Shown one piece after another: positions 1-64,000 of a DNA stretch of 64,000 bases. Location of the stretch: contig NZ_MCGG01000052.1 in the NCBI RefSeq assembly GCF_001746755.1, positions 52,674 through 116,673 of the forward strand, given 5' to 3'. This DNA comes from Magnetovibrio blakemorei (GTDB taxonomy: Bacteria > Pseudomonadota > Alphaproteobacteria > Rhodospirillales > Magnetovibrionaceae). The notes beneath the pieces are model-generated. The model was not told the DNA's origin, did not search any database, and saw nothing but the letters and a program-made list of their open reading frames with translations. A program made the translations under genes and the position numbers. Within the stretch, counting starts at the first letter, position 1; each line of letters opens with the position of its first letter.

Positions 1-751
1 CTTGTTCACACGCAAATAAGGTGCCGGTGCGGCCCCATCCGGTCATCACTTCGTCGGCGATGAACACAACGTCGTCGCGTTCGCAGAGCTGCTTTAAATC
101 GCGCAACACTTCGGCGCTGTACATGAGCATACCACCCGCACCCAACACCAAAGGCTCAACGATGAGGGCTGCGATTTGATTTGGATGGTCAATGAGGATG
201 CGCTCCAAGGCAGCTACTGTATCGTGTTCGTGCCCCGGTTTGGGAAAGGGGATGGTGTCGACGTCAAACAACAAAGATGCATAGGGCTTGTTAAAAGTGC
301 CGCGCTCGCCCACTGACATGGTGCCGACGGTGTCGCCGTGATAGCTGTGTTCCATGACGATGATGCGGTTGCGTTTGCCTTCGCCCAAGTGATGCCAATA
401 GCCCAGTGCCATCTTCAACGCCACTTCCACAGCCGTTGAACCGCTGTCGGAAAAAAACACTTTGTCGAGACCTTGGGGCGTCATCTCCACCAGTGCTGCG
501 GCCAACTTTTCGGCGGGTTCATGGGTGTGTCCGGCAAAAATAACTTGGTCCAACTTGCCCGCTTGTTGGTGGGCGGCTTCGATCAAGTGCGGGTGGCAAT
601 GGCCATGGGTCACCACCCACCAAGACGATATGGCATCAATGATGCGCCGGCCTTCATCGGTGAACAGGTGAGCGCCTTCGGCCCGGGCAATGGGCGTCAT
701 GTGGGGCTGTAGCGCGTGTTGGGTGAAGGGGTGCCAAATGGGCGAGCTCAT
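1..751 (-). CDS. bioA: Adenosylmethionine-8-amino-7-oxononanoate aminotransferase, partial
   Basis: PLP-dependent class III aminotransferase that converts KAPA to DAPA with S-adenosylmethionine as amino donor, in cytoplasmic biotin synthesis. About 250 N-terminal residues are present; the C-terminus, including the expected PLP lysine, lies beyond the left edge. Visible family signatures are SSWWVVTHGHCHP near residue 40, DSGSTAVEVALKMA, YHGDTVGTMSVGE, and IADEVMTGWGRTG near the edge. The start ATG (751-749) overlaps the bioD stop as ATGA, so the two genes are translationally coupled. It is the last visible gene of the bioBFDA operon. The WW-containing N-terminal motif separates BioA from other class III transaminases. 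Confidence 0.95.
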   Translation of the reverse strand, partial: MSSPIWHPFTQHALQPHMTPIARAEGAHLFTDEGRRIIDAISSWWVVTHGHCHPHLIEAAHQQAGKLDQVIFAGHTHEPAEKLAAALVEMTPQGLDKVFFSDSGSTAVEVALKMALGYWHHLGEGKRNRIIVMEHSYHGDTVGTMSVGERGTFNKPYASLLFDVDTIPFPKPGHEHDTVAALERILIDHPNQIAALIVEPLVLGAGGMLMYSAEVLRDLKQLCERDDVVFIADEVMTGWGRTGTLFACEQ

Positions 752-1386
752 GCGTCACCTTCAAAGTCTGCACGGCGAAAGTGCGTTTCAAATATGTGGG
801 TGAGGTGTGCCGCGTTCATGTCATCCATCAGCGGCACACGGCCCAAGACTTTGACACGGCCCATGTCTGCAATGGTGCAGATGGTGTCGGCATTTTCATC
901 ACCGACGAAGACCACGCCCAAAACATCGATATTGCGATGACGCAGCGCTTCTAACGACAGCAGGGTGTGATTGATGGTGCCCAACCCGGTGCGTGACACC
1001 AACACGACCGGGTGCTGCCAGCGCGCGAACAGATCGATGAACAAGGTGTCGCGATTGACCGGAACTAACAAGCCGCCCGCCCCTTCGATGATCAGGGGGC
1101 GACCCGTTTGCGGGGGCGGGGTGAGGGCGTTTAAGTCAATTTCAACGCCGTCCAATTCGGCGGCGCGATGGGGCGACAGCGGTTGGCTGAGGGTGATGCC
1201 ATTTTCTAAGATGCGCTCATCACCCAAGCCTGTCAGATTCTGAATGGTGTCTCTGTCGGTGCCGTCTGCGCTGCCCGATTGGGTTGGCTTGTAATAGACG
1301 CCGTCTAAGCCCAGGGTCAGCATGGCCGCCACCACGGTCTTGCCCACGCCCGTATCGGTTCCGGTGACGATCAGGCTTTTCATCAT
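748..1386 (-). CDS. bioD: Dethiobiotin synthetase
   Basis: ATP-dependent carboxylase that closes the ureido ring of dethiobiotin from DAPA and CO2. The 212-residue protein has the P-loop GTDTGVGKT near residues 8-16, the substrate lysine region YYKPTQSG, and the conserved EGAGGLLVPV motif. Length is normal for the family. Its start overlaps the bioF stop by four bases, and its stop overlaps the bioA start as ATGA, so the whole operon reads as one tightly coupled transcript. Confidence 0.95.
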   Translation of the reverse strand: MMKSLIVTGTDTGVGKTVVAAMLTLGLDGVYYKPTQSGSADGTDRDTIQNLTGLGDERILENGITLSQPLSPHRAAELDGVEIDLNALTPPPQTGRPLIIEGAGGLLVPVNRDTLFIDLFARWQHPVVLVSRTGLGTINHTLLSLEALRHRNIDVLGVVFVGDENADTICTIADMGRVKVLGRVPLMDDMNAAHLTHIFETHFRRADFEGDA

Positions 1387-2513
1387 CCAACCTTGCTTAT
1401 GTAGGCGTCGGCCAAGGCATCAATGTCGGCTTTGGTGACGTTCAGCGTGATCGACAAACGCAACCGCGCCGCCCCTTCGGCCACTGTCGGCGTGCGGATG
1501 GCGCGAATGTCGAAGCCTTGGGCTTGCAGGTGCAGGGCCAAGGCCTGGGCGTCTCCATCTGACCCCACCATCAAAGGCATGATCTGCGTTTCGCCGGGGA
1601 TGACTCCGGGAGCGTCTTTAAAAATGCGATGCGCGTAAGCGATCAAATCAAATAAGCGATCGCGGCGTTCGGGCTCTCGGTGGACGACTTCCAGGGCCCG
1701 CTGCACGGCGACCGCAGATAGGGGCGTGGGCGCGGTGGTGTAGATGAAACTGCGCGCCGCGTTGATCAGGTAGTCTTTCATCACGTGGGGCATGGTCAGC
1801 AGTGCGCCCGCTTGGCCCAACGCTTTGCCGCAGGTGTGCAGCACCACCACATTGTCGCGCCCTTCAAAGGCGGCGGCGAAGCCTTTGCCGTCCGGTCCAT
1901 GAATGCCCGTGGCGTGAGCTTCATCGACAATCAGGTAAGCCCCATGATGATCTGCGATGGCGATCAAGTCTTCCAGCGGGGCCACGTCGCCGTCCATAGA
2001 GTAGACGCTTTCCACCGCAATCCAGACGTCTTTGGCGCCGCGATCACGAGCGCGTTTCAGGGCATCTTCGCAGGCCCCGGCGTCGTTGTGGGTGAACTTG
2101 GCGTGCTTGGCCGTGGCCGCGTGAACCCCTTCCTTGGTGCTGGCATGGATCAGTTCATCCATCAAAATCACGTCGCCGCGTTGGGGCAGGGTGGTGAGCA
2201 AGGACAAATTGGCCAGATAGCCCGTGGCCATAAACAGCGCGCTATCAGCACCAAAAAAAGCGCAGGCGAAGTCTTCCAAGTCTTCGTGCTCTCGGTGGTT
2301 GCCACGCAGCAGGCGTGAGCCGCCCGCGCCCAAAGCGACGCCGTTGGCCAAGGTTTCCACCAAGCTGTGACGGATGCCGTCGTGGTTTGATAGGCCCAAA
2401 TAATCATTGGAGCTGAAATCGATCCCGTCGATGGGGATCAGCGTGCGGCGCTTCTCAAGCCGAGAGAGCGTGTCCAGCTTGTCTTGAAACGGGTTGGTCA
2501 ATTTGAGCCTCAA
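1383..2513 (-). CDS. bioF: 8-amino-7-oxononanoate synthase
   Basis: PLP-dependent alpha-oxoamine synthase that condenses pimeloyl-ACP or pimeloyl-CoA with L-alanine to give KAPA. Motifs are the N-terminal [40 protein letters not shown], and the PLP-lysine segment [13 protein letters not shown]. The upstream-most start is TTG at 2513, which overlaps the end of bioB by 59 bases. The family N-terminus (around TNPFQDKLD) supports a start here or at the TTG four codons later, so the overlap appears genuine. No strong Shine-Dalgarno is visible, which fits translational coupling to bioB. Confidence 0.92.
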
Positions 2514-3477
2514 TATTCGCGGCTTGTTTCACTTCTTGGGGATGGAGATCTAAGCGCTGCAACAATTCCAGATCCCGGTCCGCCTGGGCGTTGGGGGTGG
2601 TCAGCAGTTTTTCCCCAAAAAACACCGAGTTCGCACCGGCAAAGAAGCACAGCGCCTGGGTGGCGTCATCCATGCTTTCACGGCCCGCCGACAGACGGAC
2701 ATGGGACTTTGGCATCATGATGCGCGCCACGGCGACCGTGCGCACAAAAATGAACGGATCAATTTCGGCGGCGTGTTCCAAGGGGGTGCCTTTGACGCGC
2801 ACCAGCAAATTGATCGGCACGCTGTCGGGATGGGCGGGCATATTGGCCAACTCCATCAACAGGCGGGAGCGGTCCTTTTCGCCTTCGCCCAGACCCAAAA
2901 TGCCTCCGCAGCACACGCTGATGCCCGCATCGCGGACCTTTTCCAAGGTGTCGAGGCGGTCTTGAAATTTGCGCGTGGTGATGATGTTTTCGTAATGCTC
3001 CGGCGAGGTGTCTAAGTTGTGGTTGTAATAATCCAACCCCACGTCTTTGAGCTGACGGGTTTGTTCTTCGGTCAGCGAACCCAACGTCACGCAGCATTCC
3101 ATACCCAGACCTTTGACGCCGCTGATCATCTCCAAAACAAACGGGAAATCGCGGTTGTTGGGGTTTTTCCACGCAGCCCCCATGCAAAAGCGGGTGGCGC
3201 CTCGGTCTTTGGCAGCTTGGGCTTCGACCAACACCCGGTCGATTTCGACCAAGCGTTCCTTTTCCAGATCCGATCCGTGGTGGGCACTTTGCGGGCAATA
3301 GCCGCAATCTTCGGGGCAGCCGCCGGTCTTGATCGACATCAGTGAGCTGAATTGAATTTCGCTGGGATCAAAGGTTTCGCGGTGCACGGTGTGGGCGCGA
3401 TACAGCAAATCCATAAACGGCAAATCATAGAGGCTCTGGACCTCTTCAACAGTCCAGTCGTGTCGGCAGGCGGTCAT
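2455..3477 (-). CDS. bioB: Biotin synthase
   Basis: Radical SAM enzyme that inserts sulfur into dethiobiotin. The 340-residue protein carries the CxxxCxxC cluster motif in [13 protein letters not shown] near residues 53-64. Further conserved segments are [32 protein letters not shown] and RLSAGRE. It is the first gene of the operon. A GGGGCAAG ribosome-binding site precedes the ATG. The last 20 or so codons overlap bioF. No bioC, bioH, bioG or bioZ is visible, so pimelate supply is encoded elsewhere or beyond the left edge. Confidence 0.96.
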
Positions 3478-3842
3478 CGTATCTTGCCCCAGTTTGGTTA
3501 TTGGTTTCGTCAGCGCGCGGCCTTAAGGCCTTTTGCATCAGCCATTCTCATAGCCGTGTGAGAAGGCGGACACGTTAATCCGAGCATCGCGGTGGGGCAA
3601 GCTGAAATTGGTGCGTTGCAACATGCAAATGACGCTTATGGCACCTGTTTGACGGGACAGGTATGCGTTCAGCGCATGATAGCCATGCCCTGCCTGCGGT
3701 ACCGCAAGAGGCTCTATCCGTGTATGTAGAGCGCACATCAAAAGCAGAATCATTTTAAACAGCCGGGACGCGCGGGACCCGCTGGGGTGTTTTTTGTTTG
3801 TCGATAGCCCCTTGATCTCGTTTTTTGTGAGTGAGTGCCCGA
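3478..3842. promoter_or_regulatory. Divergent intergenic region between bioB and the SulP gene
   Basis: This non-coding stretch must hold the promoters of the leftward bio operon and the rightward transporter gene. A perfect 12-bp palindrome, GGCCTTAAGGCC, lies at 3519-3530, about 45 bp upstream of bioB, and could be an operator. I saw no BioR-type box (TTATMKATAA). A G+C-rich hairpin at 3760-3784 followed by T6 (3790-3795) lies just before the SulP start and resembles an intrinsic terminator or attenuator reading rightward. A short ORF here on the minus strand (3538-3753) shows no recognisable features. Confidence 0.45.
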
Positions 3843-5372
3843 ATGTTTGAATTCCATTACCGCAAAGCCATTTCCATGAAGGCCGATATTTTGTCCGGCC
3901 TGACCGTGGCGTTGGCGCTGGTGCCCGAAGCGGTGGCGTTCGCCTTTGTGGCCGGCGTGAACCCCCTGACGGGGTTGTACGCCGCGTTTATGGTTGGATT
4001 GATCACCGCCGCCATCGGTGGTCGTCCGGGTATGATTTCCGGGGCCACCGGGGCGTTGGCGGTGGTGATGGTGGCGTTGGTGGCCGATCACGGTGTTGAA
4101 TATTTGTTCGCCACCGTCGTGCTGATGGGCATACTCCAGGTGTTGGCGGGAGCTTTGCGGCTGGGCAAATACATCCGCATGGTGCCGCATCAGGTGATGC
4201 TGGGCTTCGTCAACGGTTTGGCGATTGTGATTTTCTTGGCGCAGTTGAAACAGTTTCAGATCGATTTACCCGGTGGTGGTTATGAGTGGCTGAGCGGCAA
4301 CGCGCTCTACATCATGCTGGCGTTGGTGGCGTTGGCGATGGCGATCATCCAGTATCTGCCCAAGTTGACCGAAGCCATTCCGGCCCCCTTGGCGGCTATT
4401 TTGGGCGTGACGGGGATTGTTTTGGCGTTGGATTTAGATGTGCGCACCGTAGGCGATATGGCGTCCATTGCCGGCGGATTGCCGGAATTTCATATCCCCA
4501 CCGTGCCTTTGACGTGGGAAACGCTGACCATCATTTTCCCCTATTCGGTGATCTTAGCCGCCGTTGGCTTGATTGAAAGCTTGCTGACCTTGACGGTGAT
4601 CGATGAAATCACCGACACCCGTGGGCGCGGCAATCGCGAATGCGTGGGCCAGGGCACGGCCAACATCGTCACCGGTTTTTTCGGCGGCATGGGCGGCTGT
4701 GCGATGATCGGTCAATCCATGATCAACGTGAATTCCGGTGGCCGCGGGCGCATGTCGGGCATTTCGGCGGCGTTGTTCTTGCTGGTCTTTATTTTGTTTG
4801 CCTCAAGTTTGATCGAAATGATTCCGTTGGCCGCCCTGGTGGGGGTGATGATGATGGTGGTGCTGGGTACGTTTGAATGGTCCAGCTTTCGCATCTTGCA
4901 CAAAATTCCCCGCTCAGATGCCTTTGTGCTGATTTTGGTGTCGGGCGTCACGGTATTTACCGATTTGGCCATCGCCGTGATTGTTGGTGTGATCGTTTCT
5001 GCGCTGGTGTATGCATGGGGCAACGCGTCGCGCATACAGGCGGTCACCAAATTGAACGCTCAAGGCGGAAAAGAGTACCAATTGCAGGGGCCGTTATTTT
5101 TTGGCTCGGTCACGTCGTTTCGTGATTTGTTTGATCCCGACAACGATCCCGACGATGTGGTGGTGGATTTCCGCTTGTCGCGGGTTGCCGATCATTCGGG
5201 CCTGGAAGCGATTGACAACTTGGCCGAACGCTACCAACGGCGGGAAAAACGCTTGCACCTGCGCCACCTCAGCCCGGAATGCCGCAAGCTTTTGCACCGG
5301 GCCAAAGACTTGGTCGAAGTCAACGTGATTGAAGACCCCCGGTACTTCGTCGCGAGCGACGAGTTGGCGTAG
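3843..5372 (+). CDS. SulP-family inorganic anion transporter with STAS domain
   Basis: Inner-membrane anion transporter of the SLC26/SulP family; substrates across the family include sulfate and bicarbonate and cannot be set from sequence. The 509-residue protein has the SulP signature region [17 protein letters not shown] near residues 45-61, roughly a dozen hydrophobic segments up to residue 400, and a C-terminal STAS-like domain from about 415 ([14 protein letters not shown]). I prefer ATG at 3843; a GTG four codons upstream (3831) is in frame. The gene is monocistronic, preceded by a terminator-like hairpin and followed by a bidirectional terminator. Sulfur genes elsewhere in the window make a sulfate role plausible, but this is inference. 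Confidence 0.85.
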
Positions 5373-5397
5373 ATTCTCTGCCCAAATTCAAAAGACA

Positions 5398-5432
5398 AAA
5401 AGCGCCCCCTACGGTTTTAGAGGGCGCTTCTT
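5398..5432. terminator. Bidirectional terminator between SulP and csp genes
   Basis: The arms AAGCGCCC (5400-5407) and GGGCGCTT (5422-5429) form a stem with an A-run on the left and a T-rich right flank. It sits between two convergent genes, so it can terminate both. Confidence 0.8.
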
Positions 5433-5457
5433 ATTGTCGTTTGATTGGTGTGTCGAG

Positions 5458-5667
5458 TTAGTCTAGAGCGACCAGATTCTCGGCTGCCATCTTGCCGTTG
5501 CGCTGCTCTTGCAGCTCAAACTCAACCTTTTGACCTTCGTTCAGGCCTTGCAGGCCGGAACTCTGAACGGCAGAGATGTGAACAAATGCGTCTGCACCAC
5601 CCGCATCGGGGGTGATGAAACCATAACCTTTGGTGGTGTTAAACCACTTAACAATACCGGTTGCCAT
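5458..5667 (-). CDS. CspA-family cold-shock protein
   Basis: Small OB-fold protein that binds single-stranded nucleic acid and acts as an RNA chaperone. The 69-residue product has RNP1 (KGYGFITP) near residues 13-20 and RNP2-like DAFVHIS. ATG at 5667 is chosen because AAGGAG lies five bases upstream; a GTG two codons earlier is also in frame. Family members are cold-induced, growth-phase-regulated or constitutive, and nothing here decides which. Confidence 0.93.
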   Translation of the reverse strand: MATGIVKWFNTTKGYGFITPDAGGADAFVHISAVQSSGLQGLNEGQKVEFELQEQRNGKMAAENLVALD

Positions 5668-5673
5668 GGGCAC

Positions 5674-6246
5674 TCCTTAACTTGGCAAAACAGGGTACGC
5701 TCTGTATTCATCGCAGAGCGAAAAAGCTGCGTCGTCATAGTGGGCGTTACTTACATGCGTGTTTTGCGCAATAAGGTTAGGCCTGGCTAAGCCAACAACG
5801 ACCAACGTCAGCTACCAATTTTCAACATTTTTTGTCTTTTGTCTATGATTTCAAACAACATTCAAATTGAAATTTTAGGGGTAGAATGACTCTCGGTCAT
5901 ACCGTAGAGGCTAAAAATTGTTGGCAAATGTTTGATAATAAATGTTTTGTGAGGAGCACGGTCCAGGTCTCAATTCTTGTCCGGTTATTTCATTTTTTAG
6001 AGTTTTGAGCAGCGGGATGGGTGCAGGCCGGTGTCAAAAGTCCATAAAAATCGCTTTATTGTTGCTATAAAGTGGTACTTATCAGACTAATTATGCTGCG
6101 CTATGGGTGTAAATGGATCTGTTTTCTCGTGCAAAATTGGGATATTCGGTCCACAATGGGGCAAGTTAAAGGGTCAGTGATTGTTTTCATTGTTCTCATC
6201 TTAGGCGCTCGGATTTAACCACCTGCAATAAGATTGATAATAAGTG
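5674..6246. other. A+T-rich intergenic region
   Basis: About 570 bp between the divergent csp gene and the GGDEF/EAL gene. It is richer in A+T than its surroundings. I see no credible ORF, RNA gene or riboswitch, including no GEMM-type c-di-GMP aptamer. It presumably holds both promoters and the csp leader. Confidence 0.5.
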
Positions 6247-9096
6247 ATGGTGGATAGCCTGAATAAAAATGATTCCGTTATTCCGGCCTTGGAACCCACC
6301 GCTGGTTTGGTTCGGAAGAATTTTCTGCTGATTTTTTTGCCGATCTTACTGTCGATGGTTATTGTCGTGTTGTCGGTGTTTACCGTGCATGTGATTACGG
6401 CCCGTGAAGAAATCAGCCGACGGGAAAGCGACAAGCTTTATCAAGCCCAAAACGGTTTCACCGAATCTTTGAATTTTGCCATTACCGATTTGAATTTTCT
6501 GATTCATAGCGAGGATATGAGCAAATTCGCGCTTGACCCCAGCTTAGAAAATCGTCAGCGCCTGGAGCATTTGTTTTCTTCCTTTGCCAAAGCCAAAATG
6601 GTGTTTGATCAGGTTCGCTTTATCGATCTGAACGGTGACGAGCGGGTACGCGTCAATTTGGTTGATCGAGTCCCCGTTGCCTCCCAAGGGCAAGAGTTGC
6701 AAAATAAAAAACATCGTTATTATTTCAATGACGCCCTCAGTTTGACACCGGGACAAATTTTCATGTCCCGGCTTGACTTGAACATCGAGCACAAAAAAGT
6801 CGATGTTCCTTACAAACCGACCATTCGTTTGGTGGCTCCCGTTGATGTGGGCGGCAAACGGTATGGCATCGTGACGGTAAGCTATCTTGCAGAAAATTTC
6901 TTGGACCGGGTGCGCCGGGTATTTGCTTCTGACGAAAGCACCGGTTTTCTAGTGAACGCGCAAGGGGCGTGGCTGATTGGCCCACGTCGCGATCTGGAAT
7001 GGTCCTTTATGTTTGATCGCAGCGATCACTTCCAAGACCTTTATCCCCGTACCTGGACCGAAGGGGTGCGCAATATCCTGGGCAACACGCAGCAAGCGAC
7101 AGGTCAGTTTATCGGTTCTGAGGGTGTCTTTACACTGGCCAAAGTATCACCGCCATCACGTGTCGTGACCACGGAAAATTCGGATGCCTATTGGATTTTA
7201 GCATCCCGGGTTCCGTTGTCCGCTTGGTACAAAGATCAGTTTTTTGAGCATATCCCTGAAGCCTCCATTTTGGTTTTGCTGGTCTTTGTGTTGGGTTTTG
7301 GCAGTTGGCGTCTGGCACTGAGCCGCGCCGCGCGTCAGCATGTGGATGGGGCCTACCAGCAACGTTTGCTTGATGCCCTCAACGAAAGTGAGCGGCGCAA
7401 CTCTGCGGTCGTTGAAGCTTCTGATGATGTGGTCATGACGTGCACCGCAACGGGTTTTATTCGCCACGCAAATCATGCGGCGGCGCGGGTGTTTAATGTT
7501 CCGCAAATTGATTTGGTGGGGCGTGAAGTGTCTGAGTTCATGATGGAACCCGACACCATATCGCGGCGTCAGAGCGACGGGACGCGTAAGCTTTTTGAAC
7601 GCGAGCGCTTTGAAACATATGCCGTGCGTGGCACCGGGGAGGGGTTTCCCGCGGAAATCACGCTGACCCCCATTCAAACCGAAGGCAATACGCGGTTCTC
7701 CTTGTTCATCCGCGACATCACATTGCGGCGCAGTTATGAAGAGCGTCTCAAGCGCTTGGCGAATTACGATCCGCTGACGGGGTTGGCCAACCGGGTGTTG
7801 ATTTTGGAACACTTAACCACCGCTCTGAAAAACAGCGACGGTCCCGAAGGTCCTCATGCCGTCATCATGGGTGATTTGGATGATTTTCGCATTGTGAACG
7901 ATACGCTGGGCCATGTGATTGGCGATGAAGCCTTAAAAGAAGCGGCTGGACGTATTCATCAGCAAGCCCCTCCCGGAAGTTTGGCCGGGCGCTTTGGTGG
8001 TGATGAATTTATTTTGATCGTGCCTTGCTTTTCCGATCGCGGTGCCGCCGGCAAAGTGTGCGAAGCGATTTTGAATGCCTTTGACCGCCCGCTGGTGGTT
8101 GAAGGTCATCGCCTGTATGTCGGAATCAGTTTGGGTGTTGCCTTTGCCGAAGGGCCGACGGATACGGCTGCAAGTTTGATGCAGATGGCCGATACCGCCA
8201 TGTATGCCGCTAAGGATGGCGGGCGCAATACGTTTAGAACCTTTACCAAGGACATGCACGATGCGTCTGCGCGCCGGTTGGCCATTCAGACCCGTCTGGC
8301 CGGTGCCCACAGTCGCGGCGATATTTCGTTGATGTATCAGCCTTTGATCGACGCAAAGACCAAGCGCATTATTGGGGCGGAGGCCTTGATGCGTTGGACC
8401 GATGCGGAGTTGGGCAGCATCGGCCCGGATGAATTCATCCCCGTTGCCGAAAGCACCGGGTTGATTATCGAATTGGGGGGCTGGGCGCTGGATGAGGCCT
8501 GTCGTCATGCGCGTGAGTGGCGTGATGTTATTCCCAACTTCCACATGGCGGTGAACCTTTCTCCGGTGCAGCTGATCGGTTCGGATGTTGCTTCAAGCGT
8601 TAAATCGGCCTTGCTCAAATACGGCTTGGAACCCAAAGCGTTGGAAATTGAAATCACCGAAGGCTTGTTGATCAAAGACCCGCTTGAAGCGGAAGTCACT
8701 TTGAACGAGCTGGCGGAAATTGGTGTGAGCATTTCAATTGATGATTTTGGCACCGGCTATTCATCGCTGAGCTATTTGCATCGTTTCCCGTTCACGACCC
8801 TAAAGATCGACCGTATGTTCGTTATGGATTTGCCGCACAACGAAGGCAGTCGGTCATTGGTGACTGCCGTTTTAGCCTTGGCGCAACGCTCCAATTTAAA
8901 AGTCATCGCCGAAGGTGTGGAAGATCAAGAGCAAGCTCAATGGCTGACGGAACAAGGCTGCGACATCTTGCAGGGCTATTTGTTCAGCAAGCCGTTGCTC
9001 CTGGATGCCTTTTCCGCTTTGCTGGATAATCGCGATACAACAGACGACGGAAAAACCGCTTCCTCTAAAGGACAGCCAGCTCTTAAGTTGGTTTGA
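6247..9096 (+). CDS. Membrane sensor with PAS, GGDEF and EAL domains
   Basis: Bifunctional-type c-di-GMP enzyme of 949 residues. Order: transmembrane segment about 26-50; extracytoplasmic Cache-like sensor about 50-330; second transmembrane segment about 335-355; PAS about 385-490; GGDEF domain with intact RFGGDEF near 582-588; EAL domain with intact AEALMRW near 709, then DDFGTGYSSL and a C-terminal LQGYLFSKP. Both catalytic signatures are complete, so cyclase and phosphodiesterase activity are both possible. Start is ATG at 6247 (GTG one codon upstream). The last 14 bases overlap the end of the convergent ligase gene, with no terminator between them. Confidence 0.92.
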   Translation: MVDSLNKNDSVIPALEPTAGLVRKNFLLIFLPILLSMVIVVLSVFTVHVITAREEISRRESDKLYQAQNGFTESLNFAITDLNFLIHSEDMSKFALDPSLENRQRLEHLFSSFAKAKMVFDQVRFIDLNGDERVRVNLVDRVPVASQGQELQNKKHRYYFNDALSLTPGQIFMSRLDLNIEHKKVDVPYKPTIRLVAPVDVGGKRYGIVTVSYLAENFLDRVRRVFASDESTGFLVNAQGAWLIGPRRDLEWSFMFDRSDHFQDLYPRTWTEGVRNILGNTQQATGQFIGSEGVFTLAKVSPPSRVVTTENSDAYWILASRVPLSAWYKDQFFEHIPEASILVLLVFVLGFGSWRLALSRAARQHVDGAYQQRLLDALNESERRNSAVVEASDDVVMTCTATGFIRHANHAAARVFNVPQIDLVGREVSEFMMEPDTISRRQSDGTRKLFERERFETYAVRGTGEGFPAEITLTPIQTEGNTRFSLFIRDITLRRSYEERLKRLANYDPLTGLANRVLILEHLTTALKNSDGPEGPHAVIMGDLDDFRIVNDTLGHVIGDEALKEAAGRIHQQAPPGSLAGRFGGDEFILIVPCFSDRGAAGKVCEAILNAFDRPLVVEGHRLYVGISLGVAFAEGPTDTAASLMQMADTAMYAAKDGGRNTFRTFTKDMHDASARRLAIQTRLAGAHSRGDISLMYQPLIDAKTKRIIGAEALMRWTDAELGSIGPDEFIPVAESTGLIIELGGWALDEACRHAREWRDVIPNFHMAVNLSPVQLIGSDVASSVKSALLKYGLEPKALEIEITEGLLIKDPLEAEVTLNELAEIGVSISIDDFGTGYSSLSYLHRFPFTTLKIDRMFVMDLPHNEGSRSLVTAVLALAQRSNLKVIAEGVEDQEQAQWLTEQGCDILQGYLFSKPLLLDAFSALLDNRDTTDDGKTASSKGQPALKLV

Positions 9097-10663
9097 CCTG
9101 CGTGTAGAGCCCCGTCAAAGCGCGACGGAGAACCTTGCCCGTTGGCGTGTGGGGCAAAGCCTCAACCATCACAAAATCTTTGGGCACCTTGTACGCCGCC
9201 AAACGCTCAGAAGCATAGGTTGTCAGCTCTTCGGTTGTTGGGTGTGCGGATGGCTTGGCGACGATGAACGCAACGATGATGGAGAGGTCTTCGCGCACTT
9301 GAATTTCCCCGCAGGCACATTCTTGCACGCCGGGGTGATGGACCAGTACGTCTTCGATGTCTTGCGGCGACACCCGATAACCTTGGGCGTTCATCAAATC
9401 GTCTGCACGCCCCAAGTATTGCAGATAGCCCTCATCATCGAGCAAGGCCAAATCTCCGGTGAGGAACCAGTCTTGACGAAATGCCGCGACGGTTTCTGAG
9501 TCCCTGTTCCAATAGCGCATCATCAAGCCGGGGTCGTCTTTGTGCAAAGCCAACAGTCCCGGTTCGCCGACGGGCATGGTTTCCACCGAACCGTCTTCAG
9601 GGTTGAGGATGGCCACCCGTCGCCCGATTTGCGGACGTCCGGTAAAGCCCGGTTTGATGGGCACGGAGGGCGATGAAGAGGCATAGGTTGAACATTCGCT
9701 CATCCCAAGGGCTTCGAACAGGGGCTTTTTGGTGGCCTTGATCCAATGGTCTCTGACGGCTTCAGAGAGTTTTTCACCTGCCGTCAGACCGTGGCGCAAA
9801 TGTGCGAAGCCTTGGGATATATGATCGGCGTATTTGAGCATTTGGCGGTACACGCTGGGTACGGCCGCAAACAACGTGGCGGAATGCTTGGCCGCCAACT
9901 TGGGCCACACGCCAGGGGCTTTGGGACCATTGTAAATCACCGTCGAGGCCCCAACCGCCCAGGGGTCCATCAAGCCTGCGCCTAAGGTGTATGTCCAGTT
10001 GAACGCCCCGGCATGGAGCATGCGATCCGTTTCACCAAGTCCGTACCAGCCATCATACATCATGCGCCGCGCCCACACCGCGCGGTGGGCATGCAGGACG
10101 CCCTTGGGGCTCGCCGTGGCGCCAGACGTGTAGACGATGTAAGCCGGATCATCGCCATGGGTATGGGCGTAATCGACGGTGTCTTCACAAGTCATTAAAT
10201 CGCGGATGTCGTCATCCAACAGCTGGGTGCAGTGTTCGGGAATGTCGTCGATTTTTAAATCCGTCGACGCGCACAAAAACCGCGCGCCGCAGTCTTCCAA
10301 GATAAAATGAGCTTCGCGGGCCGACAGCTGTGATGAAGTCGGCACCGCAATGCCACCGGCCGCCAAGGTGGCGAAAAATATCAGCGGAAAGGTGCTTTCG
10401 TTGCCCAGGCGCAGCATCACCCGTTCGCCGGGTTTTAAGCCCATGTGAAACAACCCAGCGGCAATGCGCGTGACCGCGTCGTCCAGTTGAGCGAAGCTCC
10501 ACTGCTCTGCGGGTTCTAAGGTCTCGGGGTTGCTCACCACAATCAGCGCGGTCTTGTCGGGATGGGCTTGGGCAGAGGTCTCTAAGCAATACGCCGCCGC
10601 ATTGAAATGCGTCGGGCAGGGCGTCGGTGCGCCTTGATCAAACAGGCTGGTGGTGAGTTTCAT
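9083..10663 (-). CDS. AMP-forming acyl-CoA synthetase/ligase
   Basis: ANL-superfamily enzyme that activates a carboxylic acid as acyl-AMP and then transfers it, usually to CoA. The 526-residue protein has the phosphate-binding loop YTSGATASPKGV near residues 168-179, GMSECSTYAS, the hinge region GRADDLMNAQGYRVSP, and the C-terminal catalytic lysine in PTGKVLRRAL. The layout resembles benzoate- or medium-chain acyl-CoA ligases, but the substrate is unknown. It lies 10 bp after the nucleotide-sugar dehydrogenase gene and is probably co-transcribed with it. Confidence 0.87.
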   Translation of the reverse strand: MKLTTSLFDQGAPTPCPTHFNAAAYCLETSAQAHPDKTALIVVSNPETLEPAEQWSFAQLDDAVTRIAAGLFHMGLKPGERVMLRLGNESTFPLIFFATLAAGGIAVPTSSQLSAREAHFILEDCGARFLCASTDLKIDDIPEHCTQLLDDDIRDLMTCEDTVDYAHTHGDDPAYIVYTSGATASPKGVLHAHRAVWARRMMYDGWYGLGETDRMLHAGAFNWTYTLGAGLMDPWAVGASTVIYNGPKAPGVWPKLAAKHSATLFAAVPSVYRQMLKYADHISQGFAHLRHGLTAGEKLSEAVRDHWIKATKKPLFEALGMSECSTYASSSPSVPIKPGFTGRPQIGRRVAILNPEDGSVETMPVGEPGLLALHKDDPGLMMRYWNRDSETVAAFRQDWFLTGDLALLDDEGYLQYLGRADDLMNAQGYRVSPQDIEDVLVHHPGVQECACGEIQVREDLSIIVAFIVAKPSAHPTTEELTTYASERLAAYKVPKDFVMVEALPHTPTGKVLRRALTGLYTQVKPT

Positions 10664-10673
10664 CGCCGCTGAG

Positions 10674-11951
10674 CTAAAGTCGCCATAGGGTTATGCCATC
10701 GGGCATGGCGTTACGATCTAACACGCTGCGCACATCGATCACCACACCTTTGCCGCCTGTCAGTAGGCTTTGCACAAAGTCCCAGCCACCTTTGACATAA
10801 GATGCATGCGGCACGGCGAGGATCACCGCGTCGGCAAGCCCGAGCTTGTTCATCGGCGTGAGGTCAATGCCGTATTCATGCTGGGCCTCGCTGGGCAGGG
10901 CCATGGGGTCATGGACTTTGACGTTCATGGCGTAAGCCGTCAGCTCTTCAATGACGTCGATGACTTTGGTGTTGCGCAAGTCCGGAACGTCTTCTTTGAA
11001 CGTCAGGCCGAGCACCGTAATGTTACGACCGCCACCGTTTTGCAGCATCAGCTTGACGGTGTGCTGGGCGATAAATGCACCCATGGAATCGTTGGTTTTG
11101 CGACCCGCCAAAATCACTTGAGGGTGCAGACCAGCCTGTTCGGCGCGGTATGTCAGGTAGTAGGGGTCAACACCGATGCAATGCCCGCCCACCAAACCCG
11201 GTGAGAATTTCAAGAAATTCCACTTGGTTCCGGCGGCCTCCAAAACGTCCTTGGTGTCGATGCCGAGGCGATCAAAAATCTGCGCCAATTCGTTCATCAA
11301 TGCGATGTTGAGATCGCGTTGGGTGTTTTCAATCACCTTCGCGGCCTCAGCGGTTTTGATGCTGGGGGCTTTATGAACACCGGCCTTAACGACGGAACCA
11401 TAGACGGCGGCCACCGTTTGCAAGGTGGCCTCGTCTTGGCCGGAGACCACTTTGGTGATGGTTTCAAAACGATGCTCTTTATCGCCCGGGTTGATCCGTT
11501 CGGGGGAATAACCAACGGTGAAATCCGGACCGCATTTCAGGCCGGACAGTTTTTCCAACACCGGCACGCAGACTTCTTCGGTGGCACCGGGATAGACGGT
11601 GCTTTCATAGACGACAATGTCGCCTTTTTTGAGGTGCGCACCCAACGTGGTTGACGCTGAAACCAGGGGCCGCAAGTCGGGCTTGTTGGCGTCGTCAACG
11701 GGCGTCGGCACGGTGATGATGTGAAAATCGGCCTGGCTTAAATCGGCGGCATTGGTGGTGAGCAAGAGGTCCACTGCAGCCAAATCTGCATCTTCGACTT
11801 CGCCGGTGATGTCGTGCCCGGCTTTGAGGCCGTCAATGCGCGCTTGTGAAATGTCGAGACCGACGGTGAAGCCCTGTTTGGCAAACGCCACGGCCACCGG
11901 AAGGCCGACATAGCCCAGCCCAATTACGGAAATGCGGCGGTTATGGCTCAC
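10674..11951 (-). CDS. Nucleotide-sugar dehydrogenase (UDP-GlcNAc/GalNAc-type, TviB/WbpA-like)
   Basis: NAD-dependent four-electron oxidation of a UDP-sugar to a uronic acid for surface polysaccharide synthesis. The 425-residue protein has the Rossmann motif VIGLGYVGLPVA near residues 9-20, VPTPVDDANKPDL, YESTVYPGATEE, and the catalytic cysteine in GGHCIGVDPYYL near 255. The VPTPVD and YESTVYPG motifs favour the TviB/WbpA group over UDP-glucose dehydrogenase. No glycosyltransferases or epimerases are adjacent, so the final polysaccharide is unknown. It heads a two-gene unit with the acyl-CoA ligase. Confidence 0.88.
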   Translation of the reverse strand: MSHNRRISVIGLGYVGLPVAVAFAKQGFTVGLDISQARIDGLKAGHDITGEVEDADLAAVDLLLTTNAADLSQADFHIITVPTPVDDANKPDLRPLVSASTTLGAHLKKGDIVVYESTVYPGATEEVCVPVLEKLSGLKCGPDFTVGYSPERINPGDKEHRFETITKVVSGQDEATLQTVAAVYGSVVKAGVHKAPSIKTAEAAKVIENTQRDLNIALMNELAQIFDRLGIDTKDVLEAAGTKWNFLKFSPGLVGGHCIGVDPYYLTYRAEQAGLHPQVILAGRKTNDSMGAFIAQHTVKLMLQNGGGRNITVLGLTFKEDVPDLRNTKVIDVIEELTAYAMNVKVHDPMALPSEAQHEYGIDLTPMNKLGLADAVILAVPHASYVKGGWDFVQSLLTGGKGVVIDVRSVLDRNAMPDGITLWRL

Positions 11952-12086
11952 AATGATACTCCCTTAGCGCGGTACCTCTTCTTGCACACGTCTACTGGCG
12001 CACATCTAGAGGCATTGCCTTGTCTAAACGCAAGGCCCACAGGGTGCAACACCTTATGCATATATTTTGCGGATGAAAACGGTGAA

Positions 12087-13013
12087 TTATTGGCAGTCAC
12101 CGGGCGTTTCGGGCATTTTCACACCCCAAAAGGTAGCGTCAAAATCGGCTTCTAAGGGCAATCCGCCTAAAAAATCGATGCCGCTGCGCGTTTGGATGGT
12201 TTTGAGCGTGCTCACCGACTCGACCCAGGTGTTGCGTTTGCCGTAATCATTCCAGCGAAACAAAGACGCCAGCACTTTGTAAGGCTGCCCTTCTTCTGGT
12301 GCGGCCACGATGATTTTGTAAAAGCACGTCGGCACGATGGGGGCGTTGGGAGCGGTCCCAATCGTCGGGCCTTCGGTGACGTTTTTGGTCTCTGGATCGT
12401 CTTTATTGGTGCCAAAAACGCCGGAATAAATCCACATGGGCACGTTTTTCGCGGCGACGTAGGTGCGAAACGCATCTTCTTCGCCCAGCCAGGTCCCGGC
12501 GTTGAAGGTCTGCTTTTGCGGCACCACGTTGGAAAAATGGAAGGTTGTGTCGTAGGCGGCTTTGCTCCAGCTCATGTCATTGGCGGGTACGATGTGTCCG
12601 CGGGCATAGCCCGACCGGACGTAATTTTTGTCGATGGCTTGAAGATCGGCTTTGATGGCCTCATCTGGGGTGAATTTTGGTCGCTTCAGCACGCCCGAAT
12701 TGGCTTTGATTTGCGCCATCAGGTCGGGCGTCAACTTGTGCACGGTCCAGGTGGGGATTTTGCGCGCCGTGTCATAGCGGATGGCGAACAGGGGCTGTCC
12801 ATCGGCCAGTTTGCACAAATCTTGGATGGTTTGTGATTTGGCCTTGGGTACGGTGTTGCCCGGAAATTGGTCCTGACACGCGGCGAAGGGGGCAGGGACG
12901 GGGGGAGCGGCGTTCTCCGGCCCCAAAACCCGTTCACCACCAAAAGCCTGATGGTTCAAGGCCATGGCGCTCATACAAACGCATATATATGCCATCAAGG
13001 TGGTGCGTCTCAT
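12087..13013 (-). CDS. Secreted DNA/RNA non-specific endonuclease
   Basis: Member of the Serratia nuclease / EndoG family of His-Me-finger nucleases. The 308-residue protein starts with a signal peptide (hydrophobic residues about 5-20, cleavage near AFG). The active-site motif reads YARGHIVPANDMSW near residues 141-154; R-G-H is intact but the usual first Asp of DRGH is Ala. The metal-binding region FSNVVPQKQTFNAGTW follows as expected. It likely acts in the periplasm or outside the cell, scavenging nucleic acid. It is monocistronic, divergent from rsmI. Confidence 0.85.
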   Translation of the reverse strand: MRRTTLMAYICVCMSAMALNHQAFGGERVLGPENAAPPVPAPFAACQDQFPGNTVPKAKSQTIQDLCKLADGQPLFAIRYDTARKIPTWTVHKLTPDLMAQIKANSGVLKRPKFTPDEAIKADLQAIDKNYVRSGYARGHIVPANDMSWSKAAYDTTFHFSNVVPQKQTFNAGTWLGEEDAFRTYVAAKNVPMWIYSGVFGTNKDDPETKNVTEGPTIGTAPNAPIVPTCFYKIIVAAPEEGQPYKVLASLFRWNDYGKRNTWVESVSTLKTIQTRSGIDFLGGLPLEADFDATFWGVKMPETPGDCQ

Positions 13014-13176
13014 GGGCGTGTATCCCTATACGTGCAACCACGAATCTATGCAAATTTTACGTGTATTGAGGAGGAATGCAATAAAAAGCTGTTATATGAA
13101 TTTAATGCAATCTGGTATCGGGTGGGGGGAAGGTGCTATCAAGAGGGCGACCACCTCTTGTCGAAAAGGCACGCCC

Positions 13177-14043
13177 ATGGCGCAAAAACGCCCCAGCCGA
13201 GGTTCGCGCGATTCCCGTGCCTCTCAACACCGCTCTTCTGGGCGCGATGCTTATCGGGGAAAGCCCGGAGGTAAGCCCGGTTTGGCCCCGGTACCCAAGC
13301 CGCTTGCCGAACCCAAGGGGCTGCTGGAGGCGGGGCTTTACGTCATCGCCACGCCCATCGGCAATTTGGGCGACATCACGTTTCGCGCCGTGGAAACGCT
13401 GAAGGCCTTGGACGCTTTGGGCTGTGAAGACACCCGCGTCAGTTCCAAATTGCTCAGTCATTTGGGCATCGAAAAGCCACACCCGACATTTTCATGCCAC
13501 GAACACAATGAAGATCGTACCGTGAGCCGTATCCGCAGCTTGATTGACGAAGGTCGCGCGGTGGGCTTGATCTCCGACGCAGGCTTGCCGGGGATTTCCG
13601 ATCCCGGCTATCGGGTGATCAGTACCTTGTTGGACGAAGGCGTAAAGGTCGAAGTTCTGCCCGGCGCCAATGCCGCGACCATGGCGCTGGTGGCCAGCGG
13701 TTTGCCCACCTCCAGTTTCACCTTCTTAGGCTTTGCGTCGCGCAAGTCGGGCAAGCGCAAAAAGATGTTGGAAGCGGAGCGCGATGCGGAACACACCCTT
13801 ATTGTTTATGAAAGCCCACACCGCATCGGCGCTTTTTTGGCGGATGCTTTAGAGGTGTTGGGCGACCGCAAGGCGGTGGTGGCGCTGGAACTGACCAAGA
13901 TGTTTGAACGCTATCATCGCGGCCCGCTGTCGCAGTTGGTCAAGGAGTTTGCAGAAGACAAACCCAAGGGCGAAATCACCGTGTTGATCGAAGGCGTCAG
14001 CCGTAAATCCAAACGCGACGAGGACGACGGGGACGACGATTGA
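13177..14043 (+). CDS. rsmI: 16S rRNA (cytidine1402-2'-O)-methyltransferase
   Basis: SAM-dependent tetrapyrrole-methylase-fold enzyme that 2'-O-methylates C1402 in the decoding centre. The 288-residue protein has YVIATPIGNLGDITFRA near residues 50-66, CEDTR, SDAGLPGISDPG, and the C-terminal KGEITVLIEG. I take ATG at 13177, preceded by AAAAGG, rather than the longer frame from 12964, because the basic, poorly conserved N-terminus already provides about 45 extra residues before the domain. The acidic tail DEDDGDDD ends one base into the next gene. Confidence 0.93.
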   Translation: MAQKRPSRGSRDSRASQHRSSGRDAYRGKPGGKPGLAPVPKPLAEPKGLLEAGLYVIATPIGNLGDITFRAVETLKALDALGCEDTRVSSKLLSHLGIEKPHPTFSCHEHNEDRTVSRIRSLIDEGRAVGLISDAGLPGISDPGYRVISTLLDEGVKVEVLPGANAATMALVASGLPTSSFTFLGFASRKSGKRKKMLEAERDAEHTLIVYESPHRIGAFLADALEVLGDRKAVVALELTKMFERYHRGPLSQLVKEFAEDKPKGEITVLIEGVSRKSKRDEDDGDDD

Positions 14044-15029
14044 TGGCACGTCCGGGCAAGTTCGGCGGCGCTGGAAAAGCCAGCCCGCGCAAAATCTATC
14101 TGGGCCGTCTGGCCAAAATCTTTGGCGTGCGCGAAGTCCTTGCCGAACAACTGGCATCTATCCAGCTGCACAGCTCCATCCGTGTGAACACGCTTTCGCC
14201 ACTCAGCGAAGCCGAGATTTTGGAAAAGTTAGCTGCGTTCGGCGCAGAGCTGGACCCGATCCCTTGGTGCCCTGGCGCGTATCATTTGCTCAGCGACAAA
14301 CGCACCTTGGCGGAAGACGAACTGTTTCAGGCCGGCCACATCTACATCCAAAACGCATCGAGCTTGATTCCGGCCCTGGCGATGAACCCCCAAGCGGGCG
14401 ACCGTATTTTGGACGTCTGCGCCGCACCCGGCGGCAAGACGTCACACATTCAAGCCTTGGCGGGCGGGGGCGCAGACATCATCGCCAACGACGCCATGAA
14501 GCCGCGCCTGAAAAAACTGGAAGAGGTGCTCACCACCTTTCATGTGGCTCATGCCCAAATCACCAATTTTGAAGGCCAGTTCATCGATCGTCATGTGGAA
14601 GGTCAATTTGACCGCATCTTGCTCGACGCCCAATGCAGCGGCGAAGGCATGCTGGATTTAAGTCGTTCCGACGCGCTGCGCTATTGGTCTGTCGAGCGCG
14701 TCATCAAGATGAGCTACTTGCAGCAAAAAATGCTCACCGCGGCGTGGAAGGTTCTCAAGCCCGGCGGAGTGCTGATTTACTCTACCTGTACGTTTGGCCC
14801 CGAAGAAAACGAAGGCCCGGTGTCGCGCCATTTGAAACACAACGCCGATGCCTTGGTTGAAGCCATCGATTTGGATATCCCCAACCGTGCACCCGGCTTA
14901 AAATCCTGGGACGGCCAACCGTTCGACAGCCAACTCAGCCACGCGGTGCGGGTGTTGCCGTCAAAGTATTTGGAAGGCTTTTTTGTCTGCCGACTGCGCA
15001 AGGCTGAAGCTGAGAAGTCACTCCCTTGA
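14043..15029 (+). CDS. RsmB/NOP-family RNA (cytosine-5)-methyltransferase
   Basis: SAM-dependent m5C RNA methyltransferase of the NOL1/NOP2/Sun group, 328 residues. Motif I is DVCAAPGGKTSH near 125; motif IV reads DAQCSGEG at about 195-202 and motif VI YSTCTF at 246-251. Both functional cysteines (about C198 and C249) are present, but the usual Pro before the motif IV Cys is Gln. There is no obvious PUA domain. The ATG at 14043 shares one base with the rsmI stop, so the two rRNA/tRNA modification genes form an operon. Target RNA is not predictable. Confidence 0.85.
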   Translation: MARPGKFGGAGKASPRKIYLGRLAKIFGVREVLAEQLASIQLHSSIRVNTLSPLSEAEILEKLAAFGAELDPIPWCPGAYHLLSDKRTLAEDELFQAGHIYIQNASSLIPALAMNPQAGDRILDVCAAPGGKTSHIQALAGGGADIIANDAMKPRLKKLEEVLTTFHVAHAQITNFEGQFIDRHVEGQFDRILLDAQCSGEGMLDLSRSDALRYWSVERVIKMSYLQQKMLTAAWKVLKPGGVLIYSTCTFGPEENEGPVSRHLKHNADALVEAIDLDIPNRAPGLKSWDGQPFDSQLSHAVRVLPSKYLEGFFVCRLRKAEAEKSLP

Positions 15030-15068
15030 TCGTTCCTGCTCATCAAACCTCACCGATTTCGGGTGGAT

Positions 15069-16016
15069 TTAATCGCAGCTCGCCCCCTGTTCGATCCAGC
15101 GCATCAGCAGCAGCGTGTTGGGATGATCGGCGGGTGAACCCGGATCGGTGCCCGGCGGCATGCGGCTGGTGGTGAGGCGCTGATACAGCGGGCTGGCCTC
15201 GGCGTTGGACGGTACGACGATGGGCAGGCCCGGAAGATTTTGTTTTTTGCGAGTCTTGGAAAACGCCCCGGTCATGATGGCGTCATAGGAGGTCAGGTTG
15301 ACTTCGTTGAAGCTGGGCGGGTCGCGAAACGATTTGTGACATTCCGTGCAGGCGGTTTCAGATCCAAACGCGACGGGGTCCACAAACAGCGGCAACACCT
15401 TGGTGGTGAAGTTCTCGTCGTTCAGTGCACCTGCGTTGATCCAGTCTTTGACGGCCAAAATGCTATCGGTATCGACGGGGGCAAAAAAGGGCGTGCCCAA
15501 GGGCATCCGGTTGTTGCGAATGCGTTGGATCAAATGGCTTTGAAAGGGTTCGCCCTTGATCACGATGGGGTTGGCCGGGGCCTCCGTTGCGCCCAGCAAG
15601 ATGCCTTCGCAGCTCGACAGATTGAGCCCACGATAGCTTTTCAATTGATCGTTTGAACTGTGACACACGATGCATGCCGGGCCTTCGCCAAACGCATTGG
15701 GGGTGCGCATCAACGTTGCCACGTAGTCATAGGTGATGGGAATGTCGCGTTGCAGAACCAAGGCCTCAACCACGGCATTGTCGCCATGAATGTTCAGCGT
15801 TCCCAGCTTCATGTCCAAATACATTTGGTGGGTGACGCTGGTGGGCGGTGGGCTATGGGGATTGGGTGGCGGCGTTTGCTGGGCAGCGGTTGAGCCCAGC
15901 GCCAAGGCAAATGTTAAGGAAAAGGCCCAAATGGCTAAGGGTATGCCTGATAATGGACGGGCTAAGACGGCGTTGGCGCCTTTGCCAATCCGTATGACGT
16001 TTTTTGCTTTAAACAT
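15069..16016 (-). CDS. Exported diheme cytochrome c-like protein with two repeated modules
   Basis: Probable periplasmic electron-transfer protein of 315 residues. An N-terminal hydrophobic segment around residues 24-43 resembles a signal peptide or anchor, followed by a Pro-rich linker. There are two CxxCH heme-binding motifs, CIVCH near 117 and CTECH near 221. Each is followed by the same pattern, an NL(S/T)S segment, then xLxQRxxxxRMPxGT, suggesting internal duplication and a Met axial ligand in the RMP motif. The fold resembles planctomycete-type cytochrome c modules. It is divergent from the sulfur-globule-like gene; a role in sulfur oxidation is inference only. Confidence 0.75.
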   Translation of the reverse strand: MFKAKNVIRIGKGANAVLARPLSGIPLAIWAFSLTFALALGSTAAQQTPPPNPHSPPPTSVTHQMYLDMKLGTLNIHGDNAVVEALVLQRDIPITYDYVATLMRTPNAFGEGPACIVCHSSNDQLKSYRGLNLSSCEGILLGATEAPANPIVIKGEPFQSHLIQRIRNNRMPLGTPFFAPVDTDSILAVKDWINAGALNDENFTTKVLPLFVDPVAFGSETACTECHKSFRDPPSFNEVNLTSYDAIMTGAFSKTRKKQNLPGLPIVVPSNAEASPLYQRLTTSRMPPGTDPGSPADHPNTLLLMRWIEQGASCD

Positions 16017-16510
16017 TGTTTGTTTCCCCCTTGAACCGGATGGGTCCTGTTCCCCATGAAAGTCCCCATAAGCCTAACAAATGCCCATCGTGAGCGAAAT
16101 ATGTTTATTGCTGCATATTTAGGAATAGATCTACAAGGGTTCTGAAAAGGCTCAGATGCCTTGGGGTGCTTTTGTATGCAAACGCTGGTTTAGTGCGGAT
16201 TTGTGAGCTTTTGTTTCATTTTCAATAGATGTAACGCTCACTCTGAAACAATCCGAGTTAGGGCTTTTTTCATTATTTCGCGTATTTGGCGAATCGTAAA
16301 ATCATTTACATATCCGCGAGTCTTTGACACAGTGGCGGAAGCTGATGCTTGAAATCTCATGATGGACCCCTTTGAAGTGGGTAAATCCAAAGCAATCCGA
16401 GGACTCTCTTAGGTCTCAAACGTTAAGCTGAGACGGCGAATAACGTGAAGTCAGGTGGAAACATCTGAAAATAATAAACAACAAACAACACATATTAGGG
16501 AGTATTGGAT
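16017..16510. promoter_or_regulatory. Divergent intergenic region and leader of the sulfur-globule-like gene
   Basis: Nearly 500 bp without a convincing ORF. Visible structures are inverted repeats GTGAGC/GCTCAC (16203-16208 and 16236-16241), TTCGC/GCGAA (about 16276-16292), and GTCTCA/TGAGAC (about 16412-16433). The last 40 bases before the gene are A/C-rich and unstructured, ending in AGGGAG, which suits a highly translated mRNA. I do not recognise a known riboswitch. Confidence 0.4.
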
Positions 16511-16993
16511 ATGAACGCGCACAAAATGATGAAGGTTTTGGCGGTTGCAGGCGTTGCAGCTGTTGCCTCTATGGCGGCACATGATGCCTCTGCATGGGGC
16601 TTCGGTCCGTTTAACGACAACAACGGTTGGGGCAACAACAACAACGGTTGGGGCAATGGCAACAACAACGGTTGGGGCAACGGCAACGGTAACGGCTATG
16701 GCAACGGCAATGGTGCCGGTAATGGCAGTGGCGACGGCTCTTTCAACTTCGGCATGTCCGGTAGTGGAAATGGCAACGCCCAGAACAGCTACAGCGGCAA
16801 CGGCTCCAATGGCTGGAACGGTTCCAACGGCTGGAACGGCAACAATGGCTATAACGGCTACAACGGTTACAATGGCGGCGGTTATGGCGCTCCTTACGGT
16901 GCTCCTTATGGTGCTCCGTACGGCGCCCCTTATGGTGCTCCTTATGGCTACGGCGCTCCGGCTCCGGCTGCTCCTGCTGCACCAGCTAAATAA
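16511..16993 (+). CDS. Gly/Asn-rich sulfur-globule-protein-like exported protein
   Basis: The 160-residue protein has a signal peptide ending in DASA near residue 26, then mature sequence beginning WGFGPFNDNNGWG. It is built of NGWGN/NGNGYGN repeats, a short non-repetitive core (GSFNFGMSGSGNGNAQ), NGWNG and NGYNG repeats, five YGAP units, and a Pro/Ala tail. The W-G-P opening, the Phe-Met-Ser-Gly core and the aromatic/Gly repeats resemble the sulfur globule envelope proteins (Sgp) of purple sulfur bacteria. ATG at 16511 is supported by AGGGAG; a TTG two codons earlier is also in frame. Low complexity limits certainty; it could be another structural glycine-rich protein. Confidence 0.65.
   Translation: MNAHKMMKVLAVAGVAAVASMAAHDASAWGFGPFNDNNGWGNNNNGWGNGNNNGWGNGNGNGYGNGNGAGNGSGDGSFNFGMSGSGNGNAQNSYSGNGSNGWNGSNGWNGNNGYNGYNGYNGGGYGAPYGAPYGAPYGAPYGAPYGYGAPAPAAPAAPAK
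16883..16942 (+). repeat. Five 12-bp in-frame repeats encoding Tyr-Gly-Ala-Pro
   Basis: Five consecutive 12-base units of the form TAYGGYGCYCCN encode YGAP within the sulfur-globule-like gene. Third-base differences show that they are not all recent copies. Confidence 0.85.
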
Positions 16994-17052
16994 TTCTGTG
17001 ACGTGACGGGGAGCAGGGCTTAGGCCCTGCTTACCGATTGTGACACGTGAAT

Positions 17053-17124
17053 AAAAAAAGACCCAAGGTACACGACCGGATCATGAACATGATCGTCAGG
17101 CCGAAACCTTGGGTCTTTTCTTTT
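17053..17124. terminator. Long two-tier bidirectional terminator
   Basis: The outer arms AAAAGACCCAAGGT (17056-17069) and ACCTTGGGTCTTTT (17106-17119) pair fully and are flanked by A-run and T-run. Between them an inner perfect stem GATCATG-AA-CATGATC (17079-17094) forms a second hairpin. It separates the convergent sulfur-globule-like and proS genes. Confidence 0.9.
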
Positions 17125-17129
17125 ATGGC

Positions 17130-18650
17130 CTAATAAGCCTTGGCGAAAATCGCGTGCTTGGTGGCCGGGTTTCCGGTGATCACGCACACGCCCGGTGCTG
17201 TGGGTTGATCGTAGGGCAGGCAGCGGATGGTGACGGCAAGTTCCTTAAGGGAGGCTTCACTTTCCGCGCTTTCGTCCCAATAGGCGCGCACAAAACCGGA
17301 CGTGTTGACATCGTCGGTTTTGAAATAGGCCTTGAAGGCTTCAAAGTCTTGGATGTCGGTGCGCACGCGGGCATCGCGATAAGCTTTGGCTTGTTGGAAC
17401 AAGGTCGCCTGGATGGATTCAAGTTGTTCGCGAATGTTGGTGACAAAATCGTCCATCTGCTGCGGTGCTTTGCCGCCGATGTCGGTGCGATGGGTGACCA
17501 TGACGGTGCCTTGGTCGAGATCGCGCGGCCCCAGCTCGACGATGATGGGTGCGCCTTTTTTGATCCAGCTCCAGCGCTTTTCCCCGGCATTGACTTCACG
17601 TTTGTCAACGTGGGCGCGCACCACATTGCCAAATGCCACGGTGTTGTTCAGTTTTGCCGCCAATTCATCCGCAGCGGGCAGGACCCGGGCGGCGGCTTCT
17701 TCGTCGCGGGCAATGGGTAAAATGACGATTTGATGGGGCGCGATGGTCGGCGGCACGCGCAGGCCGTCGTCGTCGCCATGGGTCATGATGATCGCGCCGA
17801 TCATGCGCGTCGACACCCCCCAGGATGTGGTGTGGCAGAAGCTTTCGCCGCCGTCTTTGTCTTGGAACTTGATGTCAGCGGCGTGGGCGAAGTTCTGCCC
17901 CAAGTAGTGCGAGGTGCCCGACTGCAAGGCTTTGCCGTCTTGCATCATGGCTTCGATGGTGTGGGTTTCCACCGCGCCGGGGAAGCGCTCAGAAGCGGAT
18001 TTTTCACCCGCAATCACCGGGACCGCCAGCCAATCTTCGGCCAGGGCGCGATATTCTTCAAGCATGGTGGCGGTTTCCGCACGTGCCTCTTGTTCGTCGG
18101 CGTGGGCGGTGTGGCCTTCCTGCCAGAGAAATTCCGAAGTGCGCAAGAACAGGCGTGGGCGCATTTCCCAGCGCACCACGTTTGCCCACTGGTTAATCAA
18201 CACCGGCAAGTCCCGATAACTGCGAATCCATTTGGCAAAACTTTCGCCGATCATGGTTTCCGATGTCGGGCGCACCACCAAGGGGCTGTCGAGCTTGCCG
18301 TCGGGCACCAGCTTGCCGTCTTTGGCAACCAAACGGTGATGGGTGACGACCGCCATTTCCTTGGCGAAGCCTTCAACGTGGGCAGCTTCTTTTTCAATCA
18401 GTTCCAACGGAATGAACAGCGGGAAATAGCAGTTTTGGTGGCCGGTTTCCTTGATGCGTTGATCCAGGCGGCGTTGAAGGTTTTCCCAAATGCCAAAACC
18501 CCACGGCTTGATCACCATGCAGCCGCGCACCCCGGAATTTTCGGCCATGTCGGCTTCTTTGATAACCTCTTGATACCAGGCTGGAAAATCGGCTTCACGG
18601 GTGAAACGTATGGCGGTTTTGGTGGGTTTACCTTGAGGTTTGTTCGACAT
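17130..18650 (-). CDS. proS: Prolyl-tRNA synthetase, archaeal/eukaryotic type
   Basis: Class II synthetase that charges tRNA-Pro. The protein of 506 residues has motif 2 around VRWEMRPRLFLRTSEFLWQE, the TxE substrate loop in RPTSETMIGESF, and motif 3 near the middle. It has no editing (INS) insertion. It carries the extra C-terminal domain of archaeal/eukaryotic-type ProRS and ends in the characteristic C-terminal tyrosine (HAIFAKAY). Alphaproteobacteria usually carry a shorter bacterial ProRS of about 440 residues, so this form may be an acquisition or a second copy. ATG at 18650 is preferred over GTG at 18662. It is monocistronic. Confidence 0.93.
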   Translation of the reverse strand: MSNKPQGKPTKTAIRFTREADFPAWYQEVIKEADMAENSGVRGCMVIKPWGFGIWENLQRRLDQRIKETGHQNCYFPLFIPLELIEKEAAHVEGFAKEMAVVTHHRLVAKDGKLVPDGKLDSPLVVRPTSETMIGESFAKWIRSYRDLPVLINQWANVVRWEMRPRLFLRTSEFLWQEGHTAHADEQEARAETATMLEEYRALAEDWLAVPVIAGEKSASERFPGAVETHTIEAMMQDGKALQSGTSHYLGQNFAHAADIKFQDKDGGESFCHTTSWGVSTRMIGAIIMTHGDDDGLRVPPTIAPHQIVILPIARDEEAAARVLPAADELAAKLNNTVAFGNVVRAHVDKREVNAGEKRWSWIKKGAPIIVELGPRDLDQGTVMVTHRTDIGGKAPQQMDDFVTNIREQLESIQATLFQQAKAYRDARVRTDIQDFEAFKAYFKTDDVNTSGFVRAYWDESAESEASLKELAVTIRCLPYDQPTAPGVCVITGNPATKHAIFAKAY

Positions 18651-18975
18651 TTTCGTGTTCACCGTTCATAGCACATGGGAGGTCGCCGAGCTCGGCATTC
18701 TGAGACGATTGGTATCAATCAAAGCGCGGCAGAAATCAAGGGCTGATACACAAACCGATGTCACTTCAAACTCAGCTTGACCATAAATCTCACCATAAGT
18801 GTATCGGCCCTGAGGGGCGATGATAAAATGGTAAAGAATAGTTCCAAAAATAGTCAATATATATTACATTTAGGGGGTAGAAGCATTAAAACAAATATTA
18901 TCCCACAATAATAGGTTGTGGGTAAGGGTGGTTATCATAAGATGGCCGCGATGGATTTTCTGAGGGGATTTTACT
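18651..18975. promoter_or_regulatory. Divergent region with a palindrome upstream of the GntR gene
   Basis: About 325 bp between proS and the GntR-family gene. The perfect inverted repeat CCCACAA-N7-TTGTGGG (18902-18908 and 18916-18922) lies about 54 bp before the GTG start and could be an autoregulatory operator. A GAGGGG ribosome-binding site sits just before the start. Nothing else recognisable was found. Confidence 0.45.
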
Positions 18976-19731
18976 GTGAAACAAATTTGGAAAGAGGCCA
19001 GGACTCCAAAGATGGACCAGCGTACATATTCGACCAGAAGCTTGCATGGACAGGTGGTACATGAGCTGGGTAAGCGCATCGTCACCGGTGACATCAGTGA
19101 AGGAGAAATTCTGCCCAATGAAACCCAGTTGGGGGCTTCGTTTGATGTCAGTCGGACGGCCCTGCGTGAAGGCATTAAGGTCCTGACCGCAAAAGGTCTG
19201 TTGGTCAGCCGTACTCGTACCGGCACACGCGTGCGCCCACGCAATGAATGGAATATGCTGGACCCGGATATCTTGGCCTGGCGGTTGGAGTCGGGCGAGC
19301 CCGAACAGTACATCCAGGATTTGGTGGAGTTTCGCCAAGCGGTTGAGCCGTTGGCGGCGTCCTTGGCGGCAAAACGCGCCAGCGAGAAGCTTATTCAAGA
19401 TATCCAGCAGGCCTTTGATGATATGGTCGAAGCGGGCGCGGACGTAGAAGCCAGCGTCGCACCGACGTTGCGCTTTCATCAGGGGATTTTACATGCCAGC
19501 GGCAATGAGCTGTTGGCTCCACTGGGGGCTTTGGTTGAAGCCGCACTGACGATGAGCTTCCGTCTTGCCGAACCGTCCTCAAAGTTGGAAGAAATCAAGC
19601 TCCACGCCGACATCTTGGATGCAATCAAGGTTCATGATTCGCGTGCAGCTTGGAAAGCCATGTTTACGCTTTTGGATCGCACCTTCGAATATAATCTGGC
19701 GGCGATTACGAAGATGCAAAAGGGTACTTAA
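18976..19731 (+). CDS. GntR-family transcriptional regulator, FadR/FCD subfamily
   Basis: One-component DNA-binding regulator of 251 residues. The N-terminal winged helix includes EGEILPNETQLGASFDVSRTAL near residues 40-60 and the wing GLLVSRTRTGTRVRPR. The C-terminal FCD ligand domain (about 95-240) contains the expected metal-binding pattern, with FHQGILHASGN and a later LHADILDAI. Subfamily members mostly respond to sugar acids or carboxylates. GTG at 18976 follows GAGGGG at suitable spacing; an ATG 12 codons downstream is the alternative. No metabolic operon is adjacent, so the ligand is unknown. Confidence 0.9.
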   Translation: MKQIWKEARTPKMDQRTYSTRSLHGQVVHELGKRIVTGDISEGEILPNETQLGASFDVSRTALREGIKVLTAKGLLVSRTRTGTRVRPRNEWNMLDPDILAWRLESGEPEQYIQDLVEFRQAVEPLAASLAAKRASEKLIQDIQQAFDDMVEAGADVEASVAPTLRFHQGILHASGNELLAPLGALVEAALTMSFRLAEPSSKLEEIKLHADILDAIKVHDSRAAWKAMFTLLDRTFEYNLAAITKMQKGT

Positions 19732-19766
19732 TTCAGGCGCTTTCATTCTTTGCACTCATCCTTGAC

Positions 19767-19800
19767 CGGACAGGTTCTGCCTTCATGTAGGACCTGTCCG
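19767..19800. other. Stem-loop downstream of the GntR gene
   Basis: CGGACAGGT (19767-19775) and ACCTGTCCG (19792-19800) form a perfect 9-bp stem. No T-run follows, so it is a weak terminator at best and may be an mRNA 3' stabiliser. Confidence 0.5.
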
Positions 19801-19964
19801 CTTGGATGGCTGCACCATCGGCTCAAAAGGGAAGGTGCGGGGGTGCCACAAGTGCTTCGTCTTGTTTGCGGCTGTTTCATTTGTTGCAATGGGTGACTTG
19901 GAAAGATTATGATCTGAGGATATGAGGTGGGGCGTACATATCTTAAACCAAAGCGACACTGTTG

Positions 19965-20861
19965 ATGAACTTCGAAGAGATCATTGCCCGCCTTGAGAGC
20001 GCCTTTGCGCACTTGAGCCCCCAACTTAAGCATGCGGCGCGGTACGTTATCGATAATCCAGATGATGTGGCGCTGTATTCCATGCGTCAATTGGCCGCCC
20101 ATGCGGACGTGCACCCGTCAACGATGGTGCGTTTGGCGCGGGAGATGGGCTTTGAGGGGCATGCTCAATTTCAAGAACCTTTTCAGGTGCGCCTGCGCTC
20201 TAAGCCTAAGGTCAGCTATGTCGGGGGAGCCCGTGAGTTGCAGGCGCGGGGCGGCAATGGCAATACCGCTTCGCTGATTTCTGAAATGTTTGACATGGAA
20301 TGCACGGCGTTCCAAGCCCTGCATCAACAAGATAACCTCGACGATATCATAAAGGCGTCTGAGATTTTGTGTGGCGCGCGCAATATCTTTGCCGTGGGTG
20401 CGCGTTCCATGTACCCGGTGGCTTTTTATTTTCACTATGCGTGTCGAATGTTCACCAACAACGTCCATTTGGTCGGTGGTCATGGCGGCACTTTTGCAGA
20501 TCAACTGCGGGGCGTGGGGAAGGGTGACGTGGTTCTTGCCACCAGCTTTTCACCCTACAGCCGCAACACCGTGCGTGCTGTTGATTATGCGCTCGAACAC
20601 GGTGCCCAAGTGGTTGCGGTGACCGACAGTTCGGTTTCGCCCATTGCCCGTCAGAAAGAAACGATGACAATTTTGGTAAGCAACGAAAGTCCGTCTCTGT
20701 TTCATTCCATCGTTCCCGCCATGGCGGTGATTGAAGCCTTGGTGATGTTGATGATTGCGCGCGGCGGGGCAAAGGCTTTGACGGCGCTGGAGCACAGTGA
20801 AGAACAATTGAACGGTTTTGATGCTTACTGGCTTGATAAAGTAACGCGGGTTCGACGGTGA
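19965..20861 (+). CDS. MurR/RpiR-family transcriptional regulator
   Basis: Regulator of 298 residues with an N-terminal HTH (YSMRQLAAHADVHPSTMVRL near 48-67, then GFEGHAQFQ) and a C-terminal SIS domain (about 125-265) containing IFAVGARSMYPVA and DVVLATSFSPYSRNT. SIS domains bind phosphosugars in most relatives. ATG at 19965 is chosen; a TTG precedes it by one codon. Only 14 bases separate it from the TAXI binding-protein gene, suggesting co-transcription. Confidence 0.9.
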   Translation: MNFEEIIARLESAFAHLSPQLKHAARYVIDNPDDVALYSMRQLAAHADVHPSTMVRLAREMGFEGHAQFQEPFQVRLRSKPKVSYVGGARELQARGGNGNTASLISEMFDMECTAFQALHQQDNLDDIIKASEILCGARNIFAVGARSMYPVAFYFHYACRMFTNNVHLVGGHGGTFADQLRGVGKGDVVLATSFSPYSRNTVRAVDYALEHGAQVVAVTDSSVSPIARQKETMTILVSNESPSLFHSIVPAMAVIEALVMLMIARGGAKALTALEHSEEQLNGFDAYWLDKVTRVRR

Positions 20862-20875
20862 GGAACAGGACTTTG

Positions 20876-21901
20876 ATGACCAGATTTTTTTGTCTTTCGC
20901 GAAAAACGTTGAAACGCGCTTTTGGATTTTATGTTCTGGTATCTGCGTTGGCGGCGGCGCTGGCATTGGGTTTGGGCACAAGCGTTTGGGCACAAGAAGA
21001 AACCCATTTTGTTTCCATCGGTAGCGGTGGGGCGACAGGCGTCTATTATCCCGCAGGCGGCGCAATATGTCGGTTGGTCAACAAAGGTCGACGTACCCAC
21101 GGCATTCGCTGTTCGGTCGAAAGCACAATGGGGTCGGCTTACAATATAGATGCTCTGCGCAAAGGTGATTTGGATTTTGCCATTGCCCAATCGGACGTTC
21201 AGTTTGCCGCGGTAAACGGACTTCTGCCTTTTGAAGCGTATGGTCCTTTTACGGACCTCAGATTGGTTTTTAGTCTGCATGCCGAAGCCTTTTCGGTGTT
21301 GGCGCGTGCCGATGCGGGGGTTCGGGCCTTTGACGATCTCAAGGGAAAGCGGGTCAATATCGGCAATCCCGGTTCCGGTCAACGGGTGACCTTGGACAGG
21401 TTGATGAAAGTGAAAGGCTGGACCAACAGTGACTTTTCCAAGGTTATGGAATTGACCTCTTCGGAACAGTCAAAGGCCCTGTGTGACAATCAAATCGACG
21501 CCATCGTGTTTATGGTTGGCCATCCCAACGCCTCGATCAAAGAAGCTGCGACGTCTTGTAATGTGGTGTTGGTGAATGTGACGGGTAAGGATGTGCAAAA
21601 CCTGATCGACAGTTCACCTTATTTTAGGCTCGCAAATATTCCCGGCCAAATGTATACGGGCTCAGAGTCAAAAGTGCAGACTTTCGAAGTTGGCGCAACC
21701 TTGGTGACCACGGCCAAAACGCCCAATTTAGTCGTCTATGAAATGGTTAAGGCGGTGTTTGAACACATTGACGACCTCCGTCATATGCACGCAGCGCTGG
21801 AACATCTTGATGTGACGCAAATGGCCCACCCGGAACTCTCGGCAGCCCCGTTGCATCCCGGTGCATTGAAGTACTTCAAGGAAGTGGGCTTGGTGGATTA
21901 A
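20876..21901 (+). CDS. TAXI-family TRAP transporter solute-binding protein
   Basis: Periplasmic binding protein of 341 residues. The signal peptide covers about residues 15-40 (cleavage near VWAQ). The mature part has the family pattern IGSGGATGVYYPAGGAICRL, DLDFAIAQSDVQ, the ligand loop GNPGSGQRVT, and DAIVFMVGHPN. TAXI proteins deliver carboxylates such as glutamate to TRAP permeases. No DctQ/DctM or fused permease lies nearby, so it is an orphan here. The ATG at 20876 is preferred over a GTG overlapping the rpiR stop. Confidence 0.9.
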   Translation: MTRFFCLSRKTLKRAFGFYVLVSALAAALALGLGTSVWAQEETHFVSIGSGGATGVYYPAGGAICRLVNKGRRTHGIRCSVESTMGSAYNIDALRKGDLDFAIAQSDVQFAAVNGLLPFEAYGPFTDLRLVFSLHAEAFSVLARADAGVRAFDDLKGKRVNIGNPGSGQRVTLDRLMKVKGWTNSDFSKVMELTSSEQSKALCDNQIDAIVFMVGHPNASIKEAATSCNVVLVNVTGKDVQNLIDSSPYFRLANIPGQMYTGSESKVQTFEVGATLVTTAKTPNLVVYEMVKAVFEHIDDLRHMHAALEHLDVTQMAHPELSAAPLHPGALKYFKEVGLVD

Positions 21902-21912
21902 GAGTCCTGCCC

Positions 21913-22860
21913 CTAAACCTTGGTCGCACCGTAATAAAGGTTCACCGTGTGTTTGGCTTCAGCGAAAAACAACCAGCGCTCAACAATGATGCCAAGCGAG
22001 CACAGCCCCCACGCCAGCACAACAGCCGCCAATGCGGCGTAACCGTCGATGAACATTGCCAACGCGGAAAACACCAACGGTAAAGCAAACCCGGTCACGT
22101 GTGAAATGGTGCGCAATTTGTCGGCATGCTTTTGCGCGACCTTGTAGCCCATTTCCTTCATCAGATAGTTATCCGATGTGTGCGGCAGTTCCAAAACGCT
22201 GACATCACCGGCGGCATCGATGCCGATGGCGGAATTCACTGTCGGCAGTCCGCTTGAGCGTTTGTTGAAGCCCCAATACAAAGTCTTCAATCCCCAACCC
22301 AAAGCCAGGGTGACTACGGTGAGGCCTTGGATATACGGGTTCTCAGCGCCGAACAGGTGGACCAAAACACTCATCAAAACGGCACCGCTCATGATCGACA
22401 ACAACAGATATGACGGCACCGTCCAATCGTTGTGCCACTGATGGATGGGGCGCAGAGAATGATAAATTTTCGCCGTGCAGATCACCGTCAGCCATGCCAA
22501 GATCGCCGACACCACACCGGCAACCGCCCACAGACCAGTGGTGTCTTCAAACCACACCCAGCCCAGGCCGAACAGCGCAGCGGGGATGTACGTCAACACC
22601 GCCATTACGCCTTCACGCGCCAGCCAAGAGGAACGCCATTGGGTCATGGCACGCCAAGCGCGTTCCGGGCGGCCCAAGTGAAAGGTCGAGGCCAACAAGC
22701 CGACCGTGACCAAGGTGAGGGCGAACAGCAGACCGGACAAGCCCATCCAACGTTCGCTCGGCAACATGCCGGCTGCGCCCCAAATGCCCATCATCGCCAG
22801 CAAGCCGTAGCCGGCGCCTGAACAGGTGGTGAAAAAGATAACCGAAAAAGCAGGATGCAT
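21913..22860 (-). CDS. soeC: Sulfite dehydrogenase membrane anchor subunit (DmsC-like)
   Basis: Integral membrane quinone-interacting subunit of 315 residues with about eight hydrophobic helices and a DmsC-type N-terminus (FSVIFFTTCSGAGYGL). It would pass electrons from the iron-sulfur subunit to the quinone pool. It lies 17 bases after soeB in the order A-B-C. DmsC-type anchors occur in both DMSO reductases and SoeABC; the Soe assignment rests on the whole operon. It converges on the TAXI gene with an 11-base gap. Confidence 0.78.
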   Translation of the reverse strand: MHPAFSVIFFTTCSGAGYGLLAMMGIWGAAGMLPSERWMGLSGLLFALTLVTVGLLASTFHLGRPERAWRAMTQWRSSWLAREGVMAVLTYIPAALFGLGWVWFEDTTGLWAVAGVVSAILAWLTVICTAKIYHSLRPIHQWHNDWTVPSYLLLSIMSGAVLMSVLVHLFGAENPYIQGLTVVTLALGWGLKTLYWGFNKRSSGLPTVNSAIGIDAAGDVSVLELPHTSDNYLMKEMGYKVAQKHADKLRTISHVTGFALPLVFSALAMFIDGYAALAAVVLAWGLCSLGIIVERWLFFAEAKHTVNLYYGATKV

Positions 22861-22877
22861 TTCTGTCGTCCCCCCCC

Positions 22878-23615
22878 TTATTTCGAAAGGACTTTGTCAA
22901 GCCAGCCCAAGAAGCCATCAGCTTCAAACGGTTCCAGCTCTTCGGGCGCGCCAATATCGGCGCTGTCAATTTTGCGCGCGCGGGGCGGCAAATACTTATT
23001 GGTGGGTTTGTAGCCCAGTTCTGGCATCAAGTCGCGGCCATGGCGGGCAGCCGTCAACTGCGAAACTTTGGATTCCGGATCGTTCAAGTCGCCGAAGTGA
23101 CGCGCGCTGGTGGGACAGGCGAGAACGCAGGCCGGTTGACGATCTTCGGGATCTAAGTTTTCATTGTAGATGCGATCAATGCACAAGGTGCATTTTTTCA
23201 TCACGCCTTCATCAGCGTCAAATTCGCGCGCACCATAGGGGCAAGCCCAACTGCACAACTTGCAGCCGATGCATTTGTCGGTGTTGACCAACACGATGCC
23301 GTCTTCGGATCGTTTGTACGATGCCCCCGTTGGGCACACGGTGACGCATTCGGCGTTGTCGCAGTGCAGGCACGAGCGGGGGAAGTTGATGGTCAAATTG
23401 GGGCGGTCGCCGCGTTTGACTTCAAACGAATGGACCCGGTTAAACCACACCCCATCGGGCTGCGGACCATACGGGTCGTAGTCAGTGAGCGGAGCGGAAT
23501 GTCCGCCGGAGTTCCAGGATTTACAGTTGGTGGCGCAGGCGTGACAGCCGACGCAGGTGTCCAAATCGATCACCAGGCCCAACTTTTTATTGGTATGACT
23601 TGGCAGAGAGGTCAT
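22878..23615 (-). CDS. soeB: Sulfite dehydrogenase iron-sulfur subunit (four [4Fe-4S])
   Basis: Electron-transfer subunit of 245 residues with four cysteine clusters: CVGCHACATNC near residue 20, CLHCDNAECVTVCP, CIGCKLCSWACPYG, and CTLCIDR...CVLACP. It resembles DmsB/PsrB/SoeB proteins. It has no signal sequence, in keeping with a cytoplasmic location. Only two bases separate it from the end of soeA. Confidence 0.82.
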   Translation of the reverse strand: MTSLPSHTNKKLGLVIDLDTCVGCHACATNCKSWNSGGHSAPLTDYDPYGPQPDGVWFNRVHSFEVKRGDRPNLTINFPRSCLHCDNAECVTVCPTGASYKRSEDGIVLVNTDKCIGCKLCSWACPYGAREFDADEGVMKKCTLCIDRIYNENLDPEDRQPACVLACPTSARHFGDLNDPESKVSQLTAARHGRDLMPELGYKPTNKYLPPRARKIDSADIGAPEELEPFEADGFLGWLDKVLSK

Positions 23616-23617
23616 GC

Positions 23618-26536
23618 TTATTTGCCCTCCCGTTTGGCGCGGAAATCTTTGCCATAGCGCAAAGTTTTGGGCGTCTCGGCCATGTTGTCGAACTTTTCGA
23701 CCACCGGGAATTGCGGCCAGCTTTCGCCAAACTGGCTGGGCTCCGCCTTTTCAATTTTAACCCGAAGATCAAACCAAGCGGCTTGTCCGGTGATGGGGTC
23801 GGAATTGGAATAGCGGTACCCGTCGCCTTGAACCGGAAGCAGTTCGGAAATCAAATGGTTCAACAAGAAGCCTTCTTTGGCTTCAATGGCGTCCTTGTCC
23901 AGGTTCCACGCCCCGCGACGTTTGCCGATGGCGTTCCATGTCCAAATCGTGTTTGGGTTGACGCCGTCCACCAGTTTGACTTGGCAGCGGATGCGTGCAT
24001 GGTGGCTCGATACCCAGATCCAATCGTCATCGACGAGCCCCAACTTGGCCCCCAAGTCATTGTGAATGAACATACGGTTCTTGCCGGTGATTTGGCGCAG
24101 CCATGCATTTTGTGAACCCCATGAATGATACATATGCATGGGCCGTTGGGTCAGGGCATGGAGCGGATATTCTTTGGTGTCGACGATGGTTTCTTCGAAC
24201 GGTTGATACCAAATCGGCAGGGGATCAAAATATTTCAAAATGCGTTCGGCATCGGCTTTCGGCGGAGTGGTGTCGCCATGGCCTTCGGCGGCCAAACGGA
24301 ACTTTTGAAACACTTCGGAATACATCTGAAAAATGATCGGTTCGTTGTTGGGCAGCAGGCCCATGTCGGCGCACCAATCGAGATAGTTTTTATTGGCCAT
24401 CTTGAAATAGCGTTGATCGCGGGCGAATTCGTGTTTCCAGAAACTCTGGTTTTCGATGTACTTGTTCAACTGGTTGGGGTTGACTTCACCCTTCATCGGT
24501 TTGTCGCCGTTGACACCACGCCACCCGCCCAGCATGCCGACGCCCGGCGCGCGTTCGTGGTTGACCATGTAATCGGCCAAGCCGCCTGGATACTTGGCAG
24601 AGCCATCGTCGTTGGTCAGACCCGGCAGGCCCAAACGGTGACCCAAATCGATCAGCACGCTTTGGAAGCCGCGCACATCGCGGTCCGGTTCCACCACCGG
24701 ATAACGGATCGCGTCGGCGCACGCATCGGCGTTGGAAATGGGGCGATCCAAAAGCGAAATACAGTCGTGACGTTCCAGGTAGGTGGTGTCGGGCAAAATC
24801 AAATCGGCGTACTGCACCATTTCGGAAAAATAGGCATCCGCGTAAATGATGTAGGGGATTTTGTAGCTGCCATCGGCTTCTTTGTCGGTCAGCATTTCGA
24901 TGGTGCCAGCGGTGTTCATGGATGAGTTCCAGCTCATGTTGGCCATGAACATCATCAAGGTGTCGATCTTGTACGGATCGCCTTTCCACGCGTTGTGGAT
25001 GACCATGTGCATCATGCCATGGCTGGAAATTGGGTGCTCCCAACTGTAGGCTTTGTCGATGCGCCGGGGCGTGAAGCCGTCGTCTTCCAACAACAAATCT
25101 TCCGGTCCGGTGGGAAAGCCCAGAGGCGCGCCCGGAAGCGGGGTGTTGGGGTGCACTTGATCAGACCTTCCGGTGGGCTTGATGCCCGGCGGAATGTGTT
25201 TGGGGTAAGGCGCTTTGATGCGAAATCCGCCCGGCACTTCGACCGAGCCCAGCAAGATTTGCAAGATGTGCAGCATACGACAGGTGTGAAAGCCGTTGGA
25301 GTGCGCAGAGATACCGCGCATGGCATGGAACGACACCGGACGGCCGATCATTTTGTCGTGAACCTTGCCGGTCCAGTCGGTCCATTCCTGGTCGATTTCG
25401 ATGGTTTCTTTAAAGGCCACGTGGGCCAATTCCGCGGCGATGCGCTTAATGTCTGCCACCTTCAGGCCGCACACGTGGGCGACTTGTTCGGGGGCGTACT
25501 GGGCGTCCAGGTAGCGCCGGGCCAGAATTTCAAAACTGGGAACCGCTGTGCGTCCATCAGCAAGGGTGAATTTGCCCTTGAGTGCGGGGGTGGCAATTTT
25601 GCCCGACTTGGCGTTGGCCAGGGCTTGGGCGTCTTGATCCCAGCACAGCGGGTTGCCTTCAGCGTCGCGGGCGAACAGGCCGTTATCAGATGCACCTTTG
25701 TCGTCAATCACCAGCCAGGCGGCGTTGGTGTAGCGGATCAGATATTCAACATCGACGTTGCCCGATTTCAGCAACTCGTGCACCAAAGCCATGATGAACA
25801 AACCGTCGGTGCCGGGGCGGATGCCGACCCATTCGTCGGCGATGGCCCCGTATCCGGTGCGCACCGGGTTGACTGCGACGAACTTTGCGCCGCGCTTCTT
25901 CAGCAACCCCAGACCTTTTTTGATCGGGTTGGAATCGTGATCTTCAGCGACCCCAAACATCATGAAATATTTGGACAGGTGCCAGTCGGGTTCGGCGAAT
26001 TCCCAGAACGCGCCGCCGATGGTGTAGAGGCCACCCGCGGCCATGTTCACTGAACAAAAGCCCCCGTGGGCGGCGTAGTTGGGGGTGCCGAATTGGCTGG
26101 CCCACCACCCGGTCAAGGCCTGGGATTGATCGCGCCCGGTGAAAAAGGCGAGCTTCTTGGGATCGGTGTTGCGGATGTGACCCAAACGATCGGACGCCAG
26201 CTGCAACGCTTCGTCCCATTCAATTTCGACAAATTCGTTCGAACCGCGCTCGCCGACGCGCTTCATCGGTTTGGACAAGCGGGCCGGGGAATAGTGCTGC
26301 ATGATGCCGCTTGAACCCTTGCCGCACAGAACCCCGCCGTTGACGGGGTGATTGCGGTTGCCTTGGATGTAGCGCACCTTGCCGTCATGCAAATAAACCT
26401 TAATGCCGCAACGGCACGCGCACATATAGCACGTGGTGTACTTCACCTCTTCGCCCAGCGTCGGAGACAAATCGACGTTGTCATCAGCGGCGTGGGGATC
26501 GGCCATTTTGGTGGACGGCTTATTCACTTCGTTCAT
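23618..26536 (-). CDS. soeA: Molybdopterin oxidoreductase, probable sulfite dehydrogenase catalytic subunit
   Basis: The 972-residue bis-MGD enzyme of the DMSO-reductase family carries an N-terminal [4Fe-4S] motif, CYMCACRC followed by LCGKG. The likely molybdenum-ligand Cys is in GGFCSVNMAAG near residue 170. There is no Tat signal peptide, unlike DmsA, PsrA or PhsA, and this favours SoeA, whose active site faces the cytoplasm. Length also fits SoeA as I recall it. The predicted reaction is sulfite to sulfate with electrons to quinone. ATG at 26536 has GGAGA upstream; a TTG seven codons earlier adds only an Arg-rich stretch. Other respiratory Mo-enzymes of this clade cannot be fully excluded. 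Confidence 0.8.
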   Translation of the reverse strand: MNEVNKPSTKMADPHAADDNVDLSPTLGEEVKYTTCYMCACRCGIKVYLHDGKVRYIQGNRNHPVNGGVLCGKGSSGIMQHYSPARLSKPMKRVGERGSNEFVEIEWDEALQLASDRLGHIRNTDPKKLAFFTGRDQSQALTGWWASQFGTPNYAAHGGFCSVNMAAGGLYTIGGAFWEFAEPDWHLSKYFMMFGVAEDHDSNPIKKGLGLLKKRGAKFVAVNPVRTGYGAIADEWVGIRPGTDGLFIMALVHELLKSGNVDVEYLIRYTNAAWLVIDDKGASDNGLFARDAEGNPLCWDQDAQALANAKSGKIATPALKGKFTLADGRTAVPSFEILARRYLDAQYAPEQVAHVCGLKVADIKRIAAELAHVAFKETIEIDQEWTDWTGKVHDKMIGRPVSFHAMRGISAHSNGFHTCRMLHILQILLGSVEVPGGFRIKAPYPKHIPPGIKPTGRSDQVHPNTPLPGAPLGFPTGPEDLLLEDDGFTPRRIDKAYSWEHPISSHGMMHMVIHNAWKGDPYKIDTLMMFMANMSWNSSMNTAGTIEMLTDKEADGSYKIPYIIYADAYFSEMVQYADLILPDTTYLERHDCISLLDRPISNADACADAIRYPVVEPDRDVRGFQSVLIDLGHRLGLPGLTNDDGSAKYPGGLADYMVNHERAPGVGMLGGWRGVNGDKPMKGEVNPNQLNKYIENQSFWKHEFARDQRYFKMANKNYLDWCADMGLLPNNEPIIFQMYSEVFQKFRLAAEGHGDTTPPKADAERILKYFDPLPIWYQPFEETIVDTKEYPLHALTQRPMHMYHSWGSQNAWLRQITGKNRMFIHNDLGAKLGLVDDDWIWVSSHHARIRCQVKLVDGVNPNTIWTWNAIGKRRGAWNLDKDAIEAKEGFLLNHLISELLPVQGDGYRYSNSDPITGQAAWFDLRVKIEKAEPSQFGESWPQFPVVEKFDNMAETPKTLRYGKDFRAKREGK

Positions 26537-26892
26537 TCGACGTCTCCGCGAGGCCAATGGTTTCAGCCTTCAGCAAAGCCAGTTCCCAAAATGGGGGGGC
26601 TGTTCGGGGTTAGGTTCTTTTTTTGCAGCGCATCAAACAATGCGCCAATTTTTGTGCACGCGCGAGCAGGTTTTCCGGCTCAATGCGGTATAATGTTTAT
26701 ATAATGAAATGGTTATATAAGGGAAACCTTAAAAATAAAAAATGGCTAAATTTATGCCATTTATGCTCCTTTTAAGGCTCATTCCACGGTGTACCTACCC
26801 GTGTGTTTGGGGCGCCGACGCGAAAGTGTAGCATCGAAAGCTTGGAATCGGTCTTGTTTTAAGTGGGAGGCTTTTGGGCGTATACTGGGGGT
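26537..26892. promoter_or_regulatory. Regulatory region upstream of soeA with A+T palindromes
   Basis: Two copies of the self-complementary octamer TTATATAA lie at 26697-26704 and 26713-26720. Next to them is a nested inverted repeat: CCTTAAAA (26727-26734) with TTTTAAGG (26771-26778), enclosing ATGGC/GCCAT. The block lies about 160-240 bp upstream of soeA and probably contains its promoter and regulator sites. No known regulator consensus is recognised. Confidence 0.4.
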
Positions 26893-27054
26893 ATGAAATA
26901 TTCGCGCAAATATCCCGCCCCAGGTGACGGGGAGACGAACCTGCCTCCGGTCCGCCGGGTGGCAGGTTTGCCTGTGTTGGTGTGGATTGCCCTGATCGTG
27001 ATCGCCATCGCGGGGTATGGCGCGTTTGACCACCTTAAGGGCGTCAAATGGTAA
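26893..27054 (+). CDS. Small single-pass membrane protein, hypothetical
   Basis: A 53-residue ORF with a basic, Pro-rich N-terminus (KYSRKYPAPGDGETN) and one hydrophobic helix at about residues 28-44, then a short polar tail. A G-rich tract immediately precedes the ATG but the spacing is short. It is divergent from soeA. Codon usage looks like its neighbours. I do not recognise a family; it may be a genuine small membrane protein. Confidence 0.45.
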   Translation: MKYSRKYPAPGDGETNLPPVRRVAGLPVLVWIALIVIAIAGYGAFDHLKGVKW

Positions 27055-27120
27055 TCGATCCTGACGCTAGACGTTGAGCTTTTTCACCTGTGCAGTGTCC
27101 TTTGAGGATACCAATATCAA

Positions 27121-27176
27121 TTCACCAATTCACCAATTCACCAACTCACCAATTCACCAACTCACCAACTCACCAA
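27121..27176. repeat. Seven tandem 8-bp repeats (YTCACCAA)
   Basis: Seven head-to-tail octamers, four TTCACCAA and three CTCACCAA, run from 27121 to 27176 and end six bases before the stop codon of the leftward gene. They are non-coding. The unit length and lack of spacers rule out CRISPR; replication slippage is the likely origin. Confidence 0.95.
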
Positions 27177-27182
27177 TGTGAT

Positions 27183-27860
27183 TTACTTCAAAGCATAGAT
27201 AATTTCCGAATTGGTCTTGTCGGGGAAACGCACCCGCACCAAATCGCCCGCGTCATTGAACCACACATCCCGGGTGAGTTCCCCGCTGATGGCGTAGTGG
27301 TGCGCAGATACTTGGGCGCCCGCCGCCTCGACGACTTCCGTGCCAAAATCGGAAACGTTGATCTTCATCATGGTACCGTCGAGGGTGTTGAGAATTTTGT
27401 GCTGATGAACGATGGTCGGATTCCACAAGCTGGCCGGTTGGGTGTTGATGTCGGCGCTTTGGCGACGGTCTTGGTCATGGACGATGCTGTCCACATCAAG
27501 CTTGCCTGGGCTGGCCGTCACCTGCAGCGCCTTTTGGGTGCCATCATCGTTTGTGGTTGACGTCAACGAGACCAGCTTGCCGCCGCGCCACAGTTCTTTG
27601 GAGGTGTGATGGAATTTGTAAGCGGTGATGAACAGCACTTTCACCTGAATGTCGGTGCTGACCTCCACCAAGGTTTCGTCACCTTGGTCGGAAATCGTAT
27701 AACTGTGGGTGCCAATTGTTTTGCCGTCGCGTAGTACGGTGAAATCAAGGGTCTTGGTGACGGCATGGGCTTGCCAACTTGCGATGGTCGCGAAAGCGAA
27801 CACTGCAGATGTAAACGCATATGTTCGGGCACGCGCGCCGAAGAGGTTCATCGTCTTCAT
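27183..27860 (-). CDS. Exported protein of the DUF6134 type
   Basis: Periplasmic protein of about 225 residues. The signal peptide spans roughly residues 9-33, ending QAHA. The mature protein is beta-rich (DFTVLRDGKTIGTHSYTIS) and resembles DUF6134 proteins, which have no known function. I prefer the ATG at 27860 because it gives a standard signal peptide; the frame extends to 27896. The tandem octamer array lies directly downstream. Confidence 0.7.
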   Translation of the reverse strand: MKTMNLFGARARTYAFTSAVFAFATIASWQAHAVTKTLDFTVLRDGKTIGTHSYTISDQGDETLVEVSTDIQVKVLFITAYKFHHTSKELWRGGKLVSLTSTTNDDGTQKALQVTASPGKLDVDSIVHDQDRRQSADINTQPASLWNPTIVHQHKILNTLDGTMMKINVSDFGTEVVEAAGAQVSAHHYAISGELTRDVWFNDAGDLVRVRFPDKTNSEIIYALK

Positions 27861-28077
27861 GAAAATGGGTTCCCACAATTTGATCCAAAACTTCACTGTG
27901 GGAATGACGATAAAAGAGGCAATCTGAACCCGTGCTGAATGGGTTTACGTGTTGATTTATAAGGCTATTCCAAAAGCCTGACCGATGTGAGACCGGCCAG
28001 TGTTGCAAAGCCTTCGCTTTTGCATGGTTTTTTGGCACAATGCAAATAGGCAGACAAATGAGACACTTGGTAGTGGA

Positions 28078-29043
28078 ATGACAATGATCAACAGGCCCAT
28101 CTTCAACTCTCCCCCATTCTTGCGTGCAGCTGGCGCGGTTGCCCTGCTGAACGTGTTGTTCGGCGCACCCACAGCCCGGGCGCAGCAAAGCGAAATGACC
28201 GCGGAACAAATGGCTCAACTTGAGCAGTTCGGGACATATGCCGTCATGGCGCAAATTGGCATTACGGTCGTGTTTCTGATCATCTCCGCCGCAATATTGT
28301 TGATTGCTCGGCGCAATATGAAGGGCTGGAACCAGCCGCTCAAATGGGTGTGGTTTTCTTATTCCGGACGATTGAACCGCAAGGCCTATTGGCTCAAAGG
28401 CTTTGTGCTGATGTCCATCATCGCCAACGTGGTGCAGCTGTTTGCCTTGCTTGTGGGCATGATGTTCGACGGGGGAAGCGGCATTGGCGCGATGGTGGGT
28501 GGTATCGGCTTGCTGATCGTGACCATTCCGATGATTGTTTTTAACGTCTGGGTTGGCACAGCCGTTGCCGTAAAGCGTGCTCATGACCTGGGCCATTCGG
28601 GTTGGTGGCTGTTGTTGTTTATCGTGCCGTTTTACAACATCTGGATGGCGATCATGATGGCGTTTTTTCGCGGTACGCCGGGACCAAATAATTTTGGTGC
28701 GGACCCCATCGACCCCATTGACGATTATCTTGATGAAGTCTTTGGTTCAGCAGACGGTGGCGGCGGTGATGGTGGGGCGGGCGTGGACGATCATCCTCAC
28801 CCCCACCCCCACCCGCCGTCGGGACCTGCTGACGGGGACATAGGGGGCAAGGGCTTTGGCGCGCGGACCTTCGTCAAGCCGCAGGCCGTGGTACCTGAAC
28901 CGGAACGTGAAGAGCCCATCGTCGTGGCCGAAATGTCCGGTGGAGATGCAAACTTGGACATCATCAAGCGCCGCTTGGGCAATGAGATTTTGCGTCCAAT
29001 CCAACGCAAGGGCGGCGGCGGACGCGAACCTGAAGGTGAATAA
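28078..29043 (+). CDS. DUF805-family inner-membrane protein with polar C-terminal tail
   Basis: The protein of 321 residues has a signal-like hydrophobic N-terminus, an extra transmembrane segment near residues 55-75, then a DUF805 region (FSYSGRLNRKAYWLKGF, VKRAHDLGHSGWWLLLF) with four predicted helices. After about residue 205 comes a long hydrophilic tail with Asp/Gly-rich and DDHPHPHPHPPSG segments, and an Arg/Gly-rich end. The His-Pro run could bind metal. Function is unknown. It is followed five bases later by another membrane-protein gene, so they probably form an operon. Confidence 0.75.
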   Translation: MTMINRPIFNSPPFLRAAGAVALLNVLFGAPTARAQQSEMTAEQMAQLEQFGTYAVMAQIGITVVFLIISAAILLIARRNMKGWNQPLKWVWFSYSGRLNRKAYWLKGFVLMSIIANVVQLFALLVGMMFDGGSGIGAMVGGIGLLIVTIPMIVFNVWVGTAVAVKRAHDLGHSGWWLLLFIVPFYNIWMAIMMAFFRGTPGPNNFGADPIDPIDDYLDEVFGSADGGGGDGGAGVDDHPHPHPHPPSGPADGDIGGKGFGARTFVKPQAVVPEPEREEPIVVAEMSGGDANLDIIKRRLGNEILRPIQRKGGGGREPEGE

Positions 29044-29048
29044 CCTCT

Positions 29049-29669
29049 ATGCAACATAATGGTCCCGTTCAGCGCAGATCCGTGTTGCCGCCAGAACTGC
29101 AAGGCTGGAATTGGGGGGCATTTTTTCTCAACTGGGTGTGGGGTCTGGGGAACAACACGTGGATTGCGCTGTTGATGTTTGTTCCCGGCGTCAACATCAT
29201 CATGCCGTTTGTCTTGGGGGCTAAGGGCAATGCGTGGGCCTGGGCCAACAACGACTGGCAGGGTGTCGAGCATTTTAAACGCACCCAACGCATTTGGGCA
29301 CGTGTGGGCGTTGGTGTCTTTTTTGGCGTGCCGCTTTTTTTCGGACTTCTTTTCGCCCTCATCATGGCGTCGTTTACATCCAGTGACCCCTACCACATCA
29401 CCGTTGAGACCTTGCGCTATCATCCGCAACTGGAACGGTCTTTGGGTCTTCCGGTTGAGCCGTCGGGGTGGTGGACAAGCGGTGCCATCGATTTGCACAA
29501 TTCAGAAGGCATCGCGGATCTGACTTTCGACATCGAAGGCCCAAAGGGCTCTGGCACGGCTTCTGCCAAACTGCGCAAAGATGAGGGTTTGGGTTGGAGC
29601 TTGCGTCAACTCAATGTTTTAACCGAAGACGGTGAGCGCATCGAGTTGGTGGTGACAGAAGGCATTTGA
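29049..29669 (+). CDS. Membrane protein with C-terminal Coa1-like domain
   Basis: The 206-residue protein starts with LPPELQGWNWGAFFLNWVWG, a pattern common in small membrane proteins of unknown role. It has two or three hydrophobic segments (about 22-60 and 92-110). The soluble C-terminal part (LGLPVEPSGWWTSGAIDL, then GSGTASAKLRKDEGLGW) resembles cytochrome-oxidase assembly factor 1 (Coa1) domains. No oxidase genes are adjacent. It is in a likely operon with the DUF805 gene and converges on recQ with two bases between stops. Confidence 0.65.
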   Translation: MQHNGPVQRRSVLPPELQGWNWGAFFLNWVWGLGNNTWIALLMFVPGVNIIMPFVLGAKGNAWAWANNDWQGVEHFKRTQRIWARVGVGVFFGVPLFFGLLFALIMASFTSSDPYHITVETLRYHPQLERSLGLPVEPSGWWTSGAIDLHNSEGIADLTFDIEGPKGSGTASAKLRKDEGLGWSLRQLNVLTEDGERIELVVTEGI

Positions 29670-29671
29670 TT

Positions 29672-31477
29672 TTAAGTGTTTTCCACGATCACGCCGATGA
29701 ACGCTTCGGCGAAGTCTTTGAGCTTGGCCGCGCCGACGCCGTGAATGTCGGAAAAAGAACTTTCGGTGCGGGGCTTTTGGCGTGCCATATCTTCCAGGGA
29801 ACGGTCGGAAAAAATCATATACGCCGGCACTTCGCGTTCCATCGCCAAGTGGGTGCGCAAGTCTTTAAGCTGGGTGAGCAGCTTGGCGTCTTCTTCGTTT
29901 AAGTCCGTCGGCGCTGCGGCACGGCCGCCACTTGATGCGCGGGTTTTTTTCGTGTTCGCTTTGTGCACCAAGTCTTTGCGGTAGTGAAATTCCGTTTCGC
30001 CCTTGAGCAAGCTTTGCCCCTTGGCGGTCACGCTGAGGCCACCGTGTCCGGTGACGTCGATTTTGAGAAACCCACCCGCGACCAATTGGCGCACGATGGA
30101 TCGCCAAGCCTCTTTGGCAATGTCCTCGCCACGACCGTAAGCGTCCAACTGATCGTGTCCGGTGGAGCGAATTTTTTCCGTATCCGCGCCGCGCACGATG
30201 TCAATCAGGTGGGCTTGGCCAAACATTTGCCCGGTGTTCACACATGCCGACAAAAGCGTTCTGGCGGTATCCGAGCCTTCGATCATTTCGGGCGGGGAGA
30301 GACACATATCGCAGTTGCCACAGGGTTCAATTGTGTCTTCAAAATACGCCAACAACGCTTGGCGGCGACAGCTGGGGGCCTCGCAATAGGCAATCAGGGC
30401 ATCAAGGCGTTTGTGTTCGCGCCGTTTGTGATCTATGTCGCTGTCTTCTTGTTCAATAAACATACGACGCATGCGCAGATCGTCCAGGCCGTAAAACATG
30501 TGTGCAACGGCGGGCTTGCCGTCGCGTCCGGCGCGGCCGATTTCTTGGTAGTAGGCTTCGACGTTGCCGGGCATGTCGGTGTGACATACAAACCGCACAT
30601 CCGGTTTGTCGATGCCCATGCCAAACGCGATGGTGGCGACGATCACGACACCCGGCTCCATCATGAAAATGCTTTGGTTGCGCGCCCGCATGTCTGCCGA
30701 CAATCCTGCGTGATAAGCCAACGCGCGCACCCCGTTTTGATTGAGCAGATCAGTGATCTTTTCGGTTTTGGCGCGCGACAGGCAATAGACGATGCCGCTT
30801 TCGCCCTCATGGTTTTTCAACAGATCCAAAAGCTGGCGTTTGGGGTCGGTGCGGACTTCGACATTGAGGCGGATGTTGGGGCGGTCAAAGCCCGATACAA
30901 AGGACTTAACCTTGCCGCCGAACAGTTTGGCGGCGATGTCTTCTTGGGTGGCGGTGTCCGCCGTCGCCGTGAGCGCCGCGATGGGCACGCCGGGGAACTG
31001 GTCTTTCAGTTTCGACAGGGCTTCATATTCCGGGCGAAATGACGGTCCCCAACGCGACATACAGTGGGCTTCGTCGATGGCGATCAGGCTGATGGGCAGA
31101 CGCGTCAGTGCGCTCAGCATGCGCTCGGTCATCAGGCGTTCAGGGGCCAAATACAACAGTCGTGTTTCGCCCGCCGCGACCCGCCGCCAGGCTTCGACAT
31201 TGATGGGGCGATCGCGGGCCGAATTGATGGTTTCCGCGGCCACTCCGGCCAATTTCAGGGCGGCGACTTGATCTTCCATTAACGCCACCAGCGGCGACAC
31301 GACGATGGTGAGGCCGCCTTTTACCAGGGCGGGAATTTGAAAGCACAGTGACTTACCCGACCCGGTGGGCATCACCGCCATGGCATGCTCACCCGACAAC
31401 AAGGCCTCCACAACCTCAAACTGGCCGGGGCGAAAGCTGTCGTATCCAAAAACGTCTTTGAGAATTTGATGGGGCAT
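29672..31477 (-). CDS. recQ: ATP-dependent DNA helicase RecQ
   Basis: 3'-5' superfamily 2 helicase for recombination and replication-fork repair. The 601-residue protein has motif I MPTGSGKSLCFQIPAL near residue 42, the DEAH box in IDEAHCMSRWGPSFRPEY, motif VI QEIGRAGRDG, a RQC zinc site (CRRQALLAYF, then CGNCDMC), and a C-terminal HRDC domain (about 515-590). ATG at 31477 gives the usual N-terminus; a TTG ten codons upstream is in frame. It is monocistronic. Confidence 0.96.
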   Translation of the reverse strand: MPHQILKDVFGYDSFRPGQFEVVEALLSGEHAMAVMPTGSGKSLCFQIPALVKGGLTIVVSPLVALMEDQVAALKLAGVAAETINSARDRPINVEAWRRVAAGETRLLYLAPERLMTERMLSALTRLPISLIAIDEAHCMSRWGPSFRPEYEALSKLKDQFPGVPIAALTATADTATQEDIAAKLFGGKVKSFVSGFDRPNIRLNVEVRTDPKRQLLDLLKNHEGESGIVYCLSRAKTEKITDLLNQNGVRALAYHAGLSADMRARNQSIFMMEPGVVIVATIAFGMGIDKPDVRFVCHTDMPGNVEAYYQEIGRAGRDGKPAVAHMFYGLDDLRMRRMFIEQEDSDIDHKRREHKRLDALIAYCEAPSCRRQALLAYFEDTIEPCGNCDMCLSPPEMIEGSDTARTLLSACVNTGQMFGQAHLIDIVRGADTEKIRSTGHDQLDAYGRGEDIAKEAWRSIVRQLVAGGFLKIDVTGHGGLSVTAKGQSLLKGETEFHYRKDLVHKANTKKTRASSGGRAAAPTDLNEEDAKLLTQLKDLRTHLAMEREVPAYMIFSDRSLEDMARQKPRTESSFSDIHGVGAAKLKDFAEAFIGVIVENT

Positions 31478-31726
31478 GGGGCGGACTATAACCTGATGGG
31501 GGCGCAATATTGATAGCTTCTAAATAAAGGACGTGATTTCAGCATCTTGATCGTGATAATTATAAGCGGGACAAGGGCTGTGGCAAAATTTTGGTCTTCA
31601 GAATCGTTGTGTGGACAGTGGAGCTCATCGCGAGATTGTGGAAACTTAACATTCTTTATTTCGCCTTATATGGGTATAATTTGCCATTGAGACCATTTAT
31701 AAGAGAGTGTAGGGCAGGTGTTAGCG

Positions 31727-34700
31727 ATGAGAATTCGTTTTAATATAAGCATCATCTCGGCGATTTTGTTGATCATTTCGGCCATGACCCTGGCGACGGT
31801 CGTGAGCGTATGGGTGGTGAGTTCGCGTACAGCCGAAATAACGGCCGACCAAATGTTTGAGAGCACTTCGAGCCTTGCAGAAGCGCGCCTGGATCGATTG
31901 ATCGGCAATGCTTTGGAACTTGCCAATTTAGGCGCTACCCAAGACACGATTACGGCGGATTTGGGTAACGGCTTGGACGCCGCACCTTTGTCGCTTTTGA
32001 TTTCGGCCTTGACCCAAACGCCATCACTTTACTCGCTCTATTACGGGTATTCGGACGGGCGCTTTTTGCAGGTGATTTCAGCAGCTGGGGAAAACGCCGT
32101 GCTTGCCGCCCATAAAGCGCCCAGCGCCACGCGCTGGATTGTGCGCACCATTTCAGCCGCAACGGGCGAGGGGGCTTCATCAGATCGCATACAGTCTTGG
32201 ACGTTTTTAGACGCGAACCTTGCCACCCTTGGCGAGCGGAAAGAACCGTCGCCCAGTTACGATCCGCGCAAGCGGCCCTGGTACATCAGTGCACTGGATC
32301 AAGATGAGGTACAGCTGTCTGCGCCTTATCTTTTTAGCTCGTTGCAGCAGCCTGGTATTTCGGCGTCCAGGCGTTTGGCGGATCGGGGTGGTGTGTTCGG
32401 CGTTGATGTGACGCTGACACAATTGTCGCATTTTGTTTCTCAGCTCAAAATTTCGGATCACGGCGGCATCGTCATGTCGGATGAAGCTGGACGCGTCATC
32501 GCCATGTCGCAAAACTTCGGCATTCACCCCCCCCTCACATCACTTAAGGATGTTGATACGGTTTTGGCGCGGGGTGTGGCTCAGGCTCGGGAAGGTCAAC
32601 TGGGTGATGGCACCCATTTTGTTGATCAAGATGGCCGCAAGCTTTTGGTACATCAAATGGAATGGAATATGGGCATGCGGCGCATCGATATCACTGTCGC
32701 CGCACCGATGGATGATTTTGTTTCGCACATTTTTGCCATGCAAAAGCAAATCTTTTTTATGGCGCTGCTGGGGTTGAGCTTGTTTGTCACCATTGCGTTG
32801 TTTTTTGCCAACCGCATGAGCAGAAGTGTGGTGTATCTTGCCCAAGACGCAGAGCGGATCAGGCAGTGTGATTTTACCGGTGAACCGCCCAGACCGTCGC
32901 GGATCATTGAGTTTCATGAACTGGGCAAAGCTTTTTCCAACATGAAAACCGATCTGTCCGCATACACCCATGCGCTTGAGGTTTCGGAAAATAAATTGAA
33001 CCGCTTGGTCTCTTTAGGTATCGCGATGGCAGCGGAACACAACGGTGAAAAATTGATGGAAATGTTGCTCTTGGGTGCCAAAGAGCTGGCCAATGCGGAT
33101 GGTGGTTCGCTCTATATTCTGGGCGATGACAAGCAACTGCATTTCCAATTGGTTCGCAATGATTCTTTGGGGCTTGCGTATGGTGGCACGTCTCAAACCG
33201 CCGTTAACATGCCGCCAGTGGCGATGTACGACGGAGAAGGTCTACCCAATCACAAGAACGTTGTGAGCTATTGCGTGCATAAGGGTGAGGTCGTGAATAC
33301 GCCGGATGCTTATGATCACGTCACGTTCGATTTTTCCGGCACGCGCGCCTTTGATGAAAAAAACAATTATGTTTCGCGGTCCTTTATCACCGTGCCGTTA
33401 AGGCCGCGTGGCGGTGATGTGATCGGGGCGTTGCAGTTGATCAACGCCCGGGAACCGGGCTCAGATGTGCCCATTGCGTTTTCGCCGGAAATTCAAAACT
33501 TTGTCGAAGCCTTGTCCGCTCAGGCTGCGACCGCGATGTACAATCGCAATCTTCTGGAAGCCCAAGAAAAACTTATGGACTCGATGATCCAATTGATCGC
33601 GGGCGCCATTGACGCCAAGAGCCCTTATACCGGGGGGCATTGCGCGCGGGTCCCTGAGTTGGCGATTATGTTGGCTGAAGAGGCCAGCAAGGTCGATCAA
33701 GGTCCATTGGCCGATTTCCGGTTTGAGACCGATGATCAATGGCGTGAATTTCGCATCGGTGCATGGCTGCACGACAGCGGCAAGGTGATCACGCCGGAAT
33801 ATGTGGTCGACAAAGCAACCAAGCTTGAATCGATTTACAACCGCATTCATGAGGTGCGCACACGCTTTGAGGTGCTGCTGCGCGATGCCACGATTGAACG
33901 CCTTGAAGCCCTTGCGGATGGAATGGAGCAGCACGTTGCCGATACCGCTTTTGCACAGCGCAAGGCTCAATTGGTGGATGATTTTGCTTTCATCGCTGAA
34001 TGCAATGTTGGCGGTGAGTTCATGAAGCCTGAAAGCATCGAGCGTTTAAAAGTATTGGCTGACATTCCCTGGCAGCGAAACTTCGATGATGGTTTGGGAC
34101 TCTCGTATGATGAGATGACCCGCTACCGTGCGTCGGGACCTTCTCAGACCCTGCCTGTGACGGAAAAGCTTTTGGACGATAAGGTTACGCACATTATTGA
34201 GCGCGAAGGCACCGTCCACAAAATGTACGAGGGCATGAATTTTAAGCTCGACGTCCCGCAATATCTTTATAACCACGGTGAGCTTTATAACCTGTGTATT
34301 GAGCGCGGCACCCTGACGGGGGAAGAGCGCTTTAAAATCACCGAACACATCATGCAAACCATCGCCATGCTTGAACGCTTGCCGTTTCCCAAGCACTTGG
34401 CGCGGGTGCCGGAATATGCGGGCACCCATCATGAAAATATGGACGGATCAGGCTATCCGCGCCAACTCACCAAAGATCAGTTGTCGGTGCCATCGCGCAT
34501 TATGGCCATCGCGGACATTTTTGAAGCCTTGACCGCATCCGATAGGCCTTACAAAAAGCCCAAAACATTGTCCGAGGCCGTCAAGATTCTCAGCTTCTTC
34601 AAAAAAGACGGGCACATCGACCCCGACCTGTTTGACCTCTTCCTTACCTCTGGCGGTTATATGCGGTACGCGGAAAGGTTCCTTGATGCAGAGCGCATTG

Positions 34701-34735
34701 ACGAAGTCGATATCTCAGCCTACGTCGGGGCCTGA
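31727..34735 (+). CDS. Membrane sensor with Cache, HAMP, GAF and insertion-bearing HD-GYP domain
   Basis: Probable c-di-GMP phosphodiesterase of 1002 residues. Order: transmembrane helix about 8-30; extracytoplasmic double-Cache-like region about 35-335; second helix about 343-363; HAMP about 365-420; GAF about 430-605; HD-GYP about 615-985. Catalytic HDSGK lies near 687 and HHENMDGSGYP near 901. The two are about 215 residues apart, against about 65 in the other HD-GYP of this window, so an insertion of about 150 residues splits the domain. ATG at 31727 is preferred to GTG at 31718. Confidence 0.9.
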   Translation: MRIRFNISIISAILLIISAMTLATVVSVWVVSSRTAEITADQMFESTSSLAEARLDRLIGNALELANLGATQDTITADLGNGLDAAPLSLLISALTQTPSLYSLYYGYSDGRFLQVISAAGENAVLAAHKAPSATRWIVRTISAATGEGASSDRIQSWTFLDANLATLGERKEPSPSYDPRKRPWYISALDQDEVQLSAPYLFSSLQQPGISASRRLADRGGVFGVDVTLTQLSHFVSQLKISDHGGIVMSDEAGRVIAMSQNFGIHPPLTSLKDVDTVLARGVAQAREGQLGDGTHFVDQDGRKLLVHQMEWNMGMRRIDITVAAPMDDFVSHIFAMQKQIFFMALLGLSLFVTIALFFANRMSRSVVYLAQDAERIRQCDFTGEPPRPSRIIEFHELGKAFSNMKTDLSAYTHALEVSENKLNRLVSLGIAMAAEHNGEKLMEMLLLGAKELANADGGSLYILGDDKQLHFQLVRNDSLGLAYGGTSQTAVNMPPVAMYDGEGLPNHKNVVSYCVHKGEVVNTPDAYDHVTFDFSGTRAFDEKNNYVSRSFITVPLRPRGGDVIGALQLINAREPGSDVPIAFSPEIQNFVEALSAQAATAMYNRNLLEAQEKLMDSMIQLIAGAIDAKSPYTGGHCARVPELAIMLAEEASKVDQGPLADFRFETDDQWREFRIGAWLHDSGKVITPEYVVDKATKLESIYNRIHEVRTRFEVLLRDATIERLEALADGMEQHVADTAFAQRKAQLVDDFAFIAECNVGGEFMKPESIERLKVLADIPWQRNFDDGLGLSYDEMTRYRASGPSQTLPVTEKLLDDKVTHIIEREGTVHKMYEGMNFKLDVPQYLYNHGELYNLCIERGTLTGEERFKITEHIMQTIAMLERLPFPKHLARVPEYAGTHHENMDGSGYPRQLTKDQLSVPSRIMAIADIFEALTASDRPYKKPKTLSEAVKILSFFKKDGHIDPDLFDLFLTSGGYMRYAERFLDAERIDEVDISAYVGA

Positions 34736-34929
34736 ACCTCACGTTGCGTTCGGCAGGTATTGACGACAGCCTTCGAACGCACCTTAAGATTGAAAGGAGG
34801 GGGGTAACGCGGTGCCTAAATAAGGCCGGTTCATTACGGGGCGTTTTCGTTCACCATTTCATTACGTTAAATGATATAATGATTATCTGGACGGGGGGAC
34901 CGACCAGGGTGATAAAAGGCCCTTTTACA

Positions 34930-35292
34930 ATGGATTTTCAAATAGCAGTCCACTGGCATATGGCTTGGCTTAAGAAAATGCTGGCCGATATTCAAAATCC
35001 TTCCAAGCTAAAACCAGAGGAAATCGCGCGCGATGACTTGTGCGAAATCGGTAAATGGATACATGGTGAGGCTGTCCAATACAGGGAGCTTCCTGAATAT
35101 CAGGACTTGAAAAATATTCACATGGAATTGCACAAGGCTACGTCGCAAGCCGTAGTCTTGGCTCAGGCTGGAAAACTGAGCGAAGCAAAAAAATATCTGT
35201 CCCTGCACGGTGATTTTATTGAGACATCAAAGCGATTGTTAGACAGTTGCAACAGACTGATTAAGAAGATTAATCAGAACACTTCCGTGTGA
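34930..35292 (+). CDS. CZB (chemoreceptor zinc-binding) domain protein
   Basis: A stand-alone 120-residue helical protein. CZB features are a first-helix His (AVHWHMAWL), the conserved C-x2-G-x-W motif (DDLCEIGKWIHG), ELHKAT, and a final His in SLHGDF; these are the expected zinc ligands. Related domains sense zinc or hypochlorous acid and control chemoreceptors or diguanylate cyclases. The ATG at 34930 gives a complete domain; a longer frame exists upstream. It stands between two c-di-GMP phosphodiesterase genes, so a regulatory link is plausible. Confidence 0.82.
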   Translation: MDFQIAVHWHMAWLKKMLADIQNPSKLKPEEIARDDLCEIGKWIHGEAVQYRELPEYQDLKNIHMELHKATSQAVVLAQAGKLSEAKKYLSLHGDFIETSKRLLDSCNRLIKKINQNTSV

Positions 35293-35435
35293 TCTTTCCG
35301 TTTAATTTTCCCTTACGTTTGTCTTTCTCCTCAGCTTGCAAAGCAGACATCTGCTTTTTACTTTAATGTTTATCGACAGGGCCATTTTAAAGGAAACGGT
35401 TCATAGAATTCAAACGTTGGAACGGGACTTAAAAT

Positions 35436-35651
35436 ATGACGGAATCAATAACGCCCATGCAAATCACAACAGGTATACAGCAAGTCCTCATGCGCCTGAT
35501 TGGCGTCATGATCGAGAAAGGTACTCTTTCTGAGGACGAGGCCCGGCGTGTTTTTGTCGAAGCCTCAATGACGTTACGCCAGCATGCTCAGCCAGATACG
35601 GATGGTGCGGCTCTATTTGTCGATTTGCTTGGCAAGCAATTACCCAAATAA
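35436..35651 (+). CDS. Small hypothetical protein
   Basis: A 71-residue, mostly helical protein (MTESITPMQITTGIQQVLMR at the start). The sequence GTLSEDEARRVFVEAS looks like a helical hairpin. No family is recognised and there are no membrane segments or Cys motifs. Codon usage and position between the CZB and EAL genes support a real gene, but the Shine-Dalgarno is weak. Confidence 0.5.
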   Translation: MTESITPMQITTGIQQVLMRLIGVMIEKGTLSEDEARRVFVEASMTLRQHAQPDTDGAALFVDLLGKQLPK

Positions 35652-35845
35652 ACGACATCTCTTAATATTGAGATTTTCCTGGTAACGGATTATGCGGGCG
35701 GAGCTCGTGTAAATGAAACGACCATATTCAGAATGTATTTTTTGACACGCGATCCAATAGCGTGTTCCAATTGCGGCTCAGCGGGTCGGTGCCTGCTTTT
35801 GCACTTGTCGGCCAAACTTAGGCCTTAAAATGTGGGACGAATTCC

Positions 35846-36625
35846 GTGACGCTCCTTTCATCAGAACCCCCTTTAGACTTTCGCCCCTTGGGCTGTAAAG
35901 AATGTCTAGAGGGTAAGCCTTTGGGTTTTGATATTACGATGGCTTATCAGCCCATCATCGACCCGCACACCAAAACTGTTTTTGCCTATGAAGCCCTTGT
36001 GCGGGGAAAAGATGGTGCCGGTGCGGGAGAGGTTTTGTCGCGCGTTACGGACACAAATCGGTATATTTTTGACCAGACGTGCCGGGTGACTGCCATTCAG
36101 ATTGCCGCGCGTTTGGGGATTGAATGCAATTTGAGCATCAACTTTCTCCCCAACGCCGTGTACCGTCCGGAAACGTGTATTCGCGCTACGATTGAGGCTG
36201 CGGATCAGTTTGGCCTGCCCGTCAACCGCATCATCTTTGAAGTCACAGAGGCCGAACCCATTAACGATCCGGCACACTTGCAAAACATTTTTGATGAATA
36301 TCGCGATCGTGGCTTTATCACGGCCATTGACGATTTTGGATCTGGCTATGCGGGTTTGAATTTATTGACCAAATTCAAACCGCAAATTTTGAAGCTGGAT
36401 ATGGAGCTTTGCCAAGGTATTGCTACAGACGTGATCAAAAGAACCATCACCCATGGTGCCATTGAAACCGCACACGCCTTAGGCATTAAGGTCATTGCCG
36501 AAGGGGTCGAGGAACAAGGTGACCTTGATATGCTCCGGGAACTCAACGTTGACTATTTTCAAGGCTACATTTTATGCAAGCCGAAAACCGAAGCGCTGCC
36601 GGAACCAGATTATTCGGCTCTGTAA
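35846..36625 (+). CDS. EAL-domain c-di-GMP phosphodiesterase
   Basis: A soluble 259-residue protein that is almost entirely an EAL domain. It has MAYQPIIDP, the signature YEALVRG (residues 50-56), FEVTEAEP, IDDFGSGYAGL and VIAEGVEEQ, so all main metal and substrate motifs look intact. The N-terminus carries CKEC (residues 17-20), as in EAL domains associated with BLUF photoreceptors, but no BLUF domain is present. GTG is the start. It hydrolyses c-di-GMP to pGpG if active. Confidence 0.9.
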   Translation: MTLLSSEPPLDFRPLGCKECLEGKPLGFDITMAYQPIIDPHTKTVFAYEALVRGKDGAGAGEVLSRVTDTNRYIFDQTCRVTAIQIAARLGIECNLSINFLPNAVYRPETCIRATIEAADQFGLPVNRIIFEVTEAEPINDPAHLQNIFDEYRDRGFITAIDDFGSGYAGLNLLTKFKPQILKLDMELCQGIATDVIKRTITHGAIETAHALGIKVIAEGVEEQGDLDMLRELNVDYFQGYILCKPKTEALPEPDYSAL

Positions 36626-36656
36626 TCGGCTCAACTGACCTTGTTAAAACGACAAA

Positions 36657-36680
36657 GCCCCAGCCGTTTCCAGCTGGGGC
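36657..36680 (-). terminator. Hairpin terminator, probably the original tRNA-Thr terminator
   Basis: GCCCCAGC and GCTGGGGC form a perfect 8-bp stem. On the minus strand it is followed by a T-rich tract (TTTGTCGTTTT), so it terminates leftward transcription. It lies just beyond the duplicated tRNA-Thr 3' end, where the native tRNA terminator would be before island insertion. It may also serve the EAL gene. Confidence 0.65.
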
Positions 36681-36689
36681 GTTGAAAAT

Positions 36690-36738
36690 AATGGTGCCGG
36701 CTACAAGATTCGAACTCGTGACCCCCTGATTACAAATC
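36690..36738 (-). repeat. att repeat: duplicated 3' part of tRNA-Thr
   Basis: These 49 bases are identical to 38254-38302, which cover the tRNA-Thr gene from the anticodon loop to CCA plus two bases. The 5' half of the tRNA is absent here. This is the footprint of a tyrosine-recombinase integration into a tRNA 3' end. Confidence 0.92.
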
Positions 36739-36877
36739 GGAAGGCTTTTTGTAATAGATTGATATTTATTGTAAAAATAACATATCATTCCTGATCTTTT
36801 TGGCCTTGAGTATGGTCTAAGTTATTGATATATTCACATTTAACTCACATATTCACATAAATTATTTACAGGCTAAA

Positions 36878-37546
36878 ATGGTCAATTTTTATCAAGATCA
36901 GGAATTTATTAACGACAACTTGTGCATATATCGCCGCCCAGGTGCTAAGAACGGCAGGTGGCAGTATCGGGCGTACGTTGGCGGCAAGTATTATATCAAG
37001 TCGACTAAAGTGACGGATCGCCGCAAAGCTTATGATGCCGCTGAACGTGCTTACAAGGATCTGGTTCGACGCCACCGCGCGGGGCATACTCTGGACCGAG
37101 TGTTGTTTCGTCATCAGGCTGACAAATGGATTGAGGTGCTTGAGGCTGAGAAAATTAGTCGAAAGCGAACCGCGATCCTTTCGCCTCTCCAGCTTTACTT
37201 GAAGCCATATTTTGGGGACATGGACGTTCGTGAAATCGGTGAGGATCAGATTGACGACTATAAAGATAATCGTCGTACTGAATTTTCCCCGGCACCATCT
37301 GTTAGCACGGTCAATACTGAACTCTGGGTATTGCGCTTGTTTTTTAAGCGTCTGCCCAAAAACATCATGGAAGCGAAAGAAAAGCCTCTTATCGCGAATA
37401 TTTCACTAGAAAAGCCCCCGGAAGGATTCAAGGAGCAAAGCGATAGGCGACCATTTACTAGGGACGAACTTGCCGATATTCGCCGCGAGTTAACGTGGAA
37501 ACAGATCACTGTTGTTAAAACGCCACTCACATTCCTTCAAAAATAG
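36878..37546 (+). pseudogene. Truncated phage-type tyrosine integrase
   Basis: The 222-residue ORF contains an AP2-like arm-binding N-terminus (GRWQYRAYVGGKYYIKSTK) and a SAM-like core-binding domain (about 70-175), and reaches the start of the catalytic domain (RRPFTRDELADIRREL). The catalytic R-H-R-Y residues are missing. The last dozen residues derive from antisense IS sequence. It lies about 140 bp from the distal att repeat. Non-functional as an integrase. Confidence 0.85.
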
Positions 37547-38116
37547 GCCGAAATGGGCTTTTGGAACACCGTTGAATTTACGCATGTGGCGCTTGGCCTG
37601 GTTCCAAAAATTCTCAATCCCGTTGATGTGGTTTTGTTTGTCTGCAAAGAGTTCGGAGTGGTTGATCCGAAAGTGGTGAAAATCCGATACGTCCAACACA
37701 TTATAACCACGCCAACAGTCCGAATATACGATGCTATCAGGAACAACTTTGCGTTCTATGATTGGCAACAAGGTCGCTGAACTGGCATCGGGAATCGTTT
37801 TTGTGTAGACCCTACCGCCGCGCTTCAGCAGGCCAAATACAGGGATTTTACCGGCGGCCCCACGTCCACGCTTACCCTTCCGCTTGCCGCCGAAATAGCT
37901 TTCATCCACTTCGACCTCGCCGCCGAACATTGCCTCGCTCTCTGCCTCCAGTTCAACGGCGATGATCTCGCGCAGGCGCAGAAAATAGAAGGCGGCTGTC
38001 TTGCGGTTCACACCGCACAGGCTCGCCGCAGTCCGGGCCGTCGTGCCCGCGACAAAATGCTCAATCAAGCGATCTTGTTTATACCTGCTAAGTCGACTCT
38101 TGCGCATGCTTCCCAT
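37490..38116 (-). pseudogene. IS1595-family (ISXO2-like) transposase, probably 3'-truncated
   Basis: DDE transposase of 208 residues with an N-terminal HTH (ARTAASLCGVNRKTAAFYFL), the catalytic region GEVEVDESYFGGKRKGKRG, YSDCWRGY, and a final catalytic-domain segment HINGIENFWNQAKRHMRKFNG. The family C-terminus should continue past ECEWRFNN, but here the frame runs into antisense integrase sequence and stops after DLFPR. The end therefore seems lost with the IS left end. Confidence 0.75.
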
Positions 38117-38151
38117 GATAACCCCAAATCTTGGTTATCTGGGACAGCCCC
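37505..38151 (-). mobile_element. IS1595-like insertion sequence, one end visible
   Basis: The transposase-proximal end is GGTTATCTGGGACAGCCCC (38133-38151), read inward as GGGGCTGTCCCAG, typical of this group. No matching inverted copy is found near 37500, so the other end is missing. The left limit given is the estimated junction with the integrase fragment. Confidence 0.65.
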
Positions 38152-38196
38152 TTAAAATAGCCTAAAAATACATTCACAAAAGTATTCACAAATGAA

Positions 38197-38223
38197 AATG
38201 GCGCCGAATTGGCGCCATTTTTC
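38197..38223. terminator. Hairpin terminator inside the island, next to tRNA-Thr
   Basis: AAAATGGCGCC and GGCGCCATTTTT form a strong stem with a 5-base loop and T/A flanks on both strands. It now lies just downstream of tRNA-Thr and may have ended the original integrase gene too. Confidence 0.7.
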
Positions 38224-38255
38224 TTTGTTTAATCAATTGAAAATATTCAATAAAA

Positions 38256-38331
<76 letters not shown>

Positions 38332-38362
38332 ACAGGTGTTGTTTTGGTGTCGTTGCCCCGGA

Positions 38363-38391
38363 CATATACCCTCGACAAAGCGTTACGGCAA
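38363..38391 (-). promoter_or_regulatory. Putative promoter of tRNA-Thr
   Basis: On the minus strand TTGCCG is followed after 17 bases by TATATG, ending about 30 bases before the tRNA 5' end. Each hexamer matches four of six consensus bases. Confidence 0.35.
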
Positions 38392-38440
38392 GTGGGCAGG
38401 TGAGGTTATACTGACGGATTACGATGGATTGGGTGAAAAA

Positions 38441-39133
38441 ATGACCGAGGCCTCCTCTTTTACCGATATTGACGCGTGCGTTTTTGATGCCTACGGGACG
38501 TTGCTGGACGTCAACGCCGCCGCCGCCAAGTGCCAGGGCGATTTGGGCGATAAAGCTGGGCAACTGGCGGAGATTTGGCGTACCAAGCAGCTTCAATACA
38601 CGTGGCTGTCGAGTCTCATGGGGCGGCATTTGGATTTTTATGAGATGACCGGGCGGGCATTGGATTTTGCCCTGCAAACGCTGGACCTTCAGGACGCCGC
38701 ACTGCGCACCAAGCTGATGGCATTGTATGAAGTGTTGGACACGTATCCGGAAGTTCCCGCGATGCTGAGCACGCTGAAAGAGGCGGGACTGAAGACGGCG
38801 ATTTTGTCCAATGGCACGCCCGGCATGCTCGCCAGCGCGGTTGAGGCGGCGGGCATTGGCGCGCTGTTGGATTCGGTGTTGTCCATTGAGGACGTCGGCA
38901 TCTACAAGCCCGACCCCCGCGTTTATCAATTGGCGGTGGACCGTTTGGGGGTGAGCAAAGAGCGCATTTGCTTCGTGTCGTCCAACGGATGGGACGCCAT
39001 GGGAGCCAGCGCGTTCGGTTTTCAAGCGGCGTGGGTGAACCGCGCCGGACAAGTCCCTGAAACGCTGGGTTTCCCCCCCAAGGCTGAGCTTAAGGACCTG
39101 ACGGGTCTGGCGGCGTTGGTTTTGGGGACGTGA
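38441..39133 (+). CDS. HAD-superfamily haloacid dehalogenase, type II
   Basis: A 230-residue hydrolase resembling L-2-haloacid dehalogenases, which displace halide from 2-haloalkanoic acids via an aspartyl ester. Motif I is FDAYGTLLD (nucleophile Asp near residue 12), motif II SNGTPGM near 127, the motif III lysine is in GIYKPDPRVY, and the motif IV segment is VSSNGWDAMGA. The SSNxWD motif is typical of type II dehalogenases. ATG at 38441 is chosen because the upstream extension would run into tRNA promoter sequence. It converges on rlmB. Natural substrate is unproven. Confidence 0.85.
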   Translation: MTEASSFTDIDACVFDAYGTLLDVNAAAAKCQGDLGDKAGQLAEIWRTKQLQYTWLSSLMGRHLDFYEMTGRALDFALQTLDLQDAALRTKLMALYEVLDTYPEVPAMLSTLKEAGLKTAILSNGTPGMLASAVEAAGIGALLDSVLSIEDVGIYKPDPRVYQLAVDRLGVSKERICFVSSNGWDAMGASAFGFQAAWVNRAGQVPETLGFPPKAELKDLTGLAALVLGT

Positions 39134-39139
39134 ACCCGC

Positions 39140-40066
39140 TTAAGAATTCGATTGGGCGAACTGAAACAGCGCGATGGCGGCGGCGTTGGAGAGGTTGAGG
39201 CTCTCCACCGCGTCGCTGATGGGAATTTTCACCAGCAAATCGCAGGTTTCGCGGGTTAATCGCCGCAAACCGGCCCCTTCGGCACCCAAAACGATGGCGT
39301 TGCGCCCTTGCAGGGTCTTGCCCGACAAATAGTCCTGGGCTTGTCCGTCGAATCCGACACACCAAAATTCGGCGGCTTTGAGCTGGTCCAAGGTGCGCGC
39401 CAAGTTGGTGACCTTGATGTAAGGCAAACGTTCCACCGCACCGGACGCGGCTTTGGCCAGCGCGCCGGTGATGTCGGGGGCGTGCTTGTCTTGAACCACC
39501 ACAGCCATGGCGCCAAAGGCGGCGGCGGTGCGCATGACAGCCCCGATGTTGCGCGGGTCGGTGGCTTGGTCCAACACGACAATGCATGCGCTGGGCAGAC
39601 CCTGGGCGTCATCTATGATGTCTTCCAGAACCGGGTGGGGCAGGGGCTTGGTGTCAATACAAATGCCTTGATGGACGGCATCGCGCGGCAATAAGTCATT
39701 GATTTCGCGACGATCACGCCATTCAATTTTGGGGCGTGTCACTTGGCATTCGGCAAATACGGCGTTTGCGGCGTCGCACACCGGAACTTCCAACTCGTCG
39801 GCGCTTTGGGTCGCCAAAACGATGCGATGGATGTCGCGTTCCGGATTCGCAATGGCCGCGAGGCACGCATGCGCACCGTACAGCAATTGATTGTTGGTGT
39901 TGAGAACGCGCCGGAGCGCTTCGCTCTCCCCATCTTCTGTGCCGCGGGGGCCGCGAGTGCGGTCAGCGCGATGCGATGGGTCCGAACGACCGGTTTCAAA
40001 GTCGGATCGGGGGCCGGAGCGGGCACCGGAGCGAGGGGGGCGGTTGGGTTTTTTATGTTTAGCCAT
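39140..40066 (-). CDS. rlmB: TrmH/SpoU-family 23S rRNA (guanosine-2'-O)-methyltransferase
   Basis: SPOUT methyltransferase of 308 residues, expected to 2'-O-methylate G2251 in 23S rRNA. A basic, low-complexity N-terminal extension (about 50 residues) precedes the substrate-binding domain (LLYGAHACLAAI near 62). Catalytic knot motifs are LDQATDPRNIGAVMRTA, IVLGAEGAGLRRL, and PISDAVESLNLSNAAAI. ATG at 40066 or 40081 is preferred; the frame stays open to 40423 but would span the tRNA genes. It lies upstream of and divergent from the tRNA-Tyr/Gly-tuf unit, a common alphaproteobacterial neighbourhood. Confidence 0.88.
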   Translation of the reverse strand: MAKHKKPNRPPRSGARSGPRSDFETGRSDPSHRADRTRGPRGTEDGESEALRRVLNTNNQLLYGAHACLAAIANPERDIHRIVLATQSADELEVPVCDAANAVFAECQVTRPKIEWRDRREINDLLPRDAVHQGICIDTKPLPHPVLEDIIDDAQGLPSACIVVLDQATDPRNIGAVMRTAAAFGAMAVVVQDKHAPDITGALAKAASGAVERLPYIKVTNLARTLDQLKAAEFWCVGFDGQAQDYLSGKTLQGRNAIVLGAEGAGLRRLTRETCDLLVKIPISDAVESLNLSNAAAIALFQFAQSNS

Positions 40067-40164
40067 GGCCGCTTTTATCATTATGAATGGGCCTTTGTCT
40101 CCGCTCTTTTGCACGATATGGCGCGAAGTCCAAAAAAACTTTAGCTGCTCAAGCCATTCGGCGG

Positions 40165-40193
40165 TTGACACGGCGTTGTAAATGTTCATATTG
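40165..40193 (+). promoter_or_regulatory. Putative promoter of the tRNA-Tyr/tRNA-Gly/tuf unit
   Basis: A perfect TTGACA at 40165-40170 is followed after 16-17 bases by a weak -10 (CATATT/ATATTG) and a G+C-rich discriminator (GCGCACCG), as expected for a stringently controlled stable-RNA promoter. It ends about 45 bp before tRNA-Tyr. Confidence 0.5.
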
Positions 40194-40239
40194 CGCACCG
40201 TCCGGACCGTCGGTAATCCGGCGTGCATCCTAAGGATAT

Positions 40240-40325
40240 GGAGGGGTGCCCGAGTGGCTAAAGGGGGCGGACTGTAAATCCGCTGACGTACGTCTACGTT
40301 GGTTCGAATCCAACCCCCTCCACCA
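40240..40325 (+). tRNA. tRNA-Tyr(GUA)
   Basis: An 86-base type II tRNA with a long variable arm and encoded CCA. The acceptor stem is GGAGGGG/CCCCTCC, the anticodon region CGGACTGTAAATCCG with anticodon GTA, and the T-arm contains GTTCGAAT. Confidence 0.96.
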
Positions 40326-40386
40326 TCCTTATGTACGCAGGTGCCGAGCACTGGCCGGAACCCTTTAAGGGGTTGGAGTTCCGCTT

Positions 40387-40460
40387 GCGGGTGTAGCTCA
40401 ATGGTAGAGCAGAAGCCTTCCAAGCTTACGACGAGGGTTCGATTCCCTTCACCCGCTCCA
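40387..40460 (+). tRNA. tRNA-Gly(UCC)
   Basis: A 74-base tRNA with encoded CCA. The acceptor stem is GCGGGTG/CACCCGC, the D-arm GCTCAATGGTAGAGC, the anticodon loop CTTCCAA with anticodon TCC, and the T-loop GTTCGATTCC. It is co-oriented with tRNA-Tyr and tuf. Confidence 0.96.
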
Positions 40461-40564
40461 ACTCTTTTCGGGGCAAGCTAGTGTGTAGGTCCGCTTGATT
40501 TGATTGCGAATTGGGCTTTGATCTATTTGTTTTGTGGTTACCGTAATGTTTAAGGAAGTCGGAA

Positions 40565-41755
40565 ATGGCCAAAGAAAAATTTCAGCGTAATAAACCGCAT
40601 TGCAACATCGGCACGATTGGTCACGTTGACCATGGCAAGACGACGTTGACGGCTGCGATCACGAAGGTTTTGGCAGAAACGGGCGGAGCCACGTTCTCCG
40701 GCTATGCCGACATCGACAAAGCTCCTGAAGAGCGCGCCCGCGGTATCACGATTTCGACCGCACACGTCGAATACACGACGGATGCGCGTCACTACGCCCA
40801 CGTCGATTGCCCGGGTCACGCGGATTATGTGAAGAACATGATCACGGGTGCCGCGCAGATGGACGGTGGCATTTTGGTGGTTTCGGCTGCTGATGGCCCC
40901 ATGCCGCAGACTCGCGAGCACATCTTGTTGGCGCGTCAGGTTGGCGTTCCGGCATTGGTCGTGTACATGAACAAAGTCGATCAGGTTGACGACGAAGAGT
41001 TGCTGGAACTGGTGGAAATGGAAATCCGCGAGTTGCTGTCCTCTTACGACTTCCCCGGCGATGATATTCCCATCGTTAAAGGCTCGGCTCTGGCCGCACT
41101 TGAAGGCCGTGACGACGAAATCGGCAAGAATTCCATTCTTGAACTGATGAAGGCCGTTGATGATTACATTCCGCAGCCTGACCGTCCGAAAGACAAGCCG
41201 TTCCTGATGCCGATCGAAGACGTGTTCTCGATTTCCGGCCGTGGCACGGTTGTGACCGGTCGTATCGAAAGCGGCGCTGTTAAAGTTGGCGAAGAAATCG
41301 AAATCGTCGGCTTGAAGCCCACCGTGAAGACGACCTGTACGGGCGTTGAAATGTTCCGCAAGCTGCTGGATTCCGGCGAAGCTGGCGACAACGTTGGTGT
41401 GTTGCTGCGTGGCACGGCGCGTGACGATGTTGAGCGTGGTCAGGTTTTGGCCAAGCCCGGTTCGATCACGCCGCACACCAAGTTCACGGCTGAAGCTTAT
41501 ATTTTGACGAAGGAAGAGGGTGGCCGTCACACGCCGTTCTTTACCAAGTACCGTCCGCAGTTCTATTTCCGCACCACCGACGTAACGGGCATGTGCACGT
41601 TGCCGGAAGGCACGGAAATGGTTATGCCGGGCGACAACATCGCTATGGAAGTCGAGCTGATTGCGCCGATCGCCATGGATGAAGGCTTGCGCTTCGCTAT
41701 CCGTGAAGGCGGCCGCACCGTTGGTGCTGGCGTCGTCTCTAAGGTGATCGCTTAA
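40565..41755 (+). CDS. tuf: Elongation factor Tu
   Basis: GTPase that delivers aminoacyl-tRNA to the ribosome. The 396-residue protein has GHVDHGKTT (residues 19-27), the effector [22 protein letters not shown] and GSAL, and is fully collinear with bacterial EF-Tu. AAGGA lies seven bases upstream. It follows tRNA-Tyr and tRNA-Gly, which is the context of the first tuf copy in many alphaproteobacteria, yet runs directly into rpsJ, which is the context of the second copy. Confidence 0.98.
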
Positions 41756-41769
41756 ACGTTACGGATTAC

Positions 41770-41792
41770 CCCCGTCCGATTTTCGGACGGGG
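41770..41792. other. Strong stem-loop between tuf and rpsJ
   Basis: CCCCGTCCG and CGGACGGGG pair perfectly around a 5-base loop. There is no T-run, so it may be an RNA processing or attenuation site rather than an intrinsic terminator. Confidence 0.55.
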
Positions 41793-41816
41793 CATCCAAC
41801 TGGACAGGTTCAAAAA

Positions 41817-42125
41817 ATGGAACACCAGAATATTCGCATTCGGCTTAAGGCCTTTGACCATCGCGTACTGGATCAGTCCGCGAGTGAGATTGTGAACACC
41901 GCCAAGCGCACAGGCGCTGAGGTGCGTGGCCCAATCCCGCTGCCCACCCGGATCGAGAAATTTACCGTTCTGCGCGGCCCGCATATTGATAAAAAGTCGC
42001 GTGAACAATTCGAAATTCGTACCCACAAGCGGGTGCTGGATATTGTTGACCCCACCCCTCAGACCGTTGACGCGCTGATGAAGCTCGACCTCGCTGCTGG
42101 TGTGGACGTTGAAATTAAACTCTAA
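41817..42125 (+). CDS. rpsJ: 30S ribosomal protein S10
   Basis: The 102-residue protein of the 30S head, also the NusE antitermination factor. It begins [18 protein letters not shown] and has the conserved [16 protein letters not shown] loop. First ribosomal gene after tuf; length is normal. Confidence 0.97.
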
Positions 42126-42163
42126 CTTTATAAGCCTCACAGAAAAGGCTTAGGAAGGGACCA

Positions 42164-42913
42164 ATGCGTACCGGATTAATTGCCCAAAAGGTTGGTATGT
42201 CCCGCGTCTTTAAAGACGATGGCACTCACGTTCCCGTGACCGTGCTAAAAGTGGACAATTGCCAGGTTGTGGCGCACAAGACAGACGACAAGGACGGCTA
42301 CACGGCCCTCCAACTCGGTGTCGGCGCCGCGAAAGCCAAACGTCAAACGAAAGCCCAACGGGGCCACTTCGCCAAGGCTAAGGTTGAACCGAAAAAGAAA
42401 CTCGTCGAATTCCGCGTTCCTGCCAATGCTATGGTGGAAGTGGGCGCAGAAATTGCGGCCTCTCACTTTGTTGGCGGCCAGTTCGTGGACGTGACCGGAA
42501 CATCCATCGGTAAAGGTTTTGCCGGTGCGATGAAGCGTCACAACTTCGGCGGCTTGCGTGCTTCGCACGGTGTGTCTGTTTCTCACCGTTCGCACGGCTC
42601 CACTGGCCAGTGTCAGGACCCCGGTAAGGTGTTCAAGGGCAAAAAAATGGCTGGACATATGGGTGCCGAACGGGTGACCACGCTGAACCTCGAAGTCGTC
42701 TCTACGGATGAAGCTCGTGGTTTGATCTTGGTGAAGGGCGCCGTGCCCGGTTCCGCTGGTGGTTGGGTTTTGGTTCGCGATGCGGTCAAGAAAACCATGC
42801 CAGAAGGTCTGCCGTTCCCCGCTCAGTTGCGGAACGCCGCCTCCGAAGCGCCTGCTGAAGCTCCCGCTGCGGAAGCTGTGGCTGAAGACGCGCCTCAGGC
42901 TGAGAAGGAATAA
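42164..42913 (+). CDS. rplC: 50S ribosomal protein L3
   Basis: The 249-residue protein begins [16 protein letters not shown] and contains [15 protein letters not shown] near residues 119-133, the segment that reaches the peptidyl-transferase centre. An Ala/Glu/Pro-rich tail of about 25 residues extends the C-terminus, as often seen in alphaproteobacteria. AGGAAGGG precedes the ATG. Confidence 0.97.
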
Positions 42914-42918
42914 GAGCG

Positions 42919-43539
42919 ATGAAACTCGATGTGATTAGCCTCGAAAACAAGAAGGCCGGCAGCGTAGAGCTCGATGAGTCGATTTTCGGCCTCGAAGTTC
43001 GCTCCGATCTCTTGGCGCGCTACGTCAATTGGCAGCTTGCCAAACGTCGTGCAGGCACCCACGCCACCAAAGGCCGTTCCGACGTGTCCGGCGGCGGCAA
43101 GAAGCCGTTCAAGCAAAAGGGCACCGGTAGCGCCCGTCAGGGGACTTCGCGTTCGCCGAAGCACCGTGGTGGTGGTATCGTTTTTGGCCCGCAGCCGCGT
43201 GCTTACGATCACCAGTTGACGAAAAAATTCCGCAAGTTGGCTTTGAAGACCGCGTTGTCCTCAAAACAGGCTTCCGGCAAGTTGGTGATTGTCGACAACA
43301 CCGAAATGAAGGCGCCGAAAACGTCTGAGCTGAACAAATTGCTGGCCTCGCTCGGCTGGGGTTCTGCTCTGGTTATCGACGGCGCCCAAGTCAACAAGAA
43401 CTTTGCGCTCGCCGCTGGCAACATCATCGGTCTCGATGTGCTGCCGACCCAGGGCGCTAACGTCTATGACATCTTGCGGCACGACACCTTGGTGTTGACC
43501 CAGGACGCCGTAGTCCAGTTGCAGGAGCGTCTGAAATGA
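42919..43539 (+). CDS. rplD: 50S ribosomal protein L4
   Basis: The 206-residue protein lines the exit tunnel; in some bacteria it also regulates the S10 operon. The tunnel-loop region [20 protein letters not shown] (residues 61-80) is conserved. Its stop overlaps the rplW start by four bases. Confidence 0.97.
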
Positions 43540-43835
43540 GCGTCAGCAAAGAACGTATGTTCGAAGTGATCCGCCGTCCTCTCATCACCGAGAAGGCGAC
43601 ACTGATGAGCGAGCATAACCAAGTTGCGTTTGAAGTCTCTATGGACGCATCTAAGCCGGAGATCCGCGCAGCGGTCGAAGAACTCTTCAAAGTTAAGGTT
43701 CAAGGTGTCAACACCCTGATCCAGAAGGGCAAGATCAAAAAGTTTCGCGGACGCCCGGGCAAACGTGACGATATGAAAAAAGCGATCGTCACGCTGTCCG
43801 ATGGTGACTCCATTGATGTGACCACTGGCGTCTAA
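43536..43835 (+). CDS. rplW: 50S ribosomal protein L23
   Basis: The 99-residue protein at the tunnel exit, docking site for trigger factor and SRP. Conserved [10 protein letters not shown] opens it, and [18 protein letters not shown] follows later. It is translationally coupled to rplD through an ATGA overlap. Confidence 0.97.
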
Positions 43836-43847
43836 GGAATTTAAGTC

Positions 43848-44672
43848 ATGGCACTGAAGCAATACAAACCAACGACACCGAGCCAACGTAACCTGGTTAC
43901 GGTTGACCGTACGGGTCTTTATAAGGGCAAGCCTGAAAAGGCATTGACCGAAGGCTTGCGCAAAAACGGTGGCCGCAACAACACCGGACGCATCACCGCG
44001 CGTCGTATTGGTGGCGGTCATAAGCGTCGTTATCGCATCATTGATTTCAAGCGCAACAAGTTCGACGTTGTCGGTACGGTAGAGCGTTTGGAATATGATC
44101 CCAACCGCACCGCATTCATCGCATTGATCGCGTACGAAGATGGTGAGCGCGCTTACATCATTGCGCCCCAGCGTTTGACCGAAGGTGATCAAGTCGTTGC
44201 CGGCAAAAGCGTCGACATTAAGCCGGGCAATGCCCTGCCGCTGTCGAGCATTCCGGTCGGCACGATCATTCACAACGTCGAAATGAAGCCCGGTAAGGGT
44301 GCTCAGATCGCACGTAGCGCCGGGACTTACGTTCAATTGGTCGGTAAAGATCAAGGCTACGCCCAGCTGCGTTTGGCATCTGGTGAGTTGCGTTTGATCC
44401 GCGGCGAATGCATGGCCACCATTGGCGCTGTATCGAACGCTGACCAACAGAACATCAAGATTGGCAAAGCTGGCCGTAGTCGCTGGCTTGGCAAACGTCC
44501 GAGCGTGCGTGGCGTCGCCATGAACCCGGTTGATCACCCTCATGGTGGCGGCGAAGGTCGTACATCTGGTGGTCGTCATCCGGTTACACCGTGGGGCAAG
44601 CCTACTAAAGGCAAGCGCACTCGTAAGAACAAGAAGACGGACGGCATGATTATGCGCCGCCGTGCTAAGTAA
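43848..44672 (+). CDS. rplB: 50S ribosomal protein L2
   Basis: The 274-residue core protein needed for subunit association and peptidyl transfer. The C-terminal segment [21 protein letters not shown] (around residues 222-242) contains the conserved functional histidine. Confidence 0.98.
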
Positions 44673-44686
44673 GTAGGAGAGGCACA

Positions 44687-44965
44687 GTGCCGCGTTCCGT
44701 ATGGAAAGGTCCGTTCGTCGATGGTTATTTGCTGAAGAAAGCAGATGCCGCTCGTGACGCCGGCCGCAATCAAGTCATCAAAACTTGGTCGCGTCGTTCT
44801 ACCGTTTTGCCGCAGTTTGTTGGCCTCACCTTTGGTGTCTATAACGGCAAAAAGTTTGTGCCCGTTATCGTTTCCGAAGAAATGATCGGTCACAAATTCG
44901 GTGAGTTTTCGCCAACCCGCACATATCTGGGGCATGCCGCAGACAAGAAGGGCAAGAGGAGCTGA
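44687..44965 (+). CDS. rpsS: 30S ribosomal protein S19
   Basis: The 92-residue head protein begins [18 protein letters not shown] and ends with the KKGKRS tail that nears the A site. It starts at GTG (44687), supported by AGGAGA seven bases upstream. Confidence 0.97.
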
Positions 44966-44967
44966 TC

Positions 44968-45348
44968 ATGGGTAAGAAAAGCGCTGAACGCTCATTGGCG
45001 GACAACGAAGCAATGGCTTTTGCGAAGATGATTCGCGTCAGCCCACAGAAACTGAACTTGGTTTGTGGTTCAATCCGCGGTAAAAGCTGCGAATTGGCTC
45101 TTGGCCAGCTGACGTTTTCCAAGCGCCGCATCGCGCTGGACGTGAAAAAGCTTCTGGAATCCGCGATTGCGAATGCAGAAAACAATCATCAGCTCGACGT
45201 CGATCGTCTCTATGTCGCTGAGGCCACCGCTGGCCGTGCGATGGTGATGAAGCGTTGGAAAGCCCGCGCCCGTGGCCGTGTTGGCCGTATCCAAAAACCG
45301 TTCAGCAATCTGCGTTTGATTGTTCGTGAGCGCGAGGAGACCGTATAA
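44968..45348 (+). CDS. rplV: 50S ribosomal protein L22
   Basis: The 126-residue tunnel protein has [12 protein letters not shown] and the tunnel hairpin segment [18 protein letters not shown]. Its stop shares one base with the rpsC ATG. Confidence 0.97.
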
Positions 45349-46025
45349 TGGGACATAAGATCAACCCGATCGGCTTCCGTCTCGGCATCAACCGCACGTG
45401 GGATTCCCGCTGGTATGCTGACGGCAATTATGCCGAAATGTTGCATGAAGATATCAAGATCCGCAGTTTTTTGACTGAGAAGTTGAAACAGGCGAGCGTT
45501 TCTAAGATCATTATCGAACGTCCGGCGAAAAAAGCTCGTGTGACGATCTACTCCGCCCGTCCGGGTGTGGTGATCGGCAAGAAGGGCGCGGACATCGAGA
45601 AAATTCGCCTTGAAGTTGCAAAGCTGACCAAAGCTGAAGTCAGCCTCAACATCGTTGAAATCCGCAAGCCGGAAATCGATGCTCAGTTGGTGGCAGACAA
45701 CATTGCTCAGCAACTTGAACGGCGTGTGTCCACCCGTCGTGCCGTGAAGCGGGCCGTTCAGTCGGCCATGCGTCTTGGCGCTGAGGGCATCCGCATCAAC
45801 TGCGCAGGCCGTTTGGGCGGCGCGGAAATCGCGCGTACCGTGTGGTACCGTGAAGGCCGCGTTCCGTTGCACACGCTGCGCGCTGACGTTGATTACGCCG
45901 TCGCATCTGCTCACACCACTTATGGGGTTTGCGGAATCAAGGTTTGGATCTATAAGGGCGACATTCTTGCTCATGATCCGATGGCGACTGAAAAGAAAGC
46001 TCAAGCGCAGCAACCGCAGCGCTAA
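45348..46025 (+). CDS. rpsC: 30S ribosomal protein S3
   Basis: The 225-residue protein lies at the mRNA entry channel and has helicase activity with S4. It begins [21 protein letters not shown]; the KH motif [14 protein letters not shown] is near residues 67-80. A Gln-rich tail ends it. Confidence 0.98.
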
Positions 46026-46060
46026 GCCCACATTAACATAAAGGCAAGGGAAAGCAGACA

Positions 46061-46480
46061 ATGCTGAGCCCCAAACGTACTAAATTCCGCAAGGCCTTCA
46101 AAGGCCGCATCCATGGCCTGGCCAAGGGTGGTTATACTGTTGATTTCGGTAGCTACGGCCTCAAAGCCATGGCACCGGATCGTCTGACAGCACGTCAGAT
46201 CGAAGCTGCGCGTCGCGCATTAACCCGTCACATGAAGCGTGCGGGCCGTGTGTGGTGTCGTATTTTCCCGGATGTTCCGGTTACTCAAAAGCCTGCCGAA
46301 GTTCGTCAGGGTAAGGGTAAGGGTTCAATTGAATATTGGGCGTGCCGCGTTAAACCCGGCCGTATCTTGTTCGAAGTTGATGGTGTTCCTCGTGACGTTG
46401 CAGAGCGCGCGTTCGAGTTGGCCACGGCGAAATTGCCGATCCGCACCAAGTTTGTGTGTCGCTTTGGCGAGGAGGATTAA
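46061..46480 (+). CDS. rplP: 50S ribosomal protein L16
   Basis: The 139-residue protein near the A-site tRNA elbow starts [19 protein letters not shown]. The region around residue 80 reads [20 protein letters not shown], matching the conserved loop. Confidence 0.97.
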
Positions 46481-46482
46481 TT

Positions 46483-46683
46483 ATGAAAGCATCCGACGTT
46501 CGCACCAAAAGCGACGACGAGCTTAAGGCGCAGCTGCTGGACTTGCGTAAAGAGTCCTTCAACCTGCGTTTTCAAGCCGCCAGTGGGCAGCTTGATAACA
46601 CCGCGCGCAAAAATGCAATTCGCAAAGACATTGCGCGCATCAAGACCATTATCGGCGAGCGCACCAGCGCTGCCGCGTCGTAA
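46483..46683 (+). CDS. rpmC: 50S ribosomal protein L29
   Basis: The 66-residue helical hairpin protein at the tunnel exit. ATG at 46483 follows GGAGGA and gives the standard start [20 protein letters not shown]; the longer upstream frame overlaps rplP and is rejected. Confidence 0.96.
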
Positions 46684-46694
46684 GGAGAACGAGA

Positions 46695-46931
46695 ATGCCT
46701 AAACGTGTTCTTCAGGGCGTCGTGGTGAGCGACAAGCAAGACAAAACGGTTACTGTTTTGGTCGAACGCCGCGTTATGCACCCGATTTACAAAAAATACG
46801 TGCGCAAATCTAAAAAATATGCCGCGCACGACGAAGCAAACGTTGTAAAAGAAGGCGACATCATCCGCATCCGCGAATGCCGTCCGCTTTCAAAGCGTAA
46901 ATGTTGGGAAGTTGTCACTGAGTCTGCCTAA
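46695..46931 (+). CDS. rpsQ: 30S ribosomal protein S17
   Basis: The 78-residue OB-fold protein with the conserved [19 protein letters not shown] and [22 protein letters not shown] precedes the ATG. Confidence 0.97.
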
Positions 46932-46981
46932 GTCACCTGACTTAACCGCAGAGACCGTGACACGGAAAAAGGAATAACCCC

Positions 46982-47350
46982 ATGATTCAAGTTGAATCAA
47001 ATCTGGAGGTTGCAGACAATTCGGGCGCACGCCGGGTGCAATGCATCAAGGTGTTGGGTGGTTCGAAGCGTCGGTATGCTTCTGTTGGCGATGTGATCGT
47101 CGTTTCTGTTAAAGAAGCGATCCCACGTGGCCGCGTTAAAAAAGGCGACGTGCACCGCGCTGTTGTTGTGCGTACAGCCAAGGACATTCAACGTGCTGAC
47201 GGCCAGACCATCCGGTTCGACAACAACGCTGCTGTTCTGTTGAACAACAACAACGAACCGATCGGCACGCGTATTTTTGGCCCAGTGACACGTGAACTGC
47301 GCGCCAAAAACTACATGAAGATCATTTCATTGGCGCCCGAGGTATTGTAA
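46982..47350 (+). CDS. rplN: 50S ribosomal protein L14
   Basis: The 122-residue protein of the intersubunit face, starting [20 protein letters not shown] and containing [19 protein letters not shown]. The 50-bp gap from rpsQ is slightly longer than usual. One base overlaps rplX. Confidence 0.97.
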
Positions 47351-47661
47351 TGGCGAGCAAAATTAAAAAAGGCGACAAGGTCGTCGTGCTCACAGGACGC
47401 TCCAAGGGTAAAACCGGCGAAGTGTTGAGTGTAAATCCGAGTGACAATCTTGCAATCGTGCAGGGCGTGAACGTTGTCAAACGTCATACCCGTCCCACCC
47501 AGACGTCCGAAGGCGGCATTATCGAGAAAGAGGCTTCTATCCATCTTTCCAATATCGCCCACTTGGACCCCAAGGACGACAAGCCGACGCGCGTTGGCTT
47601 TAAGGACGTTGATGGCCGCAAGGTGCGCTATGCAAAGCGTTCCGGCGTGGTCATTGATTAA
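47350..47661 (+). CDS. rplX: 50S ribosomal protein L24
   Basis: The 103-residue assembly-initiator protein with the KOW motif [18 protein letters not shown] near residues 5-22 and a conserved C-terminal [11 protein letters not shown]. Confidence 0.97.
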
Positions 47662-47676
47662 GGAAGGGACACAAAA

Positions 47677-48234
47677 ATGGCACGCTTGAAACAAGTGTAT
47701 AACGAGACCGTCGTTCCGGCGCTGCAGGCGGAGTTCAATTATACGAACCCCATGCAGGTCCCGAAGCTGACGAAAATCGTTTTGAACATGGGTGTTGGTG
47801 AAGCTTCCCAAGATAAGAAAAAAATCGATGGGCCTGTTTCCGACCTCACCTTGATCACCGGCCAAAAGCCTGTGACCACCAAAGCGAAAAAATCGATCGC
47901 GGCGTTTAAGCTGCGTGAAGAAATGGTCATCGGCACGATGGTGACTTTGCGCAAAGACCAGATGTACGAATTCTACGACCGCTTGGTCAACATCGCGCTG
48001 CCGCGCGTACGTGACTTCCGTGGCGTGAAGGGTACGGGCTTTGACGGCAATGGCAACTTCGCTATGGGTCTTAAGGAACAGATTGTGTTCCCCGAAATCG
48101 ATTACGATAAGGTCGATAAGGTTCGCGGTATGGATATCGTTATCTGCACCAGCGCAAAGACCGATGCAGAAGCAAAAGCCTTGCTTCGCCACCTCAACAT
48201 GCCGTTCGCCGGCGAGACTGGAGGCAACCAGTAA
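47677..48234 (+). CDS. rplE: 50S ribosomal protein L5
   Basis: The 185-residue central protuberance protein that binds 5S rRNA. Conserved segments are [36 protein letters not shown] and [10 protein letters not shown]. It overlaps rpsN by one base. Confidence 0.97.
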
Positions 48235-48539
48235 TGGCTAAGAAAAGCTCAATCGAACGCAATTTGAAGCGCGAACGTTTGGTGAAGAAATACGCGACGA
48301 AGCGTGCCCGTTTGAAAGCGATGACCGTGGACGACAGTTTGTCCTTGGAAGATCGTTTCAACGCGCAACTGAAGCTTGCTGAGCTTCCGCGTAATTCTGC
48401 TGAGATTCGCCTCCGTTTGCGGTGTGGCCTTTCTGGTCGTCCGCGCGGAAACTATCGTAAATTTAAGCTCTCGCGCATCGCACTGCGTGATCTGGCTTCG
48501 GCGGGACAAATCCCCGGCGTAGTCAAGTCGAGCTGGTAG
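48234..48539 (+). CDS. rpsN: 30S ribosomal protein S14, zinc-independent form
   Basis: The 101-residue long form, lacking the CxxC pairs of zinc-type S14. The conserved C-terminal [20 protein letters not shown] is present. The proteobacterial C-minus form fits the rest of the operon. Confidence 0.97.
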
Positions 48540-48552
48540 GGGAGACAGACAC

Positions 48553-48951
48553 ATGTCCATGTCAGATCCTTTGGGCGATATGCTGACCCGTATCCGTAAC
48601 GGTCAGATGGCTAAGAAGTCCTCTGTTGTTGCGCCGTCGTCCAAGTTGCGCGCTAACGTTCTTGATGTTCTCAAGCGCGAAGGCTTCATCCGTAGTTTTG
48701 AAGAGTACGAAGACCGTCCCGGTATTCGTGCGCTCAAGATCGAACTCAAGTACCACGAAGGTGCGCCCGCGATTCAGGAGATTTCTCGTGTTTCCAGGCC
48801 CGGTCGTCGCGTGTACTCGAAAATCAAAGACCTTTCCAAGGTCTATAACGGTCTCGGCATCTCCATCATCTCCACCCCCCGTGGCGTCATGTCTGACGCA
48901 GAGGCCCGTGTGGCCAACGTGGGCGGTGAAGTGTTGTGCCAAGTCTTTTAA
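48553..48951 (+). CDS. rpsH: 30S ribosomal protein S8
   Basis: The 132-residue 16S rRNA-binding protein; in E. coli it represses the spc operon. It begins [18 protein letters not shown], and its C-terminus has the [13 protein letters not shown] motif. Confidence 0.97.
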
Positions 48952-48966
48952 GGGGGGATACAGATC

Positions 48967-49500
48967 ATGTCTCGTATCGGTAAAAACCCTGTTCAGATTC
49001 CCGATGGCGTTAGCGTCGCGATGTCTGGCCTTGTTGTTACGGCAAAGGGCAAGCTTGGTGAATTGAGTGCGACTTTAACCGACGACGTTGTTGTGACCAT
49101 CAACGACAACGATGTGAAGGTTGATCCGCGTGAAGGTGCGCCGCGCGCTCGTCAGATGTGGGGGATGTCTCGCAGCATCATCAACAATCTGGTTGAGGGC
49201 GTATCTCAGGGCTTTACGAAAAAGCTGTTGATCTCGGGCGTTGGTTATCGCGCTCAGATCAGGGGGAGCGACCTCGTGTTGGCTCTCGGCTTCTCTCATG
49301 AAGTCGTGGTGCCGGTGCCCCAGGGTATCACCATCAACTGTCCCGATCAGACGACCATTGATATTTCTGGTGCCGACAAACAAAAAGTCGGTCAGATCGC
49401 GTCTGATATTCGTGGTTTCCGCCCGCCTGAGCCCTACAAAGGCAAGGGTGTCCGTTACGCCGACGAGTTCGTCGTGCGTAAGGAAGGCAAGAAGAAGTAA
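48967..49500 (+). CDS. rplF: 50S ribosomal protein L6
   Basis: The 177-residue two-domain protein near the factor-binding site. It starts SRIGKNPVQIPDGV and ends with RPPEPYKGKGVRYADE and a basic tail. Confidence 0.97.
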   Translation: MSRIGKNPVQIPDGVSVAMSGLVVTAKGKLGELSATLTDDVVVTINDNDVKVDPREGAPRARQMWGMSRSIINNLVEGVSQGFTKKLLISGVGYRAQIRGSDLVLALGFSHEVVVPVPQGITINCPDQTTIDISGADKQKVGQIASDIRGFRPPEPYKGKGVRYADEFVVRKEGKKK

Positions 49501-49509
49501 GGTAAGACC

Positions 49510-49872
49510 ATGGCAACAGCGAAACAACTCTTTGAGCGGCGCAAGCAACGCGCGCGGGCTCAAATCGCCAAGAAGTCCGCAGGGCGTCCTCGTCTTTCGG
49601 TTTTCCGTTCCGGTAAGTACATTTATGCCCAGGTCATTGACGACCTGAAAGGCCACACCGTCGCGGCGGCGTCGAGCCTTGAGAAGGACTTAAAGTCCAA
49701 ACTCAAGTCCCGCTCCGATACCGCGGCAGCAGCTGAAGTCGGCAAGCTCATCGCTGAGCGCGCCGTTAAAGCTGGCGTCAAAGACGTTGTCTTTGACCGC
49801 GGTGGTTACAGGTATCATGGTCGGGTGAAAGCCTTGGCCGACGCAGCCCGCGAAGCCGGTCTGGCGTTCTAA
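49510..49872 (+). CDS. rplR: 50S ribosomal protein L18
   Basis: The 120-residue 5S rRNA-binding protein with [20 protein letters not shown] and the C-terminal [20 protein letters not shown]. Confidence 0.97.
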
Positions 49873-49882
49873 GGAGATTATG

Positions 49883-50470
49883 ATGAATCAGCCCGCTCCT
49901 CAAAAGCGTGAACGTCCTCGCAGCGACCGCCCTCGTGGCGGTGAACGCCGCGAGCGTGAAGAATCCGATCTGATCGACCGTTTGGTTGGCATTAACCGTG
50001 TCTCCAAGGTCGTCAAAGGTGGTCGTAACTTCTCATTTGCTGCCTTGGTGGTGGTTGGTGACGGCAAAGGTCGCGTCGGTTTTGGTACCGGCAAAGCCCG
50101 CGAAGTCCCAGAAGCCATTCGCAAAGCAACCGATACAGCCAAAAAGAAGATGGTTCGAATCGCGCTGCGCGAAGGCCGCACCCTGCATCATGACGTCGAA
50201 GGGCATTACGGTGCCGGTCGCGTGGTTTTGCGCAGTGCGCCAGCAGGTACCGGCGTGATCGCTGGTGGCCCGATGCGTGCCATTTTCGAAACCATGGGCG
50301 TGCAAGACGTGGTGTGTAAATCCACCGGTTCGCAGAACCCGCACAACATGATCAAAGCAACCTTCGATGCGCTGAACCGTTGCGCATCGCCGCGCAGTGT
50401 TGCTGCGCGCCGTGGCCTCAAGGTGAGCGACATTGTCGCACGCCGTGGCGACACGGAAACTAAGGAGTAA
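49883..50470 (+). CDS. rpsE: 30S ribosomal protein S5
   Basis: The 195-residue protein involved in decoding accuracy and mRNA unwinding. An Arg/Pro-rich N-terminal extension precedes [20 protein letters not shown]. The start could be the ATG at 49880 or the one at 49883; AAGGAG spacing favours the second. Confidence 0.96.
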
Positions 50471-50475
50471 TTGAG

Positions 50476-50670
50476 ATGGCCGCGACGAAAAAAACCGTCA
50501 CCGTGACCCAGACCGGCAGCCCCATCGGCCGCCCCAAGGATCAACGCGCGACCCTCAAGGGTCTTGGTCTGAACAAAATTAACCGTAGCCGTGAACTTGA
50601 AGATACGCCCGCAGTGCGCGGCATGATCAACAAGGTTGCTCACCTGGTACGGGTTGAAGAAGCCGGCTAA
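50476..50670 (+). CDS. rpmD: 50S ribosomal protein L30
   Basis: The 64-residue protein with [20 protein letters not shown] and [20 protein letters not shown], the standard short bacterial form. Confidence 0.96.
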
Positions 50671-50698
50671 GGCCGTTTTCAGATAGGGAATAAAGACA

Positions 50699-51208
50699 AT
50701 GAACCTCAATCAGATCGGCGACAACGCGGGCGCAACCAAGAATCGCAAGCGTATCGGTCGCGGTATCGGTTCCGGTACCGGCAAAACGTCCGGCAGCGGC
50801 GTCAAGGGCCAGAAGTCCCGTTCGGGCGTTTCGCTCCTCGGCTTCGAAGGTGGCCAGATGCCTTTGTATCGGCGTTTGCCGAAGCGTGGGTTTACCAACA
50901 TTTTTGCCAAAACCTATGCTGTGCTCAACATTGGTGAGCTGCAAAAGGCCGTCGATAGCAAAAAGCTGGATGCCAAAAAGGTTATTAACGAAGCTGTTCT
51001 GCGCGAAGCCGGCATGATCAAAGGCCGTTACGACGGCGTGCGCATCCTGGCCCGTGGTGAAGTCACCGCAAAGCTGAACATCGAAGCCGCTGGTGCTTCT
51101 AAAGCCGCCGTCGCAGCTGTCGAAAAGGCGGGGGGCACGCTTGCCATCGTCGTCGTGACGCCAGCCTTGATTGGTAAAGCTAAAGCCGCCGCCGAGAGTG
51201 GCAAATAA
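50699..51208 (+). CDS. rplO: 50S ribosomal protein L15
   Basis: The 169-residue late-assembly protein with [20 protein letters not shown] and [17 protein letters not shown]. Length is slightly above the E. coli form. Confidence 0.97.
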
Positions 51209-51235
51209 ACAGCATAGCGCCGGAGACGACGAATA

Positions 51236-52573
51236 ATGGCTTCTGCCGCCGAAAAAATGGCTCGTAACATGAACTTTGGGGCTTTCCAAAAAAGCACCGA
51301 GCTTCAAAAACGCATCTGGTTTACCCTGGGAGCGTTGATCGTATACCGGCTCGGGACCTATATCCCTTTGCCGGGCATCGATCCTGTTGCGTTGGCAGAA
51401 ATCTTCCGTCAGAACTCGGGCGGCCTGTTGGGCATGTTCGATATGTTCACGGGCGGCGCGCTGTCGCGTATGACCATTTTTGCGCTTAACATCATGCCGT
51501 ACATCTCGGCTTCCATCATCATGCAGTTGATGACGGCGATTTCACCATCGCTGGAACAACTGAAGAAGGAAGGCGAATCGGGCCGCAAAAAGATCAACCA
51601 ATACACCCGCTATCTGACCGTTTTGATCACGATTATGCAGGCCTATGGAATCTCTGTTGGTTTGGAAAGTATGTCGAGCGGCGCGGCTGTGTTGGATCAG
51701 GGCTGGTTCTTCCGCTTTACTACGGTGGTGACGCTGACCGGTGGCACCATGTTCTTGATGTGGTTGGGCGAACAAATCACCCAGCGCGGGGTCGGTAATG
51801 GCATTTCACTGATCATTTTTTCGGGCATCGTTGCCAACCTTCCCACAGCAATTGCGGGTACGTTGGAATTGGGTCGCACCGGGGCACTCTCGACCATCTT
51901 TATCCTGGCCTTGATGGCTATGGCAGTGGGCGTTATCTTCTTGATTGTGTTCATGGAACGCGCTCAGCGACGGATCATCGTGCAATATCCGAAGCGTCAG
52001 CAAGGCAACCGTATGACTGGCGGCGAAAGCAGCCATTTGCCCTTGAAGCTGAACACCGCGGGCGTGATTCCGCCGATTTTTGCGGGATCGATCTTGGGTC
52101 TGCCGGTTACCATCTTGGGGCTCAGCGCCGCAGGGGCGGGGCCGGAGTGGGTGACCACGTTGACCGCCTGGATGGGACGTGGGCAGCCGGCTTATTTGAT
52201 CATTTACGTGATGTTGATTGTGTTTTTTGCGTTCTTCTACACCGCGGTTGTCTTCAATCCGCATGACACGGCTGAAAATTTGAAAAAGTATGGCGGCTTT
52301 GTTCCCGGCATTCGTCCCGGCAAAAACACCGCTGAATACCTAGATAAAGTGCTGACGCGACTAACCGTTCTCGGAGCGGCGTATTTGGCGGCCATTTGTT
52401 TGCTGCCGGAAATCTTGATGTCGCAGTATGCAGTACCCTTTTATTTTGGCGGCACATCGCTGCTGATCGTCGTGACCGTGACGTTGGATACGGTCGCCCA
52501 AGTCCAGTCCCACATGATGGCTCATCAATACGAGGGACTGATTAAGAAAGCTAAATTACGGGGGAGACGTTAG
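51236..52573 (+). CDS. secY: Protein translocase subunit SecY
   Basis: The 445-residue channel of the Sec translocon, with ten transmembrane helices. Conserved features are the first-helix region [14 protein letters not shown], the plug segment with [20 protein letters not shown], the cytoplasmic loop [11 protein letters not shown], and VNFP-equivalent [20 protein letters not shown]. It is followed by adk after two bases, the alphaproteobacterial order. Confidence 0.98.
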
Positions 52574-52575
52574 TT

Positions 52576-53223
52576 ATGAATTTGATTTTATTGGGCCCGC
52601 CGGGTGCGGGTAAGGGAACTCAGTCCAAGCGTTTGGAAGACAAGTTCGGTTTGACGCAGTTGTCCACGGGCGACATGTTGCGGGCCGAAGTGAAAGCTGG
52701 AACGGACCTGGGTAAGCAGGCGAAAGCAATCATGGAAGCTGGTGGACTTGTCTCTGACGAGATCATCATCGGCATGATTTCCAGCCGCGTCGATCAAGAT
52801 GACTGCAAAAACGGTTTCATCCTTGACGGTTTCCCGCGCACCGTGCCGCAGGCCGAGGCCCTTGACAAGATGTTGGCTGAGAAGTCCTTGAAGCTCGGAA
52901 AGGTTATCGAGCTGACAGTCGACGACGAAGCCATGGTGGAACGAATTTGCGGCCGCTATACGTGCTCCAAATGCGGTGCTGGCTATCACGATTCGTTCCA
53001 AAAACCTGCCACGGACGGAGTCTGTGATAAGTGCGGTTCTACTGATTTCACCCGCCGCGCTGATGACAACGAAGAAACCGTGCGCAACAGGCTCAGTGCC
53101 TACCATGAACAAACCGCGCCGATCGCCACTTACTACGGGGATCATGGCATTTTGCAACAAGTTGACGGGATGGCGCCGATTGACGACGTCACCGCGCAAC
53201 TGGAGAACCTGATCGGTTCTTAA
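52576..53223 (+). CDS. adk: Adenylate kinase, long form with Cys4 LID
   Basis: Nucleoside monophosphate kinase of 215 residues (ATP + AMP to 2 ADP). The P-loop [10 protein letters not shown] is at residues 7-16; STGDMLRAE and DGFPRT follow. The LID holds four cysteines, CSKCGAGYH and CDKCGS, so it probably binds zinc, unlike the E. coli enzyme. Confidence 0.98.
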
Positions 53224-53232
53224 GACTTCGTA

Positions 53233-53260
53233 TTGACACGGGGGTGCGATTTCTTATAAT
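53233..53260 (+). promoter_or_regulatory. Near-perfect housekeeping promoter upstream of rpsM
   Basis: TTGACA (53233-53238) and TATAAT (53255-53260) both match the sigma-70 consensus exactly, with a 16-base spacer. The predicted transcript starts near 53267 and would drive rpsM-rpsK-rpoA-rplQ independently of the upstream spc genes. Confidence 0.85.
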
Positions 53261-53325
53261 CGCGCCTCTTCAACCTATTTGACAACGCGAAGCCTTTGAA
53301 AACCAAAGGTTAAGGAGTATCGGCT

Positions 53326-53694
53326 TTGGCTCGAATCGCTGGCGTTAACATTCCGACCTCCAAACGGGTCGTGATTGCGCTCACATACATCCATGGAATT
53401 GGGAATACCAAGGCCAAGGAAATCTGCACGAAGGTCGGGATTCCGGCCGAACGTCGTGTTAATGAACTCACGGATGACGAAGTCATTCAAATCCGTGAAA
53501 CCATTGATAGCGACTATCAGGTCGAAGGTGATCTGCGTCGTGAAGTCGCCATGAACATCAAGCGTTTGATGGACTTGGGCTGCTATCGCGGTCTTCGTCA
53601 TCGTCGTGGTCTGCCGGTTCGCGGTCAGCGCACCAGCACCAACGCACGCACGCGCAAGGGCCCTGCAAAGGCCATTGCCGGCAAAAAGAAATAG
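53326..53694 (+). CDS. rpsM: 30S ribosomal protein S13
   Basis: The 122-residue head protein, starting with [20 protein letters not shown] and ending with the basic tail [12 protein letters not shown]. The start codon is TTG, with AAGGAG upstream at suitable spacing. It begins the alpha operon after its own strong promoter. Confidence 0.97.
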
Positions 53695-53704
53695 AGGCTG
53701 AGTT

Positions 53705-54097
53705 ATGGCTAAAGCATCAACGGCGCGTCCCCGTCGCCGCGAGCGCAAGAACATTGTTTCCGGCGTCGCGCACGTGAACTCAACGTTCAACAACACCATG
53801 ATCACCATTACCGACGCCCAGGGCAATACGATTTCCTGGTCTTCGGCAGGTATTCAGGGTTTCAAAGGGTCGCGCAAATCGACCCCTTACGCAGCCCAGA
53901 TGGCGGCGGAAGATGCCGGTAAAAAGGCACAGGATCATGGCATGCAGACCCTTGAGGTCGAAGTGAAGGGTCCTGGTTCAGGTCGTGAGTCCGCACTGCG
54001 TGCTTTGCAGGCAGTCGGGTTCACCATCACGTCAATTCGTGACGTGACGCCGATCCCGCACAACGGGTGCCGTCCGCGTAAACGCCGTCGTGTTTAA
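53705..54097 (+). CDS. rpsK: 30S ribosomal protein S11
   Basis: The 130-residue platform protein with [18 protein letters not shown] and the C-terminal [18 protein letters not shown]. Normal length. Confidence 0.98.
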
Positions 54098-54138
54098 TTG
54101 AGGCGTTTAAGCGGTCTGGTCCAAACGGATCGCTATTT

Positions 54139-54194
54139 ATCGGCCCCGGAATTCATTCGGGGCCGTCGTATAGAGTTAGGGCTCATTCGAGCCC
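54139..54194. other. Two stem-loops between rpsK and rpoA
   Basis: CGGCCCCGGA/TCGGGGCCG is followed by GGGCTC/GAGCCC in the 134-bp gap. Neither has a T-run. They may be processing sites or attenuators separating ribosomal from RNA polymerase expression. Confidence 0.5.
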
Positions 54195-54231
54195 ATTAAT
54201 GCATTAACGTGCCAGGCGTGAGGTCACAACC

Positions 54232-55251
54232 GTGATTCAAAAAAATTGGCAGGAATTGATCAAACCGGCGAAACTTGAAGTGGTTCCGGGGCATGATGCC
54301 TCGCGGTCCGCTGTTATTGTCGCTGAACCGCTGGAACGCGGCTTCGGTCTGACTTTGGGCAACGCTCTTCGTCGTATTTTGCTTTCGTCGCTTCGTGGGG
54401 GTGCCGTTACGGCGATCCATGTGGATGGCGTTCTGCACGAATTCTCGTCCATTCCGGGCGTGCGTGAAGACGTCACCGACATCATCTTGAACATTAAGTC
54501 TTTGGGCCTGCGCGTGCACTCCGAAGGCCGTAAAAAGATGACGTTATCGGTCGAAAAACCCGGCGAAATTACCGCAGGAATGATCGAAACCGGTTCGGAA
54601 ATCGAAGTTATGGACCCGGATTTGGTTCTCTTCCACTTGGACGAGGGCAAAAAGGTCAACATGGAATTTACCGTTGATACCGGTAAGGGCTATGTGGCTG
54701 CATCTGAAAACCGTCCTGAGGATCCGCCTATCGGCTTGATCCCCATCGATGCTGTTTTCTCTCCGGTGCGCCGTGTCAGCTACAAGATCGAAAACACCCG
54801 CGTTGGTCAACAGACCGATTTGGACAAGTTGGCGCTTGAAGTTCACACCAACGGTTCGGTTACGCCCGATGACGCTGTGGCTTTGGCTGCGCGCATTTTG
54901 CAAGACCAGCTGCGTTTGTTCGTCAACTTCGAAGAGCCCGTCGTGGCCAGTGCCGAAGAAGACGTTCGCGACGAGCTGCCGTTCAACAAGAACTTGTTGC
55001 GCAAAGTCGACGAGTTGGAATTGTCGGTTCGTTCCGCCAATTGCCTCAAGAACGACAACATCATCTATATCGGCGACTTGGTTCAAAAGACCGAAGCTGA
55101 CATGCTCCGCACCCCGAATTTTGGCCGCAAATCCTTGAACGAAATTAAGGAAGTGCTGTCACAGATGGGTCTGCACCTGGGCATGGATATCCCCAATTGG
55201 CCGCCCGAGAATATCGAGGACTTGGCCAAAAAGCTTGAAGAGCCCTACTAA
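54232..55251 (+). CDS. rpoA: DNA-directed RNA polymerase alpha subunit
   Basis: The 339-residue assembly subunit of RNA polymerase. The N-terminal domain has [18 protein letters not shown] near residues 36-53; the C-terminal domain has [15 protein letters not shown] and the DNA-binding [14 protein letters not shown]. The start is GTG, with GAGG upstream. Confidence 0.98.
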
Positions 55252-55456
55252 TCCATTGGATGAACCGATTTTCGGTTAAAGTGGTAAAGCGCTTTTAGCT
55301 CAGGACCATCTTGGTCCACACCCGTCGTACCCGTTCCTCTGATGTCCCTTTGGGATTTCAGGGGCGAGGCGGCGGGCTTTGCAATCGGACCTTTGCGTGT
55401 GCTCACGGATGTGTGTGCACTCTGGGGCCGGATAGAAAATAGAAGGAGTTACCGTT

Positions 55457-55879
55457 ATGCGTCATGGCAACGGCTTACGTAAACTGAACCGCACCTCCAG
55501 CCATCGTAAAGCTATGTTTTCGAACATGGCGGTGGCTATCTTGACTCATGAGCAGATCAAAACCACGCTGCCCAAAGCGAAAGAAATGCGTCGCATCGCC
55601 GACAAAATGATTTCGCTCGGCAAACGCGGTGATCTGCATGCCCGTCGTCAGGCTTTTTCTTACCTGCGTGACGACGCTGCAGTCAAAAAGTTGTTTTCAG
55701 TCTTGGCAGAGCGCTACAAAGAACGTCCCGGTGGTTACACCCGCGTTCTCAAAGCTGGCTTCCGTCATGGCGATTGCGCCCCGATGGCTTACCTGGAGTT
55801 GGTGGATCGTGATCCCGAAGCCAAAGGCGCCGCCGATAAGGCCCGTGTCGCCGCCGAGGCTGCTGCAGCGGAAGATTAA
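55457..55879 (+). CDS. rplQ: 50S ribosomal protein L17
   Basis: The 140-residue protein begins [20 protein letters not shown] and has an Ala-rich C-terminal tail. The 205-bp gap after rpoA is longer than in many bacteria. GAAGGAG precedes the ATG. Confidence 0.97.
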
Positions 55880-55906
55880 GCGCTTGCAAATCTTGTATTC
55901 GAAAAG

Positions 55907-55933
55907 AGGCAGCTTTAGAGCTGCCTTTTTTTG
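55907..55933 (+). terminator. Intrinsic terminator after rplQ
   Basis: AGGCAGCT-TTAG-AGCTGCCT is followed by T7, a classical terminator ending the alpha operon. Confidence 0.93.
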
Positions 55934-56009
55934 TTTTAGGGAGCATTGGGTCTTTGCTCAACAAAGGGTATGATACCCCGCCTGTTTGAACCATTAAGGG
56001 TTTCCACCG

Positions 56010-57155
56010 ATGATACCAACCATTTTGTCCCCAGACAATTGTGAGGAGCGGCCCCAAAGCGGAGCCGAAGACAAGTTGTCTGCGCGGGTGGTCGAAATTC
56101 ATCAAGAGATCAAGTCGTGGTTGCCCAGCCTCAACCGCATTGCGGTGGCGCTCTACGATCCCGAAACGGATGTGTTGAAGACCTTCGTTAACTCTTCCGA
56201 TCATGGCAGTCCGATCGAACATTATGAGGCCGCGTTGAAAGACGTGCAGTCCCTGTCCACATTGGCCGAGGACCGGGCGCCCCGCACCATCAACGATCTC
56301 ACGGTTTTGGCCAAGGGAAACAGTGAGCATACGCAGAGAATTCTCAAAAAAGGCTATCTGTCGAGCCACACCGTGCCCATCGTCCACAACAACGTGTTTC
56401 ACGGTTTTGTCTTTTTCAATGCGTCAGAAACGGGATGTTTCACCGATACTGTTGTTTACAAGCTTGGTGTTTATGCTCAGCTTGTGGGTTTGCTCAGCAT
56501 CACCGAGTTCAATGCCATTCGCACCCTGCAAGCGGCGGTCAAGACGGCGCGGGAAATCTCCCAGTTTAGGGACGAAGAAACAGGCGGCCACTTGACGCGT
56601 ATGGCGAACATTTCGCGAGTCATTGCCTTGGGCATGGCCGATAGCCACGAACTGAGCGATGAGTTTATCGAATATCTGTTCCATTTTGCTCCGCTGCACG
56701 ATATCGGCAAAATTGCCATCCCGGATGGCATTTTGTTGAAAGAAGGGCGGTTGACCGACTTCGAGCGCGAAACCATGCAAACGCATGTTGCCAAAGGTAT
56801 GGAAATCGTAGGGAAATTGATCAGCGGCTTTAAGATGGAAAGCATGCCCAAAATCGATATGTTGCAAAATATTGTCTGGTGTCACCACGAGGCCATGGAT
56901 GGCAGTGGTTATCCTCAAGGCTTGGTGGGGGATCAAATTCCCCTGGAAGCCCGGATTATTGCCGTCGCGGACGTGTTTGATGCGCTGACCAGTGTGCGGC
57001 CTTATAAAAAAGCCTGGACCAATGACGAGGCCTTGGACTTCTTAAAATGCAAGAGCCCAAAAATATTCGATGGGGAATGCGTGTCTGCTCTGGCCAACCA
57101 CATAACCAAGATTGAAGAGATTCAGAAGAGATTCCATGAAGATATGTTCGGTTAA
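56010..57155 (+). CDS. GAF-like/HD-GYP c-di-GMP phosphodiesterase
   Basis: Soluble protein of 381 residues. The N-terminal 165 residues look like a GAF domain (RIAVALYDPETDVLKTFVN). The C-terminal HD-GYP domain has GGHLTRM, HDIGKIAIPDGIL near residue 230, CHHEAMDGSGYPQGL near 290, and ADVFDALTSVRPYKKAW. The HD-to-GYP distance of about 65 residues is standard. Its end overlaps the protease gene by 20 bases, suggesting co-expression. Confidence 0.92.
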   Translation: MIPTILSPDNCEERPQSGAEDKLSARVVEIHQEIKSWLPSLNRIAVALYDPETDVLKTFVNSSDHGSPIEHYEAALKDVQSLSTLAEDRAPRTINDLTVLAKGNSEHTQRILKKGYLSSHTVPIVHNNVFHGFVFFNASETGCFTDTVVYKLGVYAQLVGLLSITEFNAIRTLQAAVKTAREISQFRDEETGGHLTRMANISRVIALGMADSHELSDEFIEYLFHFAPLHDIGKIAIPDGILLKEGRLTDFERETMQTHVAKGMEIVGKLISGFKMESMPKIDMLQNIVWCHHEAMDGSGYPQGLVGDQIPLEARIIAVADVFDALTSVRPYKKAWTNDEALDFLKCKSPKIFDGECVSALANHITKIEEIQKRFHEDMFG

Positions 57156-58587
57156 TTCATTGCGTGTGGGTGCGTTTTGCGCCTTGTTTGTCGCCACGGT
57201 GTTGACGTCTGTTGGGCTGATGGCTGTTCCCGGCTTCGCCCAAGAGCGCATGTCGCCGCAGACGCGTCAACAGGTGCAGTTGAGTTTTGCCCCTTTGGTA
57301 AAGCAAGCCGCACCTGCGGTGGTCAACGTGTTCACCTCCAAGACGGTGCGCACCCGCAAAACGGTGCCGCTATTTGACGATCCGTTTTTTCGTCGTTTTT
57401 TTGGCGATAATGCCCAACGCATCATTCCCGGACCCGAAAAGAAGGTTCAAAACACTCTGGGTTCCGGGGTGTTGATTCGGGGGGACGGGTTGGTGGTCAC
57501 GAACAACCACGTTCTCGAAGGCGCCGAAGAAGTCAAAGTGGTGCTCAATGACAGACGTGAATTCGCAGCCAAGATTTTGGGCAAGGATGAGCGCACCGAC
57601 CTCGCCGTTCTTAAATTGGATTTAAAAGGGGAATCCCTGCCGTTTTTGCAATTGAGTGATTCCGACCAGTTGGAAATCGGTGATTTGGTTTTGGCCGTTG
57701 GCAATCCGTTTGGGGTCGGTCAAACGGTCACCAGCGGCATCGTGTCTGCCTTGGCGCGCACCGCTTCGTCGGTATCGGATCTCAATTCCTTCATCCAAAC
57801 CGACGCGGCCATCAATCCCGGCAATTCCGGCGGTGCCTTGGTGGATATGTCGGGTAAATTGGTGGGCGTCAACACGGCGATTTTTAGCAAAACCGGGGCA
57901 TCGAATGGGATTGGTTTTGCGATTCCGTCCAATATGGTCAAGCGGGTGGTTTCCGCCCTGGTGACCACGGGCAACGTGGTGCGCCCGTGGTTGGGGGCCA
58001 AGGGCCAAGGCGTGACGGCAAATATCGCCGAAAGCTTGGGCATGAAGCGTCCGTTTGGCGTGATGATTACCGAAGTACATGAGGGTGGCCCTGCGGCTCG
58101 TGGTGGCCTTAAGGTTGGCGACGTGCTGCTGGGCGTGAATGGCAAGGAAGTGCGTGATGGGCAGAATTTGCGCTTTATCATCGCCACCCTTGAAGTGGGC
58201 GGCAAAGCCAGCGTCTCGGTGATGCGACGCGGCGGTCCGGTGTCGCTCGACATCGCCTTGGAAGCGCCCCCGGAAATCCCTCGGCGTGAAGAAACCTTAT
58301 TGCGCGGCCATCACCCGTTCGAAGGGGCCGTGGTCGCCAACTTATCGCCCAAGCTGGCCGATGAATTGGGGCTTGAGCATGAACAAACCGGCGTGATCGT
58401 GTTGGCGTTGGACCGCAAGGGCAGTGCCGCACGTTTGGGCTTTGAACGTGGCGACATCATTTTGAAGTTGAATGGCGAGGTGGTGGCGTCGGTTAAAGAC
58501 CTTTTGGGGATGTTGCGCGAAACCGCGTCGACCTGGGTCATCCGGATTGAACGGGATGGGCAGGAAAGCAATATCGTGATCCGGTGA
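57136..58587 (+). CDS. Do-family periplasmic serine protease
   Basis: DegP/DegQ-type protease-chaperone of 483 residues. A signal peptide covers about residues 10-36 (cleavage near GFA). The triad is visible as His in TNNHVLEG (near 125), Asp in DERTDLAVLKL (near 156), and Ser in NPGNSGGALV (near 232). Two PDZ domains occupy about 265-360 and 385-475. ATG at 57136 overlaps the HD-GYP gene; the frame is open from 57112. It handles misfolded envelope proteins. Whether it is DegP, DegQ or MucD cannot be resolved. Confidence 0.94.
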   Translation: MKICSVNSLRVGAFCALFVATVLTSVGLMAVPGFAQERMSPQTRQQVQLSFAPLVKQAAPAVVNVFTSKTVRTRKTVPLFDDPFFRRFFGDNAQRIIPGPEKKVQNTLGSGVLIRGDGLVVTNNHVLEGAEEVKVVLNDRREFAAKILGKDERTDLAVLKLDLKGESLPFLQLSDSDQLEIGDLVLAVGNPFGVGQTVTSGIVSALARTASSVSDLNSFIQTDAAINPGNSGGALVDMSGKLVGVNTAIFSKTGASNGIGFAIPSNMVKRVVSALVTTGNVVRPWLGAKGQGVTANIAESLGMKRPFGVMITEVHEGGPAARGGLKVGDVLLGVNGKEVRDGQNLRFIIATLEVGGKASVSVMRRGGPVSLDIALEAPPEIPRREETLLRGHHPFEGAVVANLSPKLADELGLEHEQTGVIVLALDRKGSAARLGFERGDIILKLNGEVVASVKDLLGMLRETASTWVIRIERDGQESNIVIR

Positions 58588-58593
58588 TAAGCA

Positions 58594-59886
58594 ATGACGT
58601 CTTTATTTGAAGATCAGGCCTCACGCCCCCTAGCGGATCGCTTGCGCCCGGCCACATTGGATGACGTCGTCGGCCAAGATCATTTGCTGGCCGAAGACGG
58701 CCCGCTGGGGCGCATGGTGAAGGCTGGGCGTCTATCGAGCTTGATCTTGTGGGGGCCGCCCGGCACCGGAAAAACCACCATCGCCCGCTTGCTGGCGCTG
58801 CACACCAAGCTTTCCTTTGAGCCCTTGTCGGCGGTGTTTTCCGGCGTTGCAGACTTAAAGAAGGTTTTTGCCCGGGCCAAGGAACGTCGCGAAGCGGGGC
58901 AGGGGACGTTGTTGTTCATCGATGAAATCCACCGCTTCAACCGGGCCCAACAGGACGGCTTTTTGCCCTATGTTGAAAACGGGACGGTGGTGTTGGTGGG
59001 GGCGACGACGGAAAATCCGTCGTTTGAGCTTAACGCCGCGCTGCTGTCGCGCGCCCAAGTCATGGTGCTCAACCGTTTGGACGACCGCGCCCTGGAAGAA
59101 CTGTTGAGCCGAGCGGAGGACGAAACCGGGAAGGCCTTGCCCTTGGATTTGGACGCCCGTGCCGCGTTGCGTGCCATGGCCGATGGCGATGGCCGCTACC
59201 TGCTGAATATGAGCGAAGAACTGCTGGCCATGCCAGACGATCAAGAGCCTCTCAAAACCCAAGATTTGGCCCGTGTGGTGCAAAAGCGGCTGCCGCTTTA
59301 TGACAAGTCCCAAGAAGGCCATTACAACCTCATTTCAGCGCTGCACAAGTCGCTTCGGGGCTCGGATACCGACGCGGCGTTGTACTGGTTTTCCCGCATG
59401 TTGGACGGTGGCGAAGATCCGCACTTTATTGCCCGGCGTTTGACCCGTTTTGCCGTTGAAGACATCGGTTTGGCCGATCCCAATGCGTTAACGCAGGCCA
59501 TAGCGGCGTGGCAGGCTTATGAACGCCTGGGCTCGCCCGAAGGCGAGTTGGCGTTGGTCCAGTTGGTGATTTATTTGGGCACGGCGCCCAAATCCAACGC
59601 CGCCTACATGGCGCAGAAGTCGGCCAACCGCGCGGCCCGGGAAACGGGATCGTTGATGCCGCCCAAGCATATCTTGAACGCGCCCACCAAAATGATGAAG
59701 GAATTGGGCTATGGCGCAGGTTATGCCTATGATCATGACGCTCAAAATGGTTTTTCCGGGCAGAACTATTTTCCAGAAGACATGAGCCGCCAGCGGTTTT
59801 ATGAACCCAAGGACATTGGATTTGAACGCGATATCACCAAACGTCTCGCGTATTGGGATAAATTGCGCGCCAAGCGCACGGATTGA
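58594..59886 (+). CDS. rarA: Replication-associated recombination protein A (AAA+ ATPase)
   Basis: MgsA/RarA clamp-loader-like ATPase of 430 residues acting at stalled replication forks. Walker A is GPPGTGKTT near residues 51-59, Walker B LLFIDEIHRFNRAQQD, sensor 1 GATTENPSFELNAALLSR, and the C-terminal tetramerisation region ends with YFPEDMSRQRFYEP. It follows the protease gene by six bases and precedes the fluoride channel gene by twelve. Confidence 0.95.
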   Translation: MTSLFEDQASRPLADRLRPATLDDVVGQDHLLAEDGPLGRMVKAGRLSSLILWGPPGTGKTTIARLLALHTKLSFEPLSAVFSGVADLKKVFARAKERREAGQGTLLFIDEIHRFNRAQQDGFLPYVENGTVVLVGATTENPSFELNAALLSRAQVMVLNRLDDRALEELLSRAEDETGKALPLDLDARAALRAMADGDGRYLLNMSEELLAMPDDQEPLKTQDLARVVQKRLPLYDKSQEGHYNLISALHKSLRGSDTDAALYWFSRMLDGGEDPHFIARRLTRFAVEDIGLADPNALTQAIAAWQAYERLGSPEGELALVQLVIYLGTAPKSNAAYMAQKSANRAARETGSLMPPKHILNAPTKMMKELGYGAGYAYDHDAQNGFSGQNYFPEDMSRQRFYEPKDIGFERDITKRLAYWDKLRAKRTD

Positions 59887-59898
59887 AAGACACGTGCT

Positions 59899-60285
59899 AT
59901 GAACTTGCAGCTGTTGGTGTTTGTGGCCTTAGGCGGCGCCATTGGGGCGGTCAGCCGTTTTGTCGTGATGAGCGCCATTGGTCATATTGCCCATACCGAT
60001 TTTCCGTGGAGCACTTTGGCGGTCAACGTGATCGGAGCGTTTGTCTTGGGTTCGGTGATTGAGCTGTCTGCATTGGTTTGGTCGCCGTCTCCAGAAATTC
60101 GGGCCATGGTGGTTGTTGGCATTTTGGGTGCGTTCACGACGTTTTCGACGTTTTCCATGGATCTCTATTATTTGCTGGATCGTGGAGCTGTCATCAGCGC
60201 TTCGGCTTACGCCGTCGGTTCGGTTCTGATTTGCCTGTTGGCATTTGCCGCGGGTCTCTCCGTCTTTCGAATGATATTGTCTTAA
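59899..60285 (+). CDS. crcB: Fluoride channel Fluc/CrcB
   Basis: A 128-residue dual-topology fluoride exporter with four transmembrane helices. The signature GILGAFTTFSTFSMD is near residues 74-88, and GGAIGAVSRF is in helix 1. It is probably translated from the rarA transcript; no fluoride riboswitch is seen upstream. Confidence 0.93.
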   Translation: MNLQLLVFVALGGAIGAVSRFVVMSAIGHIAHTDFPWSTLAVNVIGAFVLGSVIELSALVWSPSPEIRAMVVVGILGAFTTFSTFSMDLYYLLDRGAVISASAYAVGSVLICLLAFAAGLSVFRMILS

Positions 60286-60391
60286 TATACGGCAATTCTC
60301 TGACCTAATTTGATCGCTTTTATATGTTTATTTGCTTCTATCCCGTGCATTGCTTACGTTCTTAGGGCCAGATACAGAATCGGACATCACT

Positions 60392-60796
60392 ATGAGAACG
60401 ATAAAGTGGAACAGTGATCTTTCTGTCGGGATTGATGAAATTGATGAAGATCATCAAAAACTGATCAAGTACCTCAACGACTTGTTTGCAGCCTGCTTTG
60501 CAGGGCAGGGGCCTGCTGTGCTGAAGGATACGCTGCATCTGGTGCAGCTTTACACCCGTCAGCATTTTTCCCATGAAGAAGACGTGATGCGCGCGAGCGG
60601 ATTTCCAGGGTTGGAAGAGCATCGCGTCCAGCATGCCGAATTGGTGTCCGAACTGGACGACTTGATTGATGAATTCGAAGCGGGTGGCGATATGGATTTG
60701 AGCTACAAAACCATGCAGTTCCTGGAAGACTGGCTGCTTCATCACATTTTGATCGAAGACAAAAAACTCGGCAAATACATCGGTGCGATTCATTAA
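60392..60796 (+). CDS. Bacteriohemerythrin 1
   Basis: Oxygen-binding diiron protein of 134 residues. Ligand motifs are EIDEDHQKLI (first His), HFSHEEDVM (H-x3-E), HRVQHAEL (H-x3-H), and HILIEDKKLG (H-x4-D); all are complete. ATG at 60392 gives the usual IKWNSDLSVGI start. It is followed 44 bp later by a paralogue. Confidence 0.93.
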   Translation: MRTIKWNSDLSVGIDEIDEDHQKLIKYLNDLFAACFAGQGPAVLKDTLHLVQLYTRQHFSHEEDVMRASGFPGLEEHRVQHAELVSELDDLIDEFEAGGDMDLSYKTMQFLEDWLLHHILIEDKKLGKYIGAIH

Positions 60797-60840
60797 GGTC
60801 ACTTTTTCAAAGCCGTTAACGAATATGTGAGGCGTGGCAA

Positions 60841-61239
60841 ATGATGGCATGGTCCGATGAGTTGTCTGTCGACATTTTGGAGATCGATAACGACCACAAA
60901 AAAATGATCTGGCATATGGAGTCCCTGTTTTCGGCACATCAAAAAGGGCAGGGTATCCAAGTGTTGAGACGACACCTTGTCACCTTGTTGGAAGAGACCC
61001 GTGTTCACTTTGCCCACGAAATCGACATCATGAGCCGAAATCATTGTCCTCAAATTCATGAGCATCGCGCCTTGCACGCCGAGCTGATTTCAATTTTGGA
61101 TGATGTGCTCGAACAGATTGACCAGAATCCGTCTCAAGGGGTGAGCAAGGAAAGGCTTGGCTTTCTTCAAAACGCCCTGGTGCAGCATATCTTGGTGGAA
61201 GATAAAAAAATCGGCGAGCACATGGGCGTTGTATATTAA
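60841..61239 (+). CDS. Bacteriohemerythrin 2
   Basis: Second hemerythrin of 132 residues, starting MMAWSDELSVDILEIDNDH. All ligand motifs are present: DNDHKKM, HFAHEIDIM, HRALHAEL and HILVEDKKIG. The second acidic residue after the H-x3-E motif is Ile instead of Glu, unlike paralogue 1. Divergence between the two suggests different affinity or partners rather than a recent duplication. Confidence 0.9.
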   Translation: MMAWSDELSVDILEIDNDHKKMIWHMESLFSAHQKGQGIQVLRRHLVTLLEETRVHFAHEIDIMSRNHCPQIHEHRALHAELISILDDVLEQIDQNPSQGVSKERLGFLQNALVQHILVEDKKIGEHMGVVY

Positions 61240-61307
61240 ATCGTATTTGTGGGTTAGTTTGCGGCCAGGATTTAGTTCCAAAAACCCTTTGGCCCTTTTG
61301 CTCTGGA

Positions 61308-62312
61308 ATGCTCATGACTGGCGGCGTGCAAAATATTACCGTGACCCCCGAAGACGATGGCGTGCGTCTCGATAAATGGTTCAAGAAATACTATCCCGGT
61401 TTGACCTTCGGACGGCTGCAAAAGCTGTTGCGCACCGGACAAGTGCGGGTTGAAGGCGTCAAAACCAAAGAACCCGGTCTGCGCTTGGTTGCCGGTCAAA
61501 GCGTGCGGGTGCCGCCGTTGGACCGGGAAAAAGACGTAAAGCCCGCCCACGAAGTGTCCAAGCAGCGTGTCACCCGTGAAGAAGCCGCAGCCATTCGTTC
61601 GTGGGTGCTGCACCAAGACGATCACATCATCATCTTGAATAAGCCCGCCGGACTGGCTGTGCAGGGCGGCAGCGGTACCAAGCAGCATGTCGACGGCATG
61701 CTCAGCGCGCTTAAAGACGGCATGATGGACAAGCCCCGTCTGGTCCACCGCCTGGACAAAGACACATCCGGTATTTTGGTGTTGGCGCGCACGCAAAAGG
61801 TCGCCCAGGTTCTCACTGCAGCCTTTCGCACCAAGGATGTGCGCAAAGCCTATTGGGGCATTGTGGTGGGGGTTCCGCCTTTGGCCCAGGGGCGTGTCGA
61901 TTTGCCCTTGAACAAAAGCCATTCCAAAAGCGGTGAGCGCATGGTCGTGGATGAATTGGAAGGCAAGCGGGCGGTCACGCTGTTCAAAATCATCGATCAA
62001 GCGGGACGTCGCGCCGCCTGGCTGGAAATGGAGCCTGTCACCGGACGGACCCATCAACTGCGGGTGCACATGCTGGCCATTGGCAATCCGATTTTAGGGG
62101 ATGGCAAATACGGTGGTGAGGAGGCATTTTTGCCTGGTGCAGAGGTGGCCAAGCAGCTGCATCTGCATGCGCGCTCCATCCGTTTCACGCATCCCGCTGG
62201 CGGGGTGTTTGAAATCACCGCGCCGATGCCGGACCACATGAAAGCGACCTGGGCATACTTGGGCTTTGATGAATCCTCTGCCCCGCCGCCCTTTGAAGAC
62301 GACGTCGAATAA
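61308..62312 (+). CDS. RluC/RluD-family pseudouridine synthase
   Basis: The 334-residue enzyme isomerises uridines in 23S rRNA. An N-terminal S4 RNA-binding domain (RLDKWFKKYYPGLTFGRLQ) is followed by the catalytic domain with the Asp in HRLDKDTSGILVLAR near residue 149 and GRTHQLRVH. RluC is the best guess. The start is ATG 61308 or 61314. The C-terminus extends to PPPFEDDVE. Confidence 0.9.
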   Translation: MLMTGGVQNITVTPEDDGVRLDKWFKKYYPGLTFGRLQKLLRTGQVRVEGVKTKEPGLRLVAGQSVRVPPLDREKDVKPAHEVSKQRVTREEAAAIRSWVLHQDDHIIILNKPAGLAVQGGSGTKQHVDGMLSALKDGMMDKPRLVHRLDKDTSGILVLARTQKVAQVLTAAFRTKDVRKAYWGIVVGVPPLAQGRVDLPLNKSHSKSGERMVVDELEGKRAVTLFKIIDQAGRRAAWLEMEPVTGRTHQLRVHMLAIGNPILGDGKYGGEEAFLPGAEVAKQLHLHARSIRFTHPAGGVFEITAPMPDHMKATWAYLGFDESSAPPPFEDDVE

Positions 62313-62403
62313 GAGGTTCTCCCCCGAGAGCATTGAACAGGAAGCAAAATGCGTCCACAGTGTGGACTCTGATGTTATGCTACTCCGGGAGCCGCTGTCT
62401 CAT

Positions 62404-63084
62404 ATGCGTATCTTACTTGTCGAAGATAACCTGCGTCTTGCCACCTATGTCTGCCACGGTCTTGAAAAAGAAGATTTTACCGTGGACGGTGTTGGCTCGT
62501 TGGCGGATGCCGAGGCGGCGTTGGGCACGGTGCCTTACGATCTCATGATTTTAGATTTGGGGCTGCCGGACGGAGATGGTCTGGATTTGCTCAAAAGCCT
62601 GCGCCGTGCCGACAACCCTTTGCCGGTGTTGGTGTTGACGGCACGCGACGGTGTGGATGATCGCGTCAAAGGACTGAACGCGGGAGCTGACGATTATTTA
62701 CTGAAACCCTTTGCAGTGGAAGAATTAACGGCTCGTCTGCGCGCTTTATTGCGTCGCCCAGGAGGGGTCATGGGTTTGAGCTTGAGTGTCGGAAACATCA
62801 CCTTTGACACCACCGCCCGCGAAGTTCGAATTGGCAAGGAGCTGTTTAAAATTTCCCGCAAGGAAATGGGCGTGTTGGAACAACTGATGCGCCGGGCCGG
62901 AAAGGTGGTGCCCAAAGACGTGCTTGAAAGCAAGCTTTACGGCTTTGATGACGAGGTCTCGCACAATTCCTTGGAAGCGCATATTTCCCGGTTGCGCAAA
63001 CGGTTGGTGCAAGATGGTGCTTCGGTGGCCATCCACACCTTGCGCGGGGTTGGATATTTGCTCGCTGATGGGAAGGATACCTAA
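62404..63084 (+). CDS. OmpR-family response regulator
   Basis: The 226-residue regulator has a receiver domain (VEDNLRLA acidic pocket, phosphoacceptor Asp in ILDLGLPDGDG near 51, LTARDG, and KPF lysine) and a winged-helix DNA-binding domain (about 128-222, ending LRGVGYLL). ATG at 62404 gives the standard MRILLVEDN start. It is followed by its kinase after three bases. Confidence 0.95.
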   Translation: MRILLVEDNLRLATYVCHGLEKEDFTVDGVGSLADAEAALGTVPYDLMILDLGLPDGDGLDLLKSLRRADNPLPVLVLTARDGVDDRVKGLNAGADDYLLKPFAVEELTARLRALLRRPGGVMGLSLSVGNITFDTTAREVRIGKELFKISRKEMGVLEQLMRRAGKVVPKDVLESKLYGFDDEVSHNSLEAHISRLRKRLVQDGASVAIHTLRGVGYLLADGKDT

Positions 63085-63087
63085 AAC

Positions 63088-63990
63088 GTGAGTCTGACCC
63101 GCTTGAATCGCGTCATAAAATTGGCGTTGCAAAGTCTGACCGTGACACTTGTTCTGTTGGTCGTTTGGGAATTTGCCATCGAGTATCCTTTATATAATTG
63201 GCTCGGTTGGGCTGAGGCGAGTGTGAGCATTCCTGCCCGTTGGGGGCATGTGGGGATCGCCATGATCTCTGCAGTCATTGCCGTATCCGTGTTGGCAGTG
63301 ATGTCCTTGGGACTGATGCGCGAATTGAAAGCCAAAGATGAATTGATGCGCCAGAAGGAAGAAGAGCGCACGCTGTTTGCCGCCGATATGGCCCATGAAT
63401 TGCGCACCCCATTGGCGATGATGCGCGCTCATCTCGATTTGTTGGACAATCCTGAAGCAATTAGCCCGTTGGTTGAAGATGTGAACCGGGTCACGCGAAT
63501 CGTCGAGCAAGTCTTAACCAAGTCACAAATTGAAAATATCGAAGTTCATCCCGGCGAGCGGGTGGATTTGGTGAAGCTTTCCTCTTCGGTCGCGGCTTAT
63601 CTGGCCCCGTTGATCATTCGCGAAGGGCGGTCCATTGAAGTGATTGGGGCCCATAATCCGGTGTTCGTCGATGGCAATGCGTTTGGGTTGGAACAAGCGC
63701 TGCGCAATTTGCTGGAAAATGCGATGAAATATTCCGCGCGCGGTTCAACCATCACCATTGAGGTCGATGAATCGCCAGCTCTGCGCGTTATTGACCGTGG
63801 ACGGGGTATCCCTATGGCGGATCGTGAACGCATTTTTGAGCGGTTCCACCGTGCGGATCGTCGCACCGGTGGTTCAGGACTCGGCTTGTACATTGTTCGT
63901 CGAGTCGCTGAAGCGCATAACGCAAAAGTATCCATCGAAGATGCCCCCGGTGGGGGGGCGGTGTTCATTTTGCAATTTGCAAAAAAATAA
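63088..63990 (+). CDS. Sensor histidine kinase
   Basis: A 300-residue membrane kinase with transmembrane helices at about 13-32 and 55-78 and a short extracytoplasmic loop, so little room for a sensor. The H-box is DMAHELRTPLAM near residue 107, the N-box LLENAMKYSARG, the G1-box DRGRGIP, and the G2-box GGSGLGLYIVRR. GTG is the start. It forms an operon with the preceding response regulator and ends close to the window edge. The signal is unknown. Confidence 0.93.
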   Translation: MSLTRLNRVIKLALQSLTVTLVLLVVWEFAIEYPLYNWLGWAEASVSIPARWGHVGIAMISAVIAVSVLAVMSLGLMRELKAKDELMRQKEEERTLFAADMAHELRTPLAMMRAHLDLLDNPEAISPLVEDVNRVTRIVEQVLTKSQIENIEVHPGERVDLVKLSSSVAAYLAPLIIREGRSIEVIGAHNPVFVDGNAFGLEQALRNLLENAMKYSARGSTITIEVDESPALRVIDRGRGIPMADRERIFERFHRADRRTGGSGLGLYIVRRVAEAHNAKVSIEDAPGGGAVFILQFAKK

Positions 63991-64000
63991 TCCCCCCCAA

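Follow-up and report, generated by a model that had tools for sequence, protein, structure and literature searches.

The window analysed here, a stretch of 64,000 nucleotides from the genome of Magnetovibrio blakemorei, contains a three-gene molybdoenzyme operon on the minus strand (21913-26536). The question raised by this locus is whether the encoded complex oxidises sulfite or reduces a substrate such as DMSO, polysulfide or thiosulfate. Gene order, sequence motifs, the clade of the catalytic subunit, the charge pattern of the membrane anchor and the presence of sox, dsr and apr genes in the genome were observed directly. Together they point to an unexceptional member of a family already known, the SoeABC-type sulfite:quinone oxidoreductases, which would convert cytoplasmic sulfite to sulfate, and we put the probability of this reading at roughly 0.9.

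Organisation of the operon and features of the catalytic subunit

The three genes are closely packed, with a gap of 2 bp between soeA and soeB and of 17 bp between soeB and soeC (Table 1). The A-B-C order was kept in 96 of the 97 SoeA loci that had enough downstream DNA, which argues that the arrangement is not due to chance. The full set comprised 174 loci (155 distinct sequences), of which 77 were too short for gene order to be judged, and Mesorhizobium accounted for 50 of the 80 named loci. A gene for a TAXI-type solute-binding protein and two regulators adjoin the operon. No sox, dsr, xsc or pta gene was seen beside it among the neighbouring genes examined in the window.

Table 1. Features of the soeABC operon, with positions in the window.
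Feature	Positions	Strand	Basis
soeA, 972-aa molybdopterin catalytic subunit without Tat signal	23618..26536	-	ORF (ATG at 26536), Pfam, clade
C-x2-C-x3-C-x27-C site for the proximal 4Fe-4S cluster (soeA codons 36-71, CYMCACRC...C)	26324..26431	-	motif
Cys161 codon of SoeA, predicted molybdenum ligand (GGFCSVN)	26054..26056	-	aligned with Cys of 2vpw
soeB, 245-aa ferredoxin-like subunit	22878..23615	-	ORF, Pfam, 16 Cys in four groups
soeC, 315-aa DmsC/NrfD-type membrane anchor	21913..22860	-	ORF, Pfam, helix prediction, charge count

SoeA matched the Pfam domains Molybdopterin, Molybdop_Fe4S4 and Molydop_binding, and the four cysteines of its iron-sulfur site were invariant in a 31-row alignment (A1). 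The motif around the predicted molybdenum ligand was GGFCSVN in 172 of the 174 loci and GGFCSAN in two, so that GGFCS(V/A)N was present in every locus. The aligned cysteine of the Psr/Phs-type enzyme 2vpw is presumably the molybdenum ligand of that protein, and we take DmsA to have serine at this position. SoeB contained exactly 16 cysteines in four groups, which fits four 4Fe-4S clusters, and matched Pfam 4Fe-4S dicluster models.

In the 35 residues before the iron-sulfur site SoeA had neither an RR motif nor a hydrophobic stretch, and its best 15-residue Kyte-Doolittle mean was -0.45, compared to 1.42-1.67 in four Tat-bearing controls. These controls, which included two PhsA proteins, were positive under the looser RR-x-F/L motif. 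The RR-x-F/L-[LIV] motif was found in 0 of the 173 loci scored (of 174). The looser motif was carried by L048 alone (as RR-x-L, with no hydrophobic stretch), and L168 had a hydrophobic stretch and no RR. The first-pass annotation, made from the letters of the window, had described an A-B-C complex with a four-cluster ferredoxin subunit and a DmsC-type anchor, an N-terminal CxxCxxxC iron-sulfur site and a catalytic subunit without a twin-arginine signal, and each of these points was borne out.

The predicted structure of SoeA had moderate confidence (pLDDT 67.5) and matched the folds of Mo-bisPGD enzymes of several subtypes. PcrA perchlorate reductase (Z 25.0), nitrite oxidoreductase and NarG were the best matches and ranked above Psr-type 2vpw (Z 21.6, rmsd 3.4, 569 aligned), so the fold points to no single subtype.

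Orientation of the membrane anchor

SoeC matched the DmsC model PF04976 with 80 bits and had eight predicted helices, with 18 K+R on the N-terminal side and 1 on the other side. The mean for SoeC was 19.5 K+R in the N-side loops versus 1.1 on the other side, and the same bias was seen in 97 of 97 SoeC proteins. DmsC showed the opposite bias in six of six, with 4.8 on the N-terminal side versus 9.8 on the other. Judged by this positive-inside count, which gives a predicted topology, SoeC is probably a DmsC-family anchor whose orientation in the membrane flipped in the course of evolution, with the same helices and the opposite sidedness. The charge pattern supports a predicted position of the catalytic subunits on the cytoplasmic face, and does so independently of the missing Tat signal. 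An inverted SoeC was already expected in print, on the ground of the predicted cytoplasmic location of SoeAB (accessible part of PMC8076601). If true, SoeABC would reduce quinone from the cytoplasmic face.

Sulfur oxidation genes and the route of sulfite

The first-pass annotation had named sox, dsr and apr as genes to look for in the genome, and profile searches recovered soxB (865 bits), dsrA (561 bits) and aprA (1066 bits), each over its curated cut-off. The genome contained soxXYZAB and an oxidative-type dsr cluster (dsrABEFHC..K..L) with a DsrL-like L gene; DsrF scored 5 bits under its cut-off and dsrM was assigned by position only. No SoxC-sized PF00174 protein was found, the only PF00174 matches in the genome being proteins of 324 aa and 242 aa. 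Neither was accepted as a second periplasmic sulfite oxidase, the 324-aa protein being MsrP-like with an MsrQ-like neighbour by a look at the sequences and the 242-aa protein having no visible signal. The sox and dsr genes covered would fit the Sox-Dsr-Soe pathway, which the accessible part of PMC6397845 gives as soxXYZAB without soxCD, dsrABEFHCMKJOP and soeABC. The same text compared 82 cultured Beta- and Gammaproteobacteria and reported soeABC in all of the sulfur oxidisers among them that had dsr. It had been proposed earlier that the operon implies that the cell finishes sulfur oxidation in the cytoplasm; this stands once the Dsr cluster of oxidative type is considered alongside SoeABC, but SoeABC by itself does not lead to it.

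The genome also contained aprBA, with aprB over its cut-off and an adjoining membrane protein gene in the aprM position. AprBA is a second cytoplasmic candidate that probably handles this sulfite in parallel, and SoeABC therefore need not be the main route. Sulfite could flow mainly through AprBA and ATP sulfurylase with SoeABC as an auxiliary, and the genome paper of Varunaivibrio sulfuroxidans, in its accessible part, ascribes the oxidation of sulfite to AprAB and SAT (PMC10305379). For M. blakemorei we consider this division of labour conceivable, though unlikely. Dahl 2013 reportedly identified SoeABC as a major player in sulfite oxidation by A. vinosum, which counts against AprBA as the main route. 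A. vinosum has both systems, and its aprAB mutants oxidised sulfite at near wild-type rates (accessible part of PMC3368242).

Relatives of SoeA and a possible role in sulfonate metabolism

SoeA relatives in several lineages adjoin the sulfite-releasing gene xsc. In Azospirillum (L200 and L201) soeABC lay near xsc, with SauS over its cut-off in L200, and SoeA loci lay beside xsc in Hyphomicrobiaceae (L080 and G249/L195). In Nioella (L069), the SoeA of which is 66% identical to that of the window, the order was xsc-pta-PF03601-soeABC. L147 had a partial match (179 aa, 44%) and was left out of the xsc loci. Ruegeria pomeroyi DSS-3 has the same subunits, annotated as soeCBA (SPO3557-3559) and adjoining pta SPO3560 (accessible part of PMC4334477), and the Nioella arrangement resembles this one.

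Across 398 Pseudomonadota genomes both SoeA and DsrA were found in 11, SoeA only in 39 and DsrA only in 42 (Fisher p=0.07); a dsrA match was thus absent from 39 of the 50 SoeA-positive genomes and a SoeA match from 42 of the 53 dsrA-positive genomes. At most two SoeA and up to four DsrA candidates were scored per genome, 52 of the 53 DsrA matches were over the curated cut-off, and two of 52 SoeA matches (G184 and G307; partial, 29-33% identity) were removed before the count. The association is at most weak, and a SoeA gene by itself is therefore no sign of lithotrophy.

The alphaproteobacterial relatives linked to xsc and sulfonate genes, the many SoeA-positive genomes without a dsrA match and the TAXI-type gene with its two regulators would fit a genuine SoeABC whose main job is the clearing of sulfite from organosulfonates or cysteine rather than lithotrophic sulfur oxidation. 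Such a role is improbable in M. blakemorei, as both soxXYZAB and an oxidative-type dsr set are present. The genome gave no Xsc match over the cut-off (best 275 bits versus 676, with sub-cut-off matches also in all 14 control genomes), and an Xsc-fed role of SoeABC was rejected for this genome on that ground. Unlike R. pomeroyi, M. blakemorei had no xsc or pta among the examined neighbours of the operon and combines Dsr with a lack of Xsc over the cut-off.

Separation from DMSO, polysulfide and thiosulfate reductases

In a careful 26-row tree, built from an author-chosen subset of 16 SoeA rows (from the 174 loci and the window) and 10 outgroups, SoeA was placed in a SoeA clade with 100/100 support, apart from E. 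coli DmsA, PhsA, Nap, Nas and Fdh. Three true PhsA proteins formed their own 100/100 group in this tree and five paralogues also fell outside the SoeA clade. A quick 46-row tree agreed on the separate SoeA clade. Both trees had very long outgroup rows and some long branches that met, and the order of the outgroups is therefore unsure. What ties this clade to Soe function is gene neighbourhood, at the loci with xsc, and the published annotation of the R. pomeroyi operon.

No SoeA model was among the NCBIfam matches of the window protein. The best model was PhsA with 219 bits (cut-off 694); DmsA/YnfE gave 126 (cut-off 778) and TtrA 98 (cut-off 1750), and the E. coli DmsA control scored 1441 bits on the DmsA/YnfE model. 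The tetrathionate reductase TtrABC was rejected on its TtrA score. The best PDB sequence match was Psr-type 2vpw with 124 bits, and the PhsA family was found in 2 of the 398 genomes at E 1e-100. The earlier claim that the operon encodes SoeABC and not a DMSO, polysulfide or thiosulfate reductase held in the tree against E. coli DmsA and the three PhsA proteins; PsrA was compared with SoeA by PDB alignment and fold only, and TtrA by model score only.

It is very unlikely that the complex is a DMSO reductase serving as terminal reductase. E. coli DmsABC shares the three-subunit plan and an anchor of the same Pfam family, but DmsA has a Tat signal and SoeA none, SoeA has a predicted cysteine ligand in place of the serine of DmsA, the two anchors have opposite charge bias and the catalytic subunits fall in separate clades; with the low DmsA/YnfE score, DmsABC was rejected. 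A DMSO reductase is implied by the MV-1 genome announcement, which names reductase genes for 'dimethyl sulfoxide' and for 'sulfite' (PMC5122692). A Psr/Phs polysulfide or thiosulfate reductase that had lost its Tat signal would account for PhsA as the best NCBIfam model, 2vpw as the best PDB match and the alignment of Cys161, but this reading is highly improbable, and PhsABC was rejected, because the PhsA score was under the cut-off, SoeA lay outside the PhsA group, both PhsA controls tested carry Tat signals, and the SoeA clade is without Tat and has some members beside sulfite-releasing genes.

Proposed mechanism and significance

Returning to SoeABC as the preferred reading, we infer its substrate, reaction direction, quinone coupling and physiological sulfite source as follows. 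SoeA, with Mo-bisPGD and one 4Fe-4S cluster, would oxidise sulfite to sulfate in the cytoplasm, and the four SoeB clusters would relay the electrons to a quinone bound at SoeC and on to the respiratory chain. SoeC would be inserted the opposite way up from DmsC, with SoeAB docked on the cytoplasmic face. The sulfite would most likely come from reverse-acting DsrAB fed by sulfane sulfur left by a Sox system that probably lacks SoxCD.

The complex is like SoeABC of A. vinosum and Aquifex aeolicus in its A-B-C subunits, predicted cofactors and NrfD-type anchor, and the peripheral subunits of those complexes are held to be cytoplasmic (accessible parts of PMC8076601 and PMC6397845). The M. blakemorei genome is also like that of A. 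vinosum in having Dsr and AprBA, although A. vinosum belongs to a different class and Aquifex to a different phylum. The original studies of these two complexes are said to be Dahl 2013 and Boughanemi 2020.

V. sulfuroxidans TC8 (G017), of the same family, has a SoeABC with identities of 71% (A), 75% (B) and 72% (C); the neighbouring genes differ and, judged by eye, are EamA-like and nar-like. Its genome holds soeABC, while the genome paper assigns the sulfite step to AprAB/SAT and, in the accessible part of its main text, was not found to mention soeABC (PMC10305379). In M. blakemorei this analysis turned up no candidate other than the operon for the dimethyl sulfoxide reductase of the MV-1 announcement (PMC5122692). 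If SoeC is inverted, any ion path derived from NrfD-like subunits must have disappeared, be electrically silent or run in the opposite direction. The reversed anchor charge is a simple sequence test that could tell oxidising complexes on the cytoplasmic side from DMSO reductases in the periplasm. For the sulfur metabolism of this cultured magnetotactic marine lithotroph the operon closes a gap: oxidative-type Dsr would make sulfite in the cytoplasm and SoeABC could finish its oxidation.

Organization of the soeABC operon

The three genes lie adjacent to each other with gaps of 2 bp (A/B) and 17 bp (B/C) on contig C52 of the MV-1 genome (3,638,804 bases, 91 contigs). An alternative TTG start 7 codons upstream of the soeA ATG would give a 979-aa form. 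SoeA carries all three Pfam domains of Mo-bisPGD enzymes, SoeB carries ferredoxin domains and exactly 16 cysteines arranged in four groups, and SoeC carries the DmsC domain (PF04976), confirming the first-pass description of an A-B-C order with a four-cluster ferredoxin subunit and a DmsC-type anchor. The absence of a Tat signal claimed there also held, as neither a Tat motif nor a hydrophobic stretch was found upstream of the Fe-S site of SoeA while both were present in the controls (E. coli DmsA, two PhsA and one outgroup enzyme). Cys161 of SoeA aligned with a cysteine of 2vpw, a Psr/Phs-type enzyme, that we take to be its Mo ligand. The motif GGFCS(V/A)N was kept in 174/174 SoeA loci (155 distinct sequences; Mesorhizobium makes up 50 of the 80 named loci), and the nearest named relatives included Magnetovibrio MAGs at 89% identity.

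Positions of soeABC and other features discussed
Feature	Location	Position	Strand	Remark
soeA	window	23618-26536	-	ORF, start ATG at 26536
soeB	window	22878-23615	-	ORF
soeC	window	21913-22860	-	ORF
regulator and TAXI-type genes	window	18976-21901		
tandem array	window	27118-27177		
SulP-type permease	window	3831-5372		
IS1595-type transposase	window	37490-38116		
tRNA	window	38259-38331		
V. sulfuroxidans soeABC	L184 (G017 C1:1365001-1385000)	8873-13521		complete
soeABC operon	L183 (G023 C1)	7176-11833		
TauE/SafE and TIGR02186-like genes	L138 (G000 C27)	15198-16881		adjoin sox
soe locus, SoeC unmatched	L085	8001-10832 + downstream		
Tat-bearing molybdoenzyme	L208 (G287 C1)	2005-4665		886 aa
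PF00174 protein	L139 (G000 C7)	4629-5357		242 aa

Converging on soeC are genes for a GntR/FCD regulator, an RpiR-SIS regulator and a TAXI-type solute-binding protein; near-soe relatives were found in 5, 4 and 6 of the compared loci, respectively. Between soeA and a DUF6134 gene is a tandem array of the 8-bp unit CAATTCAC (7.5 copies, 92% matches). A SulP-type sulfate permease with a STAS domain lies ~16.5 kb from soeC, and elsewhere in the window a tRNA lies near the transposase (ISXO2-like DDE domain).

SoeA belongs to a known family

SoeA matches in a sample of 398 Pseudomonadota genomes split cleanly: in 50 genomes the match spanned most of the protein or its whole length at ≥50% identity, whereas all others were partial, at 29-36% identity. 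In a careful 26-row tree 16 SoeA rows formed one group (support 100/100), with E. coli DmsA, three PhsA, one Tat-bearing enzyme and five paralogues from the MV-1 genome outside it. A quick 46-row tree gave the same grouping; long outgroup branches were flagged in both, making the branching order among outgroups unsure. The top NCBIfam model was PhsA, but a thiosulfate reductase identity was rejected on its score (219 bits vs a cut-off of 694), the missing Tat motif and the position apart from the three PhsA. DMSO reductase was rejected on the DmsA/YnfE score (126 vs 778), the missing Tat motif and the separation from DmsA. For these two enzymes the exclusions in the first-pass annotation were borne out. 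TtrA scored 98 bits against a cut-off of 1750. The predicted structure has a Mo-bisPGD fold and picked out no single subtype. Assignment of the operon, as a new member, to the already known SoeABC family is well supported. The nearest outgroup in the tree was the Tat-bearing L208 enzyme, 27% identical to SoeA over nearly its full length; no NCBIfam model exceeded its cut-off among matches to E 1e-50.

The charge pattern of the SoeC anchor is reversed

From hydropathy, 8 helices were predicted for each of 97 SoeC (the window's and those of 96 loci) and for each of 6 DmsC/YnfH, whether or not helix number was capped. K+R in SoeC was 19.5 (15-22) on the N-terminal side vs 1.1 (0-3) on the other, with the N-side larger in 97/97. 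DmsC shares PF04976 but had the opposite bias, 4.8 (3-7) vs 9.8 (8-12), with the N-side larger in 0/6. The contrast remained when the long helix 6-7 loop was excluded (loop means, SoeC ~9.3 vs 1.0, DmsC ~3.3 vs 9.9). Because the excess is on opposite sides, the positive-inside rule predicts a cytoplasmic N-terminus for SoeC and a periplasmic one for DmsC. A review of NrfD proteins expects an inverted SoeC since SoeAB is predicted to be cytoplasmic, and the terms 'positively charged' and 'inside rule' are absent from its main text (PMC8076601).

Gene neighborhoods link the family to sulfite

Sulfite is released by Xsc. On Azospirillum plasmids soeABC clustered with xsc, SauS, a CoA-ligase-like pair, a tripartite transporter and a phosphate-acetyltransferase-type gene; SauS (acylating sulfoacetaldehyde dehydrogenase), scored in L200 alone, reached 810 bits (cut-off 600). 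The Nioella order was xsc, pta, PF03601 membrane protein, soeA, soeB, soeC. Two further genomes, a Hyphomicrobiaceae MAG and G249, likewise have xsc close to soeA. R. pomeroyi soeCBA is annotated adjoining pta (PMC4334477). The xsc-linked relatives and this annotation suggest that the family acts on sulfite.

A TauE/SafE exporter and its TIGR02186-like partner adjoin sox in MV-1. Relatives of the two occur in 54 and 55 loci (49 Mesorhizobium each), at a distance of 2-8 kb from soeA. The pair was also seen near soeABC in Nisaea, Pelagibius and MAGs; loci with the pair include L015, L018, L039, L054 and L078. Among 97 assessable loci the sole exception to the A-B-C arrangement was L085, with SoeA and SoeB present and SoeC without a BLAST match.

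Sulfur oxidation genes and distribution

A search of the MV-1 genome for other sulfur oxidation genes recovered sox (soxX-like, soxY, soxZ, soxA, soxB), dsr (dsrA, B, E, F, H, C, K and DsrL-like; DsrF 5 bits below cut-off) and apr, with soxB, dsrA and aprA over cut-off. A 290-aa membrane protein with no Pfam match occupies the aprM position beside aprB and aprA. No SoxC-sized PF00174 member and no Xsc match over cut-off were found in this genome. The L139 PF00174 protein has no visible signal peptide and is possibly a cytoplasmic sulfite-oxidase-fold enzyme. Oxidative-type Dsr is marked by dsrEFH and dsrL (PMC6783814), and as far as the genes named above cover it, the gene set appears to match the Sox-Dsr-Soe pattern described for cultured sulfur oxidizers (PMC6397845).

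SoeA was present in 15/18 genomes of the host's family and in all 10 of good quality; these include Varunaivibrio sulfuroxidans, whose soeABC was 71/75/72% identical to that of the window in A/B/C. Across the 398 genomes 11 had both SoeA and DsrA, 39 SoeA only, 42 DsrA only and 306 neither (p=0.07), at most a weak association. Therefore the use of SoeABC is probably not confined to lithotrophs, and the case for its role in MV-1 depends on the dsr and sox genes that accompany it there. The earlier proposal that sulfur oxidation is finished in the cytoplasm is favored by SoeABC and the oxidative-type dsr genes together, not by SoeABC alone. Many of the dsrA-positive genomes without a SoeA match (42/53) fall in a few families (f43, f48, f37).

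Genome G023, presumably Magnetococcus marinus MC-1, also has a soeABC operon. SoeABC may fill the sulfite step of marine cocci, which one study contrasts, citing MC-1, with freshwater cocci having the APS route (PMC6783814).

Published descriptions

Among the papers searched, none combined Magnetovibrio with 'sulfite dehydrogenase', and one combined it with soeABC or soeA, the term soeABC there occurring only in a reference title. A dimethyl sulfoxide reductase is listed in the MV-1 genome announcement (PMC5122692). The window soeABC may be the source of this annotation, because 0/5 paralogues found with SoeA (NapA and two FdhA over model cut-offs, FdnG-like and NasA-like below) pass the DmsA cut-off. 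For V. sulfuroxidans, sulfite oxidation is assigned to AprAB/SAT, and 'soeA', 'molybdopterin' and 'sulfite dehydrogenase' are absent from the main text of its genome paper (PMC10305379). Beyond family assignment the reversed charge pattern of the SoeC anchor is a useful addition, and the soeABC finding likely corrects both published pathway descriptions.
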